A stretch of 64,000 nt of DNA from an uncultured Oligoflexia bacterium. Its GTDB lineage: Bacteria > Bdellovibrionota > Bacteriovoracia > Bacteriovoracales > Bacteriovoracaceae. Below the pieces are notes generated by a model, which was not told where the DNA came from, did not search any database, and saw nothing but the letters and a program-made list of their open reading frames with translations. The translations under genes and the position numbers were made by a program. Position 1 is the stretch's first letter. The number at the start of each line of letters is the position of its first letter. This document shows positions 1 to 64,000 of this stretch, in pieces. Location: contig CAJXPQ010000007.1 of NCBI GenBank assembly GCA_913058265.1, forward strand, positions 1 to 64,000, given 5' to 3'.

Positions 1-63
1 GTACTTGATCTTATTAAGTCTCTAAAGGGCTTTTTTAGTTTGGGCATATTAAAAGCTTAGATG

Positions 64-112
64 ATAAGAATATTCGTTCCCTACGACACTTTACGAAGTT
101 ATTTTACTTAAG
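64..112 (+). repeat. Copy 1 of a dispersed ~48-bp repeat
   Basis: This stretch is similar to 9122-9170 in the same direction. The best block is CTACGACACTTTACGAA at 81-97, against CTACGACATCTTACGAA at 9140-9156 (15 of 17 identical), with weaker similarity on both sides. No gene was seen in 1-175 apart from this. The role is unknown; the two copies bracket the outer part of the cassette-like region. Confidence 0.45.
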
Positions 113-175
113 TTTTTATTAGAATAAATATTGAAACTTAGCTTGTGCTACTATTTAGAAACTGAAGAACTATGC

Positions 176-675
176 CTAGCTCTGCTTTAATTCGTTTAAG
201 ACTACTCTTAGCTCTTCCTCGATATGTCGATTCTCTGTCTGGGTCCAAGCTTCATCGCAACAGTCGCAGCATTCATATAACTTCCCCCACCAATGTCCAT
301 AGAGGGGTGTATGAATATTTGTTTTTTCATCATATGTAGATTCTGAATTAGAATAAATGCCATCAAGCATAGTTATCAAATAACAAAACAGTGAAGGGGT
401 AACTTTTTTCTTTAAGTAAGCTTCAGATACTTCAACGAAAACTTTCCTTGCTATGTCTTCACTATCTAAAGAGTAAGGATCGAAATTGTATTTATCTTTG
501 GAAATTTTAATAAGATTTTTGAGGTTTCATAAGGATCTTTGGCATTTAAATAATAAATATCAAGATGAGGGTTATCATTTTGATTCATCTCATTTGTCAT
601 CCATTCATGGAGTTCATCTTCACTGTAAAGCCCACACAAATATTTAAATGTTAGTTTTTCAAGCTCTTCTTTCAT
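176..675 (-). pseudogene. Hypothetical gene, single frameshift
   Basis: I do not recognise the family. Two minus-strand frames form one protein of about 165 residues. The first starts at 675 (MKEELEKLTFKYLCGLY...). A one-base shift near 503-510, in an A/T run, moves reading into a frame that continues through DPYSLDSEDIARKV and then ...YGHWWGKLYECCDCCDEAW to a stop at 176. Without the shift the first frame ends after residue 69. The C-terminal part has a CCDCC cluster that might bind metal. No signal peptide or membrane segment is visible. Either a young pseudogene or a sequence error. Confidence 0.6.
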
Positions 676-824
676 TAGTAGAGCCTATCATTACGACTTC
701 TTATCAATCAATAGTTTTTTATCTAAGAAATGTAGTTAAAGAATAAAGCCTAGATACTATCTTTCAGAATAGTCTTGTACAATAGTCAATACTCTTTGTT
801 CGTTACATTTCGAATAAAAAAATG

Positions 825-1598
825 TTAATAGTTCAAGCTTAACTGAATAGTAAAATTATTAATTGCGACTTCGGACAAATAAGATTTTTTAATATTTTCG
901 AATACTACGCTAAATAGTAAATTCTTCCAGCCTACTGATGTCTTAACTTCTTTACTAAGATTAGAAATTTTAACATCAGTCATTACATAGTCATGATAAT
1001 TATATTTCATAATCAAGCTGGAACTATCCTGAATTGAGTAACTTCCTCGATACAAAGGCGTAAAAGAAAACCCCAAGAAGAATGAATCATATATATTTCT
1101 TAGAACACTAGTTTCAACTTCATAATAATCAAATTCATCTACAGTTGTTAGCTCAAAACCTCTTCCATCAACGTAAACAACATATTCATTCTTTTTATAT
1201 ATTCCTTGAAAATCAAAATATAATGGAACCAATGTTTCACCATTTTTTAAATCCATATCGACATTATCAGTTATGATTTCTTCTAAAGAAAAAATCTCAT
1301 TAATATACCACCGATTCATTACCGATAATCTGGGAGTAAATGAATAATCGTTTATTTTATATTTTTTTTGAATTGATAATATGTCTGACCTAACATTAAA
1401 TAGCTCTAGTTCTGGGAAAACAGGATTATTTATCTCTGCAACTAATGAGTCTTGAGTTGAGACTTCAACAAGTATATCTTTAATCAGAAATGCCTGTGAA
1501 ATAGCAACGTGAGTTTTATAAGGATTATTGTATGCATCTTCAACGGATTTATTAATAGTACTGATTTCGTCTACTTGAAGGGAGTCTAATAGATCCAT
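825..1598 (-). CDS. Outer-membrane beta-barrel-like protein, N-terminus uncertain
   Basis: 257 residues from the ATG at 1598. The protein is rich in alternating aromatic/polar strands and ends in NFTIQLSLNY, the kind of aromatic-ended C-terminal strand that outer-membrane barrels use for insertion. No signal peptide is visible. The frame is open for about 23 codons upstream of this ATG (…HVGGSTQIYINTSKRF), back to a stop near 1676, with no ATG, GTG or TTG in it. The true N-terminus may therefore have been lost or disrupted. It lies just downstream of the TPR lipoprotein on the same strand, so the two could form an envelope pair. Function unknown. Confidence 0.55.
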   Translation of the reverse strand: MDLLDSLQVDEISTINKSVEDAYNNPYKTHVAISQAFLIKDILVEVSTQDSLVAEINNPVFPELELFNVRSDILSIQKKYKINDYSFTPRLSVMNRWYINEIFSLEEIITDNVDMDLKNGETLVPLYFDFQGIYKKNEYVVYVDGRGFELTTVDEFDYYEVETSVLRNIYDSFFLGFSFTPLYRGSYSIQDSSSLIMKYNYHDYVMTDVKISNLSKEVKTSVGWKNLLFSVVFENIKKSYLSEVAINNFTIQLSLNY

Positions 1599-1728
1599 AA
1601 ATCTCTTACTTGTATTGATATAAATCTGAGTACTTCCACCAACATGATTATTTATAACGTGTTGATCTCTTAGTCCATTCAGCTTTAAATAATTTCAATC
1701 ACTTGAGTAAACTTTAAAACAAAGAAAA

Positions 1729-2700
1729 CTACATGATAGAATTACAAATATCTTGATCATGACTTTCAATATATTTCCTTAATGTTCTAACCGTTTTTAA
1801 TAGAGAATCTTTAAATTCATGATTCTGATAATTTTGTTCAATCGTATCTTCAAGAATTAATATCTTTTTCAGTGCTAATTCTCTTTTACAAGTGTTTAAT
1901 ACCTTCTTCATAATTTCTTCATATAACTCAGGATTGTATTTAATAAATAGTAAAACGAATTTTTCTATGCTCATATTGGAAAACTCACCCTTTATTTTAT
2001 GATATGGGATACCAAATACATCCAAAATAGCTCTATCTAATTCTGACAATAATGAATTAATTTCTTCAAATGATTCCTTTAGATTGAGGTAGGCTTTAAA
2101 AGAATGAAATATCATCCCATCAACATGCACGACATACTTTTCAATGAACTTCTTATACTCAACCTTAATATCATCAATTCCATCTTTCTCTCCAGCACTT
2201 CCTAGCTTATCAATCAACTCTTTTAAAGATTGTGTCAGCAAGAAGATATGTACCAAACCTTTTTTAAGCTTATCCTCTTTAGATTTATATACATATTTTG
2301 CATCTAATTCATAATATATATTTAACGCTCGAATTAAATTAGTTTTACGCTTGAGACCTATAAAGAAGTATTTCTCAACAAAACTTTTAATTTCTAAAAT
2401 TAGATTTGGGCTGTTAAAGGATCCACTCACAAGTCTATCTATCGATATTAAGAAATCAAATAATTCAAATCCCCCTATCCCCAAAAATGTGTCTGCTAAA
2501 GCTTGTTGATACTTTCGATTTCCAGGATACTTCTGGACTAGTTCTTCAAATAACTTATTTGCTTTTGAATAATTACGTGAATTAAGTTCCTCTTTTGCCC
2601 TTAAATAAAGACTCTCTTCACCTGAAGAAGTATTTCCACCACAGGAAACGACAATAAAGAACATTAGAGAAATGCTCAGATATTTCTTGAAACTATTCAT
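1729..2700 (-). CDS. TPR-containing lipoprotein
   Basis: 323 residues. The N-terminus MNSFKKYLSISLMFFIVVSC is a lipoprotein signal with lipobox VVSC, so Cys20 should be lipidated and the protein anchored to a membrane facing the periplasm. Residues about 30-75 (YLRAKEELNSRNYSKANKLF…YPGNRKYQQALADTFLG) read as TPR-like helices, as in BamD/YbgF-type scaffold proteins. The rest is alpha-helical with no motif I recognise. It is upstream of the barrel-like protein at 825-1598 on the same strand, about 130 nt away. Partner and role are unknown. Confidence 0.75.
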   Translation of the reverse strand: MNSFKKYLSISLMFFIVVSCGGNTSSGEESLYLRAKEELNSRNYSKANKLFEELVQKYPGNRKYQQALADTFLGIGGFELFDFLISIDRLVSGSFNSPNLILEIKSFVEKYFFIGLKRKTNLIRALNIYYELDAKYVYKSKEDKLKKGLVHIFLLTQSLKELIDKLGSAGEKDGIDDIKVEYKKFIEKYVVHVDGMIFHSFKAYLNLKESFEEINSLLSELDRAILDVFGIPYHKIKGEFSNMSIEKFVLLFIKYNPELYEEIMKKVLNTCKRELALKKILILEDTIEQNYQNHEFKDSLLKTVRTLRKYIESHDQDICNSIM

Positions 2701-2802
2701 ACTGATATTTTACTCTAGCCGAGCTATATGTATTAGATGGTAATTAGTTCCTATGATAAACAACACAGAGCATCCTACAAAATAACTGACCTATTCGATG
2801 TG

Positions 2803-3018
2803 CTAGTCAATGATTCGTTTAACCATCTCAGGATGCCATTTCACTCCTCTATTCTTAGTCGGAACCTTCATCTGGTCAAGACACCTAGCAACTGCTCTAA
2901 GACTCAACCCTTCATCCCTCATCTGCCTAACAGCATCGACTGTTCTCTGCTCAGCTTTGTGTTCAACTGAGCTTAAACCTTTACGCTTAACACCGAACTT
3001 TAGCTGGGATTGAAAACA
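2803..3018 (-). pseudogene. Serine recombinase C-terminal remnant
   Basis: The frame between two stops reads SQLKFGVKRKG, then EHKAEQRTVDAVRQMRDEGL, SLRAVARCLDQMKVPTKNRG and VKWHPEMVKRIID. This matches the domain that follows the catalytic part of large serine recombinases (a 'GV..kG...e.E...i..i..lr.eGlSlr.iA..Ln...vPTk.gg.WhpstVkriL' pattern). No start codon and no catalytic resolvase domain are present, so this is a broken C-terminal piece. It lies about 130 bp from repeat copy A, the first unit of the cassette-like array, and may be the relic of an integration enzyme. Confidence 0.65.
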
Positions 3019-3053
3019 TCATTTGTTCGCTTTTGTTCGCGCAGGAAATGATG
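3017..3053 (+). repeat. Inverted repeat beside recombinase remnant
   Basis: CATCATTT (3017-3024) and AAATGATG (3046-3053) form an 8-bp perfect inverted repeat around a 21-nt spacer holding TGTTCGCT and TGTTCGCG. No T-run follows, so it is not an intrinsic terminator. It sits between the recombinase fragment and repeat copy A and could be an old recombination or binding site. Confidence 0.4.
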
Positions 3054-3150
3054 TGTGATGAATTTTGATGAGATAAAATGAAATGAATAAACGAGGTAAG
3101 CTTTTGATTTACTTAAAAAATCTTTAATTTCAGTTGGTTAAGAAAATGTG

Positions 3151-3287
3151 TTCGGTGAGCCCTTCGCTCCCGCCATATTCGTTAAAAACCTCATCTAACC
3201 CATGAGGTTTTTTTTTGCCTAAAATCCAACAAGCCTTTGAGCTTGTTTTTTTGGATCAAGGTTTAGAAAGGTTCAAAAGTTCGTGTG
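3151..3287 (+). repeat. Composite cassette repeat, copy A
   Basis: 5' box: TTCGGTGAGCCC, TTCGCTCCCGCCA, TATTCG. Then two terminator hairpins, and the 3' box GGTTTAGAAAGGTTCAAAAG followed by TTCGTGTG. It is the most divergent 5' box of the set and the only copy with two hairpins. It lies between the recombinase remnant and the end of the beta-propeller lipoprotein gene, whose stop codon is 8 nt beyond the repeat. Confidence 0.75.
3187..3216 (+). terminator. Bidirectional intrinsic terminator in repeat copy A
   Basis: Stem AACCTCAT (3187-3194) / ATGAGGTT (3202-3209), then a run of nine T. Five A precede/overlap the 5' stem, so it can also work on the minus strand, where it would end transcripts of the lipoprotein gene at 3295-4416. 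A second hairpin, AACAAGC (3228-3234) / GCTTGTT (3241-3247) with a T-run, follows within the same repeat. Confidence 0.75.
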
Positions 3288-3294
3288 CTTTAAC

Positions 3295-4416
3295 TTATAA
3301 GTTACAAGTCATCAGCCCTATACCTAAACCAGTTAGAGATCCATTATTTCCACCGTGCCATAGATAAACTGTTTTTCCATCAAGGAGCGCTGTTGGACTA
3401 ATTATGTCATAATTATGCCAGCTTAAATCTAAATAATCTGTAATCGCTGATGTATCTTGAACCCAATTATCTTCACCATTAACTGAATACGCATGATGAA
3501 CTTTTGTATGTTTATAGGCCACACCTTGGTCGTCTTTTTGAATAACTGCCGTTGTAAACAGATGAACTTGATTATTAATTACCGTCGCAGCAGGAGTTGA
3601 AAATCCTTTGTAATACGGAATGGTTAATCTTGGATAAACTGTTTGAACAGGACGCATGACCTCCTGTTGAGGACTCCAAGTAGTACCATCATATGTCACT
3701 AGTCCTATTACTTCAGCTGTTGAACCTGCCTCAAAATTTGATCCAGTAGCTGCAAAATACAGATAGATTTTATCATTAAAAACAACGGCACCAGGTTCCG
3801 CCGTTACCCACTGATTAAAAGTAAATTGGGGGGTTGTATTATTTGGATCCGTTGGTGCTACAAGTGGTGCTCCAGCCGTAACTCTTGTCCAAGTAATGCC
3901 ATCAGCTGACTTAGCATGACCGATACGATAAGTCGTTGATGCACTATAGTCACTCGGATATGAAGTATAGAACATATGATATTCGTTTTTATAATAAACA
4001 ACAGACGGTGTTTCAGTTCCATCCGCATCCCAGGCTGCTGAGCCAGATCGATCAAAAACTGGCGTTGTTGGATTCAAAGTCCAATTTATTCCATTACTAG
4101 AGGTTAGTCGATAAACTGCAATATGCTCAACTGTATCATCAGTTCGATCATTGGGTAATGATGATGCGTACATGATAAACTGACTTCCAACTTTTAAAAC
4201 ATGAGGATCACCCCATGTTGAAGATCTTTTATTATTACCATTATCAACAGTAAAAAATTCATTTCCTGGACCAATCAATGGTGTCGTAGCATATGGAGCA
4301 AAACAATTAGGCGTAAGCTTTGAATAATCTGGAGAAGAAGACTTAGTCAGATCACTATCCTCGTCTTTAGCACATGAAGATAAACAAATAAGAAAACATA
4401 GTAGTAGATATCGCAT
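3295..4416 (-). CDS. Lipoprotein with five-bladed beta-propeller, glycosidase-like
   Basis: 373 residues from the ATG at 4416. A TTG seven codons upstream is less likely because MRYLLLCFLICLSSC is already a complete lipoprotein signal (lipobox LSSC). The mature part carries repeated blade motifs of the GH43/GH32/GH68-like propeller type: SSTWGDPHVLKVGSQFIMYA, TETPSVVYYKNEYHMFYTSY, TAEPGAVVFNDKIYLYFAA and STPAATVINNQVHLFTTA, with 'SxDGITWTR'-type segments. In that family these blades form a sugar-binding or glycan-hydrolysing pocket, but I cannot identify the catalytic acids with confidence. Likely surface or periplasmic. It is the only gene between repeat copies A and B, on the strand opposite to the repeats. 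Confidence 0.75.
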   Translation of the reverse strand: MRYLLLCFLICLSSCAKDEDSDLTKSSSPDYSKLTPNCFAPYATTPLIGPGNEFFTVDNGNNKRSSTWGDPHVLKVGSQFIMYASSLPNDRTDDTVEHIAVYRLTSSNGINWTLNPTTPVFDRSGSAAWDADGTETPSVVYYKNEYHMFYTSYPSDYSASTTYRIGHAKSADGITWTRVTAGAPLVAPTDPNNTTPQFTFNQWVTAEPGAVVFNDKIYLYFAATGSNFEAGSTAEVIGLVTYDGTTWSPQQEVMRPVQTVYPRLTIPYYKGFSTPAATVINNQVHLFTTAVIQKDDQGVAYKHTKVHHAYSVNGEDNWVQDTSAITDYLDLSWHNYDIISPTALLDGKTVYLWHGGNNGSLTGLGIGLMTCNL

Positions 4417-4511
4417 CTTTATATAATAACACGTCAATTGAATGAAGCAATGTTGTAGGATGGTGGGTGATCAGGGCTCAAAATATCAGCTATTTAGGTG
4501 AGGTATCAAGA

Positions 4512-4635
4512 GGTTCAAGTGGAGCCGCTCCCGCCATTTTCGAACCCTTTTTGAGGTGTTAGATTACCGAGATTACGAAGCTTTTGCTTCGTTTTTTTGT
4601 TTCTGGGGCTTAAAAAGGTTCAAGAGTTCGTGTGG
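4512..4635 (+). repeat. Composite cassette repeat, copy B
   Basis: The best-preserved copy. 5' box: GGTTCAAGTGGAGCC then GCTCCCGCCATTTTCGAACC (4512-4546). Within it GGTTCAAGTGG (4512-4522) can pair with CCATTTTCGAACC (4534-4546) with a 2-nt bulge. Middle: GATTACCGAGATTACGAAGC plus a terminator. 3' box: GGGGCTTAAAAAGGTTCAAG and AGTTCGTGTGG. The octamer GGTTCAAG occurs at both ends (4512-4519, 4617-4624). Confidence 0.8.
4575..4598 (+). terminator. Intrinsic terminator in repeat copy B
   Basis: Stem ACGAAGC (4575-4581) / GCTTCGT (4586-4592), TTTT loop, then seven T. Copy D carries the same hairpin. Confidence 0.75.
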
Positions 4636-4796
4636 TAATTCAGTAAGGCAAATTCAATTACATTTTTAAATTTTTTATTCGGCTCAATTTTGAGTTCGCT
4701 AGTCCATAGAGACTGCAGAATTGAGTGTCCTGGTAACTTATTCTAAACCATTGAATCTTAAAGCTTTCACGTGATCTAGTTTAGGCCATTTTAAAT

Positions 4797-5756
4797 TTGT
4801 TCCGACAAGTTTCTTACATGGGAAACAAATTAAATAAGTTTATTCAAACGATTCTTACCTATTTTTATTATTTCAAACAGGCGATAGATGAGATTATGTC
4901 TTATTATATATCCCCTATTTTTATAGTTATAATTTTAAAAAAGTTTGCACTGGCCAATAGAAAACTAAGAATTATATGGGCACCGATTTCTCCAGGAAGG
5001 CCACCTCTAGATCAAAAAATCGTTGATTTGATTATTCAATTGAAAGAACTTAATCCAAAATGGGGAGCACTAAGAATTTCACTTGAACTGAGAAAGGTTC
5101 GAATCCAAGTTAGTAAACCAACGGTTTTAAAATACCTTGAGATTAATGGACTAATGTCACCACCAAAACCAGGTGGTTTAACATGGTCTCAATTTCTGGC
5201 GAACCACAAGTTCAAAATTTCAATCGATTTTACTTGCATGATTACAACCCTAGGCCATCAGGTTTTTATATTCTCAATTATAAACTTGGACTCGCGAGAA
5301 CTGATTTGGATAAATTCAACTTATAGGCCTGACAAGTTTTGGATCACTCAACAATTCAAAAATGCGTTCTTCGACTTAGAACAATATCCAACGTTATGTA
5401 TTTGTGACCGAGATCAAATATTTTCGAATTGGTTTAGTTCTATGATGAAAGATTTTTTTGAAATAAACGTAAAGAAAACTGCATTTAAATCGCCATGGCA
5501 AAACGAAACGATTGAAAGGTTTAACCAGTCCTTAAAACATGAAGTTTTTGAATCTGTTGTTCCAATAAATTTAAATCAAATTCAAAGGGTTTGTAATGAG
5601 TACAAAATTTATTATAACGAAAACAGAACCCATCAAGGGATTAATGGAAATATTCCAGGCGTAACTCATAAAATCAATCCAAATAAAACGTCGTATTTTG
5701 ATTTAAAATCTCACTTGAATGGACTATTTAGTACTTTTGAAAACTCATATGCCTGA
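4797..5756 (+). CDS. DDE (rve-type) transposase, lone ORF
   Basis: 319 residues. Residues 66-120 form a helix-turn-helix (PGRPPLDQKIVDLIIQLKEL then NPKWGALRISLEL, SKPTVLKYL). Residues 140-290 form an integrase-core RNase H fold with the acidic triad SID144F, CICD204RD, and E240 in PWQNETIERF, and the C-terminal motif YYNENRTHQGI. This is the family of stand-alone integrase-core transposases of about 320-390 residues related to IS481/IS3; the N-terminus is somewhat short and hydrophobic. No terminal inverted repeats are evident. It lies between repeat copies B and C and looks intact. Confidence 0.85.
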   Translation: MFRQVSYMGNKLNKFIQTILTYFYYFKQAIDEIMSYYISPIFIVIILKKFALANRKLRIIWAPISPGRPPLDQKIVDLIIQLKELNPKWGALRISLELRKVRIQVSKPTVLKYLEINGLMSPPKPGGLTWSQFLANHKFKISIDFTCMITTLGHQVFIFSIINLDSRELIWINSTYRPDKFWITQQFKNAFFDLEQYPTLCICDRDQIFSNWFSSMMKDFFEINVKKTAFKSPWQNETIERFNQSLKHEVFESVVPINLNQIQRVCNEYKIYYNENRTHQGINGNIPGVTHKINPNKTSYFDLKSHLNGLFSTFENSYA

Positions 5757-5759
5757 TTT

Positions 5760-5990
5760 TCAATTATTTGCCAGGACAGCTGACCTTATTGATTCTTTGG
5801 AGGACGTTGTCTGAGCTGAAATCTGACGTAAAGAAAGCCCTTCTTCTATGTATTTCTTGTGGAGGAACTCTGCTGTTGGACGTTGCCTACCAGACTTAAA
5901 CTCAGTGATTATGGTTACATACAACTCGGAGGACAAATTTAGGAATAAGTAGCTACTAGCCCGCCATTTTCGTAAAAATTCAAATTGCAA
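5760..5990 (-). pseudogene. Helix-turn-helix fragment, recombinase/transposase-like
   Basis: 76 codons are open, but only about residues 33-76 look real (GRQRPTAEFLHKKYIEEGLS then LRQISAQTTSSKESIRSA). This resembles the DNA-binding helix-turn-helix of recombinases or homing-type proteins. The first 15 residues come from reading repeat copy C backwards, so the gene was cut at or near the repeat. It converges on the transposase with a 3-nt gap. Too short to function as a recombinase. Confidence 0.5.
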
Positions 5991-6053
5991 ACTTACAAGC
6001 CTTTGAGCTTGTTTTTTTGTTTCTGGGGTTTAAAAAGGTTCAAGAGTTCGTGT
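5959..6053 (+). repeat. Composite cassette repeat, copy C (5' box truncated)
   Basis: 5' box reduced to GCCCGCCATTTTCG. Middle differs from B and D and shares the hairpin ACAAGCCTTTGAGCTTGT with copy A. 3' box GGGGTTTAAAAAGGTTCAAG then AGTTCGTGTT is nearly identical to copy B. The GGTTCAAGTGGAG half of the 5' box is missing, which may be a deletion at this junction. Confidence 0.75.
5995..6018 (+). terminator. Intrinsic terminator in repeat copy C
   Basis: Stem ACAAGC (5995-6000) / GCTTGT (6007-6012), loop CTTTGA, then seven T. Confidence 0.7.
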
Positions 6054-6080
6054 TCAATAAAATTCAAAAAACTATGTTAT

Positions 6081-7685
6081 TTAATAATTTTTTTGAGCAA
6101 TCAAATAGAGAGCAGCTTTTAATTCGTCAAAGGATACAGGTTTTGTTAAATAATTATCCATGCCTGCATTGAAACACTTATCTAGATCTTCTTTAAGCGC
6201 ATTGGCGGTAACGGCACAGATTTTGGGACTATTATCACCATACTTATTTTTTATTATTTTAGTGGCCTCAACACCATCCATTACAGGCATCTGCACATCC
6301 ATAAAAATGATCGAGTATTCCGGAATTCCATTAATCTCACTTAAACGAAGCTCTTCTAGTGCTTCTTCTCCATCGAGAACAAATTTGCAATTATTATAAC
6401 CAAGCTTTGCTAGCATCATTTTTATAACTAATTGGTTTACAGAGTTATCCTCTGCCACCAGTATTCTTATTGGAAACCTCTTGCCAAGTTCGCTATCTTT
6501 AGATGCAAGAATATTTTGCTGCGAAGTTTTTTTCGAGGTACTTTGCTTTGCCATTTCTAAATTGAAACTAATCGTAAAAGAAGTTCCAATTTTGACATCA
6601 CTTTCAAGTTTTACCTCCCCTCCCATTCTCTCAACTAGTTTTTTAACTATAACTAAGCCAAGACCAGTACCACCAAATTTTCTAGTCGTTGAGCCATCTG
6701 CTTGAGAAAATGCCCTAAATAAGCTCGCTTGGCTCTCTTCAGATATGCCGATGCCCGTATCCTTAACTACAACTTTAACAATATTATCCTTAAGCAATGA
6801 AAGACTTACGTCAACTCCGCCTTTATGAGTAAATTTAATAGCATTTGAAATGATATTTGACATCACTTGAGCGACCCTTGTCGGATCTCCAATATACATT
6901 TTGTGAAATGAATCATCATAATTTAATCTTAAATATATTCCTCTTGTGTCTGCTTCGTGTTGAAAAAGGTGAAGGACATTCATTATATTTTCAATTAAGT
7001 TAAATTCCAATTCTTCAAAAGTCACTTTATCCGCATCTATCTTTGAGAAATCTAAAATATCATTTATGACTCTCAAGAGGTTCTCTCCTGAGCTACTAAC
7101 AACCCTAAGCAATTCTAGTTGCTTAGGATCAAGTTCTGTATCTTGCATTAATTCAATCATACCAAGAATACCATTTAGAGGGGTTCTAACTTCGTGCGAC
7201 ATATTTGCTAAGAACTGAGACTTTGCTGCATTTGATTTATTCGCTATCTCTTGCTCTTTTTCTGCTTTCAGCTTTTTTAATTCTAAGCGATGGATCTTCT
7301 CTTTCGAAGAAGTAAGAACCTCTTTGAATATTAATGTATCAGTTATTACACATGCTGGATGAGACATATATTTACCCATCTTATATTTTTGTATTTCTTC
7401 TATTTTATTAAATGCGGGCCATACTAGGAAAACAAAAGATTCCTTTATTTCGTGAATCGTTCCTCTAAATTTAAAATCTATTCCTTTGAAGTAGCATAGA
7501 ATTAGTTTACCATCTAATTGCGAAAACTGAGAGTCAACTTCATTTGTTCGAGGCTGCTTGATATTCAATATATCGCGCATTAATACTCCAACAGTTAAAT
7601 ATTCCTGGAAAAAAAAAGAACTCTCAATTAGCTTGAAGGAGCTATCAAATTTAAGCCAAAATGGTGAAAGTGAATCAAGCTTCAT
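6081..7685 (-). CDS. H-NOX-associated hybrid histidine kinase/response regulator
   Basis: 534 residues from the ATG at 7685. This start follows the stop of the H-NOX gene after 1 nt and has AAGGTG upstream; a longer start at 7730 would overlap that gene. Residues 1-110 resemble the HNOBA domain that usually couples H-NOX to its effector (LSPFWLKFD…[11 protein letters not shown]…[20 protein letters not shown]). A coiled coil (128-150) leads to HisKA with His164 ([11 protein letters not shown]), the HATPase N-box (270-285), G1 (KDTGIGIS, 309-315) and G2 (GGTGLGL, 338-344), then a receiver domain with Asp463 ([11 protein letters not shown]). No membrane segment. Expected role: cytoplasmic phosphorelay controlled by heme-bound NO or O2. 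The next phosphotransfer partner is not in the window. Confidence 0.9.
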
Positions 7686-7686
7686 A

Positions 7687-8226
7687 TTAGAATTGCACCT
7701 TAAACCTTGCCTTATCTGTGCCTGGATCATCTAAAATTTCAACATTACAAATCGCATTAAATAGTTTAAAAATTCCTTTAAGTAATCCGACAACAAAAAA
7801 CTCCAAAGGCATGTCACGTGAACTATTATAGTGAACTATTACTTCTTGATTAGATACTCTCGTCGTATGAAAAGAAGGTGGATTTAGATCATCAAATGTA
7901 AGCTCAAGCCGAGTGTGCAAAGAATCAAGAGAATTTATGAGGTCTAGAGGATTTTCTCCAAATGAAATGAGAATTGTTTTATATTCAGAATTCATTGCAA
8001 ACTTTATCCAATACTCTCCAAATGACTCTAGTAATTCGGGTGCTTCAATATCTAATTTTTCACAGATAGATCCAACTAAGTCGAGGGTAACTTGATCACT
8101 ATGTTGCTCAAAAGAGTCAAAGTCACTTGAACTGATATCGAGGGAAGTACAAATATCATCCCAAGTCTCCTCATTAACTGTTTCGATAACCATCATTTTA
8201 ATAGCCTGATTCACCATTCCATACAT
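7687..8226 (-). CDS. H-NOX heme-nitric oxide/oxygen sensor
   Basis: 179 residues, normal family length. It starts with MYGMVNQAI, typical of H-NOX. The proximal heme ligand is His104 in [10 protein letters not shown], followed by the NPPSF segment and the invariant heme-propionate motif YxSxR (Tyr133, Ser135, Arg137 in [14 protein letters not shown]). These features are diagnostic for a b-type heme gas sensor. AAGGAG stands 8 nt before the ATG. It is the first gene of a two-gene operon with the hybrid kinase immediately downstream, the classic H-NOX/kinase arrangement. The pair fills the whole segment between repeat copies C and D. Confidence 0.93.
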
Positions 8227-8400
8227 AAAAAGTACTCCTTCGTTTATATGTGACTTATCGTATGAACGGAAAAATAATTAAGATCTTCCCCAAAAAGGCA
8301 TGAACAGCCTAACTATTATTGTCGGTTTTCATCTGATTTAGTAGCATGTTTGGTGATTTGAGCTTCCTTTTATCGGGTACCTAAGGAAGATTTCAAAAGC

Positions 8401-8516
8401 TTCAAGTGGAGCCGCTCCCGCCATTTTCGAACTCTTTTTAGGGCGATAGATTACCGAGATTACGAAGCTTTTGCTTCGTTTTTTTGTTTTAGGGGTTTAA
8501 AAAGGTTCACAAGTTC
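8401..8516 (+). repeat. Composite cassette repeat, copy D
   Basis: 5' box TTCAAGTGGAGCC then GCTCCCGCCATTTTCGAAC is identical to copy B except at the first bases. Middle GATTACCGAGATTACGAAGC and its hairpin also match copy B. 3' box is GGGGTTTAAAAAGGTTCAC then AAGTTC. It lies upstream of the H-NOX start on one side and 15 nt before the P-loop kinase start on the other. Confidence 0.8.
8462..8485 (+). terminator. Intrinsic terminator in repeat copy D
   Basis: Stem ACGAAGC (8462-8468) / GCTTCGT (8473-8479), TTTT loop, then seven T. Confidence 0.7.
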
Positions 8517-8531
8517 AACTATCATACATTC

Positions 8532-9065
8532 ATGAAAAGAATTGTAGTCATAGGATCTAGTTCAAGTGGAAAGACAACACTTGGAAAAGCTCTATCTAAA
8601 AAATTTAATATAGAACATAAAGAGTTAGATTTGTTCTTTTGGGAGCCTAACTGGACTCAAGCTGAGGATAAAAGTTTTAGAAAACGTGTTGATCCATTTA
8701 CTGCACAAGAAACTTGGATTACAGATGGTAACTTTAGTCAGGTTAGAGATCTAGTCTGGGGTCGAGCAACAACAGTTATATGGCCAGACTATCCTTTTCA
8801 TATAATCATTAAGTAATTTTTTAAAAGGTCATTGATACGCTCATTCAAAAAGGAAGAGCTATGGAGTGGAAACAAAGAAACACTCTGGAATAGTATTCTA
8901 AAGCCTGACTCTTTACTTGTATGGATATTAAAAACTTACAAGAGAAATAAGATACGATACTCTACCCTAATTGATTCTGAAGAATTTCCAAACATCAAAT
9001 TTTTAAGACTAAAGAATCCAAGAGAAACAAAAATATTTTCAGATAGTTTCGAAAATAGAAACTGA
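8532..9065 (+). pseudogene. P-loop kinase (adenylate kinase-like, AAA_18 type), nonsense mutation
   Basis: One reading frame of 177 codons is interrupted by TAA at 8814-8816. The first part has Walker A GSSSSGKTT (residues 8-16), the DLFFWEPNW acceptor region and WITDGNFSQVRDL, as in small kinases often annotated as 'topology modulation' or adenylate kinase-like proteins. After the stop the same frame continues with FFKRSLIRSFKKEELWSGN and LRLKNPRETKIF, which is the normal continuation of the family (lid and C-terminal helices). A single base change therefore splits the gene. The 94-residue product would lack the lid. It starts just after repeat copy D. Confidence 0.8.
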
Positions 9066-9121
9066 TAACGAAGCAAACAATACTTCAATAATGAATCTAT
9101 ATGTGAATTTACGGTTTAATT

Positions 9122-9170
9122 ATTAAGACGATTCGCTCTCTACGACATCTTACGAAATAACGATGTCAAG
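9122..9170 (+). repeat. Copy 2 of the ~48-bp dispersed repeat
   Basis: Counterpart of 64-112, with core CTACGACATCTTACGAA at 9140-9156. It sits in the 228-bp gap between the broken kinase and the convergent coiled-coil gene. Directly after it GTCAAGCC occurs twice. No gene was seen in this gap. Confidence 0.45.
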
Positions 9171-9293
9171 CCTCTCAACGAGGTCAAGCCATAGCTTATA
9201 TGTGTTTTCTTCTAATTTAGATGGCTTAATATAATAGATGAATAAGGGACGAATAGTCACACCTGTTATTTTTGAATTCTCTATAGTAATTCT

Positions 9294-10094
9294 CTATTCC
9301 TTTAATTTCCATTGGCCTTTTTCATCTTGGCAAACATCTATGTCTTTCAAAAACTTCATTGTTTTCTTTTGACTGATTTTAACTTTCAAAGATCTACACC
9401 TTTCTTCTTTTTTAATTTTTACTAGATGAATACTGCCACTATTTTTTGAAGTAGGATTGTCCCAATATTCTACTACCTTGATTTGCTCTGCCACCAAAAG
9501 CTTTAAGGTAGCTTCCTTAAGAAGCCTGTTGTCTGTTCTTGTGAGTTTTATATCATTTTCATGAATAAAGCCTGATACGAGGTCAAAGGGCAGTGTTAAT
9601 AAACCTGTAACAAAGCCTGATAAAACTCCTTTACTAGATTCCTTACCAAGGTTTTTTCCTTTATCCATTATATCTTCAACTCTATCGAGATGCTTCGGAA
9701 TATTATGCTCCATCTGTACAATCCGAGAGATTTCTTTTGAAATATTTGGCAACTCTTTAGTAACTTTATTTATAGATAAACGAACATTATCGATAGATTT
9801 ATGAATCTCAGGAAGCGCCATTCTTGTTTCTTTAAATTCCTTTAAAACCGTAGGGATAATATTTCGAGTTTTTTCAACCTGCTCAAGAATATTTGGTAGA
9901 AGCTTCCGTACCTCCCTAAACTCGGATAAAATTTCACTTACAACTAATTCTTTGCCTGTTACACTTTTATTCAGTTCAGGATTTAAAACTCTTCTTAGGC
10001 TTCTGATTTCAAGTGAAAAAAAAACAATTGCCATAGAAAGTGAAAAAAGACTAAAAGCAATAAAGTATGATGGTAAGTTTTTTTTAAAATTCAT
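9294..10094 (-). CDS. Membrane-anchored coiled-coil protein
   Basis: 266 residues. One N-terminal membrane segment (residues 10-28, SYFIAFSLFSLSMAIVFF). Then a long heptad-rich helix (50-155) with repeating 'VRKLLPNILEQ', 'RNIIPTVLKEF', 'RMALPEIHKS' and 'TKELPNISKE' units, each with a central proline about every 20-25 residues. The C-terminal domain (195-266) has a WDNPTSKNSGS motif and Cys pairs (ERCRSL, DVCQDEKGQW) resembling the C-terminal domain of RT0821/Lpp0805-type surface antigens; that match is tentative. Probably a periplasmic protein tethered to the inner membrane. Function unknown. Confidence 0.7.
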   Translation of the reverse strand: MNFKKNLPSYFIAFSLFSLSMAIVFFSLEIRSLRRVLNPELNKSVTGKELVVSEILSEFREVRKLLPNILEQVEKTRNIIPTVLKEFKETRMALPEIHKSIDNVRLSINKVTKELPNISKEISRIVQMEHNIPKHLDRVEDIMDKGKNLGKESSKGVLSGFVTGLLTLPFDLVSGFIHENDIKLTRTDNRLLKEATLKLLVAEQIKVVEYWDNPTSKNSGSIHLVKIKKEERCRSLKVKISQKKTMKFLKDIDVCQDEKGQWKLKE

Positions 10095-10128
10095 TTTTAT
10101 AACTCTATAGGCTTTGGTTTTTAACTAC

Positions 10129-10176
10129 GAACAAAAAAAGAAAAAGAGTGAAAATTTAAACATAATTTTTCACTCT
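10129..10176 (-). terminator. Minus-strand hairpin with T-run upstream of 9294-10094
   Basis: AGAGTGAAAA (10145-10154) and TTTTCACTCT (10167-10176) form a 10-bp stem. On the minus strand it is followed by a T-rich run (TTTTTCTTTTTTT), so it reads as an intrinsic terminator. It lies about 35 nt before the start of the coiled-coil gene, in the divergent gap 10095-10349, and could be a leader attenuator or the end of a small RNA. Confidence 0.5.
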
Positions 10177-10300
10177 AGTTATATCATATGTTAACACAAC
10201 TAACAAATTGACAACGCTCGTACAAAAACCATATTTAATGCATGCGTCATCGCTTAAAAAAGTACATTAAACCATATTATTCAGTTTATTTTTTTCCTAC

Positions 10301-10328
10301 TTGTCACATATTTTTTATCATATATAGT
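10301..10328 (+). promoter_or_regulatory. Candidate promoter of the amidohydrolase gene
   Basis: TTGTCA (10301-10306) and TATAGT (10323-10328) are 16 nt apart, close to a sigma70-type promoter. AAAGGA follows 8 nt before the ATG at 10350. Read by eye only. Confidence 0.4.
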
Positions 10329-10349
10329 TTTAAAATAAAGGACTAATAT

Positions 10350-12080
10350 ATGAAAAACTTACACTCTCTTATGAAGAAAATACCTATTCTTTTCCTATTA
10401 CTAAATATTGGCTGTAACACGAATCAACCTAGAAATGCTGCTACAATTATTTATACTAATGGAAACTTCATTACTATTAATGATAAAGCTCCAAAAGCTA
10501 AGGCTGTCGCCGTTAGAAATGGAAAGATTCTTGATGTTAGTCTTGATCAAGAATCAATAATCAAAAACTTCAAGGCGCAGGAAACTAAAATTATAAACCT
10601 TAGAGGAAACACTGTAATCCCCGGAATAATTGACGCCCACAGTCATCTAACAACCGTAGCTGTTCAAGCAGTTTCTGCTAACTTACTTCCACCTCCCGAT
10701 GGTGGAGCAAAAGATATTCCGACTCTTCAAAATATACTAAGAAGGTTTATAAAAGAATCACCAACGATAAAAGAATATGGCATTGCGATTGGTTTTAACT
10801 ACGATGATTCTCAACTAGCAGAGAAACGTCATCCTACTAGGCAAGAACTAGATCAAGTCTCAACTAAGATTCCAATAGTTATTATGCACCAGTCGGGTCA
10901 CCTAGGAGTATATAATTCACTAGCTCTTAAACAAGCTGGAATAAATGAAAATACTCCAAACCCTCCAGGTGGAACATTTTATAGAGAAGATGATGGAAAA
11001 AAACCTAATGGCGTTATGGCTGAGAATGCTCACTTCATGGCTATATACAAACTTATTCCAAAATACAGTGATGAGCAATTACAAGACATGATTATAAAAG
11101 CAGAACATATATATTTAAAAAATGGTGTTACAACAATCCAAGATGGTAGGGCAGATCCCAATGGCATAAACTCGCTTATTTATACAGCTAAAAATAAAGG
11201 CTTCAAAGCTGATATTGTTGCTTATGCAGATCTTGAAATGAATTTAAATAATAAAATTCTGAAAGGTCCCTTTATGGCGAAGGAATATACTAAGCGATTT
11301 CGAATTGGCGGTGTTAAGTTATCGCTAGATGGATCACCACAAGGCAAAACAGCTTGGTTTACAAAACCCTATATTGTTCCTCCTCATAACGAGAAGATTG
11401 GATACAAAGGTTTTCCGATTTTTAAAGATACTCAAAAATTACAAAACCTAGTTGAGGTTGCACAAGAAAATGAATGGAAGCTCCTGGCTCACGGAAATGG
11501 AGATGCAGCCATAGATCAATTAATTGAAGTTATTGCCAAGGTAAATCAGAATAAAATGAAACCTAATATCGATTCTGTTTTAATACATGGTCAATTTATG
11601 AGAAAAGATCAGATCCCGAGACTAAAAGAATTAAATATTTTTCCATCTGTGTATCCGATGCATACATTTTATTGGGGTGACTGGCACCGCTCCTCAGTGG
11701 CTGGAGAAGAAAGAGCAAGTTTCTCATCTCCTACAGCATCAATTCTAAAAGCAGGTATGAAGTTTTCTATCCATACTGATGCACCAGTTATTTTTCCTGA
11801 TTCAGCTCGCCTTCTTCACAGTGCTGTCAATAGAGTAACTAGAAGTGGTTATATTTTAGGCCCTAACGAAAGAATAAGTCCCTTAACTGCCTTGAAAGCA
11901 TTAACTATTTGGCCCGCTATTCAATACTCCGAAAACTCTTTAAAAGGATCGATTGAAAAAGGGAAGCTTGCAGACTTTGCAGTTTTATCGCACAACCCAT
12001 TAAGCATTCCTGTTGAGGATTTAATAAAAATAAAAGTGCTCAAAACAATTAAAGAAGGTAAAATAATTTATGAAAAATAG
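10350..12080 (+). CDS. Amidohydrolase family 3 (YtcJ-like) lipoprotein
   Basis: 576 residues. Lipoprotein-like signal (…KIPILFLLLNIGC) with Cys at about residue 23. Then the amidohydrolase beta-sandwich (IIYTNGNFITINDKAPKAKA) and TIM barrel with metal-binding GIIDAHSHL (about residue 95), HQSGHLGVYNS, LLAHGNGDAAIDQ, LIHGQF and HTDAPV. These are the metal and substrate positions of YtcJ-type metal-dependent hydrolases, which cleave amide or related bonds in small molecules; the substrate cannot be read from sequence. Length and domain order are normal for the family. Lipidation would put it in the periplasm. It stands alone between divergent and unrelated neighbours inside the cassette-like region. 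Confidence 0.88.
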   Translation: MKNLHSLMKKIPILFLLLNIGCNTNQPRNAATIIYTNGNFITINDKAPKAKAVAVRNGKILDVSLDQESIIKNFKAQETKIINLRGNTVIPGIIDAHSHLTTVAVQAVSANLLPPPDGGAKDIPTLQNILRRFIKESPTIKEYGIAIGFNYDDSQLAEKRHPTRQELDQVSTKIPIVIMHQSGHLGVYNSLALKQAGINENTPNPPGGTFYREDDGKKPNGVMAENAHFMAIYKLIPKYSDEQLQDMIIKAEHIYLKNGVTTIQDGRADPNGINSLIYTAKNKGFKADIVAYADLEMNLNNKILKGPFMAKEYTKRFRIGGVKLSLDGSPQGKTAWFTKPYIVPPHNEKIGYKGFPIFKDTQKLQNLVEVAQENEWKLLAHGNGDAAIDQLIEVIAKVNQNKMKPNIDSVLIHGQFMRKDQIPRLKELNIFPSVYPMHTFYWGDWHRSSVAGEERASFSSPTASILKAGMKFSIHTDAPVIFPDSARLLHSAVNRVTRSGYILGPNERISPLTALKALTIWPAIQYSENSLKGSIEKGKLADFAVLSHNPLSIPVEDLIKIKVLKTIKEGKIIYEK

Positions 12081-12099
12081 ATTTTTTCTATAAGCTTAA

Positions 12100-12194
12100 G
12101 GGATATTTATAAATATCCCATGTATGCTACAAGATGATGCTAATGAGTAGAAATGCTTTATAATTTAAACTAATAGGTAACGATACCTATTTTT
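12100..12194 (+). terminator. Palindrome and intrinsic terminator after the amidohydrolase gene
   Basis: Two structures follow the stop codon. First, a 20-bp perfect palindrome, GGGATATTTATAAATATCCC, at 12100-12119 with no T-run. Second, stem AATAGGTA (12172-12179) / TACCTATT (12184-12191) with loop ACGA and five T, which reads as the terminator. Nothing else was recognised in 12195-12400. Confidence 0.6.
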
Positions 12195-12408
12195 GCTAGC
12201 ATCTGAAGTAGATGAAAGTACTCTAACAAGAAATTTACTATTAGATCGAAATCTAGCTTATGGGTGAATCTATTTTTTTCAATAGTTAATGATACAGGTA
12301 ACTTAGCGGTAAAAGAGCTGATTACTCTAATAGGCTTTGTGAGTAATTTTATAGGATGACCAGTGATCTAGTAATTTTTCTAATTATTACTCGGATGACA
12401 TTTAAAGA

Positions 12409-12521
12409 GGTACAAGTGGAGCCGCTCCCGCCATTTTTTTTATATTCTAATTATCAAGATAATAAGACATTTAGCTTGTTTTTTGTCTCTGGGGTTTAAA
12501 AAGTTTCGAGACTTCATGTGG
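12409..12521 (+). repeat. Composite cassette repeat, copy E
   Basis: 5' box GGTACAAGTGGAGCC then GCTCCCGCCATTTTTT matches copies B and D through the GCCA. The middle has drifted: TTTAGCTTGTTTTTTG remains of the terminator but its 5' stem arm is lost. 3' box TCTGGGGTTTAAAAAGTTTCG is kept. It is followed 25 nt later by the DUF3050 start. Confidence 0.75.
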
Positions 12522-12545
12522 TAAAATTGATAAAGTTGGGACACT

Positions 12546-13298
12546 ATGATCACAGAAATAAGAACTGAAATTAAACCACATAACGATTCAGTAGAAAATC
12601 ACTCACTCTACAGTAAAATAAATTCTAAGAATGATTTAGCTTTTTTTATGGAAAGACATGTATTTGCAGTCCTAGACTTCATGAGTTTATTAAGCGCCCT
12701 AAAAAGAAATTTACTTCCATCCGACACATTTTGGTCACCAAGAGAAGATAATGATGTGTCTCGATTCATAAATGAGATCACCTTAGGTGAAGAATCTGAT
12801 CACGATCTTAATGGAAGCTTCATAAGCCACTTTGAATTATATCTTCAAGCAATGGAAGAAGTTGGAGCTGATACGAGCTTAATAAAAAAATTTACTTCTC
12901 TAGCTAAGAGAAATGGAGTTCGGCCAACGCTCGAATCTCTTGATATACCAAATAGTTCTAAAAAGTTTATTACCGATACATTTAATCTTATAGAAGAGAA
13001 TTCTCTTCACAAAATAGCTGCTAGCTTCTGCTTTGGTAGAGAAAAAAGTATACCAATAATGTTTCAATCGATATTAGATAAAATTGGAATAGACGAGATT
13101 CAGGCTCCTAAGTTTTATTACTATATAAAAAGACATATTGAAATTGATGGCGAAGAGCATGGGCCAATGTCTGAAAATCTCTTAACTAGTACCTGTAAGG
13201 ATAATAGTAATAAATGGCTAGAGGCCAAAGAGACATCTATTAGCTCTTTAAAATCAAGAAAAAGACTTTGGGACGATATTGAACTTGAACTGCCCTAG
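12546..13298 (+). CDS. DUF3050 family protein (heme-oxygenase-like fold)
   Basis: 250 residues, full family length. Recognised by the conserved N-terminal block ENHSLYSKIN…NDLAFFMERHVFAVLDFMSL (residues 19-48), the RFINEITLGEESD motif (76-88), SHFELYLQAMEEVGADT (99-115), and a C-terminal KRHIEIDGEEHGPMS (198-212). The His and Glu residues in these blocks suggest a heme-oxygenase/TenA-like helical bundle that may hold metal, as known for related families; the DUF itself has no assigned reaction to my knowledge. Cytoplasmic. It is the only gene between repeat copies E and F. Confidence 0.88.
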   Translation: MITEIRTEIKPHNDSVENHSLYSKINSKNDLAFFMERHVFAVLDFMSLLSALKRNLLPSDTFWSPREDNDVSRFINEITLGEESDHDLNGSFISHFELYLQAMEEVGADTSLIKKFTSLAKRNGVRPTLESLDIPNSSKKFITDTFNLIEENSLHKIAASFCFGREKSIPIMFQSILDKIGIDEIQAPKFYYYIKRHIEIDGEEHGPMSENLLTSTCKDNSNKWLEAKETSISSLKSRKRLWDDIELELP

Positions 13299-13300
13299 AT

Positions 13301-13346
13301 AAACGAGATTACTAAAATGACTAGCCTCTTAAACTCGTTTTTTTAT
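13301..13346 (+). terminator. Intrinsic terminator after the DUF3050 gene
   Basis: AAACGAG (13301-13307) and CTCGTTT (13334-13340) with a long 26-nt loop, then a T-run ending near 13344. It starts 3 nt after the stop codon. Confidence 0.6.
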
Positions 13347-13370
13347 TTTAGGGTGAAAAAAAGTTCAAGG
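13334..13370 (+). repeat. Composite cassette repeat, partial copy F (3' box only)
   Basis: TTTTTTTATTTTAGGGTG and AAAAAAAGTTCAAGG resemble the tail of the other copies (T-run, TTTyrGGGG, TTTAAAAAGGTTCAAG). No 5' box is present. This is the last trace of the repeat going rightwards. Nothing was recognised in the rest of the gap up to 13691. Confidence 0.5.
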
Positions 13371-13691
13371 CTCCAGACTCAACTAAACAAAAAACAATAC
13401 AGCGCGCGACAACTATGAGTAACATTTCAATTGCTCATATTTTTGTACAGCTACTAACTCATGCTTTACTTGTAGCGAATGAATTTATAGACTTAAATGA
13501 TAAAGCTTCAATAGAATAATATCAAAACTTCTATACCATACCATTATAGATCAAAGGTTTGGAATAAAGAGGTAATAGAGTAGCTTTTGTAAGTTCTCGA
13601 AATATCCCTAAAAAAATAAAACTAGAATTCCCCTACATCACTTTTTTTGCTAGGATTAAAAAATACAAATAAACTCAAGGTCAATTAAGCA

Positions 13692-14504
13692 ATGCAAGAA
13701 CTAATAGACACTATAAAGAGCTTTAATCATTGCCCTGAGAAGAGGATTTTACCTTATTCTATTTACTCCTCAATGAAGACTCAACATATTCTAAATGTTC
13801 CCATAGCGAAACCTCTACTTATAGTCGTGCTAAGTGGAACAAAAGAGCTTGGTAAAAATGCTCAAAGTACAGCGAGATCTGGATACTTTGCTTTTTTATC
13901 GAACAAAACGTCAATCGATATGAGAAATATTCCTAAAAATCAAGAGTACCTAGCTCTTTTAATTGATTTTGAATATAGTGACTTTAACGGACTACAAAAA
14001 AACCTCAAAACTCGAGAGGATATAATCATGGGTGAAGTCTCACCCCCCTTAGAGAAGATTCTTTCTCAGTTTATAGAATGGTCGCATATTGCCCCCAAAG
14101 AGATCTGGTCACTCAGGAAACAGGAAATACTGCATTTATTATACCTCTCTGGTTTTGACCATATTGGCTCTATGTCCGAAGCTTCTGGATTCACCCATAA
14201 GGTTCATGATATTATTAACGAAGACCTTTCCCAAGATATTAAACTTACCACTCTTTGCTTGCGATTAGGTGTAAGTGAGTCTACTTTCCGTAGAAAACTT
14301 AAATTAGAGAATACCAATCTACAAAAGATCAAAGATCAAGCGAGACTAGGCCTGGGGCTTCACCTTATTCAAACAACATTAGAGCCAATTGGTATCATCT
14401 CTGGACTATGCGGATACACCTCTCAATCACGCTTCACCGATAAATTCAAACAATTATTCCGCATTACTCCATCGGATCTCAGAAAAACAAGAATGACTGA
14501 TTAA
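13692..14504 (+). CDS. AraC-family transcriptional regulator
   Basis: 270 residues. The N-terminal half (1-160) is a cupin-like AraC_N sensing domain (KPLLIVVLSGTKELG…GYFAFLSN). The C-terminal half (about 170-268) has two helix-turn-helix units: DIKLTTLCLRLGVSESTFRR (residues 196-215) and PIGIISGLCGYTSQSRFTDK, ending FKQLFRITPSDLRKTR, the AraC/XylS signature. It is 85 nt upstream of the PEBP-type gene in the same direction, so it may control that gene. Ligand unknown. Confidence 0.92.
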   Translation: MQELIDTIKSFNHCPEKRILPYSIYSSMKTQHILNVPIAKPLLIVVLSGTKELGKNAQSTARSGYFAFLSNKTSIDMRNIPKNQEYLALLIDFEYSDFNGLQKNLKTREDIIMGEVSPPLEKILSQFIEWSHIAPKEIWSLRKQEILHLLYLSGFDHIGSMSEASGFTHKVHDIINEDLSQDIKLTTLCLRLGVSESTFRRKLKLENTNLQKIKDQARLGLGLHLIQTTLEPIGIISGLCGYTSQSRFTDKFKQLFRITPSDLRKTRMTD

Positions 14505-14589
14505 GGCGAAATATTGAATGAATCTCACCTAGTACATAGGTTGGTTACCAGCTAAACTAACCTTAACAATAACCAGACTGGAGAAAAAA

Positions 14590-15156
14590 ATGAAAATAAA
14601 AAAAAACATTCTAATACTACTTACAACACTTTTAATATCAACATTTGCCTATGCTGAAGACTTTCAACTAAAAAGTAGCGATATCGCACAAGATAAACTC
14701 ATGCCTAAAGCTCAGGAATTTAATGGCTTTGGTTGTAATGGATCAAATCTTTCACCACAATTATCGTGGACTGGCGCACCGAAAGGAACTGTTGCCTTTG
14801 CAATACTTCTACATGACCCAGACGCACCGACAGGTAGTGGATGGTGGCACTGGCAAGTTATAAATATACCAAGCGACATCAATTCACTAAAGACTGGAGC
14901 AGGAGACGTAGCAAAAAATCTTCTCCCAAAGGGAAGCGTCATGATCGAAAATGACTATGGCTTCAAAGGATTTGGAGGAGCTTGTCCTCCAGAGGGAAAT
15001 GGAATACATCACTATAACTTTACAATACATGCACTTTCAAAAAAGCTTGACCTTCCAAAAAATGCTTCTGGGGCTTTAACAGGTTACAATGTAAAAGCAA
15101 ACTCGATAGCATCGGCGACAATAACTGCACTTTACAAAAGAGAGAAAGCTAAATAA
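14590..15156 (+). CDS. Secreted YbhB/YbcL-type PEBP family protein
   Basis: 188 residues. Signal peptide MKIKKNILILLTTLLISTFA then YAED. The mature protein has the bacterial PEBP blocks: SDIAQDKLMPKAQEFNGFGC, NLSPQLSWTGAP, LLHDPDAPTGSGWWHW and the loop GFGGACPPEGNGIHHYNF. These make the anion/phosphate-binding pocket in the phosphatidylethanolamine-binding family. Location: periplasm. GGAG precedes the ATG. Bacterial members have no agreed function. Probably under control of the AraC-type regulator upstream. Confidence 0.92.
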   Translation: MKIKKNILILLTTLLISTFAYAEDFQLKSSDIAQDKLMPKAQEFNGFGCNGSNLSPQLSWTGAPKGTVAFAILLHDPDAPTGSGWWHWQVINIPSDINSLKTGAGDVAKNLLPKGSVMIENDYGFKGFGGACPPEGNGIHHYNFTIHALSKKLDLPKNASGALTGYNVKANSIASATITALYKREKAK

Positions 15157-15172
15157 GAAACTTTCATTAATC

Positions 15173-15205
15173 TTAATGCCTCCGTTAAATAAATGGGGGC
15201 ATTAA
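15173..15205 (+). other. Hairpin after the PEBP gene
   Basis: TTAATGCCTCC (15173-15183) pairs with GGGGGCATTAA (15195-15205), 11 bp with one G-T. Five A follow rather than T, so it is a 3'-end stabilising or processing hairpin rather than a clear intrinsic terminator. Nothing was recognised in 15206-15500. Confidence 0.5.
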
Positions 15206-15501
15206 AAAGTGAATCGAATCTTTTGTTGGTGGATAAAAACCCAAAGTTTTCTAAATTGTACTTACTTAACTTGTATTAAATATCATTTACTTCAATCACA
15301 TAATCATTATTGAGTATACGGTTTAATCTCTAATATTTTTTATACTTTTAAGCTCCAGAGTTATACTCGACAACCAATACATATATCATAATAATTATTT
15401 TTTTGATTTATTTTTTAATCGTAAATCATTTACTAGCGTACAATACTCAAAGAATTCATGAGTTCTAATCTTGGTACTTAAATGAATTTGAAAAATTATA
15501 T

Positions 15502-16396
15502 ATGGAGGTCATGACTATCGAATCCCTTAGAATATCAATTGTAACAATAAAAAAACATAACGAAAAGGTGGACTTCAATCACAGAAGTCTTCACAGATGG
15601 TTTTTAAGAACTGACTCTGATGTAATCACTGCTAAACATAGTAATCTGGAAGTTGTTCTTGGAGATGGAAACGGGTATAAAAATACTTATCTCCCAGATT
15701 AAGCTCGAACAGAAAAATAAAATCAGAGAAAAGACGGGGCAAAAAACAATTGAGAGAACTAAGCGTGGTGAAGTTAAAATCTTAATGGGTATTAAAGATG
15801 ATAAAACCATCGATCCTTTTGGTGCCTGGACAAGTGAATCTTGGAAAAAATGTGGAAAGATGATTCTTAAATCAAACAACCCCAATAAGAAAGTTGCTCT
15901 TAAGAAGCTTGCAAATGTCATTATTGAGGATGGTAAGATTGGTCTAGATAATGGATTGGGAATTCTTGCACATCACCACCAACGCTGTTTTTAGCATATA
16001 CCTCACGAATTAAAACGACTAATGAAGTATCAAGAAAAAGCAGGTTAAGAGCATATAAAATATTCTTTAAATCAAGTTCATTCAATCTTTCAGATTGATA
16101 TCCCGGATATAGATTTTGATGATGTATCTATTGAGGAAAAAGTCGAAATGAATGATAAAATTAAAACCTCTGAGCTTCAGATGAAGTTGCTCTCGGAATA
16201 TTTAGAGTATAAAGGTTATGATAAGGCCTCAACGTACGTATCAAAAACGAGATCGAGTCTTTTTAACTATTCAAGATATTGGATGAAGACTAGAGTAATA
16301 ACTCCAAAAGTAACATCAAAATTAGAAAGATTAATGAGAGAAGTTGACCGAAGAATAATGAAATTTGTATTCAATAGAGTGAAAAAGGTTGTGTGA
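15502..16396 (+). pseudogene. Degenerate transposase remnant
   Basis: Three plus-strand frames show pieces of one transposase. 15502-15702: HRSLHRWF and VVLGDGNGYK. 15653-15994: RGEVKILMGIKDDKTIDPFG, AWTSESWKK, IIEDGKIGLDNGLGILA and HHHQRC. 16148-16396: LSEYLEYKGYDKASTYVS and SLFNYSRYWMKTRVITPKV, SKLERLMREVDRRI. The order (an 'aDGTgyk' block, 'geVki.iGi..dg.i.plGaw..eSW', '.dGe.gl…QRC', then the C-terminal 'sslf.y.r.wlktg.vtpkvsS..Er.mRei.Rr') is that of a known transposase type, but I cannot name its IS family with confidence. Frameshifts and stops make it dead. Confidence 0.65.
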
Positions 16397-16563
16397 AAAT
16401 GACAAGAATTATTCTAAAAGTAATCACTGATCAAAAAGATTAAAGTTATCTGGAAATATTGAGTTAAGTTTTGAGGGGATTCCTTAGGAGAACGCACTAC
16501 AGTCTCAGGAAAACATCAAAAGACTAAGATCTCAGAGAAGTGCATTACCACGAAAGTTCTTTA

Positions 16564-17829
16564 CTAAAGAGTGGTAAGAAAATCTTCAAGCATATCTAAA
16601 CCTTCTTTTATTTGAGGGTAACTTAGATGCACAAGATCAAGACTTAACTTTTCGTTTTTAAGCTTATCTACAATTTTTGATCCATCATAATCCACGTAAG
16701 CAACCCGGACACTTAACTCACCTTGTTCTCTGTAGAAATCCACTCCAGGTAAGACCGCAATTCCAAGTTGATCTAAAAGGTAGTGAGAAAGCTGAGTCGA
16801 TGTCATAATACCAAGGCTGTTCAGCTTTTCTTTATAATAGTCAAAATTAATGAAAAGATAAAAGGAGCCGCAGGCTTTTGGGGTCAATATATTCATTTCG
16901 GCAAAGCGTAGACTATAGTATCCACCAATTATTTTGTGTACCTGTGTGTATGTTTCAATAGAAGTGAATACATCGCTGCATTTTGTATCCCAAGCTTTAA
17001 CTGCTGCATATTGAATTGGTGCCGACACAGCAGAAAAGGTTTCACTTATAAAAGACTTCAGTGGTGGAATAAGCTCTTCAAGTTCTTTTGGTATTAACAT
17101 GAAACCAAGCCTATACCCACCAGCGCTATAAGACTTAGATAGCCCTCCAGTGATTATTGTTTTCAGATAAAAACTTGCAACGCTCGTAGAGACTTTTTGA
17201 TTGAAATCTACTTGTGAATATATTTCATCAGACACAACAATTACAGAGTATTTTTCAAGAATTGGAGCAAGAGCTTTTAGTTCCTTCTCAGTATAAATCT
17301 GTCCCGTAGGGTTACTAGGAGAATTTAATATTAATGTAATTTGTCTTCCTTTTAGCTTATCACATGCAGCTTCAAGCTCACTAGGCGTCACCTTATACTG
17401 ATTACTTTCTTGAGTATGAATGAAATGGGTTGAAGCATTTTTTATTTTTAATTGAGGAAGGTAACTTACCCAACTTGGAGTAGGTATTAAAAACTCACCC
17501 TCAAGAATATAAAAAAGTTGAAACATAAGCTCTTTGGAGCCGGGACTGATAAATACTTGGTCAAATGAAAAGCTAAGCCCAAGTACCTTAGTGTAATACT
17601 TCGAGATAACTTTTCTTAAAATCTCCAATCCCATTGTTGGTAAGTACTCTTTATGTGCTGTCCTGGCTTTCAACTCATCCTGAATCTCAACAGGCACAGG
17701 GAATGGAGACTGACCAAAACCCCAGTGGTGAACGGGCTTAGAGGCATCCCTGAGGGCCTTCACCTTAAGATTAATAGCAAGAGTAGCACTTTCTTTTAAA
17801 CCGCTTATATCTTTGTTGATTTTAATCAT
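16564..17829 (-). CDS. Class I/II PLP-dependent aminotransferase
   Basis: 421 residues. Fold type I aminotransferase: PTPSWVSYLP (substrate and cofactor loop), NSPSNPTGQIYTEKEL, VVSDEIYSQVDF (Asp and Tyr binding the PLP ring) and the Schiff-base lysine in GGLSKSYSAGGYRLGFM, with a C-terminal Arg region ELSVRVAYVDYDG. It differs from the canonical aspartate aminotransferase also present in this window (48978-50171). Substrate not deduced. AGGAA precedes the ATG by 6 nt. Neighbours are decayed genes on both sides, so it is an isolated intact gene. Confidence 0.85.
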   Translation of the reverse strand: MIKINKDISGLKESATLAINLKVKALRDASKPVHHWGFGQSPFPVPVEIQDELKARTAHKEYLPTMGLEILRKVISKYYTKVLGLSFSFDQVFISPGSKELMFQLFYILEGEFLIPTPSWVSYLPQLKIKNASTHFIHTQESNQYKVTPSELEAACDKLKGRQITLILNSPSNPTGQIYTEKELKALAPILEKYSVIVVSDEIYSQVDFNQKVSTSVASFYLKTIITGGLSKSYSAGGYRLGFMLIPKELEELIPPLKSFISETFSAVSAPIQYAAVKAWDTKCSDVFTSIETYTQVHKIIGGYYSLRFAEMNILTPKACGSFYLFINFDYYKEKLNSLGIMTSTQLSHYLLDQLGIAVLPGVDFYREQGELSVRVAYVDYDGSKIVDKLKNEKLSLDLVHLSYPQIKEGLDMLEDFLTTL

Positions 17830-18079
17830 AACTAATTCCTAGATTTCATCCCAAAACTTTAGCGTAAGTTGTCAACCTAAGCTCAAGACGTTGTTTATGT
17901 TAGTTAAATAAATTCTAAGGGATTCTTAACTTTTCCAATAGGTCTGCTGTAAATTTGAGCTGTAAAAATTGAAAGTGTGGAAACATTGTACGATTTTTCA
18001 TCCATATCGTTTAAGTTGGATTCACTGAGAACCATAGAAATCCATGTTGAGTTAAGAAAACCAAATTTTGTCATACAAG

Positions 18080-18516
18080 TTAAACGTTATTAACGAAACT
18101 TGAAAGTTTTAAAACCAAAGTATCCTAAGCTTACCTTTAGAGGTTTTGATCTCGATATGTATCCCAGTAATCCTAACTTAGATCTTCATAATTATTTTGA
18201 TAGTCATGAATTAAAAAACTGCTGAGCCTAAAAGAGGACTTTAAGGCAATTTTTGAGAGACTTAATTTAACAAAGAAACAGTTGATAACTAAATCTCGTC
18301 AAGTACTAATAAATACGCTTCCAAAACAGCTTGTGAATTAACTACATTTGCGATTGCTATTTAACTCAGCAAAGAACTTCATTTTTTTTATTTTAAAAAC
18401 TTTAATGATAGTCTGGTCTTTAATATAAAGAATAGCAAAACAGGGAGTACTTCTGAGAAAGATCTTTGGCGAGAAGAAGAATCTCAAAAATTATAACTCA
18501 TATCTAACAAGAGTAT
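18080..18516 (+). pseudogene. Decayed hypothetical gene
   Basis: No intact ORF, but three successive plus-strand frames read as protein: LKVLKPKYPKLTFRGFDLDM, YPSNPNLDLHNYFDSHELKN to a TGA, then LSLKEDFKAIFERLNLTKKQ and LITKSRQVLINTLPKQLVN, then ELHFFYFKNFNDSLVFNIKN and SKTGSTSEKDLWREEE to a stop at about 18515. Family not recognised; no start codon region is clear. I judge it an old pseudogene because the frame changes track plausible amphipathic sequence. Nothing was recognised in 17830-18079. Confidence 0.4.
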
Positions 18517-18701
18517 AAGCCAAAAAGATATTTTACGAGGAGATAAAAAAATCAAGTGCCGCCAATACTTTGCAGTTCTAACAAAGTCCTCGAAGCGAAA
18601 GGTCATTCTATCTATAAGATATTTAAAGGAAAGAGTTTTTTTAAGCACAACAACAAAAGTTTTTCATATAAGTTGCTTTTTTTAAGTTATAATCATAGTT
18701 A

Positions 18702-20465
18702 ATGAAATATAAAATACGTATCTCAATACTGCTGCTCAGTATATTTATATCAAGCTATTCTGTAATGGCCTCAGAAGATTTTTTTAGCAATTTAGAGTTT
18801 GAATCTGTGGATGAATACCTCCTGGCAGCTGATGAGTTCGTCAACAAAAGACCAAATTCTACTTATTGTGATTTAAATAGAAATCAATTAGGTCGCTTAA
18901 GGCATGAACTAGCTTTATACTCTGAAATATTTAATAAGAAGGCGACATCATGTTTAAATTCACTAAGCTCAAAACCTCATTTCAAATGTTTAAAAGCTAA
19001 CCTAGATAATTTTAGAAGCATAAGGACATGCAAAAGGATTATAGAAAGTCGAACCAATGGTATGAATAAGTCAAATCATGCTCTGGAAGAAAAGAATTTT
19101 CAAGTTTGTAAGAATAATGCTCAAGAGGAAGTTAGAGAAATATATGCTAATGATGAGTGTAATGGCTATAAGCCTCTAAGGAATACTAAGAATCTTCCAA
19201 ATGATTTAACATATACTTTTACACAAAGAGGTGTGATTAGCTTTAAATGGGCACCAAGAATTTCTGCTATAACAAAAGAATCTCAACTGGATGAGAAAAA
19301 TAAGATAAAAGCTGATTTTTCTCAATGCTTTAGACAAGCATGGTTTGACACCAGAGCTGACTTTTACAACAATTCAAAAGTGAGAACCAAAAATAGGCAA
19401 TGTTATACAAATTATGAAATTGGTAGCTGTTTTTTCAATACTGTAAGAAATAGATTTAGATGTGTTTTTAATCGTAGTCCTTTAACTTCAAAAAAAAGCT
19501 TTTTCATCACATAAGTTTGTTAAAAAACATATCACTTCTCGTATTAAAAAATCTGCACAAAATACATATGGTAAATGGATGACACATGCCGATTTTCAAA
19601 AGTGGAAGCCCCATTTTGTAGAGCAAAGAGATAATAATGAACGAGTTATTAATGGAGGCGCTAGATTCGAATATTTACTTGATACCCATGGTGAGTTTGT
19701 TTCTGGAGTTTATGAAATATTTGTTTTAAAAGGTGAAGTTCTAAACTTAGTTCCAGATACAGTTAATGGTGTTGACATACAGTGGCGAGATGAACAAGCT
19801 GGGCAGATTAAATGGGCCGCTCTTGGAGAAAAACTCAAGATTAAATTACAAGAAATTTATGCGAAGGCAAAAACTGAAAAAACAGGATGGACATATTTTT
19901 ACGACGGAGCAAAACTTTTGACATCTTTAAGAATTATTAAAGAAGGTGATGTTATAGAAAGTTATATTTTAAACAAAAAGATAAAGAATGGAGTTTCTGT
20001 CTTAGAATTAGGAGAGTTATTAGATCAAAAAACGGTTATAGAAAAACCCTCTACTGAAAAGAAAATATCTAAAGGGTCAAGTCTATTAGATACACATGAT
20101 TCTAAGAAAACGAAAACAAATTCTCACTCAAAAAAATTAAAAAGGAATGTCTATAAAATTCCAAAAAAGGACATTTATAAAAGTGTCTTAAAATTAGAAA
20201 ATAATTGTAACTCGGAAGCCTTAATGCAAATTCAGACCATTTTAATATAAAAAGAATAACACTGACACAAAATTTAAAAGAAGACTTAATAAAGTATAAT
20301 TGCACAAGTATGAATAACTCTGGATGTAATTCCAAGGAAGTTAGAGAAACCTATATGGTTTACAGAAAAGATTATAAAAGCCTAGCAGATGATTTAACGA
20401 CTTGGCTAAAAGATGGCGAAGTTAATAATCCTAGTTATTGCTCACAGCTTTATTTCTCCAATTAA
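18702..20465 (+). pseudogene. Large secreted hypothetical protein, two frameshifts
   Basis: A signal peptide (MKYKIRISILLLSIFISSYS, VMASED) starts a protein of about 587 residues split by two shifts. The first is in an 8-A run at 19490-19497: LTSKK then continues as AFSSHKFVKKHITSRIKK. The second is near 20215-20232: NNCNSEA then continues as NSDHFNIKRITLTQNLKED, ending FSN at 20465. The first part is Cys-rich. Family not recognised. The middle part contains GWTYFYDGAKLLTSLRIIKE and ADFQKWKPHF…FEYLLDTHGEF. Either a recently broken gene or one with homopolymer sequencing errors. Confidence 0.6.
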
Positions 20466-20539
20466 GAAGAAGTAGACAGTAACAAAGTTACAGGCAAAAC
20501 GATACACCTTAACAAAAAACTCTAGCGGTATCATTTGGC

Positions 20540-21546
20540 ACTACCTATATATAAAAGTTATATCAATTTGATTATTCTTTTCGTCTTCCATAAAAGACAT
20601 CGTGAAACTGAAATTAGTACAGCCCCTCGGTCAGATATAAGTTTAGGCATATTACTTCTATCAAGCCCAGTTCTTTCACAAGCATCAACGAGTACTTCTA
20701 TAAAATCATCAGCTGTCATTGAATTTTGAACTTTCCAATTGACTATCTTTATAAGAAAGCTATCTAAAATTGAGATTATCCCCCCAGTCTTTAACATGAA
20801 GATAAGTCGCATCAGTTTGCCACTGCTCATTAACATACTGTGGTTATGAGTGATACTCCTTTCATGCTGGAAAGCTATCTACTTTGGTCTCTCTAATCAG
20901 CTCCTTACTTTTTAGTAAGCGATACACTGTTGATTCACTAGCACTAAAAAATGAAGTATCTGTAATCGTATATCTGATTTCTCGACAAGACTTTTCAGGC
21001 TCGTTTCCAGTGACATTTAGTATCTTTTGCTCTCCTCTAGGAGTAATCGCATTCCATTTTTTCTTTGGAGTAGGCTTCTTACTATGAAGACCAGTAAGTC
21101 CCTCAACCTTAAGCTTTGAGCGCCAACGGTAGTAAGCTGATATTGGTATGTCGAGATGCTTTAGTGCCTCTGTGATTTTAAAGCCACTTTCTTCCACCGC
21201 TAAAAGCAGCGTCATTTTTTCATCTAAGTTCATTAGTTTAAATCTTCTCTCTTTTATATATGACCTCTCAACGTTTTGTAATGTACGTTTTCGATCATCT
21301 ATTCGGCAGCAGTACGAGGAAGATCAGAGTTTTAATTCTTTAGGTTTTTAACTTCGTCAGCAGTAGCATTTCTTTTGTTTTCAACAGTTAAGCTATCTTT
21401 CTAGTATCGAGTAAATCTTTAGACCATTTATAGTAATTCGCATTGACGATAATTCCACGCCGACAGATTTCTGCTCTGATACTTATCCGCGAAAGCTTGC
21501 TAGGAAAATCTGTATTTACTTTTCTGTGGGAAAATACTTGCATGTG
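20540..21546 (-). pseudogene. Degenerate IS3-type insertion element
   Basis: Minus-strand pieces in order: an OrfA-like part (about 21546-21240: SRISIRAEICRRGIIVNANY, YKWSKDLLD, then KRNATADEVKNL), a helix-turn-helix part (21233-20862: MNLDEKMTLLLAVEESGFKI, TEALKHLDIPISAYYRWRSK), and an integrase-core part (20836-20558: NSMTADDFIEVLVDACERTG, NMPKLISDRGA). These correspond to IS3-family OrfA and OrfB. Several frameshifts and stops are present and no complete catalytic core remains. Terminal inverted repeats were not found. Confidence 0.7.
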
Positions 21547-21925
21547 TCCTTCTTAATTTCTCTGATACTTTACTCATAGCTTGCTCATTTCACTATTTTT
21601 TTTGAAGTTAAATATTGGAGCATGGAACGAGAATCTAATATGATCATTAAGAAGGTCATCGCTTATAACAAAAAATTCTATTACGATCGAAACTGCTCTC
21701 CTGAATATGAAGAAGCTGTTACACCTACAGCGGCGCAACTTTAAATTACTAACTGGTCACTTATAAGCTTGGACAATACCAACTAATGGAAAAAAGATTA
21801 AAAAGGCTTAATTCAAGGTCCAATTTTTCAACACTGGAGGATCTTGGGCATCTTTCTCAATTTAAGGATTATAAACGATTTTCCAAACATTTTCATACAC
21901 TATTTCCACTTAATTCTAAGAAGAA

Positions 21926-22120
21926 TTAATTCTGATGATACAGGCTAATCATAGAAGAAATTGGAAAGAACAAACATTTTTGACAGTAAAAATCTAGGTC
22001 GGGGTACCAATTAGGGTCTAACTCTTTTAACGTCATTATTATTGCATCCTCCCAATAATAATGATGAGGATGAACATTTAAATTCTTTTTAAAATGAGAC
22101 TCACTAAGTCTCAGAATATT
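21926..22120 (-). other. Possible small ORF or gene fragment
   Basis: A minus-strand frame of about 64 codons reads LRLSESHFKKNLNVHPHHYY, WEDAIIMTLKELDPNWYPDL, DFYCQKCLFF and ends at a stop at 21926. There is no start codon until the internal Met. The composition looks protein-like, but I recognise no family. On the plus strand a 47-codon ORF at 21786-21929 (…LGHLSQFKDYKRFSKHFHTLFP) faintly recalls the end of an AraC-type helix-turn-helix. Both may be debris of old genes. Nothing else was seen in 21546-22412. Confidence 0.25.
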
Positions 22121-22412
22121 TTATGGTGATGCTACTCTGTGAGTCCTCTATGAAACTAAATAGATTCTCAATCCCTTATTTTTAAGTTTTCACTTGTTAA
22201 TATTTTTTTAAAGTTCTCTTATTTATGCAAAAAAAGGATATGCTTTAATTGAACATTAATATATCGATGAACCGAAATAAATAAAAATCGACTATCCCAT
22301 GTACAGCCAACTCGCAATGAATGTGAATATAAGTGTATGAAAAGCAAAAACAAATATTCCTTCAAGAGGTTTCTTATCTAAGTATAAGTCCGGATAAAGT
22401 TCAGTCAGAATA

Positions 22413-22802
22413 TTAAAAGTCGTATCGTGCACCGACTACTGCGCCAAGTTGAGTTCCATTAGCGATAGCAAATGAGACATTACCTAGTAAATGAAAAGGG
22501 TAACCTTTTAAGTCGTACTCAATTCCTGTAACACCTCTAACACCAATGTTCTTTGTCACTACAGTCCCGGCACCATATAGCCAAGTAAGGCCACTAACAT
22601 CAAAGTTTCGATCATCAACCCACATATAGTCCACAGAGCTATAAGCACCTGAAACGTCTGTCTGAATAATATTTGATTTTGACAGATCATACTTAACACT
22701 TAAACCAGTAGGAATACCTAGGACAACACCAAGTGCAAAATCACTCGAGAACGCCGAAGTTGAAAATATAAAAAAGAGAGGTAATAAGATTAATTTTTTC
22801 AT
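22413..22802 (-). CDS. Small outer-membrane beta-barrel protein
   Basis: 129 residues from the ATG at 22802, chosen because MKKLILLPLFFIFSTSAFSS is a clean signal peptide and AAGGA precedes it. The mature part alternates strands with Gly turns (ALGVVLGIPTGLSVKYDLS, LTWLYGAGTVVTKNIGVRGV, QLGAVVGARYDF), ending in an aromatic Phe as expected for an outer-membrane barrel of about eight strands. Function unknown; monocistronic. Confidence 0.7.
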   Translation of the reverse strand: MKKLILLPLFFIFSTSAFSSDFALGVVLGIPTGLSVKYDLSKSNIIQTDVSGAYSSVDYMWVDDRNFDVSGLTWLYGAGTVVTKNIGVRGVTGIEYDLKGYPFHLLGNVSFAIANGTQLGAVVGARYDF

Positions 22803-22939
22803 GAGAATCCTTTTGTTAATTAACAATAGTTTAATAAAAAAGGGAAGGCTAAACAAGCTTATTATAGAATAGATTGCGCAGGCTGTCTTTTTTTGCTATC
22901 TTCCGAACAGTTCAAATCTAAAAACAAGGATACTTCATC

Positions 22940-23395
22940 ATGAAGATTGTAATTCTACTACTTAGTTTATCATTCGATTTATATGCGGCGACTTTGTCTG
23001 TTATGACTCCTTGTGATGAGCCTCTACTATTTAGACATAGTTTCCACTTAGGTGCCGAGGGCTCAAATGTAGGCAAGCAAACTATTAGTACCCTTACCCA
23101 ATTAGAGATACCTTTTGAAGGAACAGAGCAAGGTATAAGCTCAATCTTTAACACTCCCACTGGCCTAGATGCCGTTGAAGTCATCAGCGACACTGAGATG
23201 AATGCTTACGGGTGGTGTTATTCAGTTAATGGGTTTGAACCTGGTACATACCCAGATGAATTCTCGATTAAACAGCAAGACAGTATTTTATGGTGGTATG
23301 GATTTGCTAAGTACAAAGGTGGAAAGTGGATTACTCAATGTACTCCTTCTCATGAAAGAAAAGACAGCGAATTTTGCAAAAATTTACAGTTTTAA
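22940..23395 (+). CDS. Secreted DUF4430-domain protein
   Basis: 151 residues. Signal peptide MKIVILLLSLSFDLYAAT. The mature part matches DUF4430 (a transcobalamin-like ubiquitin-type fold) through MNAYGWCYSVNGFEPGTYPD, EFSIKQQDSILWWYGFAKYK and GGKWITQC. The usual family motif is Gly-Trp-x-Tyr-x-Val-Asn-Gly followed by a strand with Trp-x-Tyr/Phe. Expected in periplasm or outside the cell; ligand unknown. No operon partner. Confidence 0.75.
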   Translation: MKIVILLLSLSFDLYAATLSVMTPCDEPLLFRHSFHLGAEGSNVGKQTISTLTQLEIPFEGTEQGISSIFNTPTGLDAVEVISDTEMNAYGWCYSVNGFEPGTYPDEFSIKQQDSILWWYGFAKYKGGKWITQCTPSHERKDSEFCKNLQF

Positions 23396-23413
23396 TGAGT
23401 TTATCTTTAAGAG

Positions 23414-24027
23414 CTAATCTATAGACTTCTTCACAAGGAAGAACTTTAATTTTTTTGTATATATTTTCCTGAGAAGACTAGTCGATGGAGTGCCTTTGGT
23501 GTCGTACCTTTGCTTCAACTCTTCTGTTAACTCCAAAATAGTTGTATTTACTATTGGGTCAGACATGATCGCCGACTTTAAGTCTCCTATGCTTGCAGAT
23601 ATTTCAAATACTTTCATTTGCTGTCTCAAAGGAATTTTTCTCTCTGGGTATTTTTTATTTAACTCCGCTTTAAGAATTCTTCTTTTTTCCTCCAACTCAT
23701 ATATTTTGAGTTGATCTTTCTCGTTACTTGCTGTGCCTTTAAACCTAATGATAATACCATTCTTGTAAGTTTCGGCAGGAATAGCATCTCCGAATAGCTT
23801 CTTTCCTAGTTTCTTCGCTCCCCCACTCAACATGAAAATTTCCAACTTCATTACTAAAATATATTTGAATGTCTCTAAGCTCTACCTGGGAAAGATTAGA
23901 TATATCCTTACTCCCTAAATTAAATTCTCGTCCAAAAAGTCTGAACTTCAGTAAACTCTCTCTTATATAAAGTTCTTTAATCAGCAGATTTGAATCTATT
24001 ATTTTTTTGACGGAGCTACCTTTTCAC
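23414..24027 (-). pseudogene. Hypothetical gene with a frameshift in a G run
   Basis: A 145-codon ORF (23414-23851) is the C-terminal part of a longer reading. Upstream, another frame runs VKKIIDSNLLIKELYIRESL, LKFRLFGREFNLGSKDISNL, SQVELRDIQIYFSNEVGNFH, VEWG. It joins the first at GAKKLGKKLFGDAIPAETYK by a one-base shift at the C5 run 23820-23824 (G5 on the coding strand). The combined frame has no start codon before a stop near 24028, so the N-terminus is also unclear. Much of the C-terminal half is charged and alpha-helical. Family not recognised. Confidence 0.45.
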
Positions 24028-24041
24028 TCTGTTAACTCTGT

Positions 24042-24277
24042 TTATTTTTTTTCAATTGTTTTTTCAGACCATCTCTCTAAATCAAATAAATACCAACCAG
24101 TAATTTTCATCACTGTTCGCATGGTCTTATCATCAATTTTCTGAATGGTACTTCCGGTCTTAGTCTTAGAGAATCAAATGGATTTGTTGATTTTTCAATG
24201 ATTTCGATATCACTAATATCAGCATATACATTTAAGCTTAGAAGACTAATTAAAAATAACACTAAAAACGACTTCAT
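24042..24277 (-). pseudogene. Small secreted protein with frameshift
   Basis: Start at 24277 (MKSFLVLFLISLLSLNVYAD, a signal peptide). The frame continues DISDIEIIEKSTNPFDSLRL. A one-base shift near 24155-24165 leads into KTGSTIQKIDDKTMRTVMKI, TGWYLFDLERWSEKTIEKK and a stop at 24042, giving about 79 residues. Without the shift it would end as 55 residues at 24110. Function unknown. It follows the ChrA gene by 60 nt in the same direction. Confidence 0.5.
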
Positions 24278-24337
24278 TCTCTTCTCCGGTACTATATTCA
24301 GTACCGGCAAATAAAGTGTTTTTGTTTACATTTTAGC

Positions 24338-25627
24338 TTATAAGATCATCTTCGCAGCTACCCCTAGCACCACGCTCACCCCTAAAATAGTAAACAACCC
24401 GTGTTTGAACTTAAATTGCATAGTTAGAGCAATAATACATACACCGGTAGCAATGAGATCAATTGAGGATAATATTGGATAGCTGAAGTCAAAGAGCGAA
24501 TTTTTAACATCTGTAGACTTTAAAAATAGAGCATTTAAAACAAACCACAGTGAAAGATTAAATATAACTCCCACCACTGACGCTGTGATCGCTGATAATG
24601 CATCTGAAAAAATCTTCTTCCCTCTCATAAACTCAATATATGGAGCGAGGGTAAAGATAAATAAGAAACATGGTGCAAATGTCATCCAAGTCGTTAAAAC
24701 AGAACCAATAAAGGCGCTTGTTAAGGGATCTAAAGCCACTGGGAACCTATAGGCCCCCATAAACCCAACATATTGAACGACCTGAATAAGTGGACCTGGT
24801 GTCGTTTCAGCTAAGGCCAAACCATCTAGCATTTCACCACCCTGCAACCAACCAAAAACTTCGACACCTTGTTGAGCAACATAACTTAAGGCCGCGTAAG
24901 CTCCTCCAAAAGTCACAAGAGACATCTTACTAAAGAAAAGATTAAGGGTATGAAAAGTAGAGTCTGCTCCAAATACAAACATTGTCAAAAAGATGGGAGC
25001 AATCCATATCCCTATCCATGTCGTTAGGGTTTTGATTGTTGACCCAAGAGATGGCATCTCTAGATTATTGGTATCAAGAGTGTCAGGCTCACGACTGAAT
25101 TTACCGTAAATAACTCCTAAGATTCCTGCCCCAATAACAACTAGAGGAAATGGAAAATTCATAAAGAATAAAGCAAAGAAGGCCATAAATGCCAGAATCC
25201 AATAAAAAGTATTTTTTAAAGATTTTTTAGAAATTCGATAGAGAGCAGCAAGGACAATTGCGATAATAGCAGGCTTTATTCCGTAAAATAGTCCTTGAAC
25301 AATACTTAAGTCGTTGAAGAGTACATAGACATATGAGAGCGCAAGAATAGATAAGAAGCCCGGTAAAATAAAGAGACCACCTGCGATAAGCCCCCCCTTC
25401 CATTTGCTCATCATCCAGCCCATATAAGTGGCAAGCTGCTGTGCCTCGGGTCCAGGCAATAACATGCAAAAATTTAGCGCATGAAGGAATCTTTCTTCGG
25501 AAATAAGTTTCTTATCCTCAACAACAAGCTTATGAATGACAGCAATTTGACCAGCTGGCCCCCCAAAACTATTCGCTGCAACATATCCCCATACTTTAAA
25601 AAGCTCTTTTGTACTAATCTGACTCAT
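24338..25627 (-). CDS. chrA: Chromate transporter ChrA family, long-chain form
   Basis: 429 residues, the size of the two-domain ChrA. Each half carries the family motif: NSFGGPAGQIAVIHK (residues 19-33) with LPGPEAQQLATYMGW (56-70) in the first, and VTFGGAYAALSYV with TTPGPLIQVVQYVGF in the second. About ten hydrophobic segments. Known members export chromate in exchange with other anions, but distant members may carry other oxyanions or sulfate. Inner membrane. No chrB-type regulator is nearby, so a resistance role is inference only. Confidence 0.92.
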   Translation of the reverse strand: MSQISTKELFKVWGYVAANSFGGPAGQIAVIHKLVVEDKKLISEERFLHALNFCMLLPGPEAQQLATYMGWMMSKWKGGLIAGGLFILPGFLSILALSYVYVLFNDLSIVQGLFYGIKPAIIAIVLAALYRISKKSLKNTFYWILAFMAFFALFFMNFPFPLVVIGAGILGVIYGKFSREPDTLDTNNLEMPSLGSTIKTLTTWIGIWIAPIFLTMFVFGADSTFHTLNLFFSKMSLVTFGGAYAALSYVAQQGVEVFGWLQGGEMLDGLALAETTPGPLIQVVQYVGFMGAYRFPVALDPLTSAFIGSVLTTWMTFAPCFLFIFTLAPYIEFMRGKKIFSDALSAITASVVGVIFNLSLWFVLNALFLKSTDVKNSLFDFSYPILSSIDLIATGVCIIALTMQFKFKHGLFTILGVSVVLGVAAKMIL

Positions 25628-25749
25628 GGATAACCTTATTTTTAAATTAATAACGGTATACTAAAATAAGGTATTATAAAATGTATATGAATAAATTGTT
25701 AAGAATTGATTAGAAATAGGTTCAAAGACAAATAACTGCTCCACCTTTC

Positions 25750-26462
25750 CTATATTTTAAGCTCTGAAAGTATCCCATAATGATCAGAAACACTCACCAT
25801 TCCCTTCCTTGTTAAAACGTCACGTCGATTAAAAATCAACTGTGTCGTACTGTTAGCAAAGAGATTCTTTATCTTATCGTTAAAAAGGATATGATCAATA
25901 CATTGAGATGGACAATGTTTATGAATGCCATCGATATTTAATGAGTTTTTTGGGTCCCAAGTTTGAATATTATCTCCAAAGCCAGTAAAACCTGCTGCTT
26001 CGAAGGCACTAAAATTCATCAAAGAAACCTTAGGTCCTACTATTCCACCTGCAGTTAAATGAACATTATAAATAAAAATACGAACCCTAGAATAGTCAAC
26101 AAGCATTCGAGTGTAACCTGTTTTGGCAAAAATATATTCATCCCATGTTGTACGTTCAAAAGGAATTAACTCTGCACCTATAATAGGATTTTCAGAAAAA
26201 ATGTTAAACCGTTCTCCATAGATATACGGTACCCCTTGTTTACATGCAATGAGTAAGGGTAATTTCTAGCGAGCGCTTGAGTTAAAAATTTCTTATGTTT
26301 AGTATGGTAGACTTCTTGTAAAAAAAGCATGTCAGCATCAATCTTTAATAGTTCTCTAGGCAAAGATCTGAGTCGCTCTTTAAGAAACGGTACTTGCGTA
26401 AAAAAAGGAATTTTCAATAGATCATATATTTGTAGACCCGCATTAAATGAAACAAGTTTCAT
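25750..26462 (-). pseudogene. Endonuclease/exonuclease/phosphatase family protein, frameshifted
   Basis: About 237 residues if read through. The start is MKLVSFNAGLQIYDLL at 26462, with LKIDADMLFLQEVYHTKHKK (Glu binding Mg in this fold). A one-base shift near 26225-26245 moves reading into KQGVPYIYGERFNIF…IIGAELIPFERTTWDEYIFA, RIFIYNVHLTAGG (catalytic His), IDHILFND and VSDHYGILSEL (terminal Asp-His). All core motifs of the fold are kept across the shift. Possible substrates in the family range from nucleic acids to phospholipids. A second, intact member is at 50833-51726. Confidence 0.75.
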
Positions 26463-26682
26463 GCTACTCCATATACCTTTATTGATAAGCTTATACTAAT
26501 TTAACAGATTATCTAAGAGAGTAGAAGAGTAAAGCACTTAGTTAGAGTAAAGAAAAATCATATTGACTAATTATTTCGCATCTCACAACAAACTTAATTA
26601 TAATTAATAAAATAATAATTGCAACAGGCCTCAAAAATTCTATAATCCATTCACTAATTAATAACAATCAAAAAGTAAGATT

Positions 26683-27531
26683 ATGAGAATTTTATTAATT
26701 TCATCTCTATTAATATTAGCGTCGTGTGGAACGACTAAAAAAATAGACAATAAAGCATTAAAGAAAGTTAAAACAGTAGCAGTCCTGGTTTATTCAGTAC
26801 CTGAAATAATCGAATTCAAAGAAAATCCAAGAGGAAAGAAGGACGAAGAGTTTTCTATATTAAAGTTAGCCACTTCTATTTTAAAAGGAGCAACAAATGG
26901 TGTTGGTTCAGAGGCAGCTACAATCTCGTATGATCAATTTGTAAAAACTCTTGAATATGAGAAGCTTCCATTTAAAGTCTTAACAATGAGAGATTTAAAA
27001 AAGAATAAGAAGTTTAAAAATCTAGCTGCTCAACCAAAAGTTGCAAAGGTAGAAGAGAAAAAGACAGGTTGGATGAGCATGGCCACCGGAATGATGGGTA
27101 TAAAGCCAGAAATAATGGCACACTCACCAAATAACTTACAAGCCTTTGGTCTTTCTAAGAACTGGTGGGATAGAAAAGCTTTAATGGGAACAACTGATGA
27201 GAAAGCTTATATCGCAAAAGTAATCAAGGATCTTGGAGTTGATGCTGTAATGGTTATTAATGATCCAGGATTCACATTTAGCTGTAAGCCATGTATTGGT
27301 GGAACTGGAACTGCTTCGACTGGATCTGCCTTTAATATTTCGCTTATTGGAAAAGACGGAAAAGAGATTCTAAATGTTCGTCAATGGTTTAGCTATACAC
27401 CTGAGAACTCAGCAATTGTTGCTGGAATCGTAAATCCAAATACTCAAAAATCGTTGTTTAAAGCACATGGTGAAAAAACGGCAAAACTTTTCTCTGAAGA
27501 GTTTAAAACTGCTTTAAAAGAAAAAGAATAA
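26683..27531 (+). CDS. Lipoprotein, unknown function
   Basis: 282 residues. Lipobox in MRILLISSLLILASC (Cys15). The mature part begins GTTKKIDNKALKKVKTVAVL and has a pattern of beta-strands ending in a Gly-rich segment FSCKPCIGGTGTASTGSAFN, with a CxxC-like CKPC, near residue 205. I do not recognise the family. A predicted alpha/beta fold with a late hydrophobic strand VDAVMVINDPG suggests a globular periplasmic domain. It lies 60 nt upstream of a secreted Cys-rich protein in the same direction, with a hairpin between them. Confidence 0.7.
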   Translation: MRILLISSLLILASCGTTKKIDNKALKKVKTVAVLVYSVPEIIEFKENPRGKKDEEFSILKLATSILKGATNGVGSEAATISYDQFVKTLEYEKLPFKVLTMRDLKKNKKFKNLAAQPKVAKVEEKKTGWMSMATGMMGIKPEIMAHSPNNLQAFGLSKNWWDRKALMGTTDEKAYIAKVIKDLGVDAVMVINDPGFTFSCKPCIGGTGTASTGSAFNISLIGKDGKEILNVRQWFSYTPENSAIVAGIVNPNTQKSLFKAHGEKTAKLFSEEFKTALKEKE

Positions 27532-27552
27532 ATTATAAACATCTAATTTAAT

Positions 27553-27578
27553 TGAGCATTCTGGAAACAGGATGCTCA
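27553..27578 (+). other. Hairpin with GAAA tetraloop between two genes
   Basis: TGAGCATTCTG, GAAA, CAGGATGCTCA: an 11-bp stem (one T-G) closed by a GNRA-type tetraloop. No T-run follows, so it is not a standard terminator. It lies between 26683-27531 and 27592-28059 and may stabilise the upstream mRNA or set relative expression. Confidence 0.55.
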
Positions 27579-27591
27579 TAATGGAGTAATT

Positions 27592-28059
27592 ATGAAAGTT
27601 TTTACCATAGTATCAATCATCATTTTCAGCCAAAATCTCTACGCGAACTGTCATGAAATTTTATCTTTTTCGATTTATTCAAAGTTTAGAGATTATCTTG
27701 TGAATCAAAATTCAAACACAGCTATTATCGATAAAGTATCATCCAATATGTGTGATAAATTTCAAAAAGAACTAGAATCCTTATACATAAAAGATATAAA
27801 ACTATTTGATAATTGCCCAAGTGCTAAGTTAAAAGCAAATTTCAAAATTAATAGCTTAAATCTAGAGAAAGCAATAATATCAAAACATTCCGTTTTTAAA
27901 CCTGATAAATGCTCGCCTGCTTTGATGACAAATTTAATTGAAAGCGGAGTATTAGCTTATAATTCAAAAATGTTAGAAGATCCGCTTTCCTATAAAGAAG
28001 GCTGTAATTTAATCATTGAGCATCTATCACTCCTCTATAAAAAATGCTCTCTTGAGTAG
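27592..28059 (+). CDS. Secreted cysteine-containing hypothetical protein
   Basis: 155 residues with a signal peptide (MKVFTIVSIIIFSQNLYAN). The mature part has six Cys (…NCHEI, MCDKF, NCPSAK, KCSPAL, GCNLI, KCSLE) that could make disulfides in the periplasm. Family not recognised. It may be co-transcribed with the lipoprotein upstream. Confidence 0.6.
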   Translation: MKVFTIVSIIIFSQNLYANCHEILSFSIYSKFRDYLVNQNSNTAIIDKVSSNMCDKFQKELESLYIKDIKLFDNCPSAKLKANFKINSLNLEKAIISKHSVFKPDKCSPALMTNLIESGVLAYNSKMLEDPLSYKEGCNLIIEHLSLLYKKCSLE

Positions 28060-28088
28060 TTTTGACTTGAGTATCGAATTTGTCACAC

Positions 28089-31000
28089 TTAGAACCAACG
28101 CTTTACCATTCGAATATTATGGGCCGTATGTGAGGTAACATAAAGGTTTCCATCAGCATCGAAGGCAATTCCCCACGGAGCTGATAGAGAGGAAGAGGAA
28201 GCATTTACGCCCTCTTCTTCATTATAATGAGGGGTAGCAGCCTTTACTGTTGAAGCTGATATCTTACCAACTCTTAAAGTTGTAAGTCCTGAGTTTCTAT
28301 TTACACAAATAACATTATGGGGATACTGGTGTCCATTTGCATTTGCACCTTGAGTATAACAAATTTGGTCACCAAAGCTTGCCACTCCACCAGAGTAGCC
28401 TTCGGTTGATATAATCTTTCCGACCTCACCTGCTGGTATCGTAACACCACCAAATATCGTGACATCACTAGCAGATACGTTTACATACTTAATATATGAA
28501 TTGGTTGTAATCCATTTATCGACCATAAAGAAGTTTCCACTTGGTCCATGAACTGCATCGGAATCGACAGAAAAATCACCTGGGTTTTGAAATTTGGCAC
28601 TTGCAAGTGCTCCCATAATGTCTCCATTAAGTTTACATTGCCCAACAGTTTCAGAAAGAACGCCTGACGCATCAACACCCATAATACAGTGAATACTTCT
28701 ATCCCCAATATACATTTTTGATTGGTCAGAGTTCGCTGCGATCCCTACAGGATATTGAAGTCTAGCTAAAGTTGCCTGAGTATTATTATAAGTAGCACTA
28801 TTCCAAGTATTACAACCTAGAGTATAGTTTCCTGCGACATCATTAACCTTGGCTGCAGGGATCGCCTGGTTAAAAAGTGTTTGAGTTGAAGCTGTTCTAT
28901 TAAAAATTCTCGCCTGACAATTTCTATTTGTTCCATTACCTCCGCGATAATCAGTATAAAAAAGATATGAAGAGTCGTTACTTGCAAATAGATCTCCAAC
29001 GTTTCTAAAATAAATATCGTTTGGATCTTCTGTTTGTGAATCAGCATTTCCAGCAGCGCCACGACCTATTAGGGTCGTAATACTACCAGTTGTTAAATCC
29101 ATTTTTCGAATTCTCATATTACCATGATCATTGAATATCATAGCATTCTCAGTAGCTGAAAACTCCATTGCCCTTGGATAGCTTAGATATCTCTTATTGG
29201 CCTGTTTTGGGTTTTCATCATCATAATCTGTAACCTTTAAATTCCCAACAAGATCATCAGATAATCCATTAGCTATTGAGACATCAAATGTTGCAATTTT
29301 TCCGTTTGTTCTATCGGCAACATATAAAGTATTTCCTGAAATCATAATTCCAAGAGGGCTATATAATAAAGTATTTGTAGACGCCGGCTCACCGCGAGAG
29401 TAATCCGCGGTATTATACTTACCGTAAACATAGTTATTGTAACCCGCACTAGTCGTTCTTCCGCCAAGTGTGATATCTGCTGCGGATGTATTCAATAAAC
29501 CAATATAATGTCTCGTAGTGTTGGTATAGAAGATACCTTTTGTAACTCCAGCTACCGAGTATGTTTCAAGATCATAGGGTCTTAACTTAGCTCCATTATT
29601 TGACCATATTTTTGTAAAACTCTCTCCAGCTCCGTTTCCTTTAGACAACATCATAAGATTGTTAGCGCCAAGAACAACTGCTCCGTTATGAAAAGTTGCA
29701 GCATCACCATAACTAATGGCAGAGATTCTATATTTAGTAAAGTCACCAACATATACAATACGATCATTAGGATCTAATGTTAATGAATACGATCGTCCTA
29801 TCCTTGCAGATCCTGCATATGAGGTTGTCCCCTCAGTAACGTTATTAGTATAACGAACTAAAGTATAACCTTGATCTGCACCTGTTAAAAAGTACTTAAC
29901 TGATCCATCAGCTCCATTGGTATTTCCATAGCAAGCAACAAAGACTTTCCCCTCGGTTTCATCTATATCAAGACCAACTGGGTAGTTACATTTATGAGAC
30001 TTTCTTGCGACCCCATCAGTATTGCTAGAACTTTTTCCGGCCCAACGATATCCTTGACCACTTGAATTGAACCTAACAACTTGATGATTTCGATAATCTG
30101 CTACATATAAAGCATCTTCAGTTGCTGAGTAAGCAAGATCTTTAGGTTCATAAAGATAATAATTATTATATGATTGTCCATCAGTACCAAGACCTAAATT
30201 TGTTTGACCAAAAAGACTTACAACAGTGTTGGCAGCAATAGATTTCCCCAATATAGTAAGAGCGCCAGCTGTATCGTTATAAAACCAGACACTATGCCTT
30301 AAACTATCAGAAAAAAAGTATCCTCCCGATGGATGCTTTTCTATATAGTCCGCTCTTATTCTTAATTCAGAGTCACTATCTGTTAATCCAGATCCCATCC
30401 CTACAAGACCAGCAACAGTACAAACCTCGCCTGCAGCTAAATTATTACAAGTATCTGAGAAATAATTTACAGAAATATCCCATTCAATTTCTTGAGTTTC
30501 AAAGCCATCACTTATAATCGCCTTTATTGTATGATCTCCGATTAGAGCTGCCTGGCAATTTGGAGAAAATGTTGCATCAGTTGTCATCGGATGAACGCCT
30601 AAATTTGTTGTATTTGTAAGCGCTGCATTTGAACCACCATCAAATAGCCACGTGACAGTATGACTTTGTCCATCCGCCCAGTTAGCATCGGACACAGTTA
30701 ACTGAAAATTCTTACTTGAAGCACAGTTCATTTTAATCACAGAAGCATTGCTTGGTGTTTGAAAAGATATTTGTGGTTTTTGATTAATAGTGACATTAAA
30801 ATCATGAGAGTCTGATGTTGCAAGAGAATCAGTAACAGTAGCAGTTAACACGTAGTTACCTGGAGTAAAGTCCCCTCCTCCAACATTACAATTTGTTAAA
30901 TCATTACAAGCAGCGATTGTACTACCTGGATTTATATCCCATGCATAACTCAAAGGCGGGTTTCCACTTGCAGAAACTATAAAGCTCTTTGTTTCTGTAC

Positions 31001-31754
31001 TTAAAATAACAACAGGATTAGATGTTGGTGAGTATGAGTCTATGCTGGTTACATTTGGATTTGTAACTGTAACCGCCATTGTATATTCACTAAACTCACC
31101 TTGAGAATCTGTGACTCTAATAGTGACATTATTATTTCCGGCCAAAGAACAATTGGGCGTAAAAACTGTACTAGCTGAACTCAGACCTGTACTTGTAGCT
31201 AAGAATGCACTTCCCACAGCTCCATTGAGATAGAACCCATAAGTTAAACTATCTCCGTCGGTATCTGAGGCCGTAATATCTAATTGAAATGAATCCGCCA
31301 CACAGCTTATTGTTTGTGATGTATTTGAATCTAGATTAACAGTTGGAGGTGTATTTTTTCTTACGTTAAATGTATGTGAATCACTTCCGACAGAATTGGT
31401 TGCAACAACTTCTAGACTATGAAGTCCAGCAGCAACTCCAACTGCTGATAAATTATAAAATGGAGAAGTGGAATCTTGTAATAATGAACCATCAAGTTTA
31501 AATGTATAGTTCACATCACCAGCACCGCTATTTACTTGAACTGCAAATGTCTGACTAGAACTCGTAATTAGAATGACTGGGTCTGTTAATGGAGAGACGC
31601 TAATAATCTCTACCGCCTCATCTGCTGCCTCTGAATTACCAGAGGTCTCAACAGTATCCTCTAGCTTTTTAAAGCCATCATTTCCTTCTTCAGTACAAGA
31701 TACTGCGAAGATACCAATAAATATTATAGTAAATATTAATTTCATCTTAACCAT
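28089..31754 (-). CDS. Giant lipoprotein with Ig-like domains and NHL-type propeller
   Basis: 1221 residues. Lipobox in MKLIFTIIFIGIFAVSC. The start at 31754 has AGGAC 5 nt upstream. Residues about 50-430 are a string of Ig/PKD-like beta domains ('ITASDTDGDSLTYGFYL', 'VTVTNPNVTSIDSYSPTSNP', with paired Cys such as SCVADS…PNCSL and ACNDLTNCN). Residues about 440-1221 form NHL-type propeller blades (DALYVADYRNHQVVRFNSSG, LDPNDRIVYVGDFTKYRI, GNTLYVADRTNGKIATFD, IAFDADGNLYVTSHTAHNIR). Such proteins are typically surface-exposed, binding sugars or proteins. Likely an adhesin or cell-surface scaffold. Monocistronic. Confidence 0.85.
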   Translation of the reverse strand: MVKMKLIFTIIFIGIFAVSCTEEGNDGFKKLEDTVETSGNSEAADEAVEIISVSPLTDPVILITSSSQTFAVQVNSGAGDVNYTFKLDGSLLQDSTSPFYNLSAVGVAAGLHSLEVVATNSVGSDSHTFNVRKNTPPTVNLDSNTSQTISCVADSFQLDITASDTDGDSLTYGFYLNGAVGSAFLATSTGLSSASTVFTPNCSLAGNNNVTIRVTDSQGEFSEYTMAVTVTNPNVTSIDSYSPTSNPVVILSTETKSFIVSASGNPPLSYAWDINPGSTIAACNDLTNCNVGGGDFTPGNYVLTATVTDSLATSDSHDFNVTINQKPQISFQTPSNASVIKMNCASSKNFQLTVSDANWADGQSHTVTWLFDGGSNAALTNTTNLGVHPMTTDATFSPNCQAALIGDHTIKAIISDGFETQEIEWDISVNYFSDTCNNLAAGEVCTVAGLVGMGSGLTDSDSELRIRADYIEKHPSGGYFFSDSLRHSVWFYNDTAGALTILGKSIAANTVVSLFGQTNLGLGTDGQSYNNYYLYEPKDLAYSATEDALYVADYRNHQVVRFNSSGQGYRWAGKSSSNTDGVARKSHKCNYPVGLDIDETEGKVFVACYGNTNGADGSVKYFLTGADQGYTLVRYTNNVTEGTTSYAGSARIGRSYSLTLDPNDRIVYVGDFTKYRISAISYGDAATFHNGAVVLGANNLMMLSKGNGAGESFTKIWSNNGAKLRPYDLETYSVAGVTKGIFYTNTTRHYIGLLNTSAADITLGGRTTSAGYNNYVYGKYNTADYSRGEPASTNTLLYSPLGIMISGNTLYVADRTNGKIATFDVSIANGLSDDLVGNLKVTDYDDENPKQANKRYLSYPRAMEFSATENAMIFNDHGNMRIRKMDLTTGSITTLIGRGAAGNADSQTEDPNDIYFRNVGDLFASNDSSYLFYTDYRGGNGTNRNCQARIFNRTASTQTLFNQAIPAAKVNDVAGNYTLGCNTWNSATYNNTQATLARLQYPVGIAANSDQSKMYIGDRSIHCIMGVDASGVLSETVGQCKLNGDIMGALASAKFQNPGDFSVDSDAVHGPSGNFFMVDKWITTNSYIKYVNVSASDVTIFGGVTIPAGEVGKIISTEGYSGGVASFGDQICYTQGANANGHQYPHNVICVNRNSGLTTLRVGKISASTVKAATPHYNEEEGVNASSSSLSAPWGIAFDADGNLYVTSHTAHNIRMVKRWF

Positions 31755-31875
31755 TATAAGTCCTATCGGACATTTTCAAGAACTTCTTAATATATTAAGG
31801 ATTTAGTAATTTTGAATATTTTGGGAAACTATCGACTCGCCTCACATTAAAGGCAATAAACGTGAATTCAGATAC

Positions 31876-32439
31876 TTAATAGTTATACATGATACCTGCA
31901 ACAGCTGTTATTTCCGTAGCTTCTCCAGCATTAGGTCCTTCAAGAAGACCGTATTGGAAGTCTGAGAAGAGAGAGATGGCCTTATTCAAGCCAAGCTCTG
32001 CGCCTCCACCAAATGAGAATCCAGAATAAGTTGCTTTAACTGACTGGTATTGACGCTGACTAAATCCGGTATAGATATAAGGATTTAGCTGTTTAATATT
32101 AAGAATTGAAATATTAGAAACTTTCGAATGAGAGACAGTATTTGATCCAAATGGATAATAACTAAAACCTATAAATGGACCAAAGGATTTATCACCTTTG
32201 TAGATTTGCTCAATTAAAACTGTGTAGCCTAAGATGAGTTCAAATTGTTCTTCTATTTTTGAATGATATTGAATTTTATAAGCTCCAATATTAGTAATAT
32301 TTGTCGCTTCATTACCAACATTAGCATCTACTGAATAGCCACCAATGCCTAAAGATAATTTATTAGCATAGGAGTTATTTGATGTTAAAAGAAATATTGA
32401 AGAACATAAAATTAGCCTAAGCAACATCATCAACACTTT
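31876..32439 (-). CDS. Outer-membrane beta-barrel protein of the motor-like operon
   Basis: 187 residues from the ATG at 32439; the ATGs at 32427 and 32424 are alternatives. Signal peptide …RLILCSSIFLLTSNNSYAN. The mature part has strand-turn patterns (LSLGIGGYSVDANVG, EEQFELILGYTVLIEQIYKG, FGPFIGFSYYPFGS, FSFGGGAELGLN) and ends in AVAGIMYNY, an aromatic outer-membrane insertion signal. Its start overlaps the end of the FliG-like gene by about 23 bp, so the two are translationally coupled. This links the inner-membrane motor components to an outer-membrane partner. Confidence 0.75.
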   Translation of the reverse strand, partial: KVLMMLLRLILCSSIFLLTSNNSYANKLSLGIGGYSVDANVGNEATNITNIGAYKIQYHSKIEEQFELILGYTVLIEQIYKGDKSFGPFIGFSYYPFGSNTVSHSKVSNISILNIKQLNPYIYTGFSQRQYQSVKATYSGFSFGGGAELGLNKAISLFSDFQYGLLEGPNAGEATEITAVAGIMYNY

Positions 32440-34120
32440 CATCAACCTGCTTGTCTTCAAGTGTTGAATCATGATTCGTTTTATTATGATTATTGAAGTT
32501 CTCGTTCACAAACTTTGAGATACTCTGCCTGATTGTCACTTTAAAGGATGTTTGTTCAGGGTTCTGATCAAGAGTTTTAAGCATATGACTAAACAAGTAC
32601 TTTTCTTTATCATCCATTAACTCTAAGACTAGATCTTTTTCAAACCTACCAATATTAAAACAGGCCACGGCCCAATCATTCATAGAAAAGCTGCTATAGA
32701 CAACTTTTCTATCTTCGAGACTAAGTTCAAAGAACTTAAAAAAAGCTGGTCTCACGCTAGATAGATCATTTTCTTCACCCATTACAGAATAAATATCTTT
32801 TTCTTCATTTGGCTCGACTGAGTCAAGGTAACTTAACAAGTCTTTTCTATTTTTAAAAATCTGCAAAGAATCATAATTAAAGTAAGGTTGAAAATTTAGT
32901 GCAGATGTAATGAGTCTTTGAACTTCATCTATATCTGAAATTTTCTCTTGCGCTCTATCTTCTAAGATACTTCCCCATGACCCTGGGAAACATTCTCGAG
33001 AGACAGGAATAGAAATATCTTTCGGTAAATGATAAAGAATTGAGAAGGCTTGCTCCTTAGTAATCGTCTTGATAAATCCGGCCATATTACTGCTTATTCT
33101 CCAAGTGTGAATAAGAAGACTTTCAAATTTCTCACTTTGATGAATAGTTCTATTGCGCAGCATACGATCTAAACTAATCATAACAACTTTACTTGGAAAA
33201 CCGACGTCTGAGAAACCTTTAAACCAATCTTCTCCTTTACCAAGCTGATAAATACTTTTTTGAACATCTTGTGGGAATTCATAGGCAAGGTAACTAAAAC
33301 TTGAAGGGTCGCTTTGCAGCAGCTCTTCTAAAATTACCATATCACTTAAAGTGGGAAACATTTCTGACTCAAGTAATTTAGATATTTTTTTACCTACTAC
33401 TTCATTTATTTTAGAAGGATCCTGAATATTTAGATCCCCTGATAAACCACCAATACTCTGTTTGGAGCCACTTGAACTTGAAGCACTCGCCGCCGCAGTC
33501 ATAACTGGTGCAGCAACAGGAGAGGAGTCTTCCCCATCTCCACTACTCTCCACTTTTTGAGGAACAATTTTTTTAGATAAAGAGTTCAATCCTATTCCAA
33601 GCACCATGGCGATAATAAGCATCGCTCCCAATAAAAGTACTTCGGTTTGCTCTTTCCAATTAAAAGCCTGTTGTAAAACAGGTGAAGTTATAGGCTCTAT
33701 AACAACAGTGTCTCTTCCTGGTACAAGATTTACATCTTGTAGCAAGGCTTCTTTAAACCTCGCTCGATTTTCTATTGAAACTTTATCTTCAATATATATA
33801 GTCACTCTTGCTTCCGTGATACGTCCATAAAGACTATAGATATTTGTTTTAGGATCATCCCATTCGTCTAAGATTAGATCATCTTGGAACTCCATAAAGG
33901 GTAAATTTTCATTCGATGAATCATAATCATATTTTCGACGTAAAGGCTTAACCTTAACCTGGACTGAATATTTTGTATTTGGAGAAAATTTCTCTAAGAA
34001 GCTTGAGATATCTCCTTTTATCTTTTCCTGGACTTCAATAACTCTCGCATTATTTGCAAAGACATAACTTGAATTAAAGAGAAATGAAAACCATAGTATA
34101 AATTTAATGAATAATTTCAT
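32417..34120 (-). CDS. FliF/FliG-like envelope motor protein
   Basis: 567 residues. Signal peptide MKLFIKFILWFSFLFNSSYV-FAN. Periplasmic part 24-165 includes EARVTIYIEDKVSIENRARF-KEALLQDV-NLVPGRDTVVIEP, which reads like the ring-building domains of FliF/YscJ. One membrane segment (about 173-195, EVLLLGAMLIIAMVLGIGLN). Then a low-complexity linker (200-245) and a helical cytoplasmic part (250-540) with FliG-like repeats such as DMVILEELLQSDPSSFSYLA-YEFPQDVQ and the later helical repeats ending KEKYLFSHMLKTLDQNPEQ. The fold assignment is inference by pattern, not by search. It is encoded with MotA and MotB. The start overlaps the MotB stop by 4 nt. Confidence 0.6.
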   Translation of the reverse strand: MKLFIKFILWFSFLFNSSYVFANNARVIEVQEKIKGDISSFLEKFSPNTKYSVQVKVKPLRRKYDYDSSNENLPFMEFQDDLILDEWDDPKTNIYSLYGRITEARVTIYIEDKVSIENRARFKEALLQDVNLVPGRDTVVIEPITSPVLQQAFNWKEQTEVLLLGAMLIIAMVLGIGLNSLSKKIVPQKVESSGDGEDSSPVAAPVMTAAASASSSSGSKQSIGGLSGDLNIQDPSKINEVVGKKISKLLESEMFPTLSDMVILEELLQSDPSSFSYLAYEFPQDVQKSIYQLGKGEDWFKGFSDVGFPSKVVMISLDRMLRNRTIHQSEKFESLLIHTWRISSNMAGFIKTITKEQAFSILYHLPKDISIPVSRECFPGSWGSILEDRAQEKISDIDEVQRLITSALNFQPYFNYDSLQIFKNRKDLLSYLDSVEPNEEKDIYSVMGEENDLSSVRPAFFKFFELSLEDRKVVYSSFSMNDWAVACFNIGRFEKDLVLELMDDKEKYLFSHMLKTLDQNPEQTSFKVTIRQSISKFVNENFNNHNKTNHDSTLEDKQVDESVDDVA

Positions 34121-34806
34121 GATGCATCCTCGCGATACAATATAAGAGCAATTGTTCTAGACATTTTTTCCATTTCTTTTATATCCTCTGTTTTTAAACC
34201 TAGAAGGCTTAATGCCTTTTCAGACATGATACCCTTTCCACCTATTTCAACTCTGTTTAGTGGTATGCCCGTTGCTTGAAGATATCTCATGACAGAGATA
34301 GATCTCAGAGCACTGAGTTCGACATTATCCTTAAAGCGTCTACTTGAATTTGACACTGGTCTATTATCTGTAAAAGCTTGTATTTTAATTCTAAATTTTC
34401 CAGCAAATGGAACAAATTTTTCTGTAAATTTTGAAAGTAGTACTTGTCCAAACTCATTAACAGCTGTTGCACCTGAATCGAAGAAGTTGGCTCCCTTAAA
34501 GAAAACTACCAACTTACCATTGTTCTCTTTTTGAATAACTGTTGAGATTTCATTTAAATCGTCAATACTAATTGATTCATTCTCTGATATTCCCACTTTT
34601 GAATGAGTAAAATTATCCATCGTCGCTATGTTCTTAATCGCGTTCTCTTCAAGTTTCTTTTCTTTTTCATCAACAAAATCAAAAGAGAAGAACATGACAA
34701 AGAAACTTAATAAAAGAGTGATCATATCTCCATAACTAATGGCCCAAGACCCATCAGTATCAGTATCGTGAATATCAATCTTTTTAATTTTTACTTTTCT
34801 TTTCAT
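34117..34806 (-). CDS. MotB-type stator protein
   Basis: 229 residues. Short cytoplasmic tail, then one membrane segment with the proton-binding Asp27 in SWAISYGDMITLLLSFFVMF, the MotB signature. The periplasmic part ends in an OmpA-type peptidoglycan-binding domain (FFKGANFFDSGATAVNEFG, KIQAFTDNRPVS, NVELSALRSISVMRYLQATG, VEIGGKGI). It should pair with MotA to make an ion-conducting stator anchored to the cell wall. It starts 1 nt after the motA stop and overlaps the next gene by 4 nt. Confidence 0.93.
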   Translation of the reverse strand: MKRKVKIKKIDIHDTDTDGSWAISYGDMITLLLSFFVMFFSFDFVDEKEKKLEENAIKNIATMDNFTHSKVGISENESISIDDLNEISTVIQKENNGKLVVFFKGANFFDSGATAVNEFGQVLLSKFTEKFVPFAGKFRIKIQAFTDNRPVSNSSRRFKDNVELSALRSISVMRYLQATGIPLNRVEIGGKGIMSEKALSLLGLKTEDIKEMEKMSRTIALILYREDAS

Positions 34807-34807
34807 A

Positions 34808-35581
34808 TTAAGATGCCTCTAATGCTCCATAATCAAAACTAAGTTTTTTATATTGATTCGGAACATAGTTATTCATATGCTCCATTGCCTCGACATAATT
34901 TGTTCTGTCACTGATCATCAAAATTGTATTCAAAGATATCTCTGCTAAATTTTGATCCTCTTTAGTATTACTCATAATTCTATCGCCAATTGGATTTACA
35001 CATATATTGGCGACTACGATTCCATAGAAAGTTGCAATAAGCGCAACTGCCATTCTAAGACCTGTCTCTTTTGGATCGGCTCCCTCACTTAGACCCTTCA
35101 TTAAATGTACTAGTCCTAAAACGGTACCAGCAAGTCCAAATGCAGGAGGATACTTTGAAAGACTTCTTATCCATTGACCAACAGTTACACTATCGTCAGT
35201 ATATTTTTCTATTCGATCCATTAAAATATCTCTAATTTTATCTGTAGAGAAACCTAACCTTAGGAGTTCAAAGCCATCAACTAAGATTTTTTGATCTATT
35301 CTTTTCGCCTTTCCATTAGGAACATTACCTTGCATTAGATAGAGAGAGTTTTGTATACAATCTTCTCTCAATCCGTGGTTCCCGCTAACTCCTCTTAATA
35401 TAATACTGAGAGAGTGTTTGATTTTTAATGAAGGTAAAGTCATAATACTTACCGCCAAAGTACCACATACAACCATGGCAAAAGCGATGAGATCCCAGAA
35501 TTGTGTAATACTTTGATCTAAATGATCAAGGGATACGTAAAATCCAGCCGTAATGATAATAAAACCAATTAAGATTTTCAT
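34808..35581 (-). CDS. MotA-type stator protein
   Basis: 257 residues, normal MotA length. Four membrane segments, about 4-24, 30-50, 150-172 and 180-200. The signature YPPAFGLAGTVLGLVHLM (including the functional Pro) and TGLRMAVALIATFYGIVVAN match the MotA/TolQ/ExbB pore region. The cytoplasmic loop between the second and third segments carries the charged stretch that contacts a rotor (DGFELLRLGFSTDKIRDILM). Second gene of a five-gene operon that contains no chemotaxis or other flagellar gene. Confidence 0.93.
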   Translation of the reverse strand: MKILIGFIIITAGFYVSLDHLDQSITQFWDLIAFAMVVCGTLAVSIMTLPSLKIKHSLSIILRGVSGNHGLREDCIQNSLYLMQGNVPNGKAKRIDQKILVDGFELLRLGFSTDKIRDILMDRIEKYTDDSVTVGQWIRSLSKYPPAFGLAGTVLGLVHLMKGLSEGADPKETGLRMAVALIATFYGIVVANICVNPIGDRIMSNTKEDQNLAEISLNTILMISDRTNYVEAMEHMNNYVPNQYKKLSFDYGALEAS

Positions 35582-35582
35582 A

Positions 35583-36182
35583 CTATATGTCTCCTGATGA
35601 CGCTGTACCTCTTTTCAACTTATTTATGAGGTAGTCACGCTGGGAATTTCCGGGTGATATACCTTTAGCTTTTTCATAAAAGTATAAGGCCTTATTAGTA
35701 TCGTTTGATAAGTAATAGATATTTGCAAGTAAATCGTACGGAACACTTACATCAGGATAGTTATCTACAAGCTTTAAAAGTATCTCTTCAGAACGTTTAT
35801 AATTTTTGTTAAAACTATACTTCTGAGCCTCTGCTATTTTACTTGAAAGCCTCTCAAGCTTCTGATTAGATATAATTTCTTTAGCGCTATTAGCTTCTTC
35901 CATTCGTGTGGTTAGCTTTACACTACTCCTAAGAGCGGGCTTAGTGATATAAACGATCTCCTGTCTATATCCTGTTTTGGAAAATATAAGTTTCACTGCG
36001 CCGTCTTTAAAGAAAACACTATCCATACCTACCGATAAAGGTGTCGCTCCTAGCTTAGTGATCTGCCCATCGCTCTCTACAACACTTACATCTACCTTCG
36101 CGGGATAGGATTGAAAGTCGAGCTTGCCGTGACCACAACTAGTGATTAAAAATAGTGCTAAAATAATGTTTAAAATATTCAT
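35583..36182 (-). CDS. PEGA/TPR lipoprotein of the motor-like operon
   Basis: 199 residues. Lipoprotein signal MNILNIILALFLITSC. Residues 25-90 look like a PEGA domain (SYPAKVDVSVVESDGQITKL, GATPLSVGMDSVFF, LIFSKTGYRQEIVYI), a small surface beta domain. Residues 105-190 are TPR-like (AQKYSFNKNYKRSEEILLKL-VDNYPDVSVPYDLLANIYYL). First gene of the operon, with motA starting 1 nt after its stop. It could be an outer-membrane or periplasmic adaptor for the stator complex. Confidence 0.8.
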   Translation of the reverse strand: MNILNIILALFLITSCGHGKLDFQSYPAKVDVSVVESDGQITKLGATPLSVGMDSVFFKDGAVKLIFSKTGYRQEIVYITKPALRSSVKLTTRMEEANSAKEIISNQKLERLSSKIAEAQKYSFNKNYKRSEEILLKLVDNYPDVSVPYDLLANIYYLSNDTNKALYFYEKAKGISPGNSQRDYLINKLKRGTASSGDI

Positions 36183-36406
36183 TTATTAAATTCCTCTTAA
36201 TACATTATAGTCTTTATTATTGAATTATGGCATAGGGCAAAATATTACTGAGATTAAATGACTGACGGCTTTTTGACACATTTTATAGTTTCACTAGGAA
36301 TTATTTTCCTCTAATACCTATATAATACAGGCTAGATAGTTTTAATTTTTTTTATATAATGAACTCATATTTAATAAACATAAGTATAACTACTAAAAGG
36401 ATCTTT

Positions 36407-36712
36407 ATGAAAAAGCTAACCCTATTAACTTCCTTATTAATTGCATCTTCATTCGCACTTGCTGAAAACAAGACTGCAACTCATGAACACAAGTCAGAAA
36501 ACTCACACAACCAACACAAATCTCATGGTCATCACAAACATCACCATGAACACCATAGTGATCATTCCCATATCCACAAAGATAAATGTGGACATAAAGC
36601 CGAAGAACATGATGATCATGTAGATTTCGAGCACGGTAAGCACCACCACCATCAAAAAGATGGGCACACTCATGACTGCGAAGGGCCACACAAAGATACA
36701 AAAAAGCCTTAA
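36407..36712 (+). CDS. Histidine-rich periplasmic metal-binding protein
   Basis: 101 residues from the ATG at 36407; AAGGA stands just upstream, and MKKLTLLTSLLIASSFALAE is a signal peptide. The mature ~80 residues hold about 26 His in HH, HHH and HHHH clusters, plus acidic residues and two Cys (KCGHK, HDCEG). Such composition is typical of zinc, nickel or cobalt buffers in the periplasm. No transporter gene is adjacent. I see no named domain. Confidence 0.75.
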   Translation: MKKLTLLTSLLIASSFALAENKTATHEHKSENSHNQHKSHGHHKHHHEHHSDHSHIHKDKCGHKAEEHDDHVDFEHGKHHHHQKDGHTHDCEGPHKDTKKP

Positions 36713-36780
36713 TATCTGGTTAGGGTTCTTACATTCTAGTACTAGACATTCTTTAAGTATTAGACTAATTTTCATATAGT

Positions 36781-37359
36781 CTAAGCGTATGATAAAAGTT
36801 TGTGGTAAATTAAGTAGCCTACCACTGCATCACTTGCTGCATAATGAATCTGAGCTGGAGTTAGAGTTTGCTGCTGCCAATTAGAGATCTTGGCATTCTT
36901 AGATAGTTTTTTCTGAAGACAGATCGCCGTTAACGCTCTTAATCCAAAGTTAAGTATTTTTTTTTGTTTCGCTATATCAGCTAAATCGATAAAACCGCTA
37001 TCATCAAAGGGACAAAGTTTCTTTAGTCCTTTAACATCATCAACAATCGCAACACCTGTTTTTATAATATTTGGATCAGCTAAGATATCAGCCAACTCCT
37101 GAATCATAGAGAACCTACTAATTCTAAAAAGATAGGCATGTGTTTCTGTAGCTAATTGAACAAGCGCTACATCATACCTCTCACCTTTCTTAAAGGCTGC
37201 TTTTGTTTCTGTATCAAAGCCAAGTACGGGTTCATTCTTTAACTGATCAATTGCTTTTAAAGCATCTTCCTTGCTTTCGATCAGTACAATTTCTCCGTCG
37301 AATTGATATCTTGGTAATTGATTGATTTCATCTTTTGTAATTGAGAGTTGAATATCCAT
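36781..37359 (-). CDS. RNase D-like 3'-5' exonuclease domain protein
   Basis: 192 residues, a single DEDD exonuclease domain. Motif I: GFDTETKAAF (Asp-Glu pair). Motif II: VAIVDDVKGLKKL (Asp). Motif III: HYAASDAVVGYLIYHKLL (Tyr and Asp, DEDDy type). These four acidic residues bind two metal ions for 3'-5' hydrolysis of RNA or DNA ends. No HRDC domain, so it is shorter than RNase D and resembles the stand-alone exonuclease proteins. Cytoplasmic. Opposite strand to its neighbours. Confidence 0.9.
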   Translation of the reverse strand: MDIQLSITKDEINQLPRYQFDGEIVLIESKEDALKAIDQLKNEPVLGFDTETKAAFKKGERYDVALVQLATETHAYLFRISRFSMIQELADILADPNIIKTGVAIVDDVKGLKKLCPFDDSGFIDLADIAKQKKILNFGLRALTAICLQKKLSKNAKISNWQQQTLTPAQIHYAASDAVVGYLIYHKLLSYA

Positions 37360-37449
37360 AGCTTATTAAAACATTTTTTTTGTTTCATTGACTATATAAA
37401 TATATGTCATATAGGAATTTACGATAATCTGGAGTACTATTTAGTTTAT

Positions 37450-38760
37450 ATGATAAATAAAATACTCGCTTTTTTCATTTCAATTCTTGCATTTAACCTT
37501 ATTACAACAAGGGCTATCACAAATAGGTGGTTTGGTTTCAAAACTTTATTCTCAAGACATATAAACGATGCACAATTCTTGGAAAAAAATATAAACTTCC
37601 GGTAATCGAAATATTCCTTCTGAAAAATATTTTTCTCTTCTGAGGTTGATTTTACAGCAATCTTCTTTTCGCTAAATCTGTAAAAAAATACTTAGAAGCT
37701 TAGAGAATAAAATTTCTCATTGGGATGTTACTCAATCTCCGATTGAACACCTTGACTGGAATAAAGATAAAGAAAAATTTTATAAGTATTATTTTAAAAA
37801 ATCTGTACCTGTTATTATAAATAACTTTTCAAAGAACTCAGACCTTATAAGTCTTACAAATCTTCAAAATGATTATGCGAATGTCATAACCCCGCTATCA
37901 GAGCTGGATACTGGAAAAAAATGGCAGGGAACGATTAAAGATCTCACAGAGAAGCCTAACAAACCCTACTATATTCATAATTCAGAACCTTACTGGAAAG
38001 AGAATTAAGAACTTATTGATTTATTAAATCTGACTGAGATAGAAGATATCCTATCAAGAAGTGTTAGGACATCTCAGCTCTTTATAGGGCTTAATCAGAA
38101 ATCTAGTACAGACTTTCAGACTTTCACTGTGAAAACAATGTGAATATATTTTCCCCATTGGAAGGTTCAAAAAAATGTTCTTTTATTGATCCTGAATATA
38201 TTTCTCACCTATCTACTCATCACCTTAAAATCTAATGGATACTTCCTCTCAATGCTACCTTATGATTTTGAGGAAAAAGGTGATGAGTATATGAATAAAC
38301 ATTACACGCTATTTAAATATTGCCCAAGAATTGAAGGAATTGTAACCGAAGGGGATGTTTTATTTAGTCCTCCAAATTGATGGCATGGATTGAAGGCCTA
38401 CGGAGACAAGAGTTTATCTGTCGTCAACAGGCTAGGAAATATTGTATTCGCTGGTATTGCATTTAATGATCGATTACGGATCGATAATAAAAACTCTAAC
38501 CACCTCAACTCTACCCTTCAGGTACTATCTTTTGGTCTCTGGCGGTACCTATACCCAGAAATTTTACATACATTAAATATTGGAAAGAAAAGAAAAAAAC
38601 TGAGACTCATACGACTTCTAATGGAATAACAAGCTTTGAGCGTGATAGTCATGAAGAAAGATTTTTTGAAGAAATCAAAACAAAAGAAGCCAATAAGTAC
38701 TGGGCCTCCCCTAAGAACACAGTTCCTGGTATTTTAAATAAGCTGGCCTCTCAGAAATAA
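37450..38760 (+). pseudogene. JmjC/cupin-like oxygenase, inactivated by several lesions
   Basis: Reading across frames gives an N-terminal hydrophobic start (MINKILAFFISILAFNLITT), the cupin_8/JmjC-type WNKDKEKFYKYYFKKSVPVI-INNFSKNS, WQGTIKDLTEKP, the iron-site block SSTDFHCENNVNIF (His-x-Glu), SFIDPEY, then VLFSPPNWWHGLKAYGDKSL (second His) and SVVNRL. Lesions: TAA at 38006-38008, an 8-bp tandem duplication CAGACTTT at 38109-38124, a one-base shift near 38230, TGA (from TGG, in WWH) at 38378-38380, and a late shift near 38595. The family is iron/2-oxoglutarate oxygenase-like. Its end overlaps the GST gene. Confidence 0.8.
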
Positions 38761-39322
38761 GCCCTAACCAAGATGAGATATTTTTATACTCACTTAAGTC
38801 ATAATTTACCGCATGACAGACCGTAACGACTGAAGAGACATTTAAGTCACCAAGAGTGAACTCTTCCCCTAATATGTATTTTTGACCTTCAAGACTATTA
38901 TCTAGAGTCGCTAACAAGCTTGGAAGTTTTCCCTTTGCCTTGTCAATTGTCGCTTGATTTCTGCGATCCTCTGGAACAAAAACTAGTTGAATAAAGATTT
39001 CGATAATCGGAGCTTGAAGTTCGGCAAGTGCCCAATAACTCCACTGATGTATCAAGCCGCGCTGTTGAGCTGAATTACCTAGTAAGTCTGGTTTATAGGC
39101 TTCTGCAAGATAGAAGTTAATTGCCATTGATTCCCAAATAAGAAAATCTCCATCTGTTAACGCTGGAACTTTTCCATTGGGGTTAATTGCTAAAAACTCT
39201 TGAGACTTATGCTCTTTCTGTCTAAAATCAATTGATTTTGCAGTGTATTCTTTTCCGATTTCTTCCAGGCACCAGAAGCATCTTCCTGAACTTGATTGTG
39301 GTGACCCATAAATCGTTAACAT
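38711..39322 (-). CDS. Glutathione S-transferase family protein
   Basis: 203 residues. Thioredoxin-like N-terminal domain (MLTIYGSPQSSSGRCFWCLE, then INPNGKVPALTDGDFLIWES) with the cis-Pro in KVPAL and the Glu-Ser glutathione gamma-glutamyl site in WESMAI. All-helical C-terminal domain (RGLIHQWSYWALAELQAP, YILGEEFTLGDLNVSSVVTV) with the N-capping box TLGDLNV. Cytoplasmic detoxification or thiol enzyme; substrate unknown. Its 3' end overlaps the JmjC pseudogene by about 50 bp. It is 9 nt downstream of the DEAD-box gene. Confidence 0.92.
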   Translation of the reverse strand: MLTIYGSPQSSSGRCFWCLEEIGKEYTAKSIDFRQKEHKSQEFLAINPNGKVPALTDGDFLIWESMAINFYLAEAYKPDLLGNSAQQRGLIHQWSYWALAELQAPIIEIFIQLVFVPEDRRNQATIDKAKGKLPSLLATLDNSLEGQKYILGEEFTLGDLNVSSVVTVCHAVNYDLSEYKNISSWLGLISERPAYLKYQELCS

Positions 39323-39331
39323 AATACCTTC

Positions 39332-41347
39332 CTAATCGATTAAAGAAATCTCAATTTGTTTAAATCTTCCATCTCCAACAGATGAACTTTTAAATTTTGT
39401 ATCTGCTTCTATATACTGATGAACCAATCTTCTTTCAGCTGGGTTTAAACTCTTCATAAGAACAGCTGAATTTTTCTCTAAGACTTCCTGCTTAATTACG
39501 TCTGCCATTTTTTGAAGCTCGACTTCACTCTTGCTATTATTCTGTCTTGGACGACGATCATTACTACGGCCATTCTCTTTACGATCAGATCTGCCTCGCG
39601 TTTTACCTGAACCATCAGCATCTGTTTTAAATGTAATTTTGGTATTACTACTCATTGAGATCTTATTACGTAAATATGTTAAAGAGATATCTTTCAGAGC
39701 ATTATGTAGCTCAAATTTATTCTTAACCAGTAACCCGGCATCTTCGCCAGAAAAGACAACAGAAACATTAGGATTCCTAAAAGTAACGTTTATGTAGATT
39801 TTTAACCCCATTTTTCTAATAACTTTTATTAAAAAAGGTAAAAGGATTTTTCTGTATATTGGTTGAACCTTAAACTTATAGTTTGTTAGTTGTGATCCAA
39901 AAAGGATAAATTTCTTTTTGCCTTTACTTACAACTTCATGCTCTAAAATTGAAAGCTCATTTATTGAAAAGTAGTTTAGTGCTGTTTTTTGGGCTTCCTC
40001 AAGTGAGTAAGCACTTGTCTCAAAGAACCTTTCATAAATTTTGACTTCTTTTGGCTTAGCGTTTACTTTACCTATTTCTTTATTTGGTTCGTTCTTTTTT
40101 GGTCTATCATTTGTTTTCTTCATGTCGTTCTTCTTTACTTCCGTTTTCTTTTTATTATTGTCATAAGGTTTTAATGTTTTACTATCAATTCTTGGTCTTT
40201 TCACAACATCAGTTGCAAAATCTCCATTTTCGATATCTGCTTTTGGGATAGGCATACCAATATATTCCATAATATCATCTAGGTTTTCACAATCATCAAA
40301 GCCACAAAGACCCATAGCAAGCCCTTCTTTACCGGCCCTTCCAGTTCTTCCCACTCTATGTACATAGTTTGCAGCTTCATTCGGCATATCGTAGTTAACA
40401 ACAAGATTAACGTCTTTTATATCAAGACCTCTGGCCGCAACATCTGTACAAACTAATATAGTAATTTTTTTATCTCTAAAGTCTTGGAGAAGCTTTGTTC
40501 TTGTATTTTGCGGCAATCTACCTGAGATTGGCTTAACTTTAAATCCCATCTGCTCGAGCCAAATTGCTACAAGAGAAGTCATATATTGTGTATTACAAAA
40601 TATTATCGCGTAAGCATCTTCGTTTTTACGTAGAAGGTTAACCAAATAAGGCATCTTCTCTTCTTCGCTTATCATTGCAATCTGTTGGTTAATATTATCA
40701 ACGACTAAGTCGTCTTCATTTAACTTAATTTCTTCAGGATTTGAGTTAAACTTATAAGCTGTACGAAAGATCTCTTGGTTATTTGTTGCTGAAACCATAA
40801 TCAATTGGCGATTAGGCTTCACACTTCTTAGGACAAACTCATTATCTTTATTAAAACCCATTTCAAATAATCTATCTGCTTCATCGAATATGACACAATT
40901 ACACATCTTACTAGGAATGATCTTTTGCTTAATCAAGTCACAGATTCTACCAGGAGTTCCGACAACGATCTTTGGGTTCTTAGATAGTAGCTCTTTTTGC
41001 TTATCAAAGCTTTCACCGCCAATGACACATACAGATTTTACACCAAGTGGTTCTCCGAATTCAGAGAAGACTTTGTGAGTTTGTTGCGCTAGCTCTCTAG
41101 TAGGACTTAAGACAATATAAATTTCATCATTATCATTTCTAAGTATTTGCTCTAGGACAGGAATTGCAAAAGATCCTGTTTTCCCACTCCCTGTTTCGGC
41201 CTGAGCAAAAATATCTTTGCCCTCAAGGATGATTGGAATTGTTAATGCCTGAATAGGAGTTGATGATTCAAATCCTTGTGAACTAAGTGTGGCCACAAGT
41301 TTCTCGCTAAGGCCTAATTGACTAAATGCAGCAGATGTTTCGATGAT
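39332..41347 (-). CDS. DEAD-box RNA helicase with charged C-terminal extension
   Basis: The frame contains all DEAD-box motifs: AQAETGSGKT (I), PTRELAQQ (Ia), VGTPGR (Ib), DEAD (II), SAT (III), ARGLD and HRVGRTGR (V-VI). The tail beyond about residue 370 is a charged region plus a small domain; it also has an RGRSDRKENGRSNDRR stretch typical of RNA binding. The first GTG (41296) would lose part of the Q motif, because the frame reads FSQLGLSEKLVATLSSQGFE upstream of it. An open stretch continues back to a stop near 41362 with no ATG, GTG or TTG; GGAG precedes two ATC codons at 41347-41342. The true start is thus most likely ATC or lost. Likely role: ribosome assembly or RNA unwinding. Confidence 0.88.
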   Translation of the reverse strand: MIETSAAFSQLGLSEKLVATLSSQGFESSTPIQALTIPIILEGKDIFAQAETGSGKTGSFAIPVLEQILRNDNDEIYIVLSPTRELAQQTHKVFSEFGEPLGVKSVCVIGGESFDKQKELLSKNPKIVVGTPGRICDLIKQKIIPSKMCNCVIFDEADRLFEMGFNKDNEFVLRSVKPNRQLIMVSATNNQEIFRTAYKFNSNPEEIKLNEDDLVVDNINQQIAMISEEEKMPYLVNLLRKNEDAYAIIFCNTQYMTSLVAIWLEQMGFKVKPISGRLPQNTRTKLLQDFRDKKITILVCTDVAARGLDIKDVNLVVNYDMPNEAANYVHRVGRTGRAGKEGLAMGLCGFDDCENLDDIMEYIGMPIPKADIENGDFATDVVKRPRIDSKTLKPYDNNKKKTEVKKNDMKKTNDRPKKNEPNKEIGKVNAKPKEVKIYERFFETSAYSLEEAQKTALNYFSINELSILEHEVVSKGKKKFILFGSQLTNYKFKVQPIYRKILLPFLIKVIRKMGLKIYINVTFRNPNVSVVFSGEDAGLLVKNKFELHNALKDISLTYLRNKISMSSNTKITFKTDADGSGKTRGRSDRKENGRSNDRRPRQNNSKSEVELQKMADVIKQEVLEKNSAVLMKSLNPAERRLVHQYIEADTKFKSSSVGDGRFKQIEISLID

Positions 41348-41470
41348 TTCTCCGTTTTTTATAAATTATACGACCTAATCTATCAGTTTCTAGATGATTA
41401 GAACAATACTTTTATGGCCCTAATCTCACTTATAAATTTAGTAATTTACCTCTAAAACCGATAACACATT

Positions 41471-42949
41471 ATGACTAAAAAACGAGATATGATTTTAAAT
41501 ATCGTCCAAGACGTTCTATTCGAGTTTGATGAAAATGGTACCTATCTCAATATATGGACATCTGACGAGAGTCTTCTCGCCAAACCTAGGTCCGAATTAC
41601 TTGGAATAACTATAAATGAGGTTTTACCGGAGGCCCAATCATCTATTTATATAAATATGATTCGCTCTGCTATAAAAAGTCAAGAGAAGCAGGACATTAA
41701 TTATACTATTGAGACTCCAAAAGGGAGTGTCCATTTTAGCGGCTCTTTAGTGCCACTCAACTCAGAGGGTAAAAAAACAGTTATTCTCTACGCCAGTGAT
41801 GTGACTGAACATGTTAACCTACAGCAAGCATATGATGACCAAAAGCATAGACTTAATAGTATTATTGAGAATACTGCTGGTGTTGTATATCAATGTCACA
41901 TCACCACCAGCGGACAAATCGAATTCCCTTATATCAGTAGTCGAATATTGGATGTCTATGGATACACTGCAGAGGAAATAATAGAGAATCCCAACATAAT
42001 GACAAAGGTAAAATATTCGGATGACCTTAAGGGTTTTACAACTTCCTTAATGAATAGTGCTGAGAAACTTACCAAACTTGATTGGATTGGCAGAATCACT
42101 CACAAAGATAAAGATCTTAGATGGGTCCATATCCAAAGTAACCCACAGAGACTATCTGACGAGAGTATTCTTTGGAACGGTGTCATTCTTGACATCACCG
42201 AGAGAAAACTAAGAGATGAAGAAGTTGAAGTAAAACAAAAGTATATAAATCACAAGCTTAAACTAGCTTCCTTAGGTGAGCTGGCCGCTGGAGTTGGCCA
42301 TGAAATCAACAATCCACTAGCAATAATACAGAATGCCCTAAGAAAAGTTTCTAAGAAAGCCACTCAAGGACCAATTAATGAAAGTGAAATTAAGCGCTTC
42401 CTTGATATGGGTACTGAAGCATCTGTCAGAATAGCAAAAATTACTGAGGGTCTGAGAGTTTTCTCTAGAGCAGACAGTAAAATGAATGAAGACTTTGATC
42501 TAAGAGATTCAATCCAGACAACTTTAGACCTTCTGACTGAACTTTATAGGCACGAAAATATAACAATTCAATTTCTTTGTGATGAAGAGCAGTTTTTTAT
42601 CAATGGAAATCATGGAAGAATAGATCAAGTCATAATGAACTTACTCGCAAATGCAAAAGATGCTCTCCAGGATAAAGATCATGGTTCTATAAAGGTCTCT
42701 TTAAAGTCGATTGAGGAAAACTGCCAAATATCGGTTTCTGATAATGGAACTGGTATTCCTGATAAAATAAAAAATAAAATCTTTGATCATTTTTTCTCGA
42801 CAAAAGAGGTTGGAAAAGGAACTGGTATAGGATTATCTCTTGTCAAGAGTATCATTCAAGAGCATCATGGATCTATAGACATGCATAGTTCAAACCTTGG
42901 AACAACGTTCAACATTACGCTTCCGCTTAATTTTAAGAGCCATAAATGA
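41471..42949 (+). CDS. PAS-domain sensor histidine kinase, soluble
   Basis: 492 residues. PAS domain 1 (residues 5-115) and PAS 2 with a PAC-like end (128-245, WIGRITHKDKDLRWVHIQSN, VILDITERK). HisKA with His277 in LAAGVGHEINNPLAIIQNAL. HATPase domain with N-box (about 384-402, GRIDQVIMNLLANAKDAL), DNGTGIP and GKGTGIGLSLVKSI. No membrane segment, so it should sense a cytoplasmic signal. Its stop overlaps the response-regulator start by 4 nt (ATGA), so the two are a cognate pair. Confidence 0.92.
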   Translation: MTKKRDMILNIVQDVLFEFDENGTYLNIWTSDESLLAKPRSELLGITINEVLPEAQSSIYINMIRSAIKSQEKQDINYTIETPKGSVHFSGSLVPLNSEGKKTVILYASDVTEHVNLQQAYDDQKHRLNSIIENTAGVVYQCHITTSGQIEFPYISSRILDVYGYTAEEIIENPNIMTKVKYSDDLKGFTTSLMNSAEKLTKLDWIGRITHKDKDLRWVHIQSNPQRLSDESILWNGVILDITERKLRDEEVEVKQKYINHKLKLASLGELAAGVGHEINNPLAIIQNALRKVSKKATQGPINESEIKRFLDMGTEASVRIAKITEGLRVFSRADSKMNEDFDLRDSIQTTLDLLTELYRHENITIQFLCDEEQFFINGNHGRIDQVIMNLLANAKDALQDKDHGSIKVSLKSIEENCQISVSDNGTGIPDKIKNKIFDHFFSTKEVGKGTGIGLSLVKSIIQEHHGSIDMHSSNLGTTFNITLPLNFKSHK

Positions 42950-43305
42950 AAAGAATACTACTTGTTGATGATGAACCAAATCTTTTAATCTTGTTTGAGA
43001 TGGAGCTTGAAGAGTACGAAGAACTTCACCTAGATACTGCCTCATCTGGAGAAGTCGCTTTAAACTTAATTAAAAAAAATCAATATGATGCAATTCTTAC
43101 AGACTTAACGATGCCATTCATGAACGGGCTTGAGCTCCTAGAGAAGATAAAAAATGAGAATATTCAAATACCCATAAAGTTTGTACTTTCAGGAAATCCA
43201 AGAGATTATTATGAGGGGCAACGATCATCGCTTGAAGTTACCAAATACGTCGAAAAACCATATGATATTGAGCTTCTAATCAAAGATCTACTTACATTTC
43301 TTTGA
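42946..43305 (+). CDS. Single-domain response regulator
   Basis: 119 residues, a receiver domain only. Acidic pocket DD (residues 8-9), phospho-acceptor Asp53 in AILTDLTMPFMNG, switch Ser in FVLSGN and Lys in YVEKPYD. No output domain, so it works by protein contact like CheY, or as an intermediate in a phosphorelay. Translationally coupled to the PAS kinase. Confidence 0.92.
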   Translation: MKRILLVDDEPNLLILFEMELEEYEELHLDTASSGEVALNLIKKNQYDAILTDLTMPFMNGLELLEKIKNENIQIPIKFVLSGNPRDYYEGQRSSLEVTKYVEKPYDIELLIKDLLTFL

Positions 43306-43860
43306 GTATTTTATTGATAACTTAACTCCTACATCACTCCATGTTTTGCCTTCATGTAATTCAAAACAGGCCTTATTAATTCCAGCTAATGATTTAGTTA
43401 ATGCGAAATCTAGAACATCAATAACACCAATTGCCTCAATAACTCCATCGACATTAGTCACCTTTAGAGGAATAACTTTCATTTGTTTATTTATCGTCAT
43501 CTCAACTTTTAAAACTTTTTTACTATACTCTAAGGTCTTACCAGTAATATTACTGCCTCCAAGCATAGGTACAAAAAAGTTTTTAACTATCTTGGCATCT
43601 CTATCTTTGTTGTTTGTGTCAGTAGTTAGAGTGTCAATATTGAATTCAATTCCCTCTAAAAAATCTTTAAGACCATTCCCTGCGTGAGCAGCTGCAACTC
43701 CAAGAGACCTAAATGAACCACCAACGGGTGCCTTTAGGGGAGTCTTAAAAGCTGTCCACTCTACCTTAAAGTCACTTGAAGCAGCTGAATAGTTACATTT
43801 TTTCGCCAAAGCTGGCGCTGATGTTAAGATTATAGTCATAAATACAAGAATTGATTTCAT
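43288..43860 (-). CDS. Secreted YceI-like protein
   Basis: 190 residues. Signal peptide MKSILVFMTIILTSAPALA. The mature domain has the YceI-type layout: SSDFKVEWTAFKTPLKAPVG (strand with 'W.a.k' and pVgGsF), GIEFNIDTLTTDTNNKDRDA, KIVKNFFVPMLGGSNITGK. YceI proteins are lipocalin-like barrels that bind polyprenyl or other lipids in the periplasm. Its 3' end overlaps the response regulator by 18 bp (convergent). Confidence 0.75.
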   Translation of the reverse strand: MKSILVFMTIILTSAPALAKKCNYSAASSDFKVEWTAFKTPLKAPVGGSFRSLGVAAAHAGNGLKDFLEGIEFNIDTLTTDTNNKDRDAKIVKNFFVPMLGGSNITGKTLEYSKKVLKVEMTINKQMKVIPLKVTNVDGVIEAIGVIDVLDFALTKSLAGINKACFELHEGKTWSDVGVKLSIKYSKKCK

Positions 43861-43971
43861 AAATATCCTTATTGGTATTGATTATTAATTATGTGAATTG
43901 TTCCAAATTTTTGGATAAAAGTCACTATAATCGACCTGTACAAGATTTAATTTATATTGATATAATTATTT

Positions 43972-44394
43972 ATGAAATTTGGTGGACTATCAGAGAAAGA
44001 AATTGTCGAAATCTCCGCACTTCTTAAGGCTGAGAATATTTCTTATGACATCACTTCAGATCAAGACATGATGAATACAAATGCGCAATCAATGAAATAT
44101 GATCTTCGCCACTTAAGTTCTCCTTCAATTTCACCCCATGTATTGACGATTATTTTTGATGATGATGCCTTTACCAAGATGAGTGCTGACACAAAGAGTA
44201 AACTCCTAGAGTTTGGAATTACTAACCAAATCCCAGATGAACTAGAGTTTCATTCAAACTCAACAGAAGTGGAACCAATTCAACAAGAAATTCTATGGGG
44301 TAATAAGAGGATAACTGGTGTTAGCTTCTTTCATCTTATTTTTTTCTCTCTTTTAACATTCGCTGTTAATTATATTTACGAAAATTATTTTTGA
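43972..44394 (+). CDS. Small protein with C-terminal membrane anchor
   Basis: 140 residues. The N-terminal part is a soluble alpha/beta-like domain (EKEIVEISALLKAENISYDI…VLTIIFDDDAFTKM) resembling small 'putative signal transducing' DUF2007-type folds, which is a weak guess. One membrane segment near the C-terminus (residues 117-136, SFFHLIFFSLLTFAVNYIY). Probably tail-anchored in the inner membrane. Function unknown. Confidence 0.6.
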   Translation: MKFGGLSEKEIVEISALLKAENISYDITSDQDMMNTNAQSMKYDLRHLSSPSISPHVLTIIFDDDAFTKMSADTKSKLLEFGITNQIPDELEFHSNSTEVEPIQQEILWGNKRITGVSFFHLIFFSLLTFAVNYIYENYF

Positions 44395-44455
44395 ATTCAA
44401 AAGATAGGTCAAAAGACTAAGCAGATAACTTCTTACTCACTTCTTCTTTTAAGTT

Positions 44456-44896
44456 TTAGTTATCAATAGAGAGATCTTTAATCTTACCTCCAGCATCCTT
44501 CAGTCTTGTGGCCAGCATGCGAGAGAGATTTAGCATTACCAAAGAGAATAATTTGTTATTTTGTTCAAATAGCCTAAAGATATCTTTATAGTCTAAAACC
44601 AGTAAGCTGGCTTGAGCAGGAACAAAAATATCGGCATGCCTAATTGGATCCTTGAGAAGGACCATCTCTCCAAATAAATCTCCCTTCCCTAGTAAGGCAA
44701 CCTCAATATCATTGACCAAGACTTGAGCTGACCCATTTAACAATAAAAAGATGGAGTCTCCCTATTCACCTAGCTTGAAGACAAAGTCTCCAGTAGTAAG
44801 TGATAGCACATGACATTTGTCGACAATTCCACTAATCTCATTATCGTATAGTTCATAGAATAAAGGGCAAGACATAGTTGTTTGGATTATACTCAT
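44456..44896 (-). pseudogene. Cyclic-nucleotide-binding domain protein, in-frame TAG
   Basis: One frame of 147 codons from the ATG at 44896 (MSIIQTTMSCPLFYELYDNE) is broken by TAG at 44762-44764. The TAG falls in LTTGDFVFKLGE(stop)GDSIFLLLNG, where the family has a Glu/Gln-Gly-Asp motif at the phosphate-binding entry. After it the frame continues GDLFGEMVLLKDPIRHADIF, a normal cNMP-binding cassette (GEm.ll...R.A). The likely change is CAG to TAG. It may be a dead gene or use an internal start. No output domain remains. Confidence 0.7.
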
Positions 44897-45088
44897 AAAT
44901 CTATTATCAATTACAACACGGATTGGTCCTATGCTTAAATATTAAAAAATATGTAATGCCTTAATTATAAGCACTTAGAAGATCTAGAGTATGCTTGAGA
45001 GAACTTTTAATTTTGCTAATTTATAAATCTGACATCTATTTTTTTCACTCTATGTCTTCTTGCCCTCAGACTCCACTAGCGGCATAAT

Positions 45089-46282
45089 ATGATTATGCAA
45101 TTAGAGCAACGCTTTATAGAGATTCAAAATCTTCTTACCATCTATTTTCCTCTTATAAGCCAGTGGGATGAAGATGTACTTAAAGGTAAAGGACTGGTCC
45201 ATCCTTGGATAGATAAAGTCTCAACTTTCTCTGAAGACGAATTACTCGAATTCGATGCTAAAAGAAATCATAAGCTTCTTGATAATCCTGAATGGCTTGA
45301 GTTGGTAGATAAAATAAAAAAGCTTACAAGTTTTAAATGTGTTGAACCTCCTAAAGAGGAAGTTACCACACTAGGAAATGTAAAGAAGAGGCACGAGCTT
45401 AATCGTCTCAACTCTACTCTTGCTCCTTTGTCAGGATCCTCAACTCTTGATTTTGGTGGAGGAGTAGGAAACTTAGCTCATCACCTTGAAAAAAATTATA
45501 ATATGAATGTTCTTGTTATTGATTCGAATCCAGAGTTGATTGATTTGGGCAAGAAAAAACTTTCTAAACTAAATTCAAGTGTTACTTTTAAGAGTATTGA
45601 GATAACAAATAAAATCCCTAATGAGCTCGTATATGCATCAAAAGACCTAGCTATCGGTCTGCATACATGCGGTAACTTTGCCAATAATATGCTTAGAACT
45701 TGTGTTAAAAATAAAATTCCAACAATTCTAAACTTCGGCTGTTGTTACTCTAAAGTTCTTGACGATGATTACCATCTCTCCTCTCTCGCTGATAAAAGTA
45801 TCAAATTTAATCGCAGAGCTCTTGCTATTTCTACGCTCGGTTTCTCGCAAGTACCAACGGAGCTAGTAAGGTATCGCTACCAGATTATTGATTACAAATA
45901 TTCCTTCTACCATTGGAACTATCGCGCTCATAATATTCTTGAATTTAAGCCCATGGGAAACTCAAGACGAAGGCTATATGGAAAAACTTTTTCTGACTTT
46001 GTTAGTACAACTTTAAATAAGTACTACCCGCAGCTCTCGAAGCCTAAGCCAGATGAGCTCGATATCTTTTATCGATCTCAAGAGAATATAGAATTATTAA
46101 AGTATTTAAAGTCTTACTACGCAATCGCAAGATATATAGGAGAGCTCTTAGAGGCGTACATATTATGTGACCGTGCACTCTATCTAGAAGAAAATGGATA
46201 CCAAGCTAGTATTCTAGAAGTCTTTGATCCTACAATTTCTCCAAGAAATAAGCTTATCAGTGCTGTAAGAATCGATAAATAG
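45089..46282 (+). CDS. Methyltransferase-like protein, METTL25 type
   Basis: 397 residues. Rossmann-like core with the SAM-binding motif TLDFGGGVGNLAHHLEKNYN (about 118-137) and VLVIDSNPELIDLGKKKLSK, then LAIGLHTCGNFANNMLRTCV and ILNFGCCYSKVL. The HTCG and GCCY motifs are those of the METTL25/RRNAD1-like group, best known from eukaryotes. Target RNA or protein is unknown. Long N-terminal helical part (1-100) and helical C-terminus. No neighbour suggests a role. Confidence 0.8.
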   Translation: MIMQLEQRFIEIQNLLTIYFPLISQWDEDVLKGKGLVHPWIDKVSTFSEDELLEFDAKRNHKLLDNPEWLELVDKIKKLTSFKCVEPPKEEVTTLGNVKKRHELNRLNSTLAPLSGSSTLDFGGGVGNLAHHLEKNYNMNVLVIDSNPELIDLGKKKLSKLNSSVTFKSIEITNKIPNELVYASKDLAIGLHTCGNFANNMLRTCVKNKIPTILNFGCCYSKVLDDDYHLSSLADKSIKFNRRALAISTLGFSQVPTELVRYRYQIIDYKYSFYHWNYRAHNILEFKPMGNSRRRLYGKTFSDFVSTTLNKYYPQLSKPKPDELDIFYRSQENIELLKYLKSYYAIARYIGELLEAYILCDRALYLEENGYQASILEVFDPTISPRNKLISAVRIDK

Positions 46283-46336
46283 TTGAAAAGACGATGCTTT
46301 ATTTCTGGCTTATTTAAGGTTCATAGAGAATATACC

Positions 46337-46372
46337 GATTAAGTTTATGATTTAGATTAAGTTTATGATTTA
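46337..46372 (+). repeat. 18-bp tandem repeat, two copies
   Basis: GATTAAGTTTATGATTTA occurs twice head to tail (46337-46354, 46355-46372) just before the start of the L,D-transpeptidase-like gene. It could be a recent duplication in the promoter region. Confidence 0.9.
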
Positions 46373-46383
46373 ACAGACGGGGC

Positions 46384-47490
46384 TTGGCGATAAAAACACT
46401 TCTGACATTAATATTTACTCTTCTTATTCAGAGCTGTGTTTCCAATGGAGATTTTAAGGCTCCCAAGGCCAGTAATGCTAGAGAGCAAATCTATGCAGAC
46501 CAAGAGCTTCCGGCAAGAATTAGAAATTTAGAAAATCAAACAACTGGTGATAGTATATCAGGATTATCTAGCGATATATCTAAAATTACAGATTCAGTCT
46601 TGAACGTAGCGCCAAAGTGTCAACAGACAGAGCTTGTATCAACTCCTACGACTGAAGACATTATTGAGAATCAAGAAGAAGTTAGAGAGTATATCGAAGA
46701 GTCCGAACCTGAATATGCAGGACTAAGTCGAGATGAGAAAATCAAACGAAATTTTGCTAAGCTCGGGGGCTCTTCAGAGGCCATCGATCAAGCGCTATGT
46801 TTTTTTGATAAGAATAAAGATACTAAGTTTCATAAAAAGCTAAATGGAAAACTTACAGGGGAAACGAGTATTAAAAATGAAAAGTACATGGTGGTTCAAG
46901 ACTTTACTCTCCCCTCATCTCAAAAAAGGTTCTTTCTAATCAATTTAGAAGATGACCCCGAAAATGGAAAGAAAGCTGGTGATATTGATACTATGTACGC
47001 CCCCCACGGTATGGGTTCCAAGAGATGTGGCTTCAACCCTCCTCTTCAAGCTGAAAACTTCAGTAACGAGAAAGGCTGCAATCTAACTCCGCGAGGATTC
47101 ATGATTTCAGGGGCAAGAGGTACATCCAGCTATGCCTGGAAGTGGAATATGCAACTAGATGGCATTCAAGAAGGGCTCAATGATAATAATCGAGATAGGC
47201 TAGTATACTTTCACCCAGGTATTAGTACCAAGGGCACACACTTACTAGCAGAGAAAGGAAGGGCCAGTTCATTAGAAGATAATCCAGAATTTTTTGATAA
47301 AAGTGCTGACGGGAAAGATAAAAAGTACTACTTTCAGAATATGACTTACGGTTGTACTGCCGTAAATCCCGATTACGCTGAAGAAGTCTACTCAAAGACA
47401 AAAGGTGGGGCGCTATTTTATAACTTCACCCCACACGAGAAGAAGCTAGGCCCAGAGTACTGTGGCTCAAACCTATTAACGAAGGAATGA
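46384..47490 (+). CDS. Murein L,D-transpeptidase-like (YkuD_2) lipoprotein, TTG start
   Basis: 368 residues starting with TTG at 46384 (GGGG a few bases upstream). Lipobox in LLTLIFTLLIQSC. The C-terminal 220 residues match the murein L,D-transpeptidase catalytic-domain-like family: QALCFFDKNKDT, MVVQDFTLPSSQKRFFLINL, YAPHGMGS, LTPRGFMISGARGTS, LVYFHPGIST, and the presumed catalytic NMTYGCTAVNPDYAEEVYSK (Cys). These enzymes cross-link or modify peptidoglycan peptide stems. The spacer 20-140 is low-complexity and acidic, reaching from the membrane to the wall. Confidence 0.82.
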   Translation: MAIKTLLTLIFTLLIQSCVSNGDFKAPKASNAREQIYADQELPARIRNLENQTTGDSISGLSSDISKITDSVLNVAPKCQQTELVSTPTTEDIIENQEEVREYIEESEPEYAGLSRDEKIKRNFAKLGGSSEAIDQALCFFDKNKDTKFHKKLNGKLTGETSIKNEKYMVVQDFTLPSSQKRFFLINLEDDPENGKKAGDIDTMYAPHGMGSKRCGFNPPLQAENFSNEKGCNLTPRGFMISGARGTSSYAWKWNMQLDGIQEGLNDNNRDRLVYFHPGISTKGTHLLAEKGRASSLEDNPEFFDKSADGKDKKYYFQNMTYGCTAVNPDYAEEVYSKTKGGALFYNFTPHEKKLGPEYCGSNLLTKE

Positions 47491-47496
47491 GGAATT

Positions 47497-47715
47497 ATGG
47501 CAAATATTAGAAAGAAGAGTATAATAGACCTATCAGACTGGGATATAAAAGAATTAAGAAAGCTTAGAATTACGATTAAAAATCGATTAAGCTCACTTGA
47601 AAGCTTTCGTAAGGATAGTAAAGATCTACCTGACAATCACCCCTTACAAGGAATGGAAGTTGCGGAGTGTAAAAGCCTTCTAGAAAATGTTATGAGGGCC
47701 GAGAAAGCGCTATAG
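47497..47715 (+). CDS. Small hypothetical protein
   Basis: 72 residues, charged and alpha-helical (SDWDIKELRKLRITIKNRLS…ECKSLLENVMRAEKAL). A good ribosome site, GAGGA, precedes the ATG, which is 6 nt after the upstream stop, so it is co-transcribed with the L,D-transpeptidase-like gene. Its end overlaps the ABC1 kinase gene by 6 bp on the other strand. No family recognised. Confidence 0.7.
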   Translation: MANIRKKSIIDLSDWDIKELRKLRITIKNRLSSLESFRKDSKDLPDNHPLQGMEVAECKSLLENVMRAEKAL

Positions 47716-48978
47716 TTCTTTATCAATGACAACTTCAGGTATTGAATAGCTCTCAAGGTCCATATCTTTAATAATTCTCAGCAAAATTGCCTTGAAAAAT
47801 ATCGAAGTATCTAGCTTGGAAATGAGATTTTTTAGACCCATAAATGATTTCATTAATAAGAAAAAATCTGTTGATCCCGCAGAACGAAACCACCACTTAT
47901 CCTCTCCTAACAGTAAATCAAGATTTGCTTGATATTTCCATGAATTCATATCATATGCGTAGTCTACAACTAGAGGTTCTATTAATATATCGACAAGTAA
48001 GCCCGTCTTTAAACTCAAATGTGATAGCTTCTTTTGATCAAAACCAAGTTCGACCATTAGTCCTAGCTTTGAATACTCTTCGCCAGAGAATTCACAGGAC
48101 AACGCCTTAAAAAAAGCCTTAACAATTTTTTCATCTAAGTAAACAGTTTGACCAAGATCAATTAATCCAATTTGTTCTTTTGTAAAAATATAATTTCCAA
48201 AATTGGTGTCACCTTGAAAGCAGTTATGTTTAGCTAAAATTGAGAAGAAGCTTTCAACCATGCCATTAGCAATATATTTTTTCTCAGGATCACTCCAAGA
48301 TAAAGTGACTTCATCAATATTCACACCTTCTATATATTCCTGTACGTATATCTCACTCTTATCAAACCCTTTAATCACCTCTGGAATCTTTATGAATTCT
48401 AAGTGACTTGTATAATTTTTCCACTTTCTTAACTCATCTATCTCATAATGATAATTACACTCTTGCTCTAAAACCTTCTCAATCATTTTTTGATATGAGC
48501 TAAATTCTACCCCCCATTTTTTTATTGAGGAATATTGTGAAGCGATAGGAAGTATATTGATGATTTTTAATTGTTCTTTAAGTACTTTTTTGATTTTTGG
48601 ATATTGTGTTTTTATTGCGACCTTTAAATCTCCGTCTAACTGGGCACTATTAACTTGTCCAATTGATGCGTAAAATGCGCCTTTTGAGATTTGTGAAATT
48701 CGTTCAGCATCTCCCTTGAACTCTCTTTTTAAAATTCGCTCTACTTCGTCAGAGCTTAGTCCTGATTTCTTTTCCTCAAGTGTAGGAGTGACAATACTTG
48801 AGATGTCATCATCCTTTGTTCCCATATACTGGGCAACCTTTAACAGAATTCCTCCGTCTTCACTCAACAAATTCGCCAAATAGTCCTTTGCTCGATCTTT
48901 TGTTAATGAGTCACTTGCGGCCCTAAAGTTTTTCAGCTCTTTTATGAATTTAAATGTTTTGATACCTTCCCTAAGCAT
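47710..48978 (-). CDS. ABC1/UbiB-family atypical kinase
   Basis: 422 residues. Family blocks in order: LLKVAQYMGTKDDD (residues ~46-58, the position of the KxGQ motif, here with Ala in place of Gly), KGAFYASIGQVNSAQL (nucleotide-loop 'A-rich' block), VAIKTQYP (Lys), YEIDELRKWK, YVQEYIEGV (hinge), GDTNFGNYIF (catalytic Asp/Asn) and GLIDLGQTVYLDEK (metal Asp). Members support ubiquinone synthesis or lipid handling. It is the last gene of an operon with the aspartate aminotransferase; its start overlaps that stop by 1 nt. Confidence 0.85.
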   Translation of the reverse strand: MLREGIKTFKFIKELKNFRAASDSLTKDRAKDYLANLLSEDGGILLKVAQYMGTKDDDISSIVTPTLEEKKSGLSSDEVERILKREFKGDAERISQISKGAFYASIGQVNSAQLDGDLKVAIKTQYPKIKKVLKEQLKIINILPIASQYSSIKKWGVEFSSYQKMIEKVLEQECNYHYEIDELRKWKNYTSHLEFIKIPEVIKGFDKSEIYVQEYIEGVNIDEVTLSWSDPEKKYIANGMVESFFSILAKHNCFQGDTNFGNYIFTKEQIGLIDLGQTVYLDEKIVKAFFKALSCEFSGEEYSKLGLMVELGFDQKKLSHLSLKTGLLVDILIEPLVVDYAYDMNSWKYQANLDLLLGEDKWWFRSAGSTDFFLLMKSFMGLKNLISKLDTSIFFKAILLRIIKDMDLESYSIPEVVIDKEL

Positions 48979-50171
48979 TATTTCAAACGAGCAAAGTAAC
49001 TTTTCAATCTACTTGCAGCCTCTCGTAGTTGCTCATCACTATTTGCATAAGACAATCTAATATTATTAGGAGTTCCAAAGGCATCACCTGGAGTGATGGC
49101 CACTTGAACCTCGGCCAAAATAGACATTGATAGATCATTTACATTTTCAATGATTTTATTATCTAGTTTCTTCCCAATGAACGAAGAGATATCTGGAAAA
49201 ACATAAAATGCTCCCTGGGGCTCATTTACTTTCATTCCAGGTATTTCTTTTAATAGAGAAACAAAAAGATCTCTTCTCTTATGAAAAACCTGCTTCATCT
49301 CACTCACTCTTTCTGGTGACTCCGACACTGCCACTTGAGTGGCCTTTTGAGCAATTGTGTTAGCTCCGGATGTAAATTGACCTTGTAGTTTTGTACAGGC
49401 CTTAGCTACATGTAGCGGAGCTCCTATATAGCCGATTCTCCATCCAGTCATAGAGAAACCTTTTGCTACACCGTTAACAGTGATCACTCTATCTTTAATT
49501 GAGTCAATAGTACCTATGCTAAAGTTTTTTCCTTCAAAGTTAATCAGCTCATAAATTTCATCGGATACAATATAGCAATTTGAATATTTTTCGAAGATTG
49601 ATGCTAGTTCTCTCAATTCTTTTTCACTATATACAGATCCAGAAGGATTACAAGGATTGCTAAAGATGAATAGCTTGGACTTCTCATTAAGAGCATTATC
49701 TAATTGCTTTGCTGTGATTTTAAAGTCTGTTGTTATATCTGTCTTAAGTTCTACTGGAGTTCCCTCTGCAAACTTCGCCATCGCCATATAACTTACCCAG
49801 TAAGGTGCAGGAAGAACCACTTCATCACCAGGATTGACTAGCGCCAAACACAAATTCATTAAGGAGTGTTTTGCACCTGTGGAAATGACAATCTGATCCA
49901 CTGAATAATCTAAATTGTTATCTCGTTTAAACTTTTTAGAAATTGATTCTCTTACATCTTTATAACCTGGAACCGGAGGATAGTGAGTAAAGTTATTATC
50001 TATTGCCTTATTCGCAGCATCTTTAATAAAGTCAGGTGTATCAAAATCTGGCTCACCAAGACTTAAGCTAATTATATCTTTGCCTTCCTCTTTAAGTTGC
50101 CAAGCTAGGTTTGCCATTTTTAAAGTTGCAGACTCTTCCATGTTTAAAATTCTGTTTGAAATTGATTCCAT
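48978..50171 (-). CDS. Aspartate/aromatic aminotransferase, class I
   Basis: 397 residues, normal length. N-terminus SISNRILNMEESATLKMANL and LSLGEPDFDTP are typical of the subgroup 1b aspartate aminotransferases. APYWVSYMAMAKF, SNPCNPSGSVYSEKEL and VSDEIYEL are the PLP-site blocks; the Schiff-base Lys lies in NGVAKGFSMTGWRIGY. NIRLSYANSDEQL holds the substrate-carboxylate Arg. Converts aspartate or related amino acids with 2-oxoglutarate. Operon with the methyltransferase upstream (11-nt gap) and the ABC1 kinase downstream. Confidence 0.93.
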   Translation of the reverse strand: MESISNRILNMEESATLKMANLAWQLKEEGKDIISLSLGEPDFDTPDFIKDAANKAIDNNFTHYPPVPGYKDVRESISKKFKRDNNLDYSVDQIVISTGAKHSLMNLCLALVNPGDEVVLPAPYWVSYMAMAKFAEGTPVELKTDITTDFKITAKQLDNALNEKSKLFIFSNPCNPSGSVYSEKELRELASIFEKYSNCYIVSDEIYELINFEGKNFSIGTIDSIKDRVITVNGVAKGFSMTGWRIGYIGAPLHVAKACTKLQGQFTSGANTIAQKATQVAVSESPERVSEMKQVFHKRRDLFVSLLKEIPGMKVNEPQGAFYVFPDISSFIGKKLDNKIIENVNDLSMSILAEVQVAITPGDAFGTPNNIRLSYANSDEQLREAASRLKSYFARLK

Positions 50172-50182
50172 CTCATTTCTCC

Positions 50183-50833
50183 TTAATTTCTATAGATAAG
50201 ATCTGTAAATAGGCTTGTATCCTCATTAAAATAAGATTTACTTTCCCAGAACTTATTTGAAATATTTGTAAAATTTTTACTTAATAGTTTTTTATAAAAT
50301 GCACTCGTTCTTTTTAAAGCAAATTCGTCATCGAACTCCAGATCTTCTACTTGTCGCTTTAGTTCTTTATCAGTCGGTACAGTTAAGTATAAGTACTTTA
50401 CTCTTTTTGCCATAATTGGAATGATAATTTTTAGTTCATCCTCGCTCAAATATTGAAAGACTGAAGTACAAATGCCTAAATCAAACCGCATTTTTGGAGC
50501 ATCTTTTCGCTTACACCAAGTCAGAATATCCTCATTGAATAGTTCTAATTTTGTTGATTCCACTGGCTTCAGCTTTCTTGCCCTGGCCTTACTAAAAGCT
50601 AACTTAGAAGGCTCAACTCCGACTGCTTTATACGGTAAAAATGCTTTAAGCATATCTTGAAATAAGTAACCATATCCAAATCCAAAGTCAATGACACTAC
50701 TGATATCAATTAATTCTAATTCTAAAAATGATTTTAAGTATTTTACATGTAACTTTGAGTTACCGATGCCATCCATCGTCTTTGGCTCAGAATAATTTGC
50801 TTTCCAATATTCTTCTTCGAACGTTTCTTTCAT
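50183..50833 (-). CDS. SAM-dependent methyltransferase
   Basis: 216 residues from the ATG at 50833 (MKETFEEEYWKANYSEP). This ATG overlaps the stop of the upstream gene (TAATG), a translational coupling typical of operons; an in-frame start nine codons earlier is less likely. Class I motif SVIDFGFGYGYLFQDMLKAF, acidic loop AVGVEPSKLAFSKA and FDLGICTSVFQYL mark a SAM-binding Rossmann domain. Substrate unknown. Confidence 0.85.
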   Translation of the reverse strand: MKETFEEEYWKANYSEPKTMDGIGNSKLHVKYLKSFLELELIDISSVIDFGFGYGYLFQDMLKAFLPYKAVGVEPSKLAFSKARARKLKPVESTKLELFNEDILTWCKRKDAPKMRFDLGICTSVFQYLSEDELKIIIPIMAKRVKYLYLTVPTDKELKRQVEDLEFDDEFALKRTSAFYKKLLSKNFTNISNKFWESKSYFNEDTSLFTDLIYRN

Positions 50834-51726
50834 TACTCCATAGTGATGGCAATGGGACAATGATCACTAACCTTATTATAGCTTAATCCAAGCTCACGCC
50901 CAGATACGTTTGCACAAAGAGATCTCTCACAGTGAGAGTAAATATTTATTTTTGATCTTTTATAACCTAGAAATAATCTTTGGTATAGAATATGATCCAA
51001 AACTGATGATTCTTCAATATTGTCATCCACATCAAGTCCACTCCAGTAGGAAGTACAGCTTAGTTCTGATGAAATTGTTTTTAACCTTGTAGAAGTCAGC
51101 ATGCTAGTAAAGTTTTTGTAATCCTCATCTGCCAATAAATATCCTGTGGTATTCAAATCTCCCATTACAATTACATTCTTATGACCATTTGCTCTTAACT
51201 CTGCGATCATGTCCTTTAAAATACGATATTGAATTTTTCTTTTTGCATAACTACTGGGTCTACCACCTGCTTTTAAGTGTAAACCTAAAACAGTAAACAT
51301 TTTATTAGATTTTCTCTCAATAAATGTTCCAACTAGTGCCGGTCTTAAACTAGCACACTTCAAAGACTGACCAACTCTTGGTTTTGGATTACTAATTCGG
51401 TTGTCTTCTTTAACATTAAACAAACCAAATTTATTTGAATCATATACAAATCCAATCATCTGCTTTCCAGCTCCGCCACACTTTGATAACACAACACGGT
51501 AATGAGGAAACTCTTTTCTGATAAATGATTTAAAACTTTTTGTATTGATAATTTCTTGAACTGTTATGAAATCAGCGTTTAGATTTTTTAAGATTTTTTT
51601 AAGCTCTTTCTTATCAGTTGGCGTATTCTTGGTATCGAAAGTTCGAATATTGTAGCTTGCAAACTTAACAGCTGCACTAACCTGAAAAGAGATCAAAATA
51701 AGTAATGGGAGAATGAGAGCTTTCAT
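50833..51726 (-). CDS. Secreted endonuclease/exonuclease/phosphatase family protein
   Basis: 297 residues. Signal peptide MKALILPLLILISFQVSAA. Catalytic blocks of the metal-dependent fold: KFASYNIRTFD (Asn), ADFITVQEIIN (Glu), TVLGLHLKAGG (His), VIVMGDLNTTG (Asp, Asn), VLDHILYQRL (Asp-His) and SDHCPIAI (terminal Asp-His). Complete, unlike the frameshifted relative at 25750-26462. Exported, so its substrate is probably DNA, RNA or lipid outside the cytoplasm, which would suit a predator, though this is inference. First gene of a four-gene operon. Confidence 0.9.
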   Translation of the reverse strand: MKALILPLLILISFQVSAAVKFASYNIRTFDTKNTPTDKKELKKILKNLNADFITVQEIINTKSFKSFIRKEFPHYRVVLSKCGGAGKQMIGFVYDSNKFGLFNVKEDNRISNPKPRVGQSLKCASLRPALVGTFIERKSNKMFTVLGLHLKAGGRPSSYAKRKIQYRILKDMIAELRANGHKNVIVMGDLNTTGYLLADEDYKNFTSMLTSTRLKTISSELSCTSYWSGLDVDDNIEESSVLDHILYQRLFLGYKRSKINIYSHCERSLCANVSGRELGLSYNKVSDHCPIAITME

Positions 51727-51863
51727 TTTTCTATCCTTGAAAAATTACAACTATATGAAATAACTTATTCACTAGAAAGGCAATGTATAATCTCAGAAAA
51801 TATGCCACGATCGATAAAAAGCAAAACGCTCAACTATATTCACTGTTGCATTACAAGAAATAT

Positions 51864-53006
51864 TTAAGATTGATTAAGCAGTTCTTCTCTTCCAAGAGTT
51901 GCATACTCCTGGCCCGTTTTAGGGTTTACAAGAATATCTCTATTCTTATAAATCCTAGGTGTACTATAAAGAAGTTTTAATGCTTGTGACTTAGGCATAG
52001 TCTTATACCTGTCCGGATACATCTCTTTGAGCTTTTTACTTAAAATTTTGCCTTTAGAAGCAGGCATATTTGGGAACAAGTGATGCTCTGTGTGGTAACC
52101 AAAGTTTAAATTTAAAAACTCTAAGATAGGATGATTAGTTACTGTTAATGAGTTCACTAAAGGATCATTCTTTTTAGTGTATGGAGAGATATTATGATTA
52201 GTTGAAATATAACTCATAACTGTATAGTTCATAACAAAGAATGGAATTGCGACAAGCCATAAGAAGTTCTCTACTCCAACAAACCAAACATATGTACCAC
52301 TAATTAAAATTGATAAAGCAAACTCGAGGCTCACTCTCGTATGATCCATATTTGCCCACATTTTGTTTCCAAACCTCATATAGATTTGATTTAGAAAAGC
52401 CTGAAATGAAAACCAATAAAAGAAATAAAAATAACTTCTTATCGTTCCTGAGCCTGGACTTAGAGGGAAAACAAACTGCATAAACTTACTATTCTTCCAA
52501 ATCATTTTCGTTGGGAAAGCATCAGGGTCTTTATAAAGTAATTGCGTATTTCCGTGGTGAAGTTTGTTATGCCAAAACTTCCAATAAGTTGGTCCAATGA
52601 GAAAATTTGAGAAAGTAAAAACGCCTAGAATGTTTTGTAATGTTTTGTTCTTAACAATTGAGCCATGTAGTATTTCATGACCAAGAAAGGTATTGCCGCC
52701 TAAAAACATTCCCAATAACAAAGATAGCGGGAGTTTAGCAAACCAAGGCATCTCAATTGTCATTACGGCCCAAACGACAAGCGCCCCACCACCAACAAAA
52801 AGAAGTAAGTATTTTAATCTTGTAGGCTCAGCTTTAAAGGTCTCGCGAGGAAGCTCTTTAGATACCTCTTTAACGTATTCACCTAAAGTTTTAAGATCAT
52901 CATCAAATTTTTTCTTAAGGTTTTTACTCTCCTGAACAGAAGAATCCAAACTTTGTTTTATGTTCTCAGTACTGCTTAAAGCTGCTTGCTCAATATTATT
53001 GTCCAC
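51864..53006 (-). CDS. Acyl-lipid fatty acid desaturase
   Basis: 380 residues. Three diiron His boxes: FLGHEILHGSIV, WKFWHNKLHHGNTQ, and NFGYHTEHHLFPN. Hydrophobic segments near 70-110 and 190-250 place it in the inner membrane. The N-terminal 55 residues are a charged helix. Introduces a double bond into membrane-lipid acyl chains, using O2 and electrons from a ferredoxin or cytochrome b5-type partner. Partner gene not seen nearby. Monocistronic. Confidence 0.92.
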   Translation of the reverse strand: MDNNIEQAALSSTENIKQSLDSSVQESKNLKKKFDDDLKTLGEYVKEVSKELPRETFKAEPTRLKYLLLFVGGGALVVWAVMTIEMPWFAKLPLSLLLGMFLGGNTFLGHEILHGSIVKNKTLQNILGVFTFSNFLIGPTYWKFWHNKLHHGNTQLLYKDPDAFPTKMIWKNSKFMQFVFPLSPGSGTIRSYFYFFYWFSFQAFLNQIYMRFGNKMWANMDHTRVSLEFALSILISGTYVWFVGVENFLWLVAIPFFVMNYTVMSYISTNHNISPYTKKNDPLVNSLTVTNHPILEFLNLNFGYHTEHHLFPNMPASKGKILSKKLKEMYPDRYKTMPKSQALKLLYSTPRIYKNRDILVNPKTGQEYATLGREELLNQS

Positions 53007-53068
53007 ACTAACCTCGTAAAAATAAATAATGATTCAACGTATCAATCAAGATATGCAATGTCACCAAA

Positions 53069-53593
53069 TTATTGATTACAATTTTCTATCTGATTATAAA
53101 GATATAGATTTGAACCTTGAACATGATCTTTAACTCTCTGATAGAGCTCCGCATCACTATAAATAGCTCCCAATAATGAGCAAAAAAGAGTTTTTGAGAG
53201 TAGGTTTAAAGCTGGATTACTCCCACCACTTACACCCCCATTCATGCTATTTGCATCCTTAGGTTTCCAAGAAGTAATATCGTAGTTAGTGTCCCTAGGC
53301 CATCCCATGATGTACTGGTCATAATAAATAACGACTTCTTTACCTTCGTAATTATAAAGTTCTTGGGCTAATTCCTCATTACTTACACTAAAATAAGAAG
53401 TGAGTTTATCGCCTGAACCTTCATCGATTGTCCCTTCCCAAGTTGGAAGTAACTTACCCTTCTTTGAGAATTTTGTTAAATTCCCCACCCTTTTTCCAGA
53501 TGATGTCGGGTAATCCCACATAATATACTTTGCTATAACAAGCCCTGTTAGAACAATAATTGGAAAAAGAATTTTAAACTTCCATGATTTCAT
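53069..53593 (-). CDS. Membrane-anchored conserved hypothetical protein
   Basis: 174 residues. N-terminal anchor (residues 5-25, KFKILFPIIVLTGLVIAKYI). The mature part has the pattern YPTSSGKRVGNLTKFSKKGK and LLPTWEGTIDE, then EGKEVVIYYDQYIMGWPRDT. A related pattern is common in proteins sometimes mislabelled as 6-phosphogluconate dehydrogenase. Function unknown. It is 2 nt downstream of the TldE stop, so it is translated with that operon. Confidence 0.7.
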   Translation of the reverse strand: MKSWKFKILFPIIVLTGLVIAKYIMWDYPTSSGKRVGNLTKFSKKGKLLPTWEGTIDEGSGDKLTSYFSVSNEELAQELYNYEGKEVVIYYDQYIMGWPRDTNYDITSWKPKDANSMNGGVSGGSNPALNLLSKTLFCSLLGAIYSDAELYQRVKDHVQGSNLYLYNQIENCNQ

Positions 53594-53595
53594 AT

Positions 53596-54933
53596 TTAAA
53601 CCCCTGCTACGCTTATTTTTTCAAATCTTAGGTCAGGTGTAAAGAAACCTTTATCGGTTGTGGCCTGGGTCGTATCACCAATCATTGAAAGATCCATTAA
53701 CATCTTGTGAAAGTTACCAGACACTGTAACACCCTTAACTGGTTGAACAGGCTCTCCATCTCGACATAAATAACCAGAAGCCGCGAAAGAAAACTCTCCC
53801 GAAATAGCACTGGAGCCTGAGTGAAGTCCTTGCATATAATGAACTTCAAAGTATTCGCCCGACTTCATATCTGAATCAGAGACACTTCCCGTTGATATAA
53901 CTTTAGTTGTGCCACTCACCCCAAGAGCTGACTTCGCCCCCCTGGCGGCTGACCCGGTAGTCTTAGTTTTAAAAAATGAAGCGGTCACTGAGTTATGATA
54001 AAAAGAGTTAAGAACTCCATTTTCGATTAAAGTGATTTCTTGATGTGGATTACCTTCAGAATCAAAATGAGATTTAAAGAAAGAATCTTTATAAGTTGGA
54101 ATATCTTTAATCGTTAGTTTTTCATTCGCAATTTTCTTCCTAATACTATCAGCAAAAGGATTTGTCTTCTCCATTGCTCCTTTCCCAGAATAAATATTTC
54201 CAAAACAACCTAGGAACTCTGATAAGGCGTCAGTTGTGAACATAATATCGTAATTCCCAGTAGAAAGAGGCTTAGCTTTAAGCCACTCACTAGCATGATG
54301 CAAACTCTCTTGAACACACGATTCAATACTTAGATCACTTATTTTACGGCCCATAACTCCGTGGTAATGCATACTACTCTCACTTCCTTCTTGAAGTAAG
54401 GCGGATGTATAACAAGACATATAGTACTCACTATCAAATCCAAAGACTCCATTAGAGCTTAAGTAATATGAACTCGACTCTGACTCTGATAATCCGTTAT
54501 AGGGTACAGCTTGAACTCTTGAGTCCCGACTCTTAACTTCACTTTCCAACTTCAAACAGAAATCTATTTTCTGTTGTGTGGTCGAAGTATCTTTTTTAAA
54601 TTCTGTTGGAAAAATATGTTCACCGCTATCGACATTAATTTTTTCATGAAGATTCTCTTCTGAGTTTATAGCATTTTCAACTGCTGCTTTAGCTGCAAAC
54701 TCAAGTGATTCGTCATCAAGACTTTCAGAGTAAGCCAACCCCACCTTCGAATTCTTAATCGCCCTCACTCCAATGACCTGTGCACCGGAAACTTTATATT
54801 TATCAATATCTGCATTTTGAGCATTTATAGAAAAACTTTCGCCCTTTGAAAGAATAACATCACAACCATCTGCTCCCGCCTTATTAGTAAAGTCCACAAG
54901 CTTTTCAAGACTCTCTTTAAGTTCAGTTCTCAT
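53596..54933 (-). CDS. pmbA: TldE/PmbA metalloprotease subunit
   Basis: 445 residues. TldD/PmbA-family, the partner without the metal motif (no HExxxH). Marks: GADGCDVILSKGESFSINAQ near the N-terminus, SKVGLAYSESLDDESLEFAA, and the late GSAARGAKSALGVSGTTKVI, SGEFSFAASGYLCRDGEPVQ and PVKGVTVSGN block. Works as a heterodimer with TldD to trim unfolded peptides (for example microcin B17 maturation or antitoxin CcdA in E. coli). Its start overlaps the TldD stop by 1 nt. Confidence 0.93.
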   Translation of the reverse strand: MRTELKESLEKLVDFTNKAGADGCDVILSKGESFSINAQNADIDKYKVSGAQVIGVRAIKNSKVGLAYSESLDDESLEFAAKAAVENAINSEENLHEKINVDSGEHIFPTEFKKDTSTTQQKIDFCLKLESEVKSRDSRVQAVPYNGLSESESSSYYLSSNGVFGFDSEYYMSCYTSALLQEGSESSMHYHGVMGRKISDLSIESCVQESLHHASEWLKAKPLSTGNYDIMFTTDALSEFLGCFGNIYSGKGAMEKTNPFADSIRKKIANEKLTIKDIPTYKDSFFKSHFDSEGNPHQEITLIENGVLNSFYHNSVTASFFKTKTTGSAARGAKSALGVSGTTKVISTGSVSDSDMKSGEYFEVHYMQGLHSGSSAISGEFSFAASGYLCRDGEPVQPVKGVTVSGNFHKMLMDLSMIGDTTQATTDKGFFTPDLRFEKISVAGV

Positions 54934-56312
54934 TACGCTTTACCTCCAACTAGAATTTCATCAACTTTAATTGCTGGTTGTCCAACAGTAACAGGTACTC
55001 CGCCACTGACTGATCCACAGATGCCGGCAGCATATTCAAGATTGTTTCCTACCATACTAATATTTTTCATAATTTCTTCACCCTTTCCAATTAACGTGGC
55101 ACCTTTAACTGCCTCCGCCAACTTTCCATTCTTAACGATATAGCCTTCTTGAACTGAGAAATTAAATTCACCTGTCCCTGGATTAACAGATCCTCCCCCC
55201 ATCGACTTAGCATAAAGACCGTCTCCCATCGAAGACAATAATTCTTCCAAGGAATGAGAACCTGCCTCAATAAAGGTATTTCTCATTCGAGATGCAGGTG
55301 CATATTTATAGGACTCACGTCTTGCAGAACCTGTTCTTTGATGACCTGTTTTAATCTCACCCATTCTATCTGAAAGAAAGTTTTCTAACTTACCATTCTT
55401 TATCAGTTGCGTTCTTTGAGTTTCCATTCCTTCATCATCAACATTTATACTGCCCCAAAGATTGTCTATAGTCCCATCATCGACAGCACTAAGAGACTCA
55501 TGAGCAATCATTTCCCCCTTCTTATCCCAAAATACACTTGCTTTTTTTTCTACAGATGTCGTTTCAAGCGTGTGCCCACAAGCTTCATGAAAAATAACCC
55601 CTCCAAATCCATTATCGATGATAACAGGCATCTTTCCTGCCGGACAAGGTTTTGCTTTCAGAATATTAACCGCCTGAGCTGCTGTATAATCAGCAATCCA
55701 CTCAAAGTCTAAACCATTAAAAAATTCGTAACCACCACGGGCCCCAGGATTCCACATACCCGTTGCTTGATCACTACCGTCCTTAGCAATAGCAGTACTT
55801 GAAATTCTACAGTATGGTCTTAAATCCTCCATATATAGTCCCTCGCTATCAAAGATCTCAACTTGTTGTTCTCTAAAAGAAAGACCGATATTCACTTGTG
55901 AAATGATTTCACTTTTCGATCTTGTCATTTGATCCAGGGAATGAAGTTTTTGTATTTTTTCTTCTAAGCTCATGTCTCTATTGGGAATTGAAGCTATCAC
56001 TTTTTTTGATTTACTTTTATATACAAAAGCGGCAACTTGCCTTCCTTCTCTTTTATATTGTTCAGCCAATTTTTTTGTTAAGCCCAACAAGTCATCCTTC
56101 ATACCGGAATTAGTGTACCCATAGAGAGCTCTCTCTCCGTAGATCAATCTAATCCCAATTCCAAAGTCAATTCCTGACTTCACATCCTTAACTTTCGATG
56201 AGTTCATAGAAAGAGTTTCTATCTTACTTTTCTCAACGAAAATATCACAGAAATCTGCTCCCAAACTTAACGCTTCAAATATTATGTCATTAGCAATGTC
56301 TTTATCTAGCAC
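54933..56312 (-). CDS. tldD: TldD metalloprotease subunit
   Basis: 459 residues. The HExxxH zinc motif is in GGVIFHEACGHTLETTSVEK, and the conserved SDRMGEIKTGHQRTGSARRE and SVNPGTGEFNFSVQEGYIVK blocks confirm TldD. N-terminal GADFCDIFVEKSKIETLSMN and YTNSGMKDDLLGL. Cytoplasmic peptidase with TldE (next gene). The operon tldD-tldE-53069 is tight. No modified-peptide precursor gene was found next to it. Confidence 0.95.
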   Translation of the reverse strand: MLDKDIANDIIFEALSLGADFCDIFVEKSKIETLSMNSSKVKDVKSGIDFGIGIRLIYGERALYGYTNSGMKDDLLGLTKKLAEQYKREGRQVAAFVYKSKSKKVIASIPNRDMSLEEKIQKLHSLDQMTRSKSEIISQVNIGLSFREQQVEIFDSEGLYMEDLRPYCRISSTAIAKDGSDQATGMWNPGARGGYEFFNGLDFEWIADYTAAQAVNILKAKPCPAGKMPVIIDNGFGGVIFHEACGHTLETTSVEKKASVFWDKKGEMIAHESLSAVDDGTIDNLWGSINVDDEGMETQRTQLIKNGKLENFLSDRMGEIKTGHQRTGSARRESYKYAPASRMRNTFIEAGSHSLEELLSSMGDGLYAKSMGGGSVNPGTGEFNFSVQEGYIVKNGKLAEAVKGATLIGKGEEIMKNISMVGNNLEYAAGICGSVSGGVPVTVGQPAIKVDEILVGGKA

Positions 56313-56419
56313 GTTGCCTCCTTATGCTGTTTTTTAATGATTATCAAAAAATATTGATATATTATTATAACTTATATAGAACCTAAAACACGACTTACTG
56401 CTTTATTAATTGGATTGAT

Positions 56420-57013
56420 ATGAAATATAAAAAAATTGGAGTCATGTGTGGCTCAAGCGATGTTTGCGATAAAAAATTTCTAGAGATGGCCTACCAAGTT
56501 GGTCAAGAGCTTGGTAATAACCAGCATGAAGTCATCTATGGTGGTGGTGCAAAAGGACTGATGCGAGAAGTCGCCGACGGTGCTTTAAGTACAGGAGCAA
56601 TGGTTAATGGTTATATTCCAAAGTTTATGATTGCTGTTGAGTGGCACCACAAGTCCCTTACAAACCTCCATATAACTACTGATATGAGCGAAAGAAAATA
56701 TCGTATGATGAGTGAATCTGATGCGACCTTATTCCTCCCAGGGGGATGTGGAACTATGGAAGAGTTTTTCGAATGGCTATCCTCAAAAAGACTTGGAGGA
56801 TATCTCGGACCTCTCATTATTTTTAACTTCGAGGGATATTACGACCCTTTACTTGAGCTATTAGATCGGATGGAGTTTGAAAAGTTTCATAACCCCATAC
56901 ATAAAAAAATGTACTCTGTTTGTCGTTCTGTCCAAGAACTCTCTCAGGTACTAGATGATGCCCATGAATGGAGCTCAGATGCAATAGATCATGCTGCAGC
57001 AAAAAAATCATAG
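56420..57013 (+). CDS. LOG-family nucleotide 5'-monophosphate phosphoribohydrolase
   Basis: 197 residues. N-terminal KKIGVMCGSSDVCDKKFLEM, YGGGAKGLMREVADGALSTG, and the signature LPGGCGTMEEFFEWLSSKRL (PGGxGTxxE) of the LOG family, which cleaves the N-glycosidic bond of nucleoside monophosphates, including cytokinin ribotides. Met-Ser-Glu-Arg-Lys (MSERKYRMM) is the usual active-site Arg-Lys. Cytoplasmic. The real substrate in bacteria is often not cytokinin. Divergent from tldD. Confidence 0.92.
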   Translation: MKYKKIGVMCGSSDVCDKKFLEMAYQVGQELGNNQHEVIYGGGAKGLMREVADGALSTGAMVNGYIPKFMIAVEWHHKSLTNLHITTDMSERKYRMMSESDATLFLPGGCGTMEEFFEWLSSKRLGGYLGPLIIFNFEGYYDPLLELLDRMEFEKFHNPIHKKMYSVCRSVQELSQVLDDAHEWSSDAIDHAAAKKS

Positions 57014-57054
57014 AATTCTAATTATACTGAGTACTTATGCCGATATGATAGTTG

Positions 57055-58347
57055 ATGCTAATACAAAGACTGATTAACTATTTAATAGCGACAATTATAG
57101 GTTTGGCGATCCCTATCTTTTTTGCATATTTGGGTATGTGGGAACTGGAGATTGATACAAATCTGAACAATCTTGTTGATATGGTGAAGTCTCAAAATGT
57201 TTATTTGTTTAGTGCTTTCTGTTTTCCTATTATATTCATGATTACTATTGAACTTATTTCAAAGAATCAACAAAAAAACGAACTCATTCAAAAGGATTTT
57301 GATTATCTAAAAGTAATCTTAAATGCGACACCAGACGCTATAGTCTTCTTAGACCAGGACAAGAAAGTCACATTTCAAAATAACCAATTTAAATCTTTGT
57401 TTCACAATTTTGAAAGTGTTTACAACGACTCAGATCTTGCATCCTATGTAGATAATATGGATTTCATTCAAAAAGAAGTTTTGATCCACTCCAAGGTCAA
57501 TGATGGACACCCTTTCCTTATGAATTTTAAAGCGACAACATATCAAGACAAAAAGAATTATTTTCTGAGTTTTAAAGATTTGAAAAATTTAAAAGATAAA
57601 GAAAAAATCATTGAAGATCAAGAGTACCAAATGATTGAGAGAAACAAACTTGCCTCTATGGGTGAGATGGCCGCAGGTATCGCTCATGAAATAAATAACC
57701 CTCTAACAGTTATTCATTCAAACAACTCTCTAATTAGAAGAATGGTTGAAAAAGATATTATTGACCCCGTTAAATTTGAGAAAATTACCCTTAAGACACG
57801 GGAGCAGGTTGAGAGAATTACTAAAATAATTAGATCATTACGAAACCTTTCTCGTGGACTTGCCAATGAAGACCTAGAACACTTTTCAATTGATCAGGTC
57901 CTAGACGAATCCATATCTCTAGCAAAAATCAGAGACACAGGTAGAAATGTTGAATTTCACTTTGAATCACATAATGTATATGTTTTCGGAAATAGAGGAC
58001 AAATCGTTCAAGTCATTTTAAATCTTTTGAACAATTCGATTGATTCTATTGATAAAGCTGAAAACCCCTGGGTTAAGCTTGAGCTTAAACAGGAGCAAGG
58101 CTTTGTAGAACTTTATGTGATTGATTCCGGTAATGGCATTCCCGCAGAAATCATCGATAAGATTTTTGTTCCCATGTACACTACTAAGGGTGTTGGTAAG
58201 GGAACCGGTCTAGGTCTCTCTCTATCTCGATCTTTTATGGAGCAAAATGGTGGCAGCATTGAATATGATTCATCAAAGAGTAATACTTGCTTTAAAGTTA
58301 GAATGAAGTCAGGCCATAAGACTGACGATAAAGAGAATGTCGCTTAA
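57055..58347 (+). CDS. Membrane-bound sensor histidine kinase
   Basis: 430 residues from the ATG at 57055 (a TTG lies one codon before). Two membrane segments (about 8-28 and 49-68) enclosing a short loop; then a PAS domain (about 78-180, ATPDAIVFLDQDKKVTFQNN), HisKA with His211 in GEMAAGIAHEINNPLTVI, and HATPase with NRGQIVQVILNLLNNSIDSI, DSGNGIPAE and GKGTGLGLSL. No receiver domain and no response regulator gene adjacent, so its partner is elsewhere. It is 41 nt after the LOG gene in the same direction. Confidence 0.92.
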   Translation: MLIQRLINYLIATIIGLAIPIFFAYLGMWELEIDTNLNNLVDMVKSQNVYLFSAFCFPIIFMITIELISKNQQKNELIQKDFDYLKVILNATPDAIVFLDQDKKVTFQNNQFKSLFHNFESVYNDSDLASYVDNMDFIQKEVLIHSKVNDGHPFLMNFKATTYQDKKNYFLSFKDLKNLKDKEKIIEDQEYQMIERNKLASMGEMAAGIAHEINNPLTVIHSNNSLIRRMVEKDIIDPVKFEKITLKTREQVERITKIIRSLRNLSRGLANEDLEHFSIDQVLDESISLAKIRDTGRNVEFHFESHNVYVFGNRGQIVQVILNLLNNSIDSIDKAENPWVKLELKQEQGFVELYVIDSGNGIPAEIIDKIFVPMYTTKGVGKGTGLGLSLSRSFMEQNGGSIEYDSSKSNTCFKVRMKSGHKTDDKENVA

Positions 58348-58518
58348 ACAATATTTCAAGTACTTACCGCCCATTAAATTCACCTAATATTGACCAAAGT
58401 TTGAACTGTAAATAAAATAGCCACTTTATATCCCCTCAACCCACTGTTTTTACGAGAGTTCGTTTGGCATCTGACTTGTATATATATAGGTGAGAGAAAC
58501 AATGACTGGGGAGTTATT

Positions 58519-58875
58519 ATGAGAGCATTTAAATTATTAATTTTGAGTTCATTAGTATTACTACAAGTGACAGCTTTGGCAGCAATTAAGCCAATTAGTT
58601 GTAAAACAAATTTTGGAGAGCGATCCTTTACAATTGAAGGAAGCACAGTAGCATTTCACAAAGACAAAGATGGTAGAAGTATTTCATCAGTTATGAATAG
58701 TAAGACTTTGGCATCTTATACTGGTTTTAAAAAGACAATATATAAAGATGGCTCAAGGCATCTTATTAATATCAAAGATACAGCAAACTTTAATTCAGAT
58801 AATGACTTCTTGGCGATTACAACGTCAAAAGGTCATAAGATGACTTTTCCTATAAACTGCCAAGCCGCACTATAG
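58519..58875 (+). CDS. Small secreted hypothetical protein
   Basis: 118 residues. Signal peptide MRAFKLLILSSLVLLQVTAL-AAI. Two Cys (ISCKTNF, INCQAAL) at the ends of the mature protein could form one disulfide. GGGGAG precedes the ATG. Followed by its own terminator, so it is a monocistronic, probably highly expressed gene. Family not recognised. Confidence 0.65.
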   Translation: MRAFKLLILSSLVLLQVTALAAIKPISCKTNFGERSFTIEGSTVAFHKDKDGRSISSVMNSKTLASYTGFKKTIYKDGSRHLINIKDTANFNSDNDFLAITTSKGHKMTFPINCQAAL

Positions 58876-58901
58876 GAAGAATCATATTTGCCCCTAATTA
58901 C

Positions 58902-58935
58902 TGAGACCTGGATCCCCACTGGTCTCATTTTTTTT
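58902..58935 (+). terminator. Intrinsic terminator after the small secreted protein
   Basis: TGAGACC (58902-58908) pairs with GGTCTCA (58921-58927), loop of 12 nt, then eight T. Confidence 0.85.
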
Positions 58936-59018
58936 ATTCCACTCCTTTTAGGTTTTAAATCACAGTAATTTTTGTTATGTTTTTTGGTACTTATCATAAG
59001 CACTAAGGAATGACTCGA

Positions 59019-61421
59019 ATGGAATATAACTTTTCAAAAATTGAAGCTGACTGGCAAAAATACTGGGATGCAAATAAAACTTTTCAAACAAAAGTCGATA
59101 AAAATAAACCAAAATATTATGTTCTTGATATGTTTCCCTACCCATCAGGTGCAGGGCTTCATGTAGGACACCCTGAAGGCTATACAGCAACTGATATTAT
59201 GGCCCGTTATAAGAGAGCTAAAGGCTTTAACGTGCTTCACCCCATGGGCTTTGACTCTTTTGGCTTACCTGCTGAAAACTATGCCATTAAAACGGGAACA
59301 CATCCTCAAATTACAACTGATAAGAACATTGAAACATTCACGAAGCAATTAAAGATGCTTGGATTCTCATATGATTGGGACCGTAAAGTCATTACTTCTA
59401 ACGTTGATTACTTCAAGTGGACTCAATGGATTTTTGTTCAACTTTATAACAAAGGCTTAGCATACGAAGATGAAATGAGTGTGAACTGGTGTCCTGAGCT
59501 TAAAACAGTTCTAGCAAATGAAGAAGTGGTAAACGGAAAATCTGAAATTGGTGGTCATCCCGTAATTCAGAAGCCTATGAAACAATGGATGCTTAAAATT
59601 ACTGAATACGCAGATAGACTACTTGAAGACCTAGATGATCTTGATTGGCCCAACTCAGTAAAAGAAATGCAAAGAAATTGGATTGGAAGATCTGAAGGTG
59701 CAGAAGTTAGTTTTAAAGTTGAAGGTTTTGATCAAAACATTGATGTTTTTACAACTCGTCCAGACACTCTCTATGGTGCGACATATATGGTTCTTGCTCC
59801 TGACCATGGTTTAGTTACTAAGATTACTTCAAGTGAAAAGCTGGAAGAAGTTAAGTCTTATGCAGATATTACTGCAAGAAAATCAGATTTAGAAAGAACT
59901 GAGTTAAATAAAGATAAAACAGGTGTAGACACAGGAGCCTTTGCCATTAATCCGGTTAACGGTGAGAGAGTGCCTGTTTGGATTTCTGACTATGTTCTCT
60001 CAACTTATGGAACAGGTGCCATTATGGCGGTTCCAGCACATGACCGAAGAGATTATGAATTTGCAAAAGAATTTGGTTTAGATATCGTACAAGTTCTTGA
60101 TGGTGGTGAGATTTCGGAAGCTGCTCATGAAGGTGAAGGTACGCTCATTAATTCAGACTTCTTGAATGGAATGAGTAAAGCTGATGCCATAACTAAAATG
60201 CTTACTCACCTTGAAGAAAAAAACATTGGAACAAAGAAGGTAAATTATAAGCTTCGTGACTGGCTATTCTCTCGTCAAAGGTACTGGGGTGAACCATTTC
60301 CACTTCTTAAGGATGCTGAGACAGGACAAGTTGTTAGATGTCTTGAGCCCGATGAGTTACCAGTTGAATTACCAGTGGTTGAAAAGTATGAACCTTCTGG
60401 TACAGGGGAATCACCTCTAGCTACTATTGATGAGTGGTTATACTTCGATGATCCAGTAAGTGGAAAGAAAGTAAGACGAGAAACAAATACAATGCCACAG
60501 TGGGCTGGCTCTTGCTGGTACTACTTAAGATATATAGACCCTAAAAATACAGAGAAACCCTGGGATGAAGACCTTGAGAAATACTGGATGCCAGTTGACT
60601 TATATATAGGTGGTATGGAGCACGCAGTAATGCACCTTCTCTACGCTCGCTTTTGGCACAAGGTTCTATTTGACCTTGGTCTCGTCTCAACAAATGAGCC
60701 GTTTAAAAAATTAGTTAATCAAGGAATGATTCTTGGTGATGACGGCGAAAAAATGAGTAAGTCCCGTGGAAATGTCATAAATCCGGATGATATTGTCACT
60801 GAATACGGCGCAGATACTTTAAGAGTTTATGAAATGTTCATGGGTCCACTTGAAAAAACCAAGCCTTGGTCTATGAATGGAGTTAAGGGTGTATATGGCT
60901 TCTTATCAAAAGCTTTTAAAGTTTTTGCTGATACTAGTCTATATGGAGCTGACTCAGATGAAACCTTAAAGCAACTACACAAAACAATTAAGAAGGTTAC
61001 ATCCGATATTGAGGAAATGAAATTTAATACAGCTGTATCCCAAATGATGATTTTTACAAACCATTGTACGAAAGAAAAAAAATTCTCTAAAGAAACAGCT
61101 GCTACGTTTGCACAAATCCTAGCTCCATATGCGCCTCACGCAGCTGAAGAGATTTGGAAACTAACAGGACATGAATCAACGTTAACCTATGAGTCGTGGC
61201 CAGAGTTTAATGCATCACTTGCAAAAGATGACCTCATAACTATGGCCATTCAAGTCATGGGTAAAACTAGAGCAACAATAGATGTTCCTACAGATATCTC
61301 AAAAGAAGACTTTTTAAGGATGGCAAAAGAGAATGAAAATATCGCAAAGCATCTTGAAGGGAAGACTATAGTTAAAGAAATCTATGTCCCTGGAAAGATT
61401 TGTAATTTTGTTGCTAAATAA
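59019..61421 (+). CDS. leuS: Leucyl-tRNA synthetase
   Basis: 800 residues from the ATG at 59019; AAGGA lies 10 nt upstream of it but touches an in-frame ATG at 59010, so the second is preferred. Class I catalytic motifs: [20 protein letters not shown] (HIGH-type HVGH), the CP1 editing domain ([53 protein letters not shown]), [17 protein letters not shown], and KMSKS in [20 protein letters not shown]-terminal anticodon-binding domain ends [13 protein letters not shown]. Charges tRNA-Leu; essential. Complete and clean. Confidence 0.98.
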
Positions 61422-61451
61422 ACCTTAAATTAATTCATGAATTCAATTAGT

Positions 61452-61482
61452 TGCACCTTTCTATACCGAGGTGCATCTTTTC
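61452..61482 (+). terminator. Intrinsic terminator after leuS
   Basis: TGCACCT (61452-61458) pairs with AGGTGCA (61469-61475), then TCTTTT. Confidence 0.75.
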
Positions 61483-61538
61483 AAGCCACGAAGTATCCGT
61501 GTAGAAAGGTCCATCTTTAAATGTAGGGAGAAAAGCTA

Positions 61539-62195
61539 ATGAAAAACATTATTTTATGTGCAGTTTTAATGCTTGCTGTTGGTGCAGCTGAAGCAAGAAC
61601 AACAAAAACAACAAAAACTTCAACTAACAAATCAAAGTTTGATGTTCGTGTTCCAGTAAAAAAGTGGATCAGAAAAATGAATAATGGCTTTAGAGTTGGT
61701 ATTGGCCAAGGAACTCTTGGAACAAATATTAGAGCAAGAAAAAATGGTATCGATGAAAGTACTAATGGTACGAGAAGTACAAAAATGCAGTTACAAGCTG
61801 GATGGGAAAAAATCGAAACGAATGAAATTGGTTACTCGGCTTTTTTTACTTACCAAGATATTGCAGAAGCACTTCAAACTGAAGGGTCTAATGATAAAGA
61901 AGATGTTAGATCTATGCGTTGGTCTGGAAATGCTACTTACGGAATAACTGATCAAGTTTATACTTACGGTGGTCTTAACTTAAATAAATTCTATGGCTCA
62001 GAAGAGATTGAAGCAAACTTTGAAAGAGGAATCGGATATCAAGCTGGACTTGGATTTATGCTTCACAAAAAAGCAAATCTTGAAATAGAATACTTATCAC
62101 TTGTAAGTGAAGGCAGAACAAATGGAATTAATGTTGATATTGCAGCTAAAGGCGTAATGTTAAAATTAAATACTCCGATATCATTTGATATCTAA
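61539..62195 (+). CDS. Outer-membrane beta-barrel protein
   Basis: 218 residues. Signal peptide MKNIILCAVLMLAVGAAEAR. Low-complexity Thr/Lys-rich start (TTKTTKTSTNKSK), then strand-turn segments RVGIGQGTLGTNIRARKN, MQLQAGWEKIETNEIGYSAF, MRWSGNATYGITDQVYTYGG, IGYQAGLGFMLHKKANLEIE. C-terminus VMLKLNTPISFDI. AGGGAG precedes the ATG. Flanked by terminators on both sides, so it is a single-gene unit. Function unknown. Confidence 0.75.
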   Translation: MKNIILCAVLMLAVGAAEARTTKTTKTSTNKSKFDVRVPVKKWIRKMNNGFRVGIGQGTLGTNIRARKNGIDESTNGTRSTKMQLQAGWEKIETNEIGYSAFFTYQDIAEALQTEGSNDKEDVRSMRWSGNATYGITDQVYTYGGLNLNKFYGSEEIEANFERGIGYQAGLGFMLHKKANLEIEYLSLVSEGRTNGINVDIAAKGVMLKLNTPISFDI

Positions 62196-62222
62196 TCTAA
62201 ACACTAAAAGAACCAAATACAA

Positions 62223-62246
62223 AGGGAGCGAATGCTCCCTTTTTTA
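62223..62246 (+). terminator. Intrinsic terminator after the outer-membrane protein
   Basis: AGGGAGC (62223-62229) pairs with GCTCCCT (62234-62240), loop GAAT, then six T. Confidence 0.85.
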
Positions 62247-62352
62247 ATACCCTCGACTCGAATTAAAGTAACACCAACAATTTTTTTAAGTAAATTTACA
62301 GCGGACTTCTCTAAAAGTTTTATATATAATGATTACCTATCTGGAGGATTTT

Positions 62353-64000
62353 ATGAAATTTAGAGCTGAGTCAATAAATCAATACAATGAATTTTATACA
62401 GAGAGTATGGAACAAACCGAAAGCTATTGGGCCAAACGTGCAGAAACTTTTGAGTGGTTTAAACAATGGGATGAAGTTGTCTCAGGAAACTTTAATGACC
62501 TAAATGTTAAGTGGTTTGATGGTGGTCAGACTAATATAACAATTAATGCACTTGATAGGCATGCCAAGAATACTCCTGATAAGCTTGCCATAATTTGGGA
62601 GTCGAATGACCCTAATGAAGAAGAAATTTACTTCACTTATTCACAGCTCTTAAAAAAAGTTAATCAATTCTCCAATGTTCTAAAGAACCAAGGAGTTAGA
62701 AAAGGTGACAGGGTTTGCTTTTATATGTCCATGGTTCCCGAGCTATTAATAGGCGTGCTAGCAACAGCTCGAATTGGTGCTGTCCACTCTGTTGTCTTTG
62801 GCGGTTTCTCTGCTAAGGCACTTGCAGGGCGAATAAATGACTGCGATGCTAAGATTGTCATTACAAATGATGAAGCTTATAGAGGAGATAAAATTATTCC
62901 TCTAAAAAATATAACTGATAATGCCCTAGAAGATACTCCTTGTGTAAAAACGGTTCTATGTCTTGAAAGAACTAAAGGAAAAGTTTCAATGCAAGCCGGA
63001 CGTGATCAATGGCTAAATGAACTCCTAGCGAATGCTTCAACTGAGTGCGAACCAGAAGTTATGAACTCAGAAGATCCGCTATTTATCCTTTATACTTCAG
63101 GATCAACAGGTCAACCAAAAGGACTACAACACACAACTGCTGGCTATATGATGTGGGCAAGTGAGACTTACAAGAATGTTTTTCAAACAGATGATGATGA
63201 TATTTTCTGGTGTTCGGCCGATATTGGATGGATAACAGGACATTCCTACATCTCCTATGGACCACTCCTAAACGGTTCAACTCAAGTCATGTTTGAAGGT
63301 GTACCAACCTGGCCAGATGCGGGAAGATTTTGGAAAACTATTGATAAGTATAAAGTCACACATTTCTATACTGCTCCTACTGCCATTCGTGCACTTGAAG
63401 CCTGTGAAGCAAAATTTGTGGAGGAAGCCAACCTATCAAGCTTAAAAGTGTTAGGTACTGTTGGTGAACCTATTAATGAAGAGGCTTGGAATTGGTATAA
63501 CGAAAAAGTAGGGAAGAAAAACTGCCCAATAGTTGATACTTGGTGGCAAACCGAAACAGGTGGCATCATGGTTTCAACTCTTGCTGGGGTCACTCCAGTC
63601 ATCCCCTGTCATGCTACTCTTCCACTTCCTGGCGTGGAGTTAATGCTTGTAGACACAGATGGAAAAGAGATCTCAGGAAACCCTGCAGAAGGAAATCTCT
63701 GTGTTAAAAGACCTTGGCCTGGTATAGCAAGAACCATTTATGGGGACCACGAAAGATATCGCCAAACTTACTTCTCAACATACCCAGGATATTATTTTAC
63801 TGGAGATGGTGCTAAACGTGATGAAAATGGAAATTATAGGATTACTGGACGCGTAGATGATGTTGTTAATGTTGCAGGTCACAGGATAGGAACTGCGGAA
63901 GTCGAGGATGCAGTTAATGAACATAAAGAAATTGTAGAATCTGCAGTCATTGGGATCCCTCATGATATTAAAGGCGAAACACTAATGGCCTTTGCTATAC
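62353..64000 (+). CDS. acs: Acetyl-CoA synthetase (runs off the window)
   Basis: 549 codons are visible, with the 3' end beyond the window. GGAGG lies 5 nt before the ATG at 62353. N-terminal ACAS domain (FYTESMEQTESYWAKRAETF), the adenylation P-loop YTSGSTGQPKGLQHTT, the acyl-pocket blocks CSADIGWITGHSYISYGPLL and FEGVPTWPD, DTWWQTETGG and TGDGAKRDENGNYRITGRVD. AGHRIGTAEVED is the hinge region. Converts acetate, CoA and ATP to acetyl-CoA; feeds acetate into central metabolism. Confidence 0.96.
   Translation, partial: MKFRAESINQYNEFYTESMEQTESYWAKRAETFEWFKQWDEVVSGNFNDLNVKWFDGGQTNITINALDRHAKNTPDKLAIIWESNDPNEEEIYFTYSQLLKKVNQFSNVLKNQGVRKGDRVCFYMSMVPELLIGVLATARIGAVHSVVFGGFSAKALAGRINDCDAKIVITNDEAYRGDKIIPLKNITDNALEDTPCVKTVLCLERTKGKVSMQAGRDQWLNELLANASTECEPEVMNSEDPLFILYTSGSTGQPKGLQHTTAGYMMWASETYKNVFQTDDDDIFWCSADIGWITGHSYISYGPLLNGSTQVMFEGVPTWPDAGRFWKTIDKYKVTHFYTAPTAIRALEACEAKFVEEANLSSLKVLGTVGEPINEEAWNWYNEKVGKKNCPIVDTWWQTETGGIMVSTLAGVTPVIPCHATLPLPGVELMLVDTDGKEISGNPAEGNLCVKRPWPGIARTIYGDHERYRQTYFSTYPGYYFTGDGAKRDENGNYRITGRVDDVVNVAGHRIGTAEVEDAVNEHKEIVESAVIGIPHDIKGETLMAFAI

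Follow-up and report, generated by a model that had tools for sequence, protein, structure and literature searches.

What might a MotA/MotB stator pair drive in an operon whose other genes appear to encode envelope proteins? The question is raised by a locus in a 64,000-nucleotide stretch of DNA from an uncultured Oligoflexia bacterium, the whole of which we call the window. An earlier reading of the letters alone, hereafter the original prediction, took five of its genes for a non-flagellar envelope motor with a possible role in gliding or prey entry. So far as we know, only flagella have been described as coupling stators to a rotor of the FliG type. No description of an operon of this kind was found in the literature searched, which lay mostly outside subscription journals.

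Layout and conservation of the gene block

All five open reading frames are present where predicted, ordered on the minus strand as a lipoprotein (gene 1, 35583–36182), MotA (gene 2, 34808–35581), MotB (gene 3, 34117–34806), a fourth protein that we call FG (gene 4, 32417–34120) and a barrel (gene 5, 31876–32472). The coordinates bear out the proposed packing: one nucleotide separates gene 1 from motA and another motA from motB, motB overlaps gene 4 by 4 nt, and genes 4 and 5 overlap by 56 nt, or by 26 nt if gene 5 starts at the ATG at 32442. When contigs were searched with the single FG protein no match was returned, and the FG alignment offered no segment sufficiently conserved for a scan; a MotA alignment worked as the query. 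All five genes occur in 38 of 42 loci, with identical order and strand in 36, so that the association of the fourth and fifth genes with motAB holds. The exceptions trace to contig ends, to an ORF-start artefact in one case and to a split locus in another. This linkage is far beyond chance.

The sole conserved neighbour of the five genes is a gene for a 1221-aa lipoprotein (gene 6, 28089–31754, minus strand), a homologue of which adjoins the block in 36 of the 42 loci. The conserved unit reaches to 28089 and comprises six genes, this one included. Export gate, ATPase, FliM/FliN, rod, hook and filament genes are all missing from the conserved block and its conserved neighbours. Diverged modules contain the same parts in shuffled order. 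The statement that no flagellar gene lies nearby stands within the 64-kb window, as far as its reading frames were read, but the same contig carries a flagellar fliF/fliG cluster ~75 kb from the block (G000:C7, ~106–112 kb).

Stator, rotor and outer-membrane candidates

Genes 2 and 3 are assigned to a stator pair. MotA (257 aa) matches PF01618 (E 4.7e-19), and the prolines corresponding to P173 and P222 of E. coli MotA are invariant in 22 sequences. MotB (229 aa) matches MotB_plug (E 1e-11) and OmpA (E 4.2e-9), and its Asp27 (codon at 34726–34728, minus strand), invariant in 21 sequences, would by analogy be the ion-binding channel residue, the counterpart of E. coli MotB Asp32. Judged from their sequences, the two proteins carry the stator features of the flagellar motor, namely channel prolines and aspartate, plug and OmpA-like domain. 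The module MotA is distinct from the flagellar MotA (L072) that this genome also encodes.

The identity of FG (567 aa) was resolved by family alignments only, since single-sequence Pfam and NCBIfam scans gave nothing useful. With a 54-member profile, the top six PDB matches were all FliG chains (E 3.6e-5 to 0.065), and FliG_C was the top Pfam family (24 of 54 members, best E 1.2e-6). In a blind search of 369 genomes, this profile picked up flagellar fliG beside fliF (e.g., G281:C14, E 1.3e-5). It also matched L235 and L236, which are chemotaxis receptors and were discarded as false positives. Two diverged members, both from comparable operons, exceed Pfam cut-offs: L228 for FliG_N (1.6e-7), FliG_M (1e-6) and FliG_C (2.5e-11), and L234 for FliG_C (1.6e-13). 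An hhalign comparison with FliG scored 34.6 with the phylum-wide alignment (maximum of 20.3 in 60 column shuffles) and gave P 0.2 with a narrow 22-member alignment. In a Foldseek search of the AF2 model against 350,542 PDB chains, FliG ranked first (3hjl, 3ajc, 3usw, 1lkv and 1qc7, the last with TMt 0.79), followed by the FliF RBM3/collar, with a model pTM of 0.50 and no match below 1e-3. By this search the halves of FG correspond to the two rotor proteins FliG and FliF; EscJ was also among the matches. The FliG-like cytoplasmic part spans residues 235–548 (32477–33418, minus strand), with a FliG_C-like section at 461–535.

In the other half, an N-terminal signal peptide is followed by a predicted periplasmic domain (residues 27–143, 33692–34042, minus strand) modelled as alpha-beta-insert-beta-alpha-beta. 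This half aligns with FliF over both RBM3 parts with the collar insert between them (hhalign score 37.5, maximum of 20.0 in 60 shuffles, phylum-wide alignment), matching the published RBM3 layout of two parts separated by an insert (PMC11481574). The only strong hydrophobic window starts at residue 161 and coincides with a model helix at 155–182 (33575–33658, minus strand), the predicted membrane helix. RBM1, RBM2 and TM1 are absent from FG, as is the FliM-binding EHPQR motif; behind the signal peptide the protein has only the RBM3-like domain and a single membrane helix. Because predicted fold, sequence profiles and diverged members past Pfam cut-offs agree, we consider FG homologous to both FliF and FliG. 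In its predicted architecture a periplasmic domain resembling FliF RBM3 is joined through a single membrane helix to a cytoplasmic part resembling FliG, and the protein is a candidate for rotor and ring in one. The original prediction had assigned FliF/YscJ-like and FliG-like parts to this protein and proposed structure prediction as a check; FliG and FliF ring-building folds were indeed found, backed by the profiles.

Conservation at the torque interface is partial. MotA E98 has no counterpart in the module MotA, and the R90 equivalent is R/K in only 14 of 22 sequences and N in the window's own MotA. In FG, K505 occupies the position of E. coli FliG R281 (K/R in 49 of 50), K264 is not kept, and D288/D289 are kept only partly, the D288 equivalent being E in 28 of 50. 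Given these absent or partly kept residues, the contact between MotA and FG is probably altered or different.

The remaining products point to the outer membrane. Gene 1 encodes a 199-aa protein whose lipobox Cys16, together with Gly45 and Pro48, is invariant in 30 relatives; a family scan found PEGA in 14 of the 30 and TPR_2 in 28, which upholds at family level its description as a PEGA/TPR lipoprotein. In most relatives it is the first gene of the block. The barrel proposed for gene 5 is likewise supported, with OMP_b-brl in 21 of 42 relatives, an AF2 model at pLDDT 94 and an OmpX/OmpA/NspA-like fold; the protein is predicted to be an OmpX/OmpA-type 8-strand beta-barrel with a signal peptide. 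Gene 6 bears a lipobox (AVSC) read from the sequence, Ig/PKD-like domains and an NHL beta-propeller (NHL E 2.2e-18); its product is a candidate for a surface protein that the motor would move or display.

We read the block as a stand-alone ion-driven rotary envelope motor made of a MotAB stator, a one-protein FliF–FliG rotor and outer-membrane partners, with a probability of roughly 0.7. FG and MotAB might instead energise envelope transport or maintenance in the manner of Tol-Pal or TonB-ExbBD, with ion flow pulling on the outer membrane or delivering the large lipoprotein to the surface and no ring turning continuously against a track. MotA does belong to the MotA/TolQ/ExbB family, and two lipoproteins and a barrel with no rod would suit such a device. 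We nevertheless judge it unlikely, as FliG-like torque domains and FliF-like ring-building domains are foreign to Tol or Ton systems and the plug and OmpA domain of MotB are those of flagellar stators, unlike generic transporters (PMC12505986).

Distribution of the module and its relation to flagella

Module-bearing genomes nearly all encode flagellin and FliF, and only 2 of 33 flagellin-less genomes have the module, which may thus be tied to flagellated life. Together with the flagellar cluster of the host genome and the three motAB pairs of B. bacteriovorus HD100 (PMC11323537), this would be consistent with an accessory flagellar system, in which MotAB would add a further stator to an ordinary flagellum and FG would modify it as an auxiliary rotor ring. 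Against it, most genomes of the phylum that have a flagellum do not carry the module. Furthermore, two drafts, one 97% complete with the full five-gene set (G249, locus L232) and one 91% complete (G064), carry the module and have no FliF_C, FliM/FliN, rod/hook or flagellin match. The module can exist apart from the flagellum, as these two genomes keep it with no flagellar genes detected, and the label "non-flagellar" is supported to that extent. An accessory role is also hard to reconcile with an FG devoid of RBM1/RBM2, TM1 and EHPQR, with outer-membrane partners and with the separate standing of the module MotA, and we regard it as quite improbable. Far less credible still is an export basal body with FG as a secretion-type ring that MotAB only energises or opens: the RBM fold does recur in EscJ-type injectisome rings and in SpoIIIAG (PMC4768692), but the block has no export gate or ATPase gene, and both the FliG homology and the MotAB pair indicate torque.

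Prey entry is not favoured by the distribution. The module is absent from three genomes that belong to the genus of the host, and 17 of 24 genomes of a Bdellovibrio-like genus gave no match at the sensitivity used, the other seven matching a diverged copy (five strongly, two weakly). A core predation tool was rejected on these grounds.

Proposed motor and known systems

We infer the following mechanism for the stand-alone motor. MotA and MotB would form the stator, held on peptidoglycan by the OmpA-like domain of MotB, and ions passing Asp27 would drive the MotA ring. FG would oligomerise through its RBM3-like domain into an inner-membrane ring and present FliG-like torque domains to MotA, so that rotor and MS-ring would be one protein turning without a FliM/FliN switch. 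The small barrel, together with the PEGA/TPR lipoprotein, may carry the motion to the outer membrane, where it would be used to move or display the Ig and beta-propeller lipoprotein, most likely as an adhesin with which the cell moves over surfaces or attaches to them. Artificial FliF–FliG fusions in Salmonella assemble and rotate (PMC4768692). The module contains no recognised rod-like part able to cross peptidoglycan, which counts against the proposed route of force to the outer membrane.

The module shares with the flagellar motor the MotA/MotB family with its channel prolines, Asp, plug and OmpA domain, the FliG C-terminal fold, and the FliF RBM3 fold with an insert followed by a membrane helix. 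It differs in fusing rotor and ring in one chain, in lacking RBM1/RBM2, TM1, EHPQR, FliM/FliN, rod, hook, filament and export gate, and in having an outer-membrane barrel and lipoproteins and occurring in genomes without detectable flagellar genes. A FliF–FliG fusion in Chlamydiaceae is, like FG, a natural union of a shortened FliF with a FliG-like part that does not belong to a working flagellum, but it has RBM2 similarity, no RBM3-like (SpoIIIAG-like) domain, a FliG_M-like cytoplasmic part and no stator genes (PMC4768692), whereas FG has RBM3 with insert and FliG M/C and always occurs with MotAB, barrel and lipoproteins.

The Agl-Glt gliding machinery of Myxococcus, cited as a model for Bdellovibrio gliding, is also envelope-spanning and ion-driven, with a MotA/TolQ family motor and outer-membrane partners. 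A rotor protein resembling FliG or FliF is missing from Agl motors, and their B subunits are without plug and OmpA features (PMC12505986); an Agl-type pair is disfavoured here because the module MotB has both. The T9SS/GldLM machinery of Bacteroidota is a rotary envelope motor moving a surface adhesin, as proposed for the module, but has no FliG/FliF homology, and a published account states that GldLM lacks homology to MotAB (PMC13104615). Zorya ZorAB is a MotAB-related membrane motor outside flagella. An anti-phage system of this type was rejected, since a PADLOC scan of the five proteins gave only generic ZorB (MotB) similarity; the module has no ZorC, ZorD or ZorE partner and its conserved partners are envelope proteins.

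The module probably sets some structure on the cell surface turning or drags it along, and a part in gliding or adhesion is plausible. More tentatively, at somewhat less than even odds, the module may belong to a class of rotary nanomachines not described before and widespread in Bdellovibrionota. In such machines a MotAB-driven, one-protein FliF–FliG rotor would move a large lipoprotein adhesin of the outer membrane and so provide surface motility or attachment independent of flagella. A minimal motor that combines rotor and membrane ring in a single chain and occurs with no flagellum would bear on motor evolution and on how small a rotor can be. According to a 2026 review, the gliding machinery of Bdellovibrio is still to be identified, and discovering its motor, its adhesins and the way in which force is transmitted is a major challenge (PMC13104615). 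For the phylum of Bdellovibrio, the six-gene block supplies testable candidates for stator, rotor, outer-membrane components and adhesin.

Organization of the block and its large neighbor

The five minus-strand genes of the original prediction were all found at the positions it gave: a lipoprotein gene (36182-35583), motA (35581-34808), motB (34806-34117), a fourth gene encoding a 567-aa protein, here called FG (34120-32417), and a barrel gene (32472-31876). In that order they are spaced by 1 nt and 1 nt and then overlap by 4 nt and by 26 or 56 nt, the last value depending on the choice of barrel gene start. Judged by sequence matches, the identity of MotA (PF01618, 4.7e-19) and MotB (MotB_plug, 1e-11; OmpA, 4.2e-9) is certain. 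MotB Asp27, named in the original prediction, is invariant among 21 sequences, as are the MotA residues corresponding to E. coli P173 and P222 among 22. The first gene was correctly read as a PEGA/TPR lipoprotein, with PEGA in 14/30 and TPR in 28/30 family members, and the fifth product is indeed an outer-membrane barrel, with eight strands and of the OmpX/OmpA/NspA type.

A sixth gene (28089-31754), outside the originally predicted interval, specifies a lipoprotein of 1221 aa that combines Ig/PKD-like domains with an NHL beta-propeller. Among flanking genes it alone is conserved (35 loci in the neighbor comparison), and a homolog is present in 36 of the 42 fetched stretches. Its usual place is within tens of nucleotides of the barrel gene or next to the lipoprotein gene, in some cases in the reverse orientation. 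The 121-nt gap separating it from the barrel gene in the window contains no terminator-like site. Several diverged modules have in their vicinity a candidate counterpart of the sixth gene product, a protein of 850–1350 aa that carries Fn3 or TIG domains and, at one locus, FG-GAP propeller repeats; one such neighbor, at L230, has no Pfam match.

Elsewhere in the window, as judged by eye, a hybrid histidine kinase gene overlaps a preceding gene for a 179-aa protein that looks like an H-NOX gas-sensing domain (6081-8226 for the pair), and an IS3-type integrase-like ORF marks a possible insertion sequence (4797-5756).

FG as a FliF(RBM3)-TM-FliG protein

Scans with the single FG sequence returned no match. 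An AF2 model from a 22-row alignment (pLDDT 77, pTM 0.50) shows a periplasmic domain of alpha-beta-(insert)-beta-alpha-beta topology and a single membrane helix (155-182), which a disordered linker joins to an all-helical part (235-548). Foldseek against the PDB placed full-length FliG first, followed by FliG fragments and the FliF RBM3/collar; the first 23 matches were all FliG, FliF or flagellar C-ring chains, at modest E-values of 0.009 and up, and EscJ was also matched. With a 54-member FG profile, the first six PDB sequences were FliG (3.6e-5, 1.1e-4, 4.5e-4, 4.8e-4, 0.032 and 0.065), and Pfam FliG_C matched 24 of the 54 members (best 1.2e-6). The two halves scored 37.5 against FliF and 34.6 against FliG in hhalign, compared with maxima of 20.0 and 20.3 for column shuffles (60 each) and 13.9 and 18.3 for swapped pairs. 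The FliF alignment covers both RBM3 parts with the collar insert between them, in agreement with the alpha1/beta1/beta6/alpha2/beta7 layout and inserted beta-collar resolved by cryo-EM (PMC11481574). Finally, diverged FGs in similar operons (L223, L225, L227, L228, L234) between them score above the curated Pfam thresholds of FliG_C, FliG_M and, for a single protein, FliG_N, and a blind genome search with the FG profile recovers true fliG genes adjoining fliF. These four lines (predicted structure, profile matches, profile alignment, and diverged members with the blind search) agree, and FG is therefore a FliF(RBM3)-TM-FliG protein, with the FliF-like periplasmic and FliG-like cytoplasmic parts originally proposed. 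At the position of FliG R281 a basic residue is present in 49/50 members (K505), and the acid at D288 is partly kept. No counterpart of K264 is kept in the alignment, and the FliM-binding EHPQR motif was not seen at the aligned place.

Conservation and probable independence from the flagellum

Among 129 sampled genomes of the order, FG is present in 22 others at 28–54% identity, one copy being cut by a contig end. Across the phylum the genes are kept as the block originally described: all five occur in 38/42 neighborhoods, 36 of which have the same order and strand. The remainder reflect contig ends, an ORF-start artifact (L058) and a rearranged locus (L050), in which the lipoprotein and barrel genes lie ~4 kb off on the opposite strand. 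This split module (genome G128, 2098-10617) has MotA-MotB-FG on one strand and the genes for both lipoproteins and the barrel on the other, all within ~9 kb. At L059 (draft genome G082, 7725-8335) the module MotB is split between two overlapping reading frames and may be frameshifted or a pseudogene.

A close version of the module occurs in ~70 of 369 genomes of the phylum. The phylum-wide FG profile matches 117 genomes at 1e-3, but true flagellar FliG genes and some chemotaxis receptors are among these matches, so the figure is no tally of modules. Versions that are strongly diverged or reshuffled were observed at L086, L177, L186, L175, L218-L234 and L237. The more diverged modules keep the same parts but arrange them differently, such as LIPO-FG-OMP-MotA-MotB in L218-L220, where OMP is assigned from position and appearance. 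In certain genomes (e.g., G192, G201, G344) the module is matched more than once, which together with the diverged versions suggests a superfamily with subtypes.

The host genome encodes flagellar FliF, FliG, FliH, FliI, FliM/N, rod/hook proteins and flagellins elsewhere, along with a separate MotA/MotB pair (L072). In a quick FastTree analysis, read for topology only and including some loci with module completeness unchecked, module MotAs, diverged ones included, group together apart from the L072 and E. coli MotAs. The claim that the motor is non-flagellar is supported by two draft genomes, G249 (97% complete; complete block, L232) and G064 (91% complete; L061, FG truncated where the contig ends), which keep the module and gave no match to FliF_C, Flagellin_N, FliMN_C or Flg_bb_rod; the same searches give matches in control genomes. 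No other evidence speaks as strongly for an independent machine, with the reservations that both genomes are drafts and that the rest of the module-bearing genomes are nearly all flagellated; the module occurs in 2/33 flagellin-less genomes. The original observation is confirmed and its interpretation supported; the sixth gene and the genomes lacking detectable flagellar genes are additions to it.

Three further FliG_C-bearing proteins lie outside the host's flagellar cluster (C2:284641-285102, L063:8642-9103; C6:3874-4299, L065; C10:56531-57628, L064:6532-7629). Two, of ~140–150 aa, are hardly more than the domain, and comparable ~150-aa ORFs occur in other genomes of the phylum; the third (365 aa) has a possible PilZ-like N-terminal part. 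Another MotAB-like pair in the host genome consists of a MotA/ExbB-like protein followed by one with an OmpA-like end, with an FHA-like ORF upstream (C2:264479-266140, L074:6480-8141).

Proposed mechanism and relation to known motors

We infer a mechanism in which ion flow via MotAB would act on the FliG-like domains of FG, whose RBM-like domain and single helix would keep it in the inner membrane as a ring. Combining rotor and ring in a single polypeptide is workable, since FliF-FliG fusions engineered in Salmonella both assemble and rotate (PMC4768692). With FliM/FliN missing from two carriers and no EHPQR motif seen, a CheY-controlled switch seems to be lacking. The likely load consists of the lipoprotein in the outer membrane, the barrel and the large lipoprotein, and force would have to cross the peptidoglycan without a rod.

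The module would work like the flagellar rotor-stator pair but departs from the flagellum in FliF architecture, switch, rod, hook and filament. Chlamydiaceae have a natural FliF-FliG fusion, but without stators and with a FliF remnant different from that of FG (PMC4768692). Agl-Glt, T9SS/GldLM and Zorya are further MotAB-like motors of the envelope, but they lack a rotor of the FliG/FliF type.

The L218 version is matched in 7 of 24 genomes of a Bdellovibrio-like genus (five strongly, two weakly) and not in the other 17, so the module cannot be simply equated with the motor for gliding in Bdellovibrio. Given that the machinery by which Bdellovibrionota glide is yet to be identified (PMC13104615), a role in surface movement or adhesion is our best guess. 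The module belongs to the MotAB-FliG kind of motor, and possibly represents a new class of machine.
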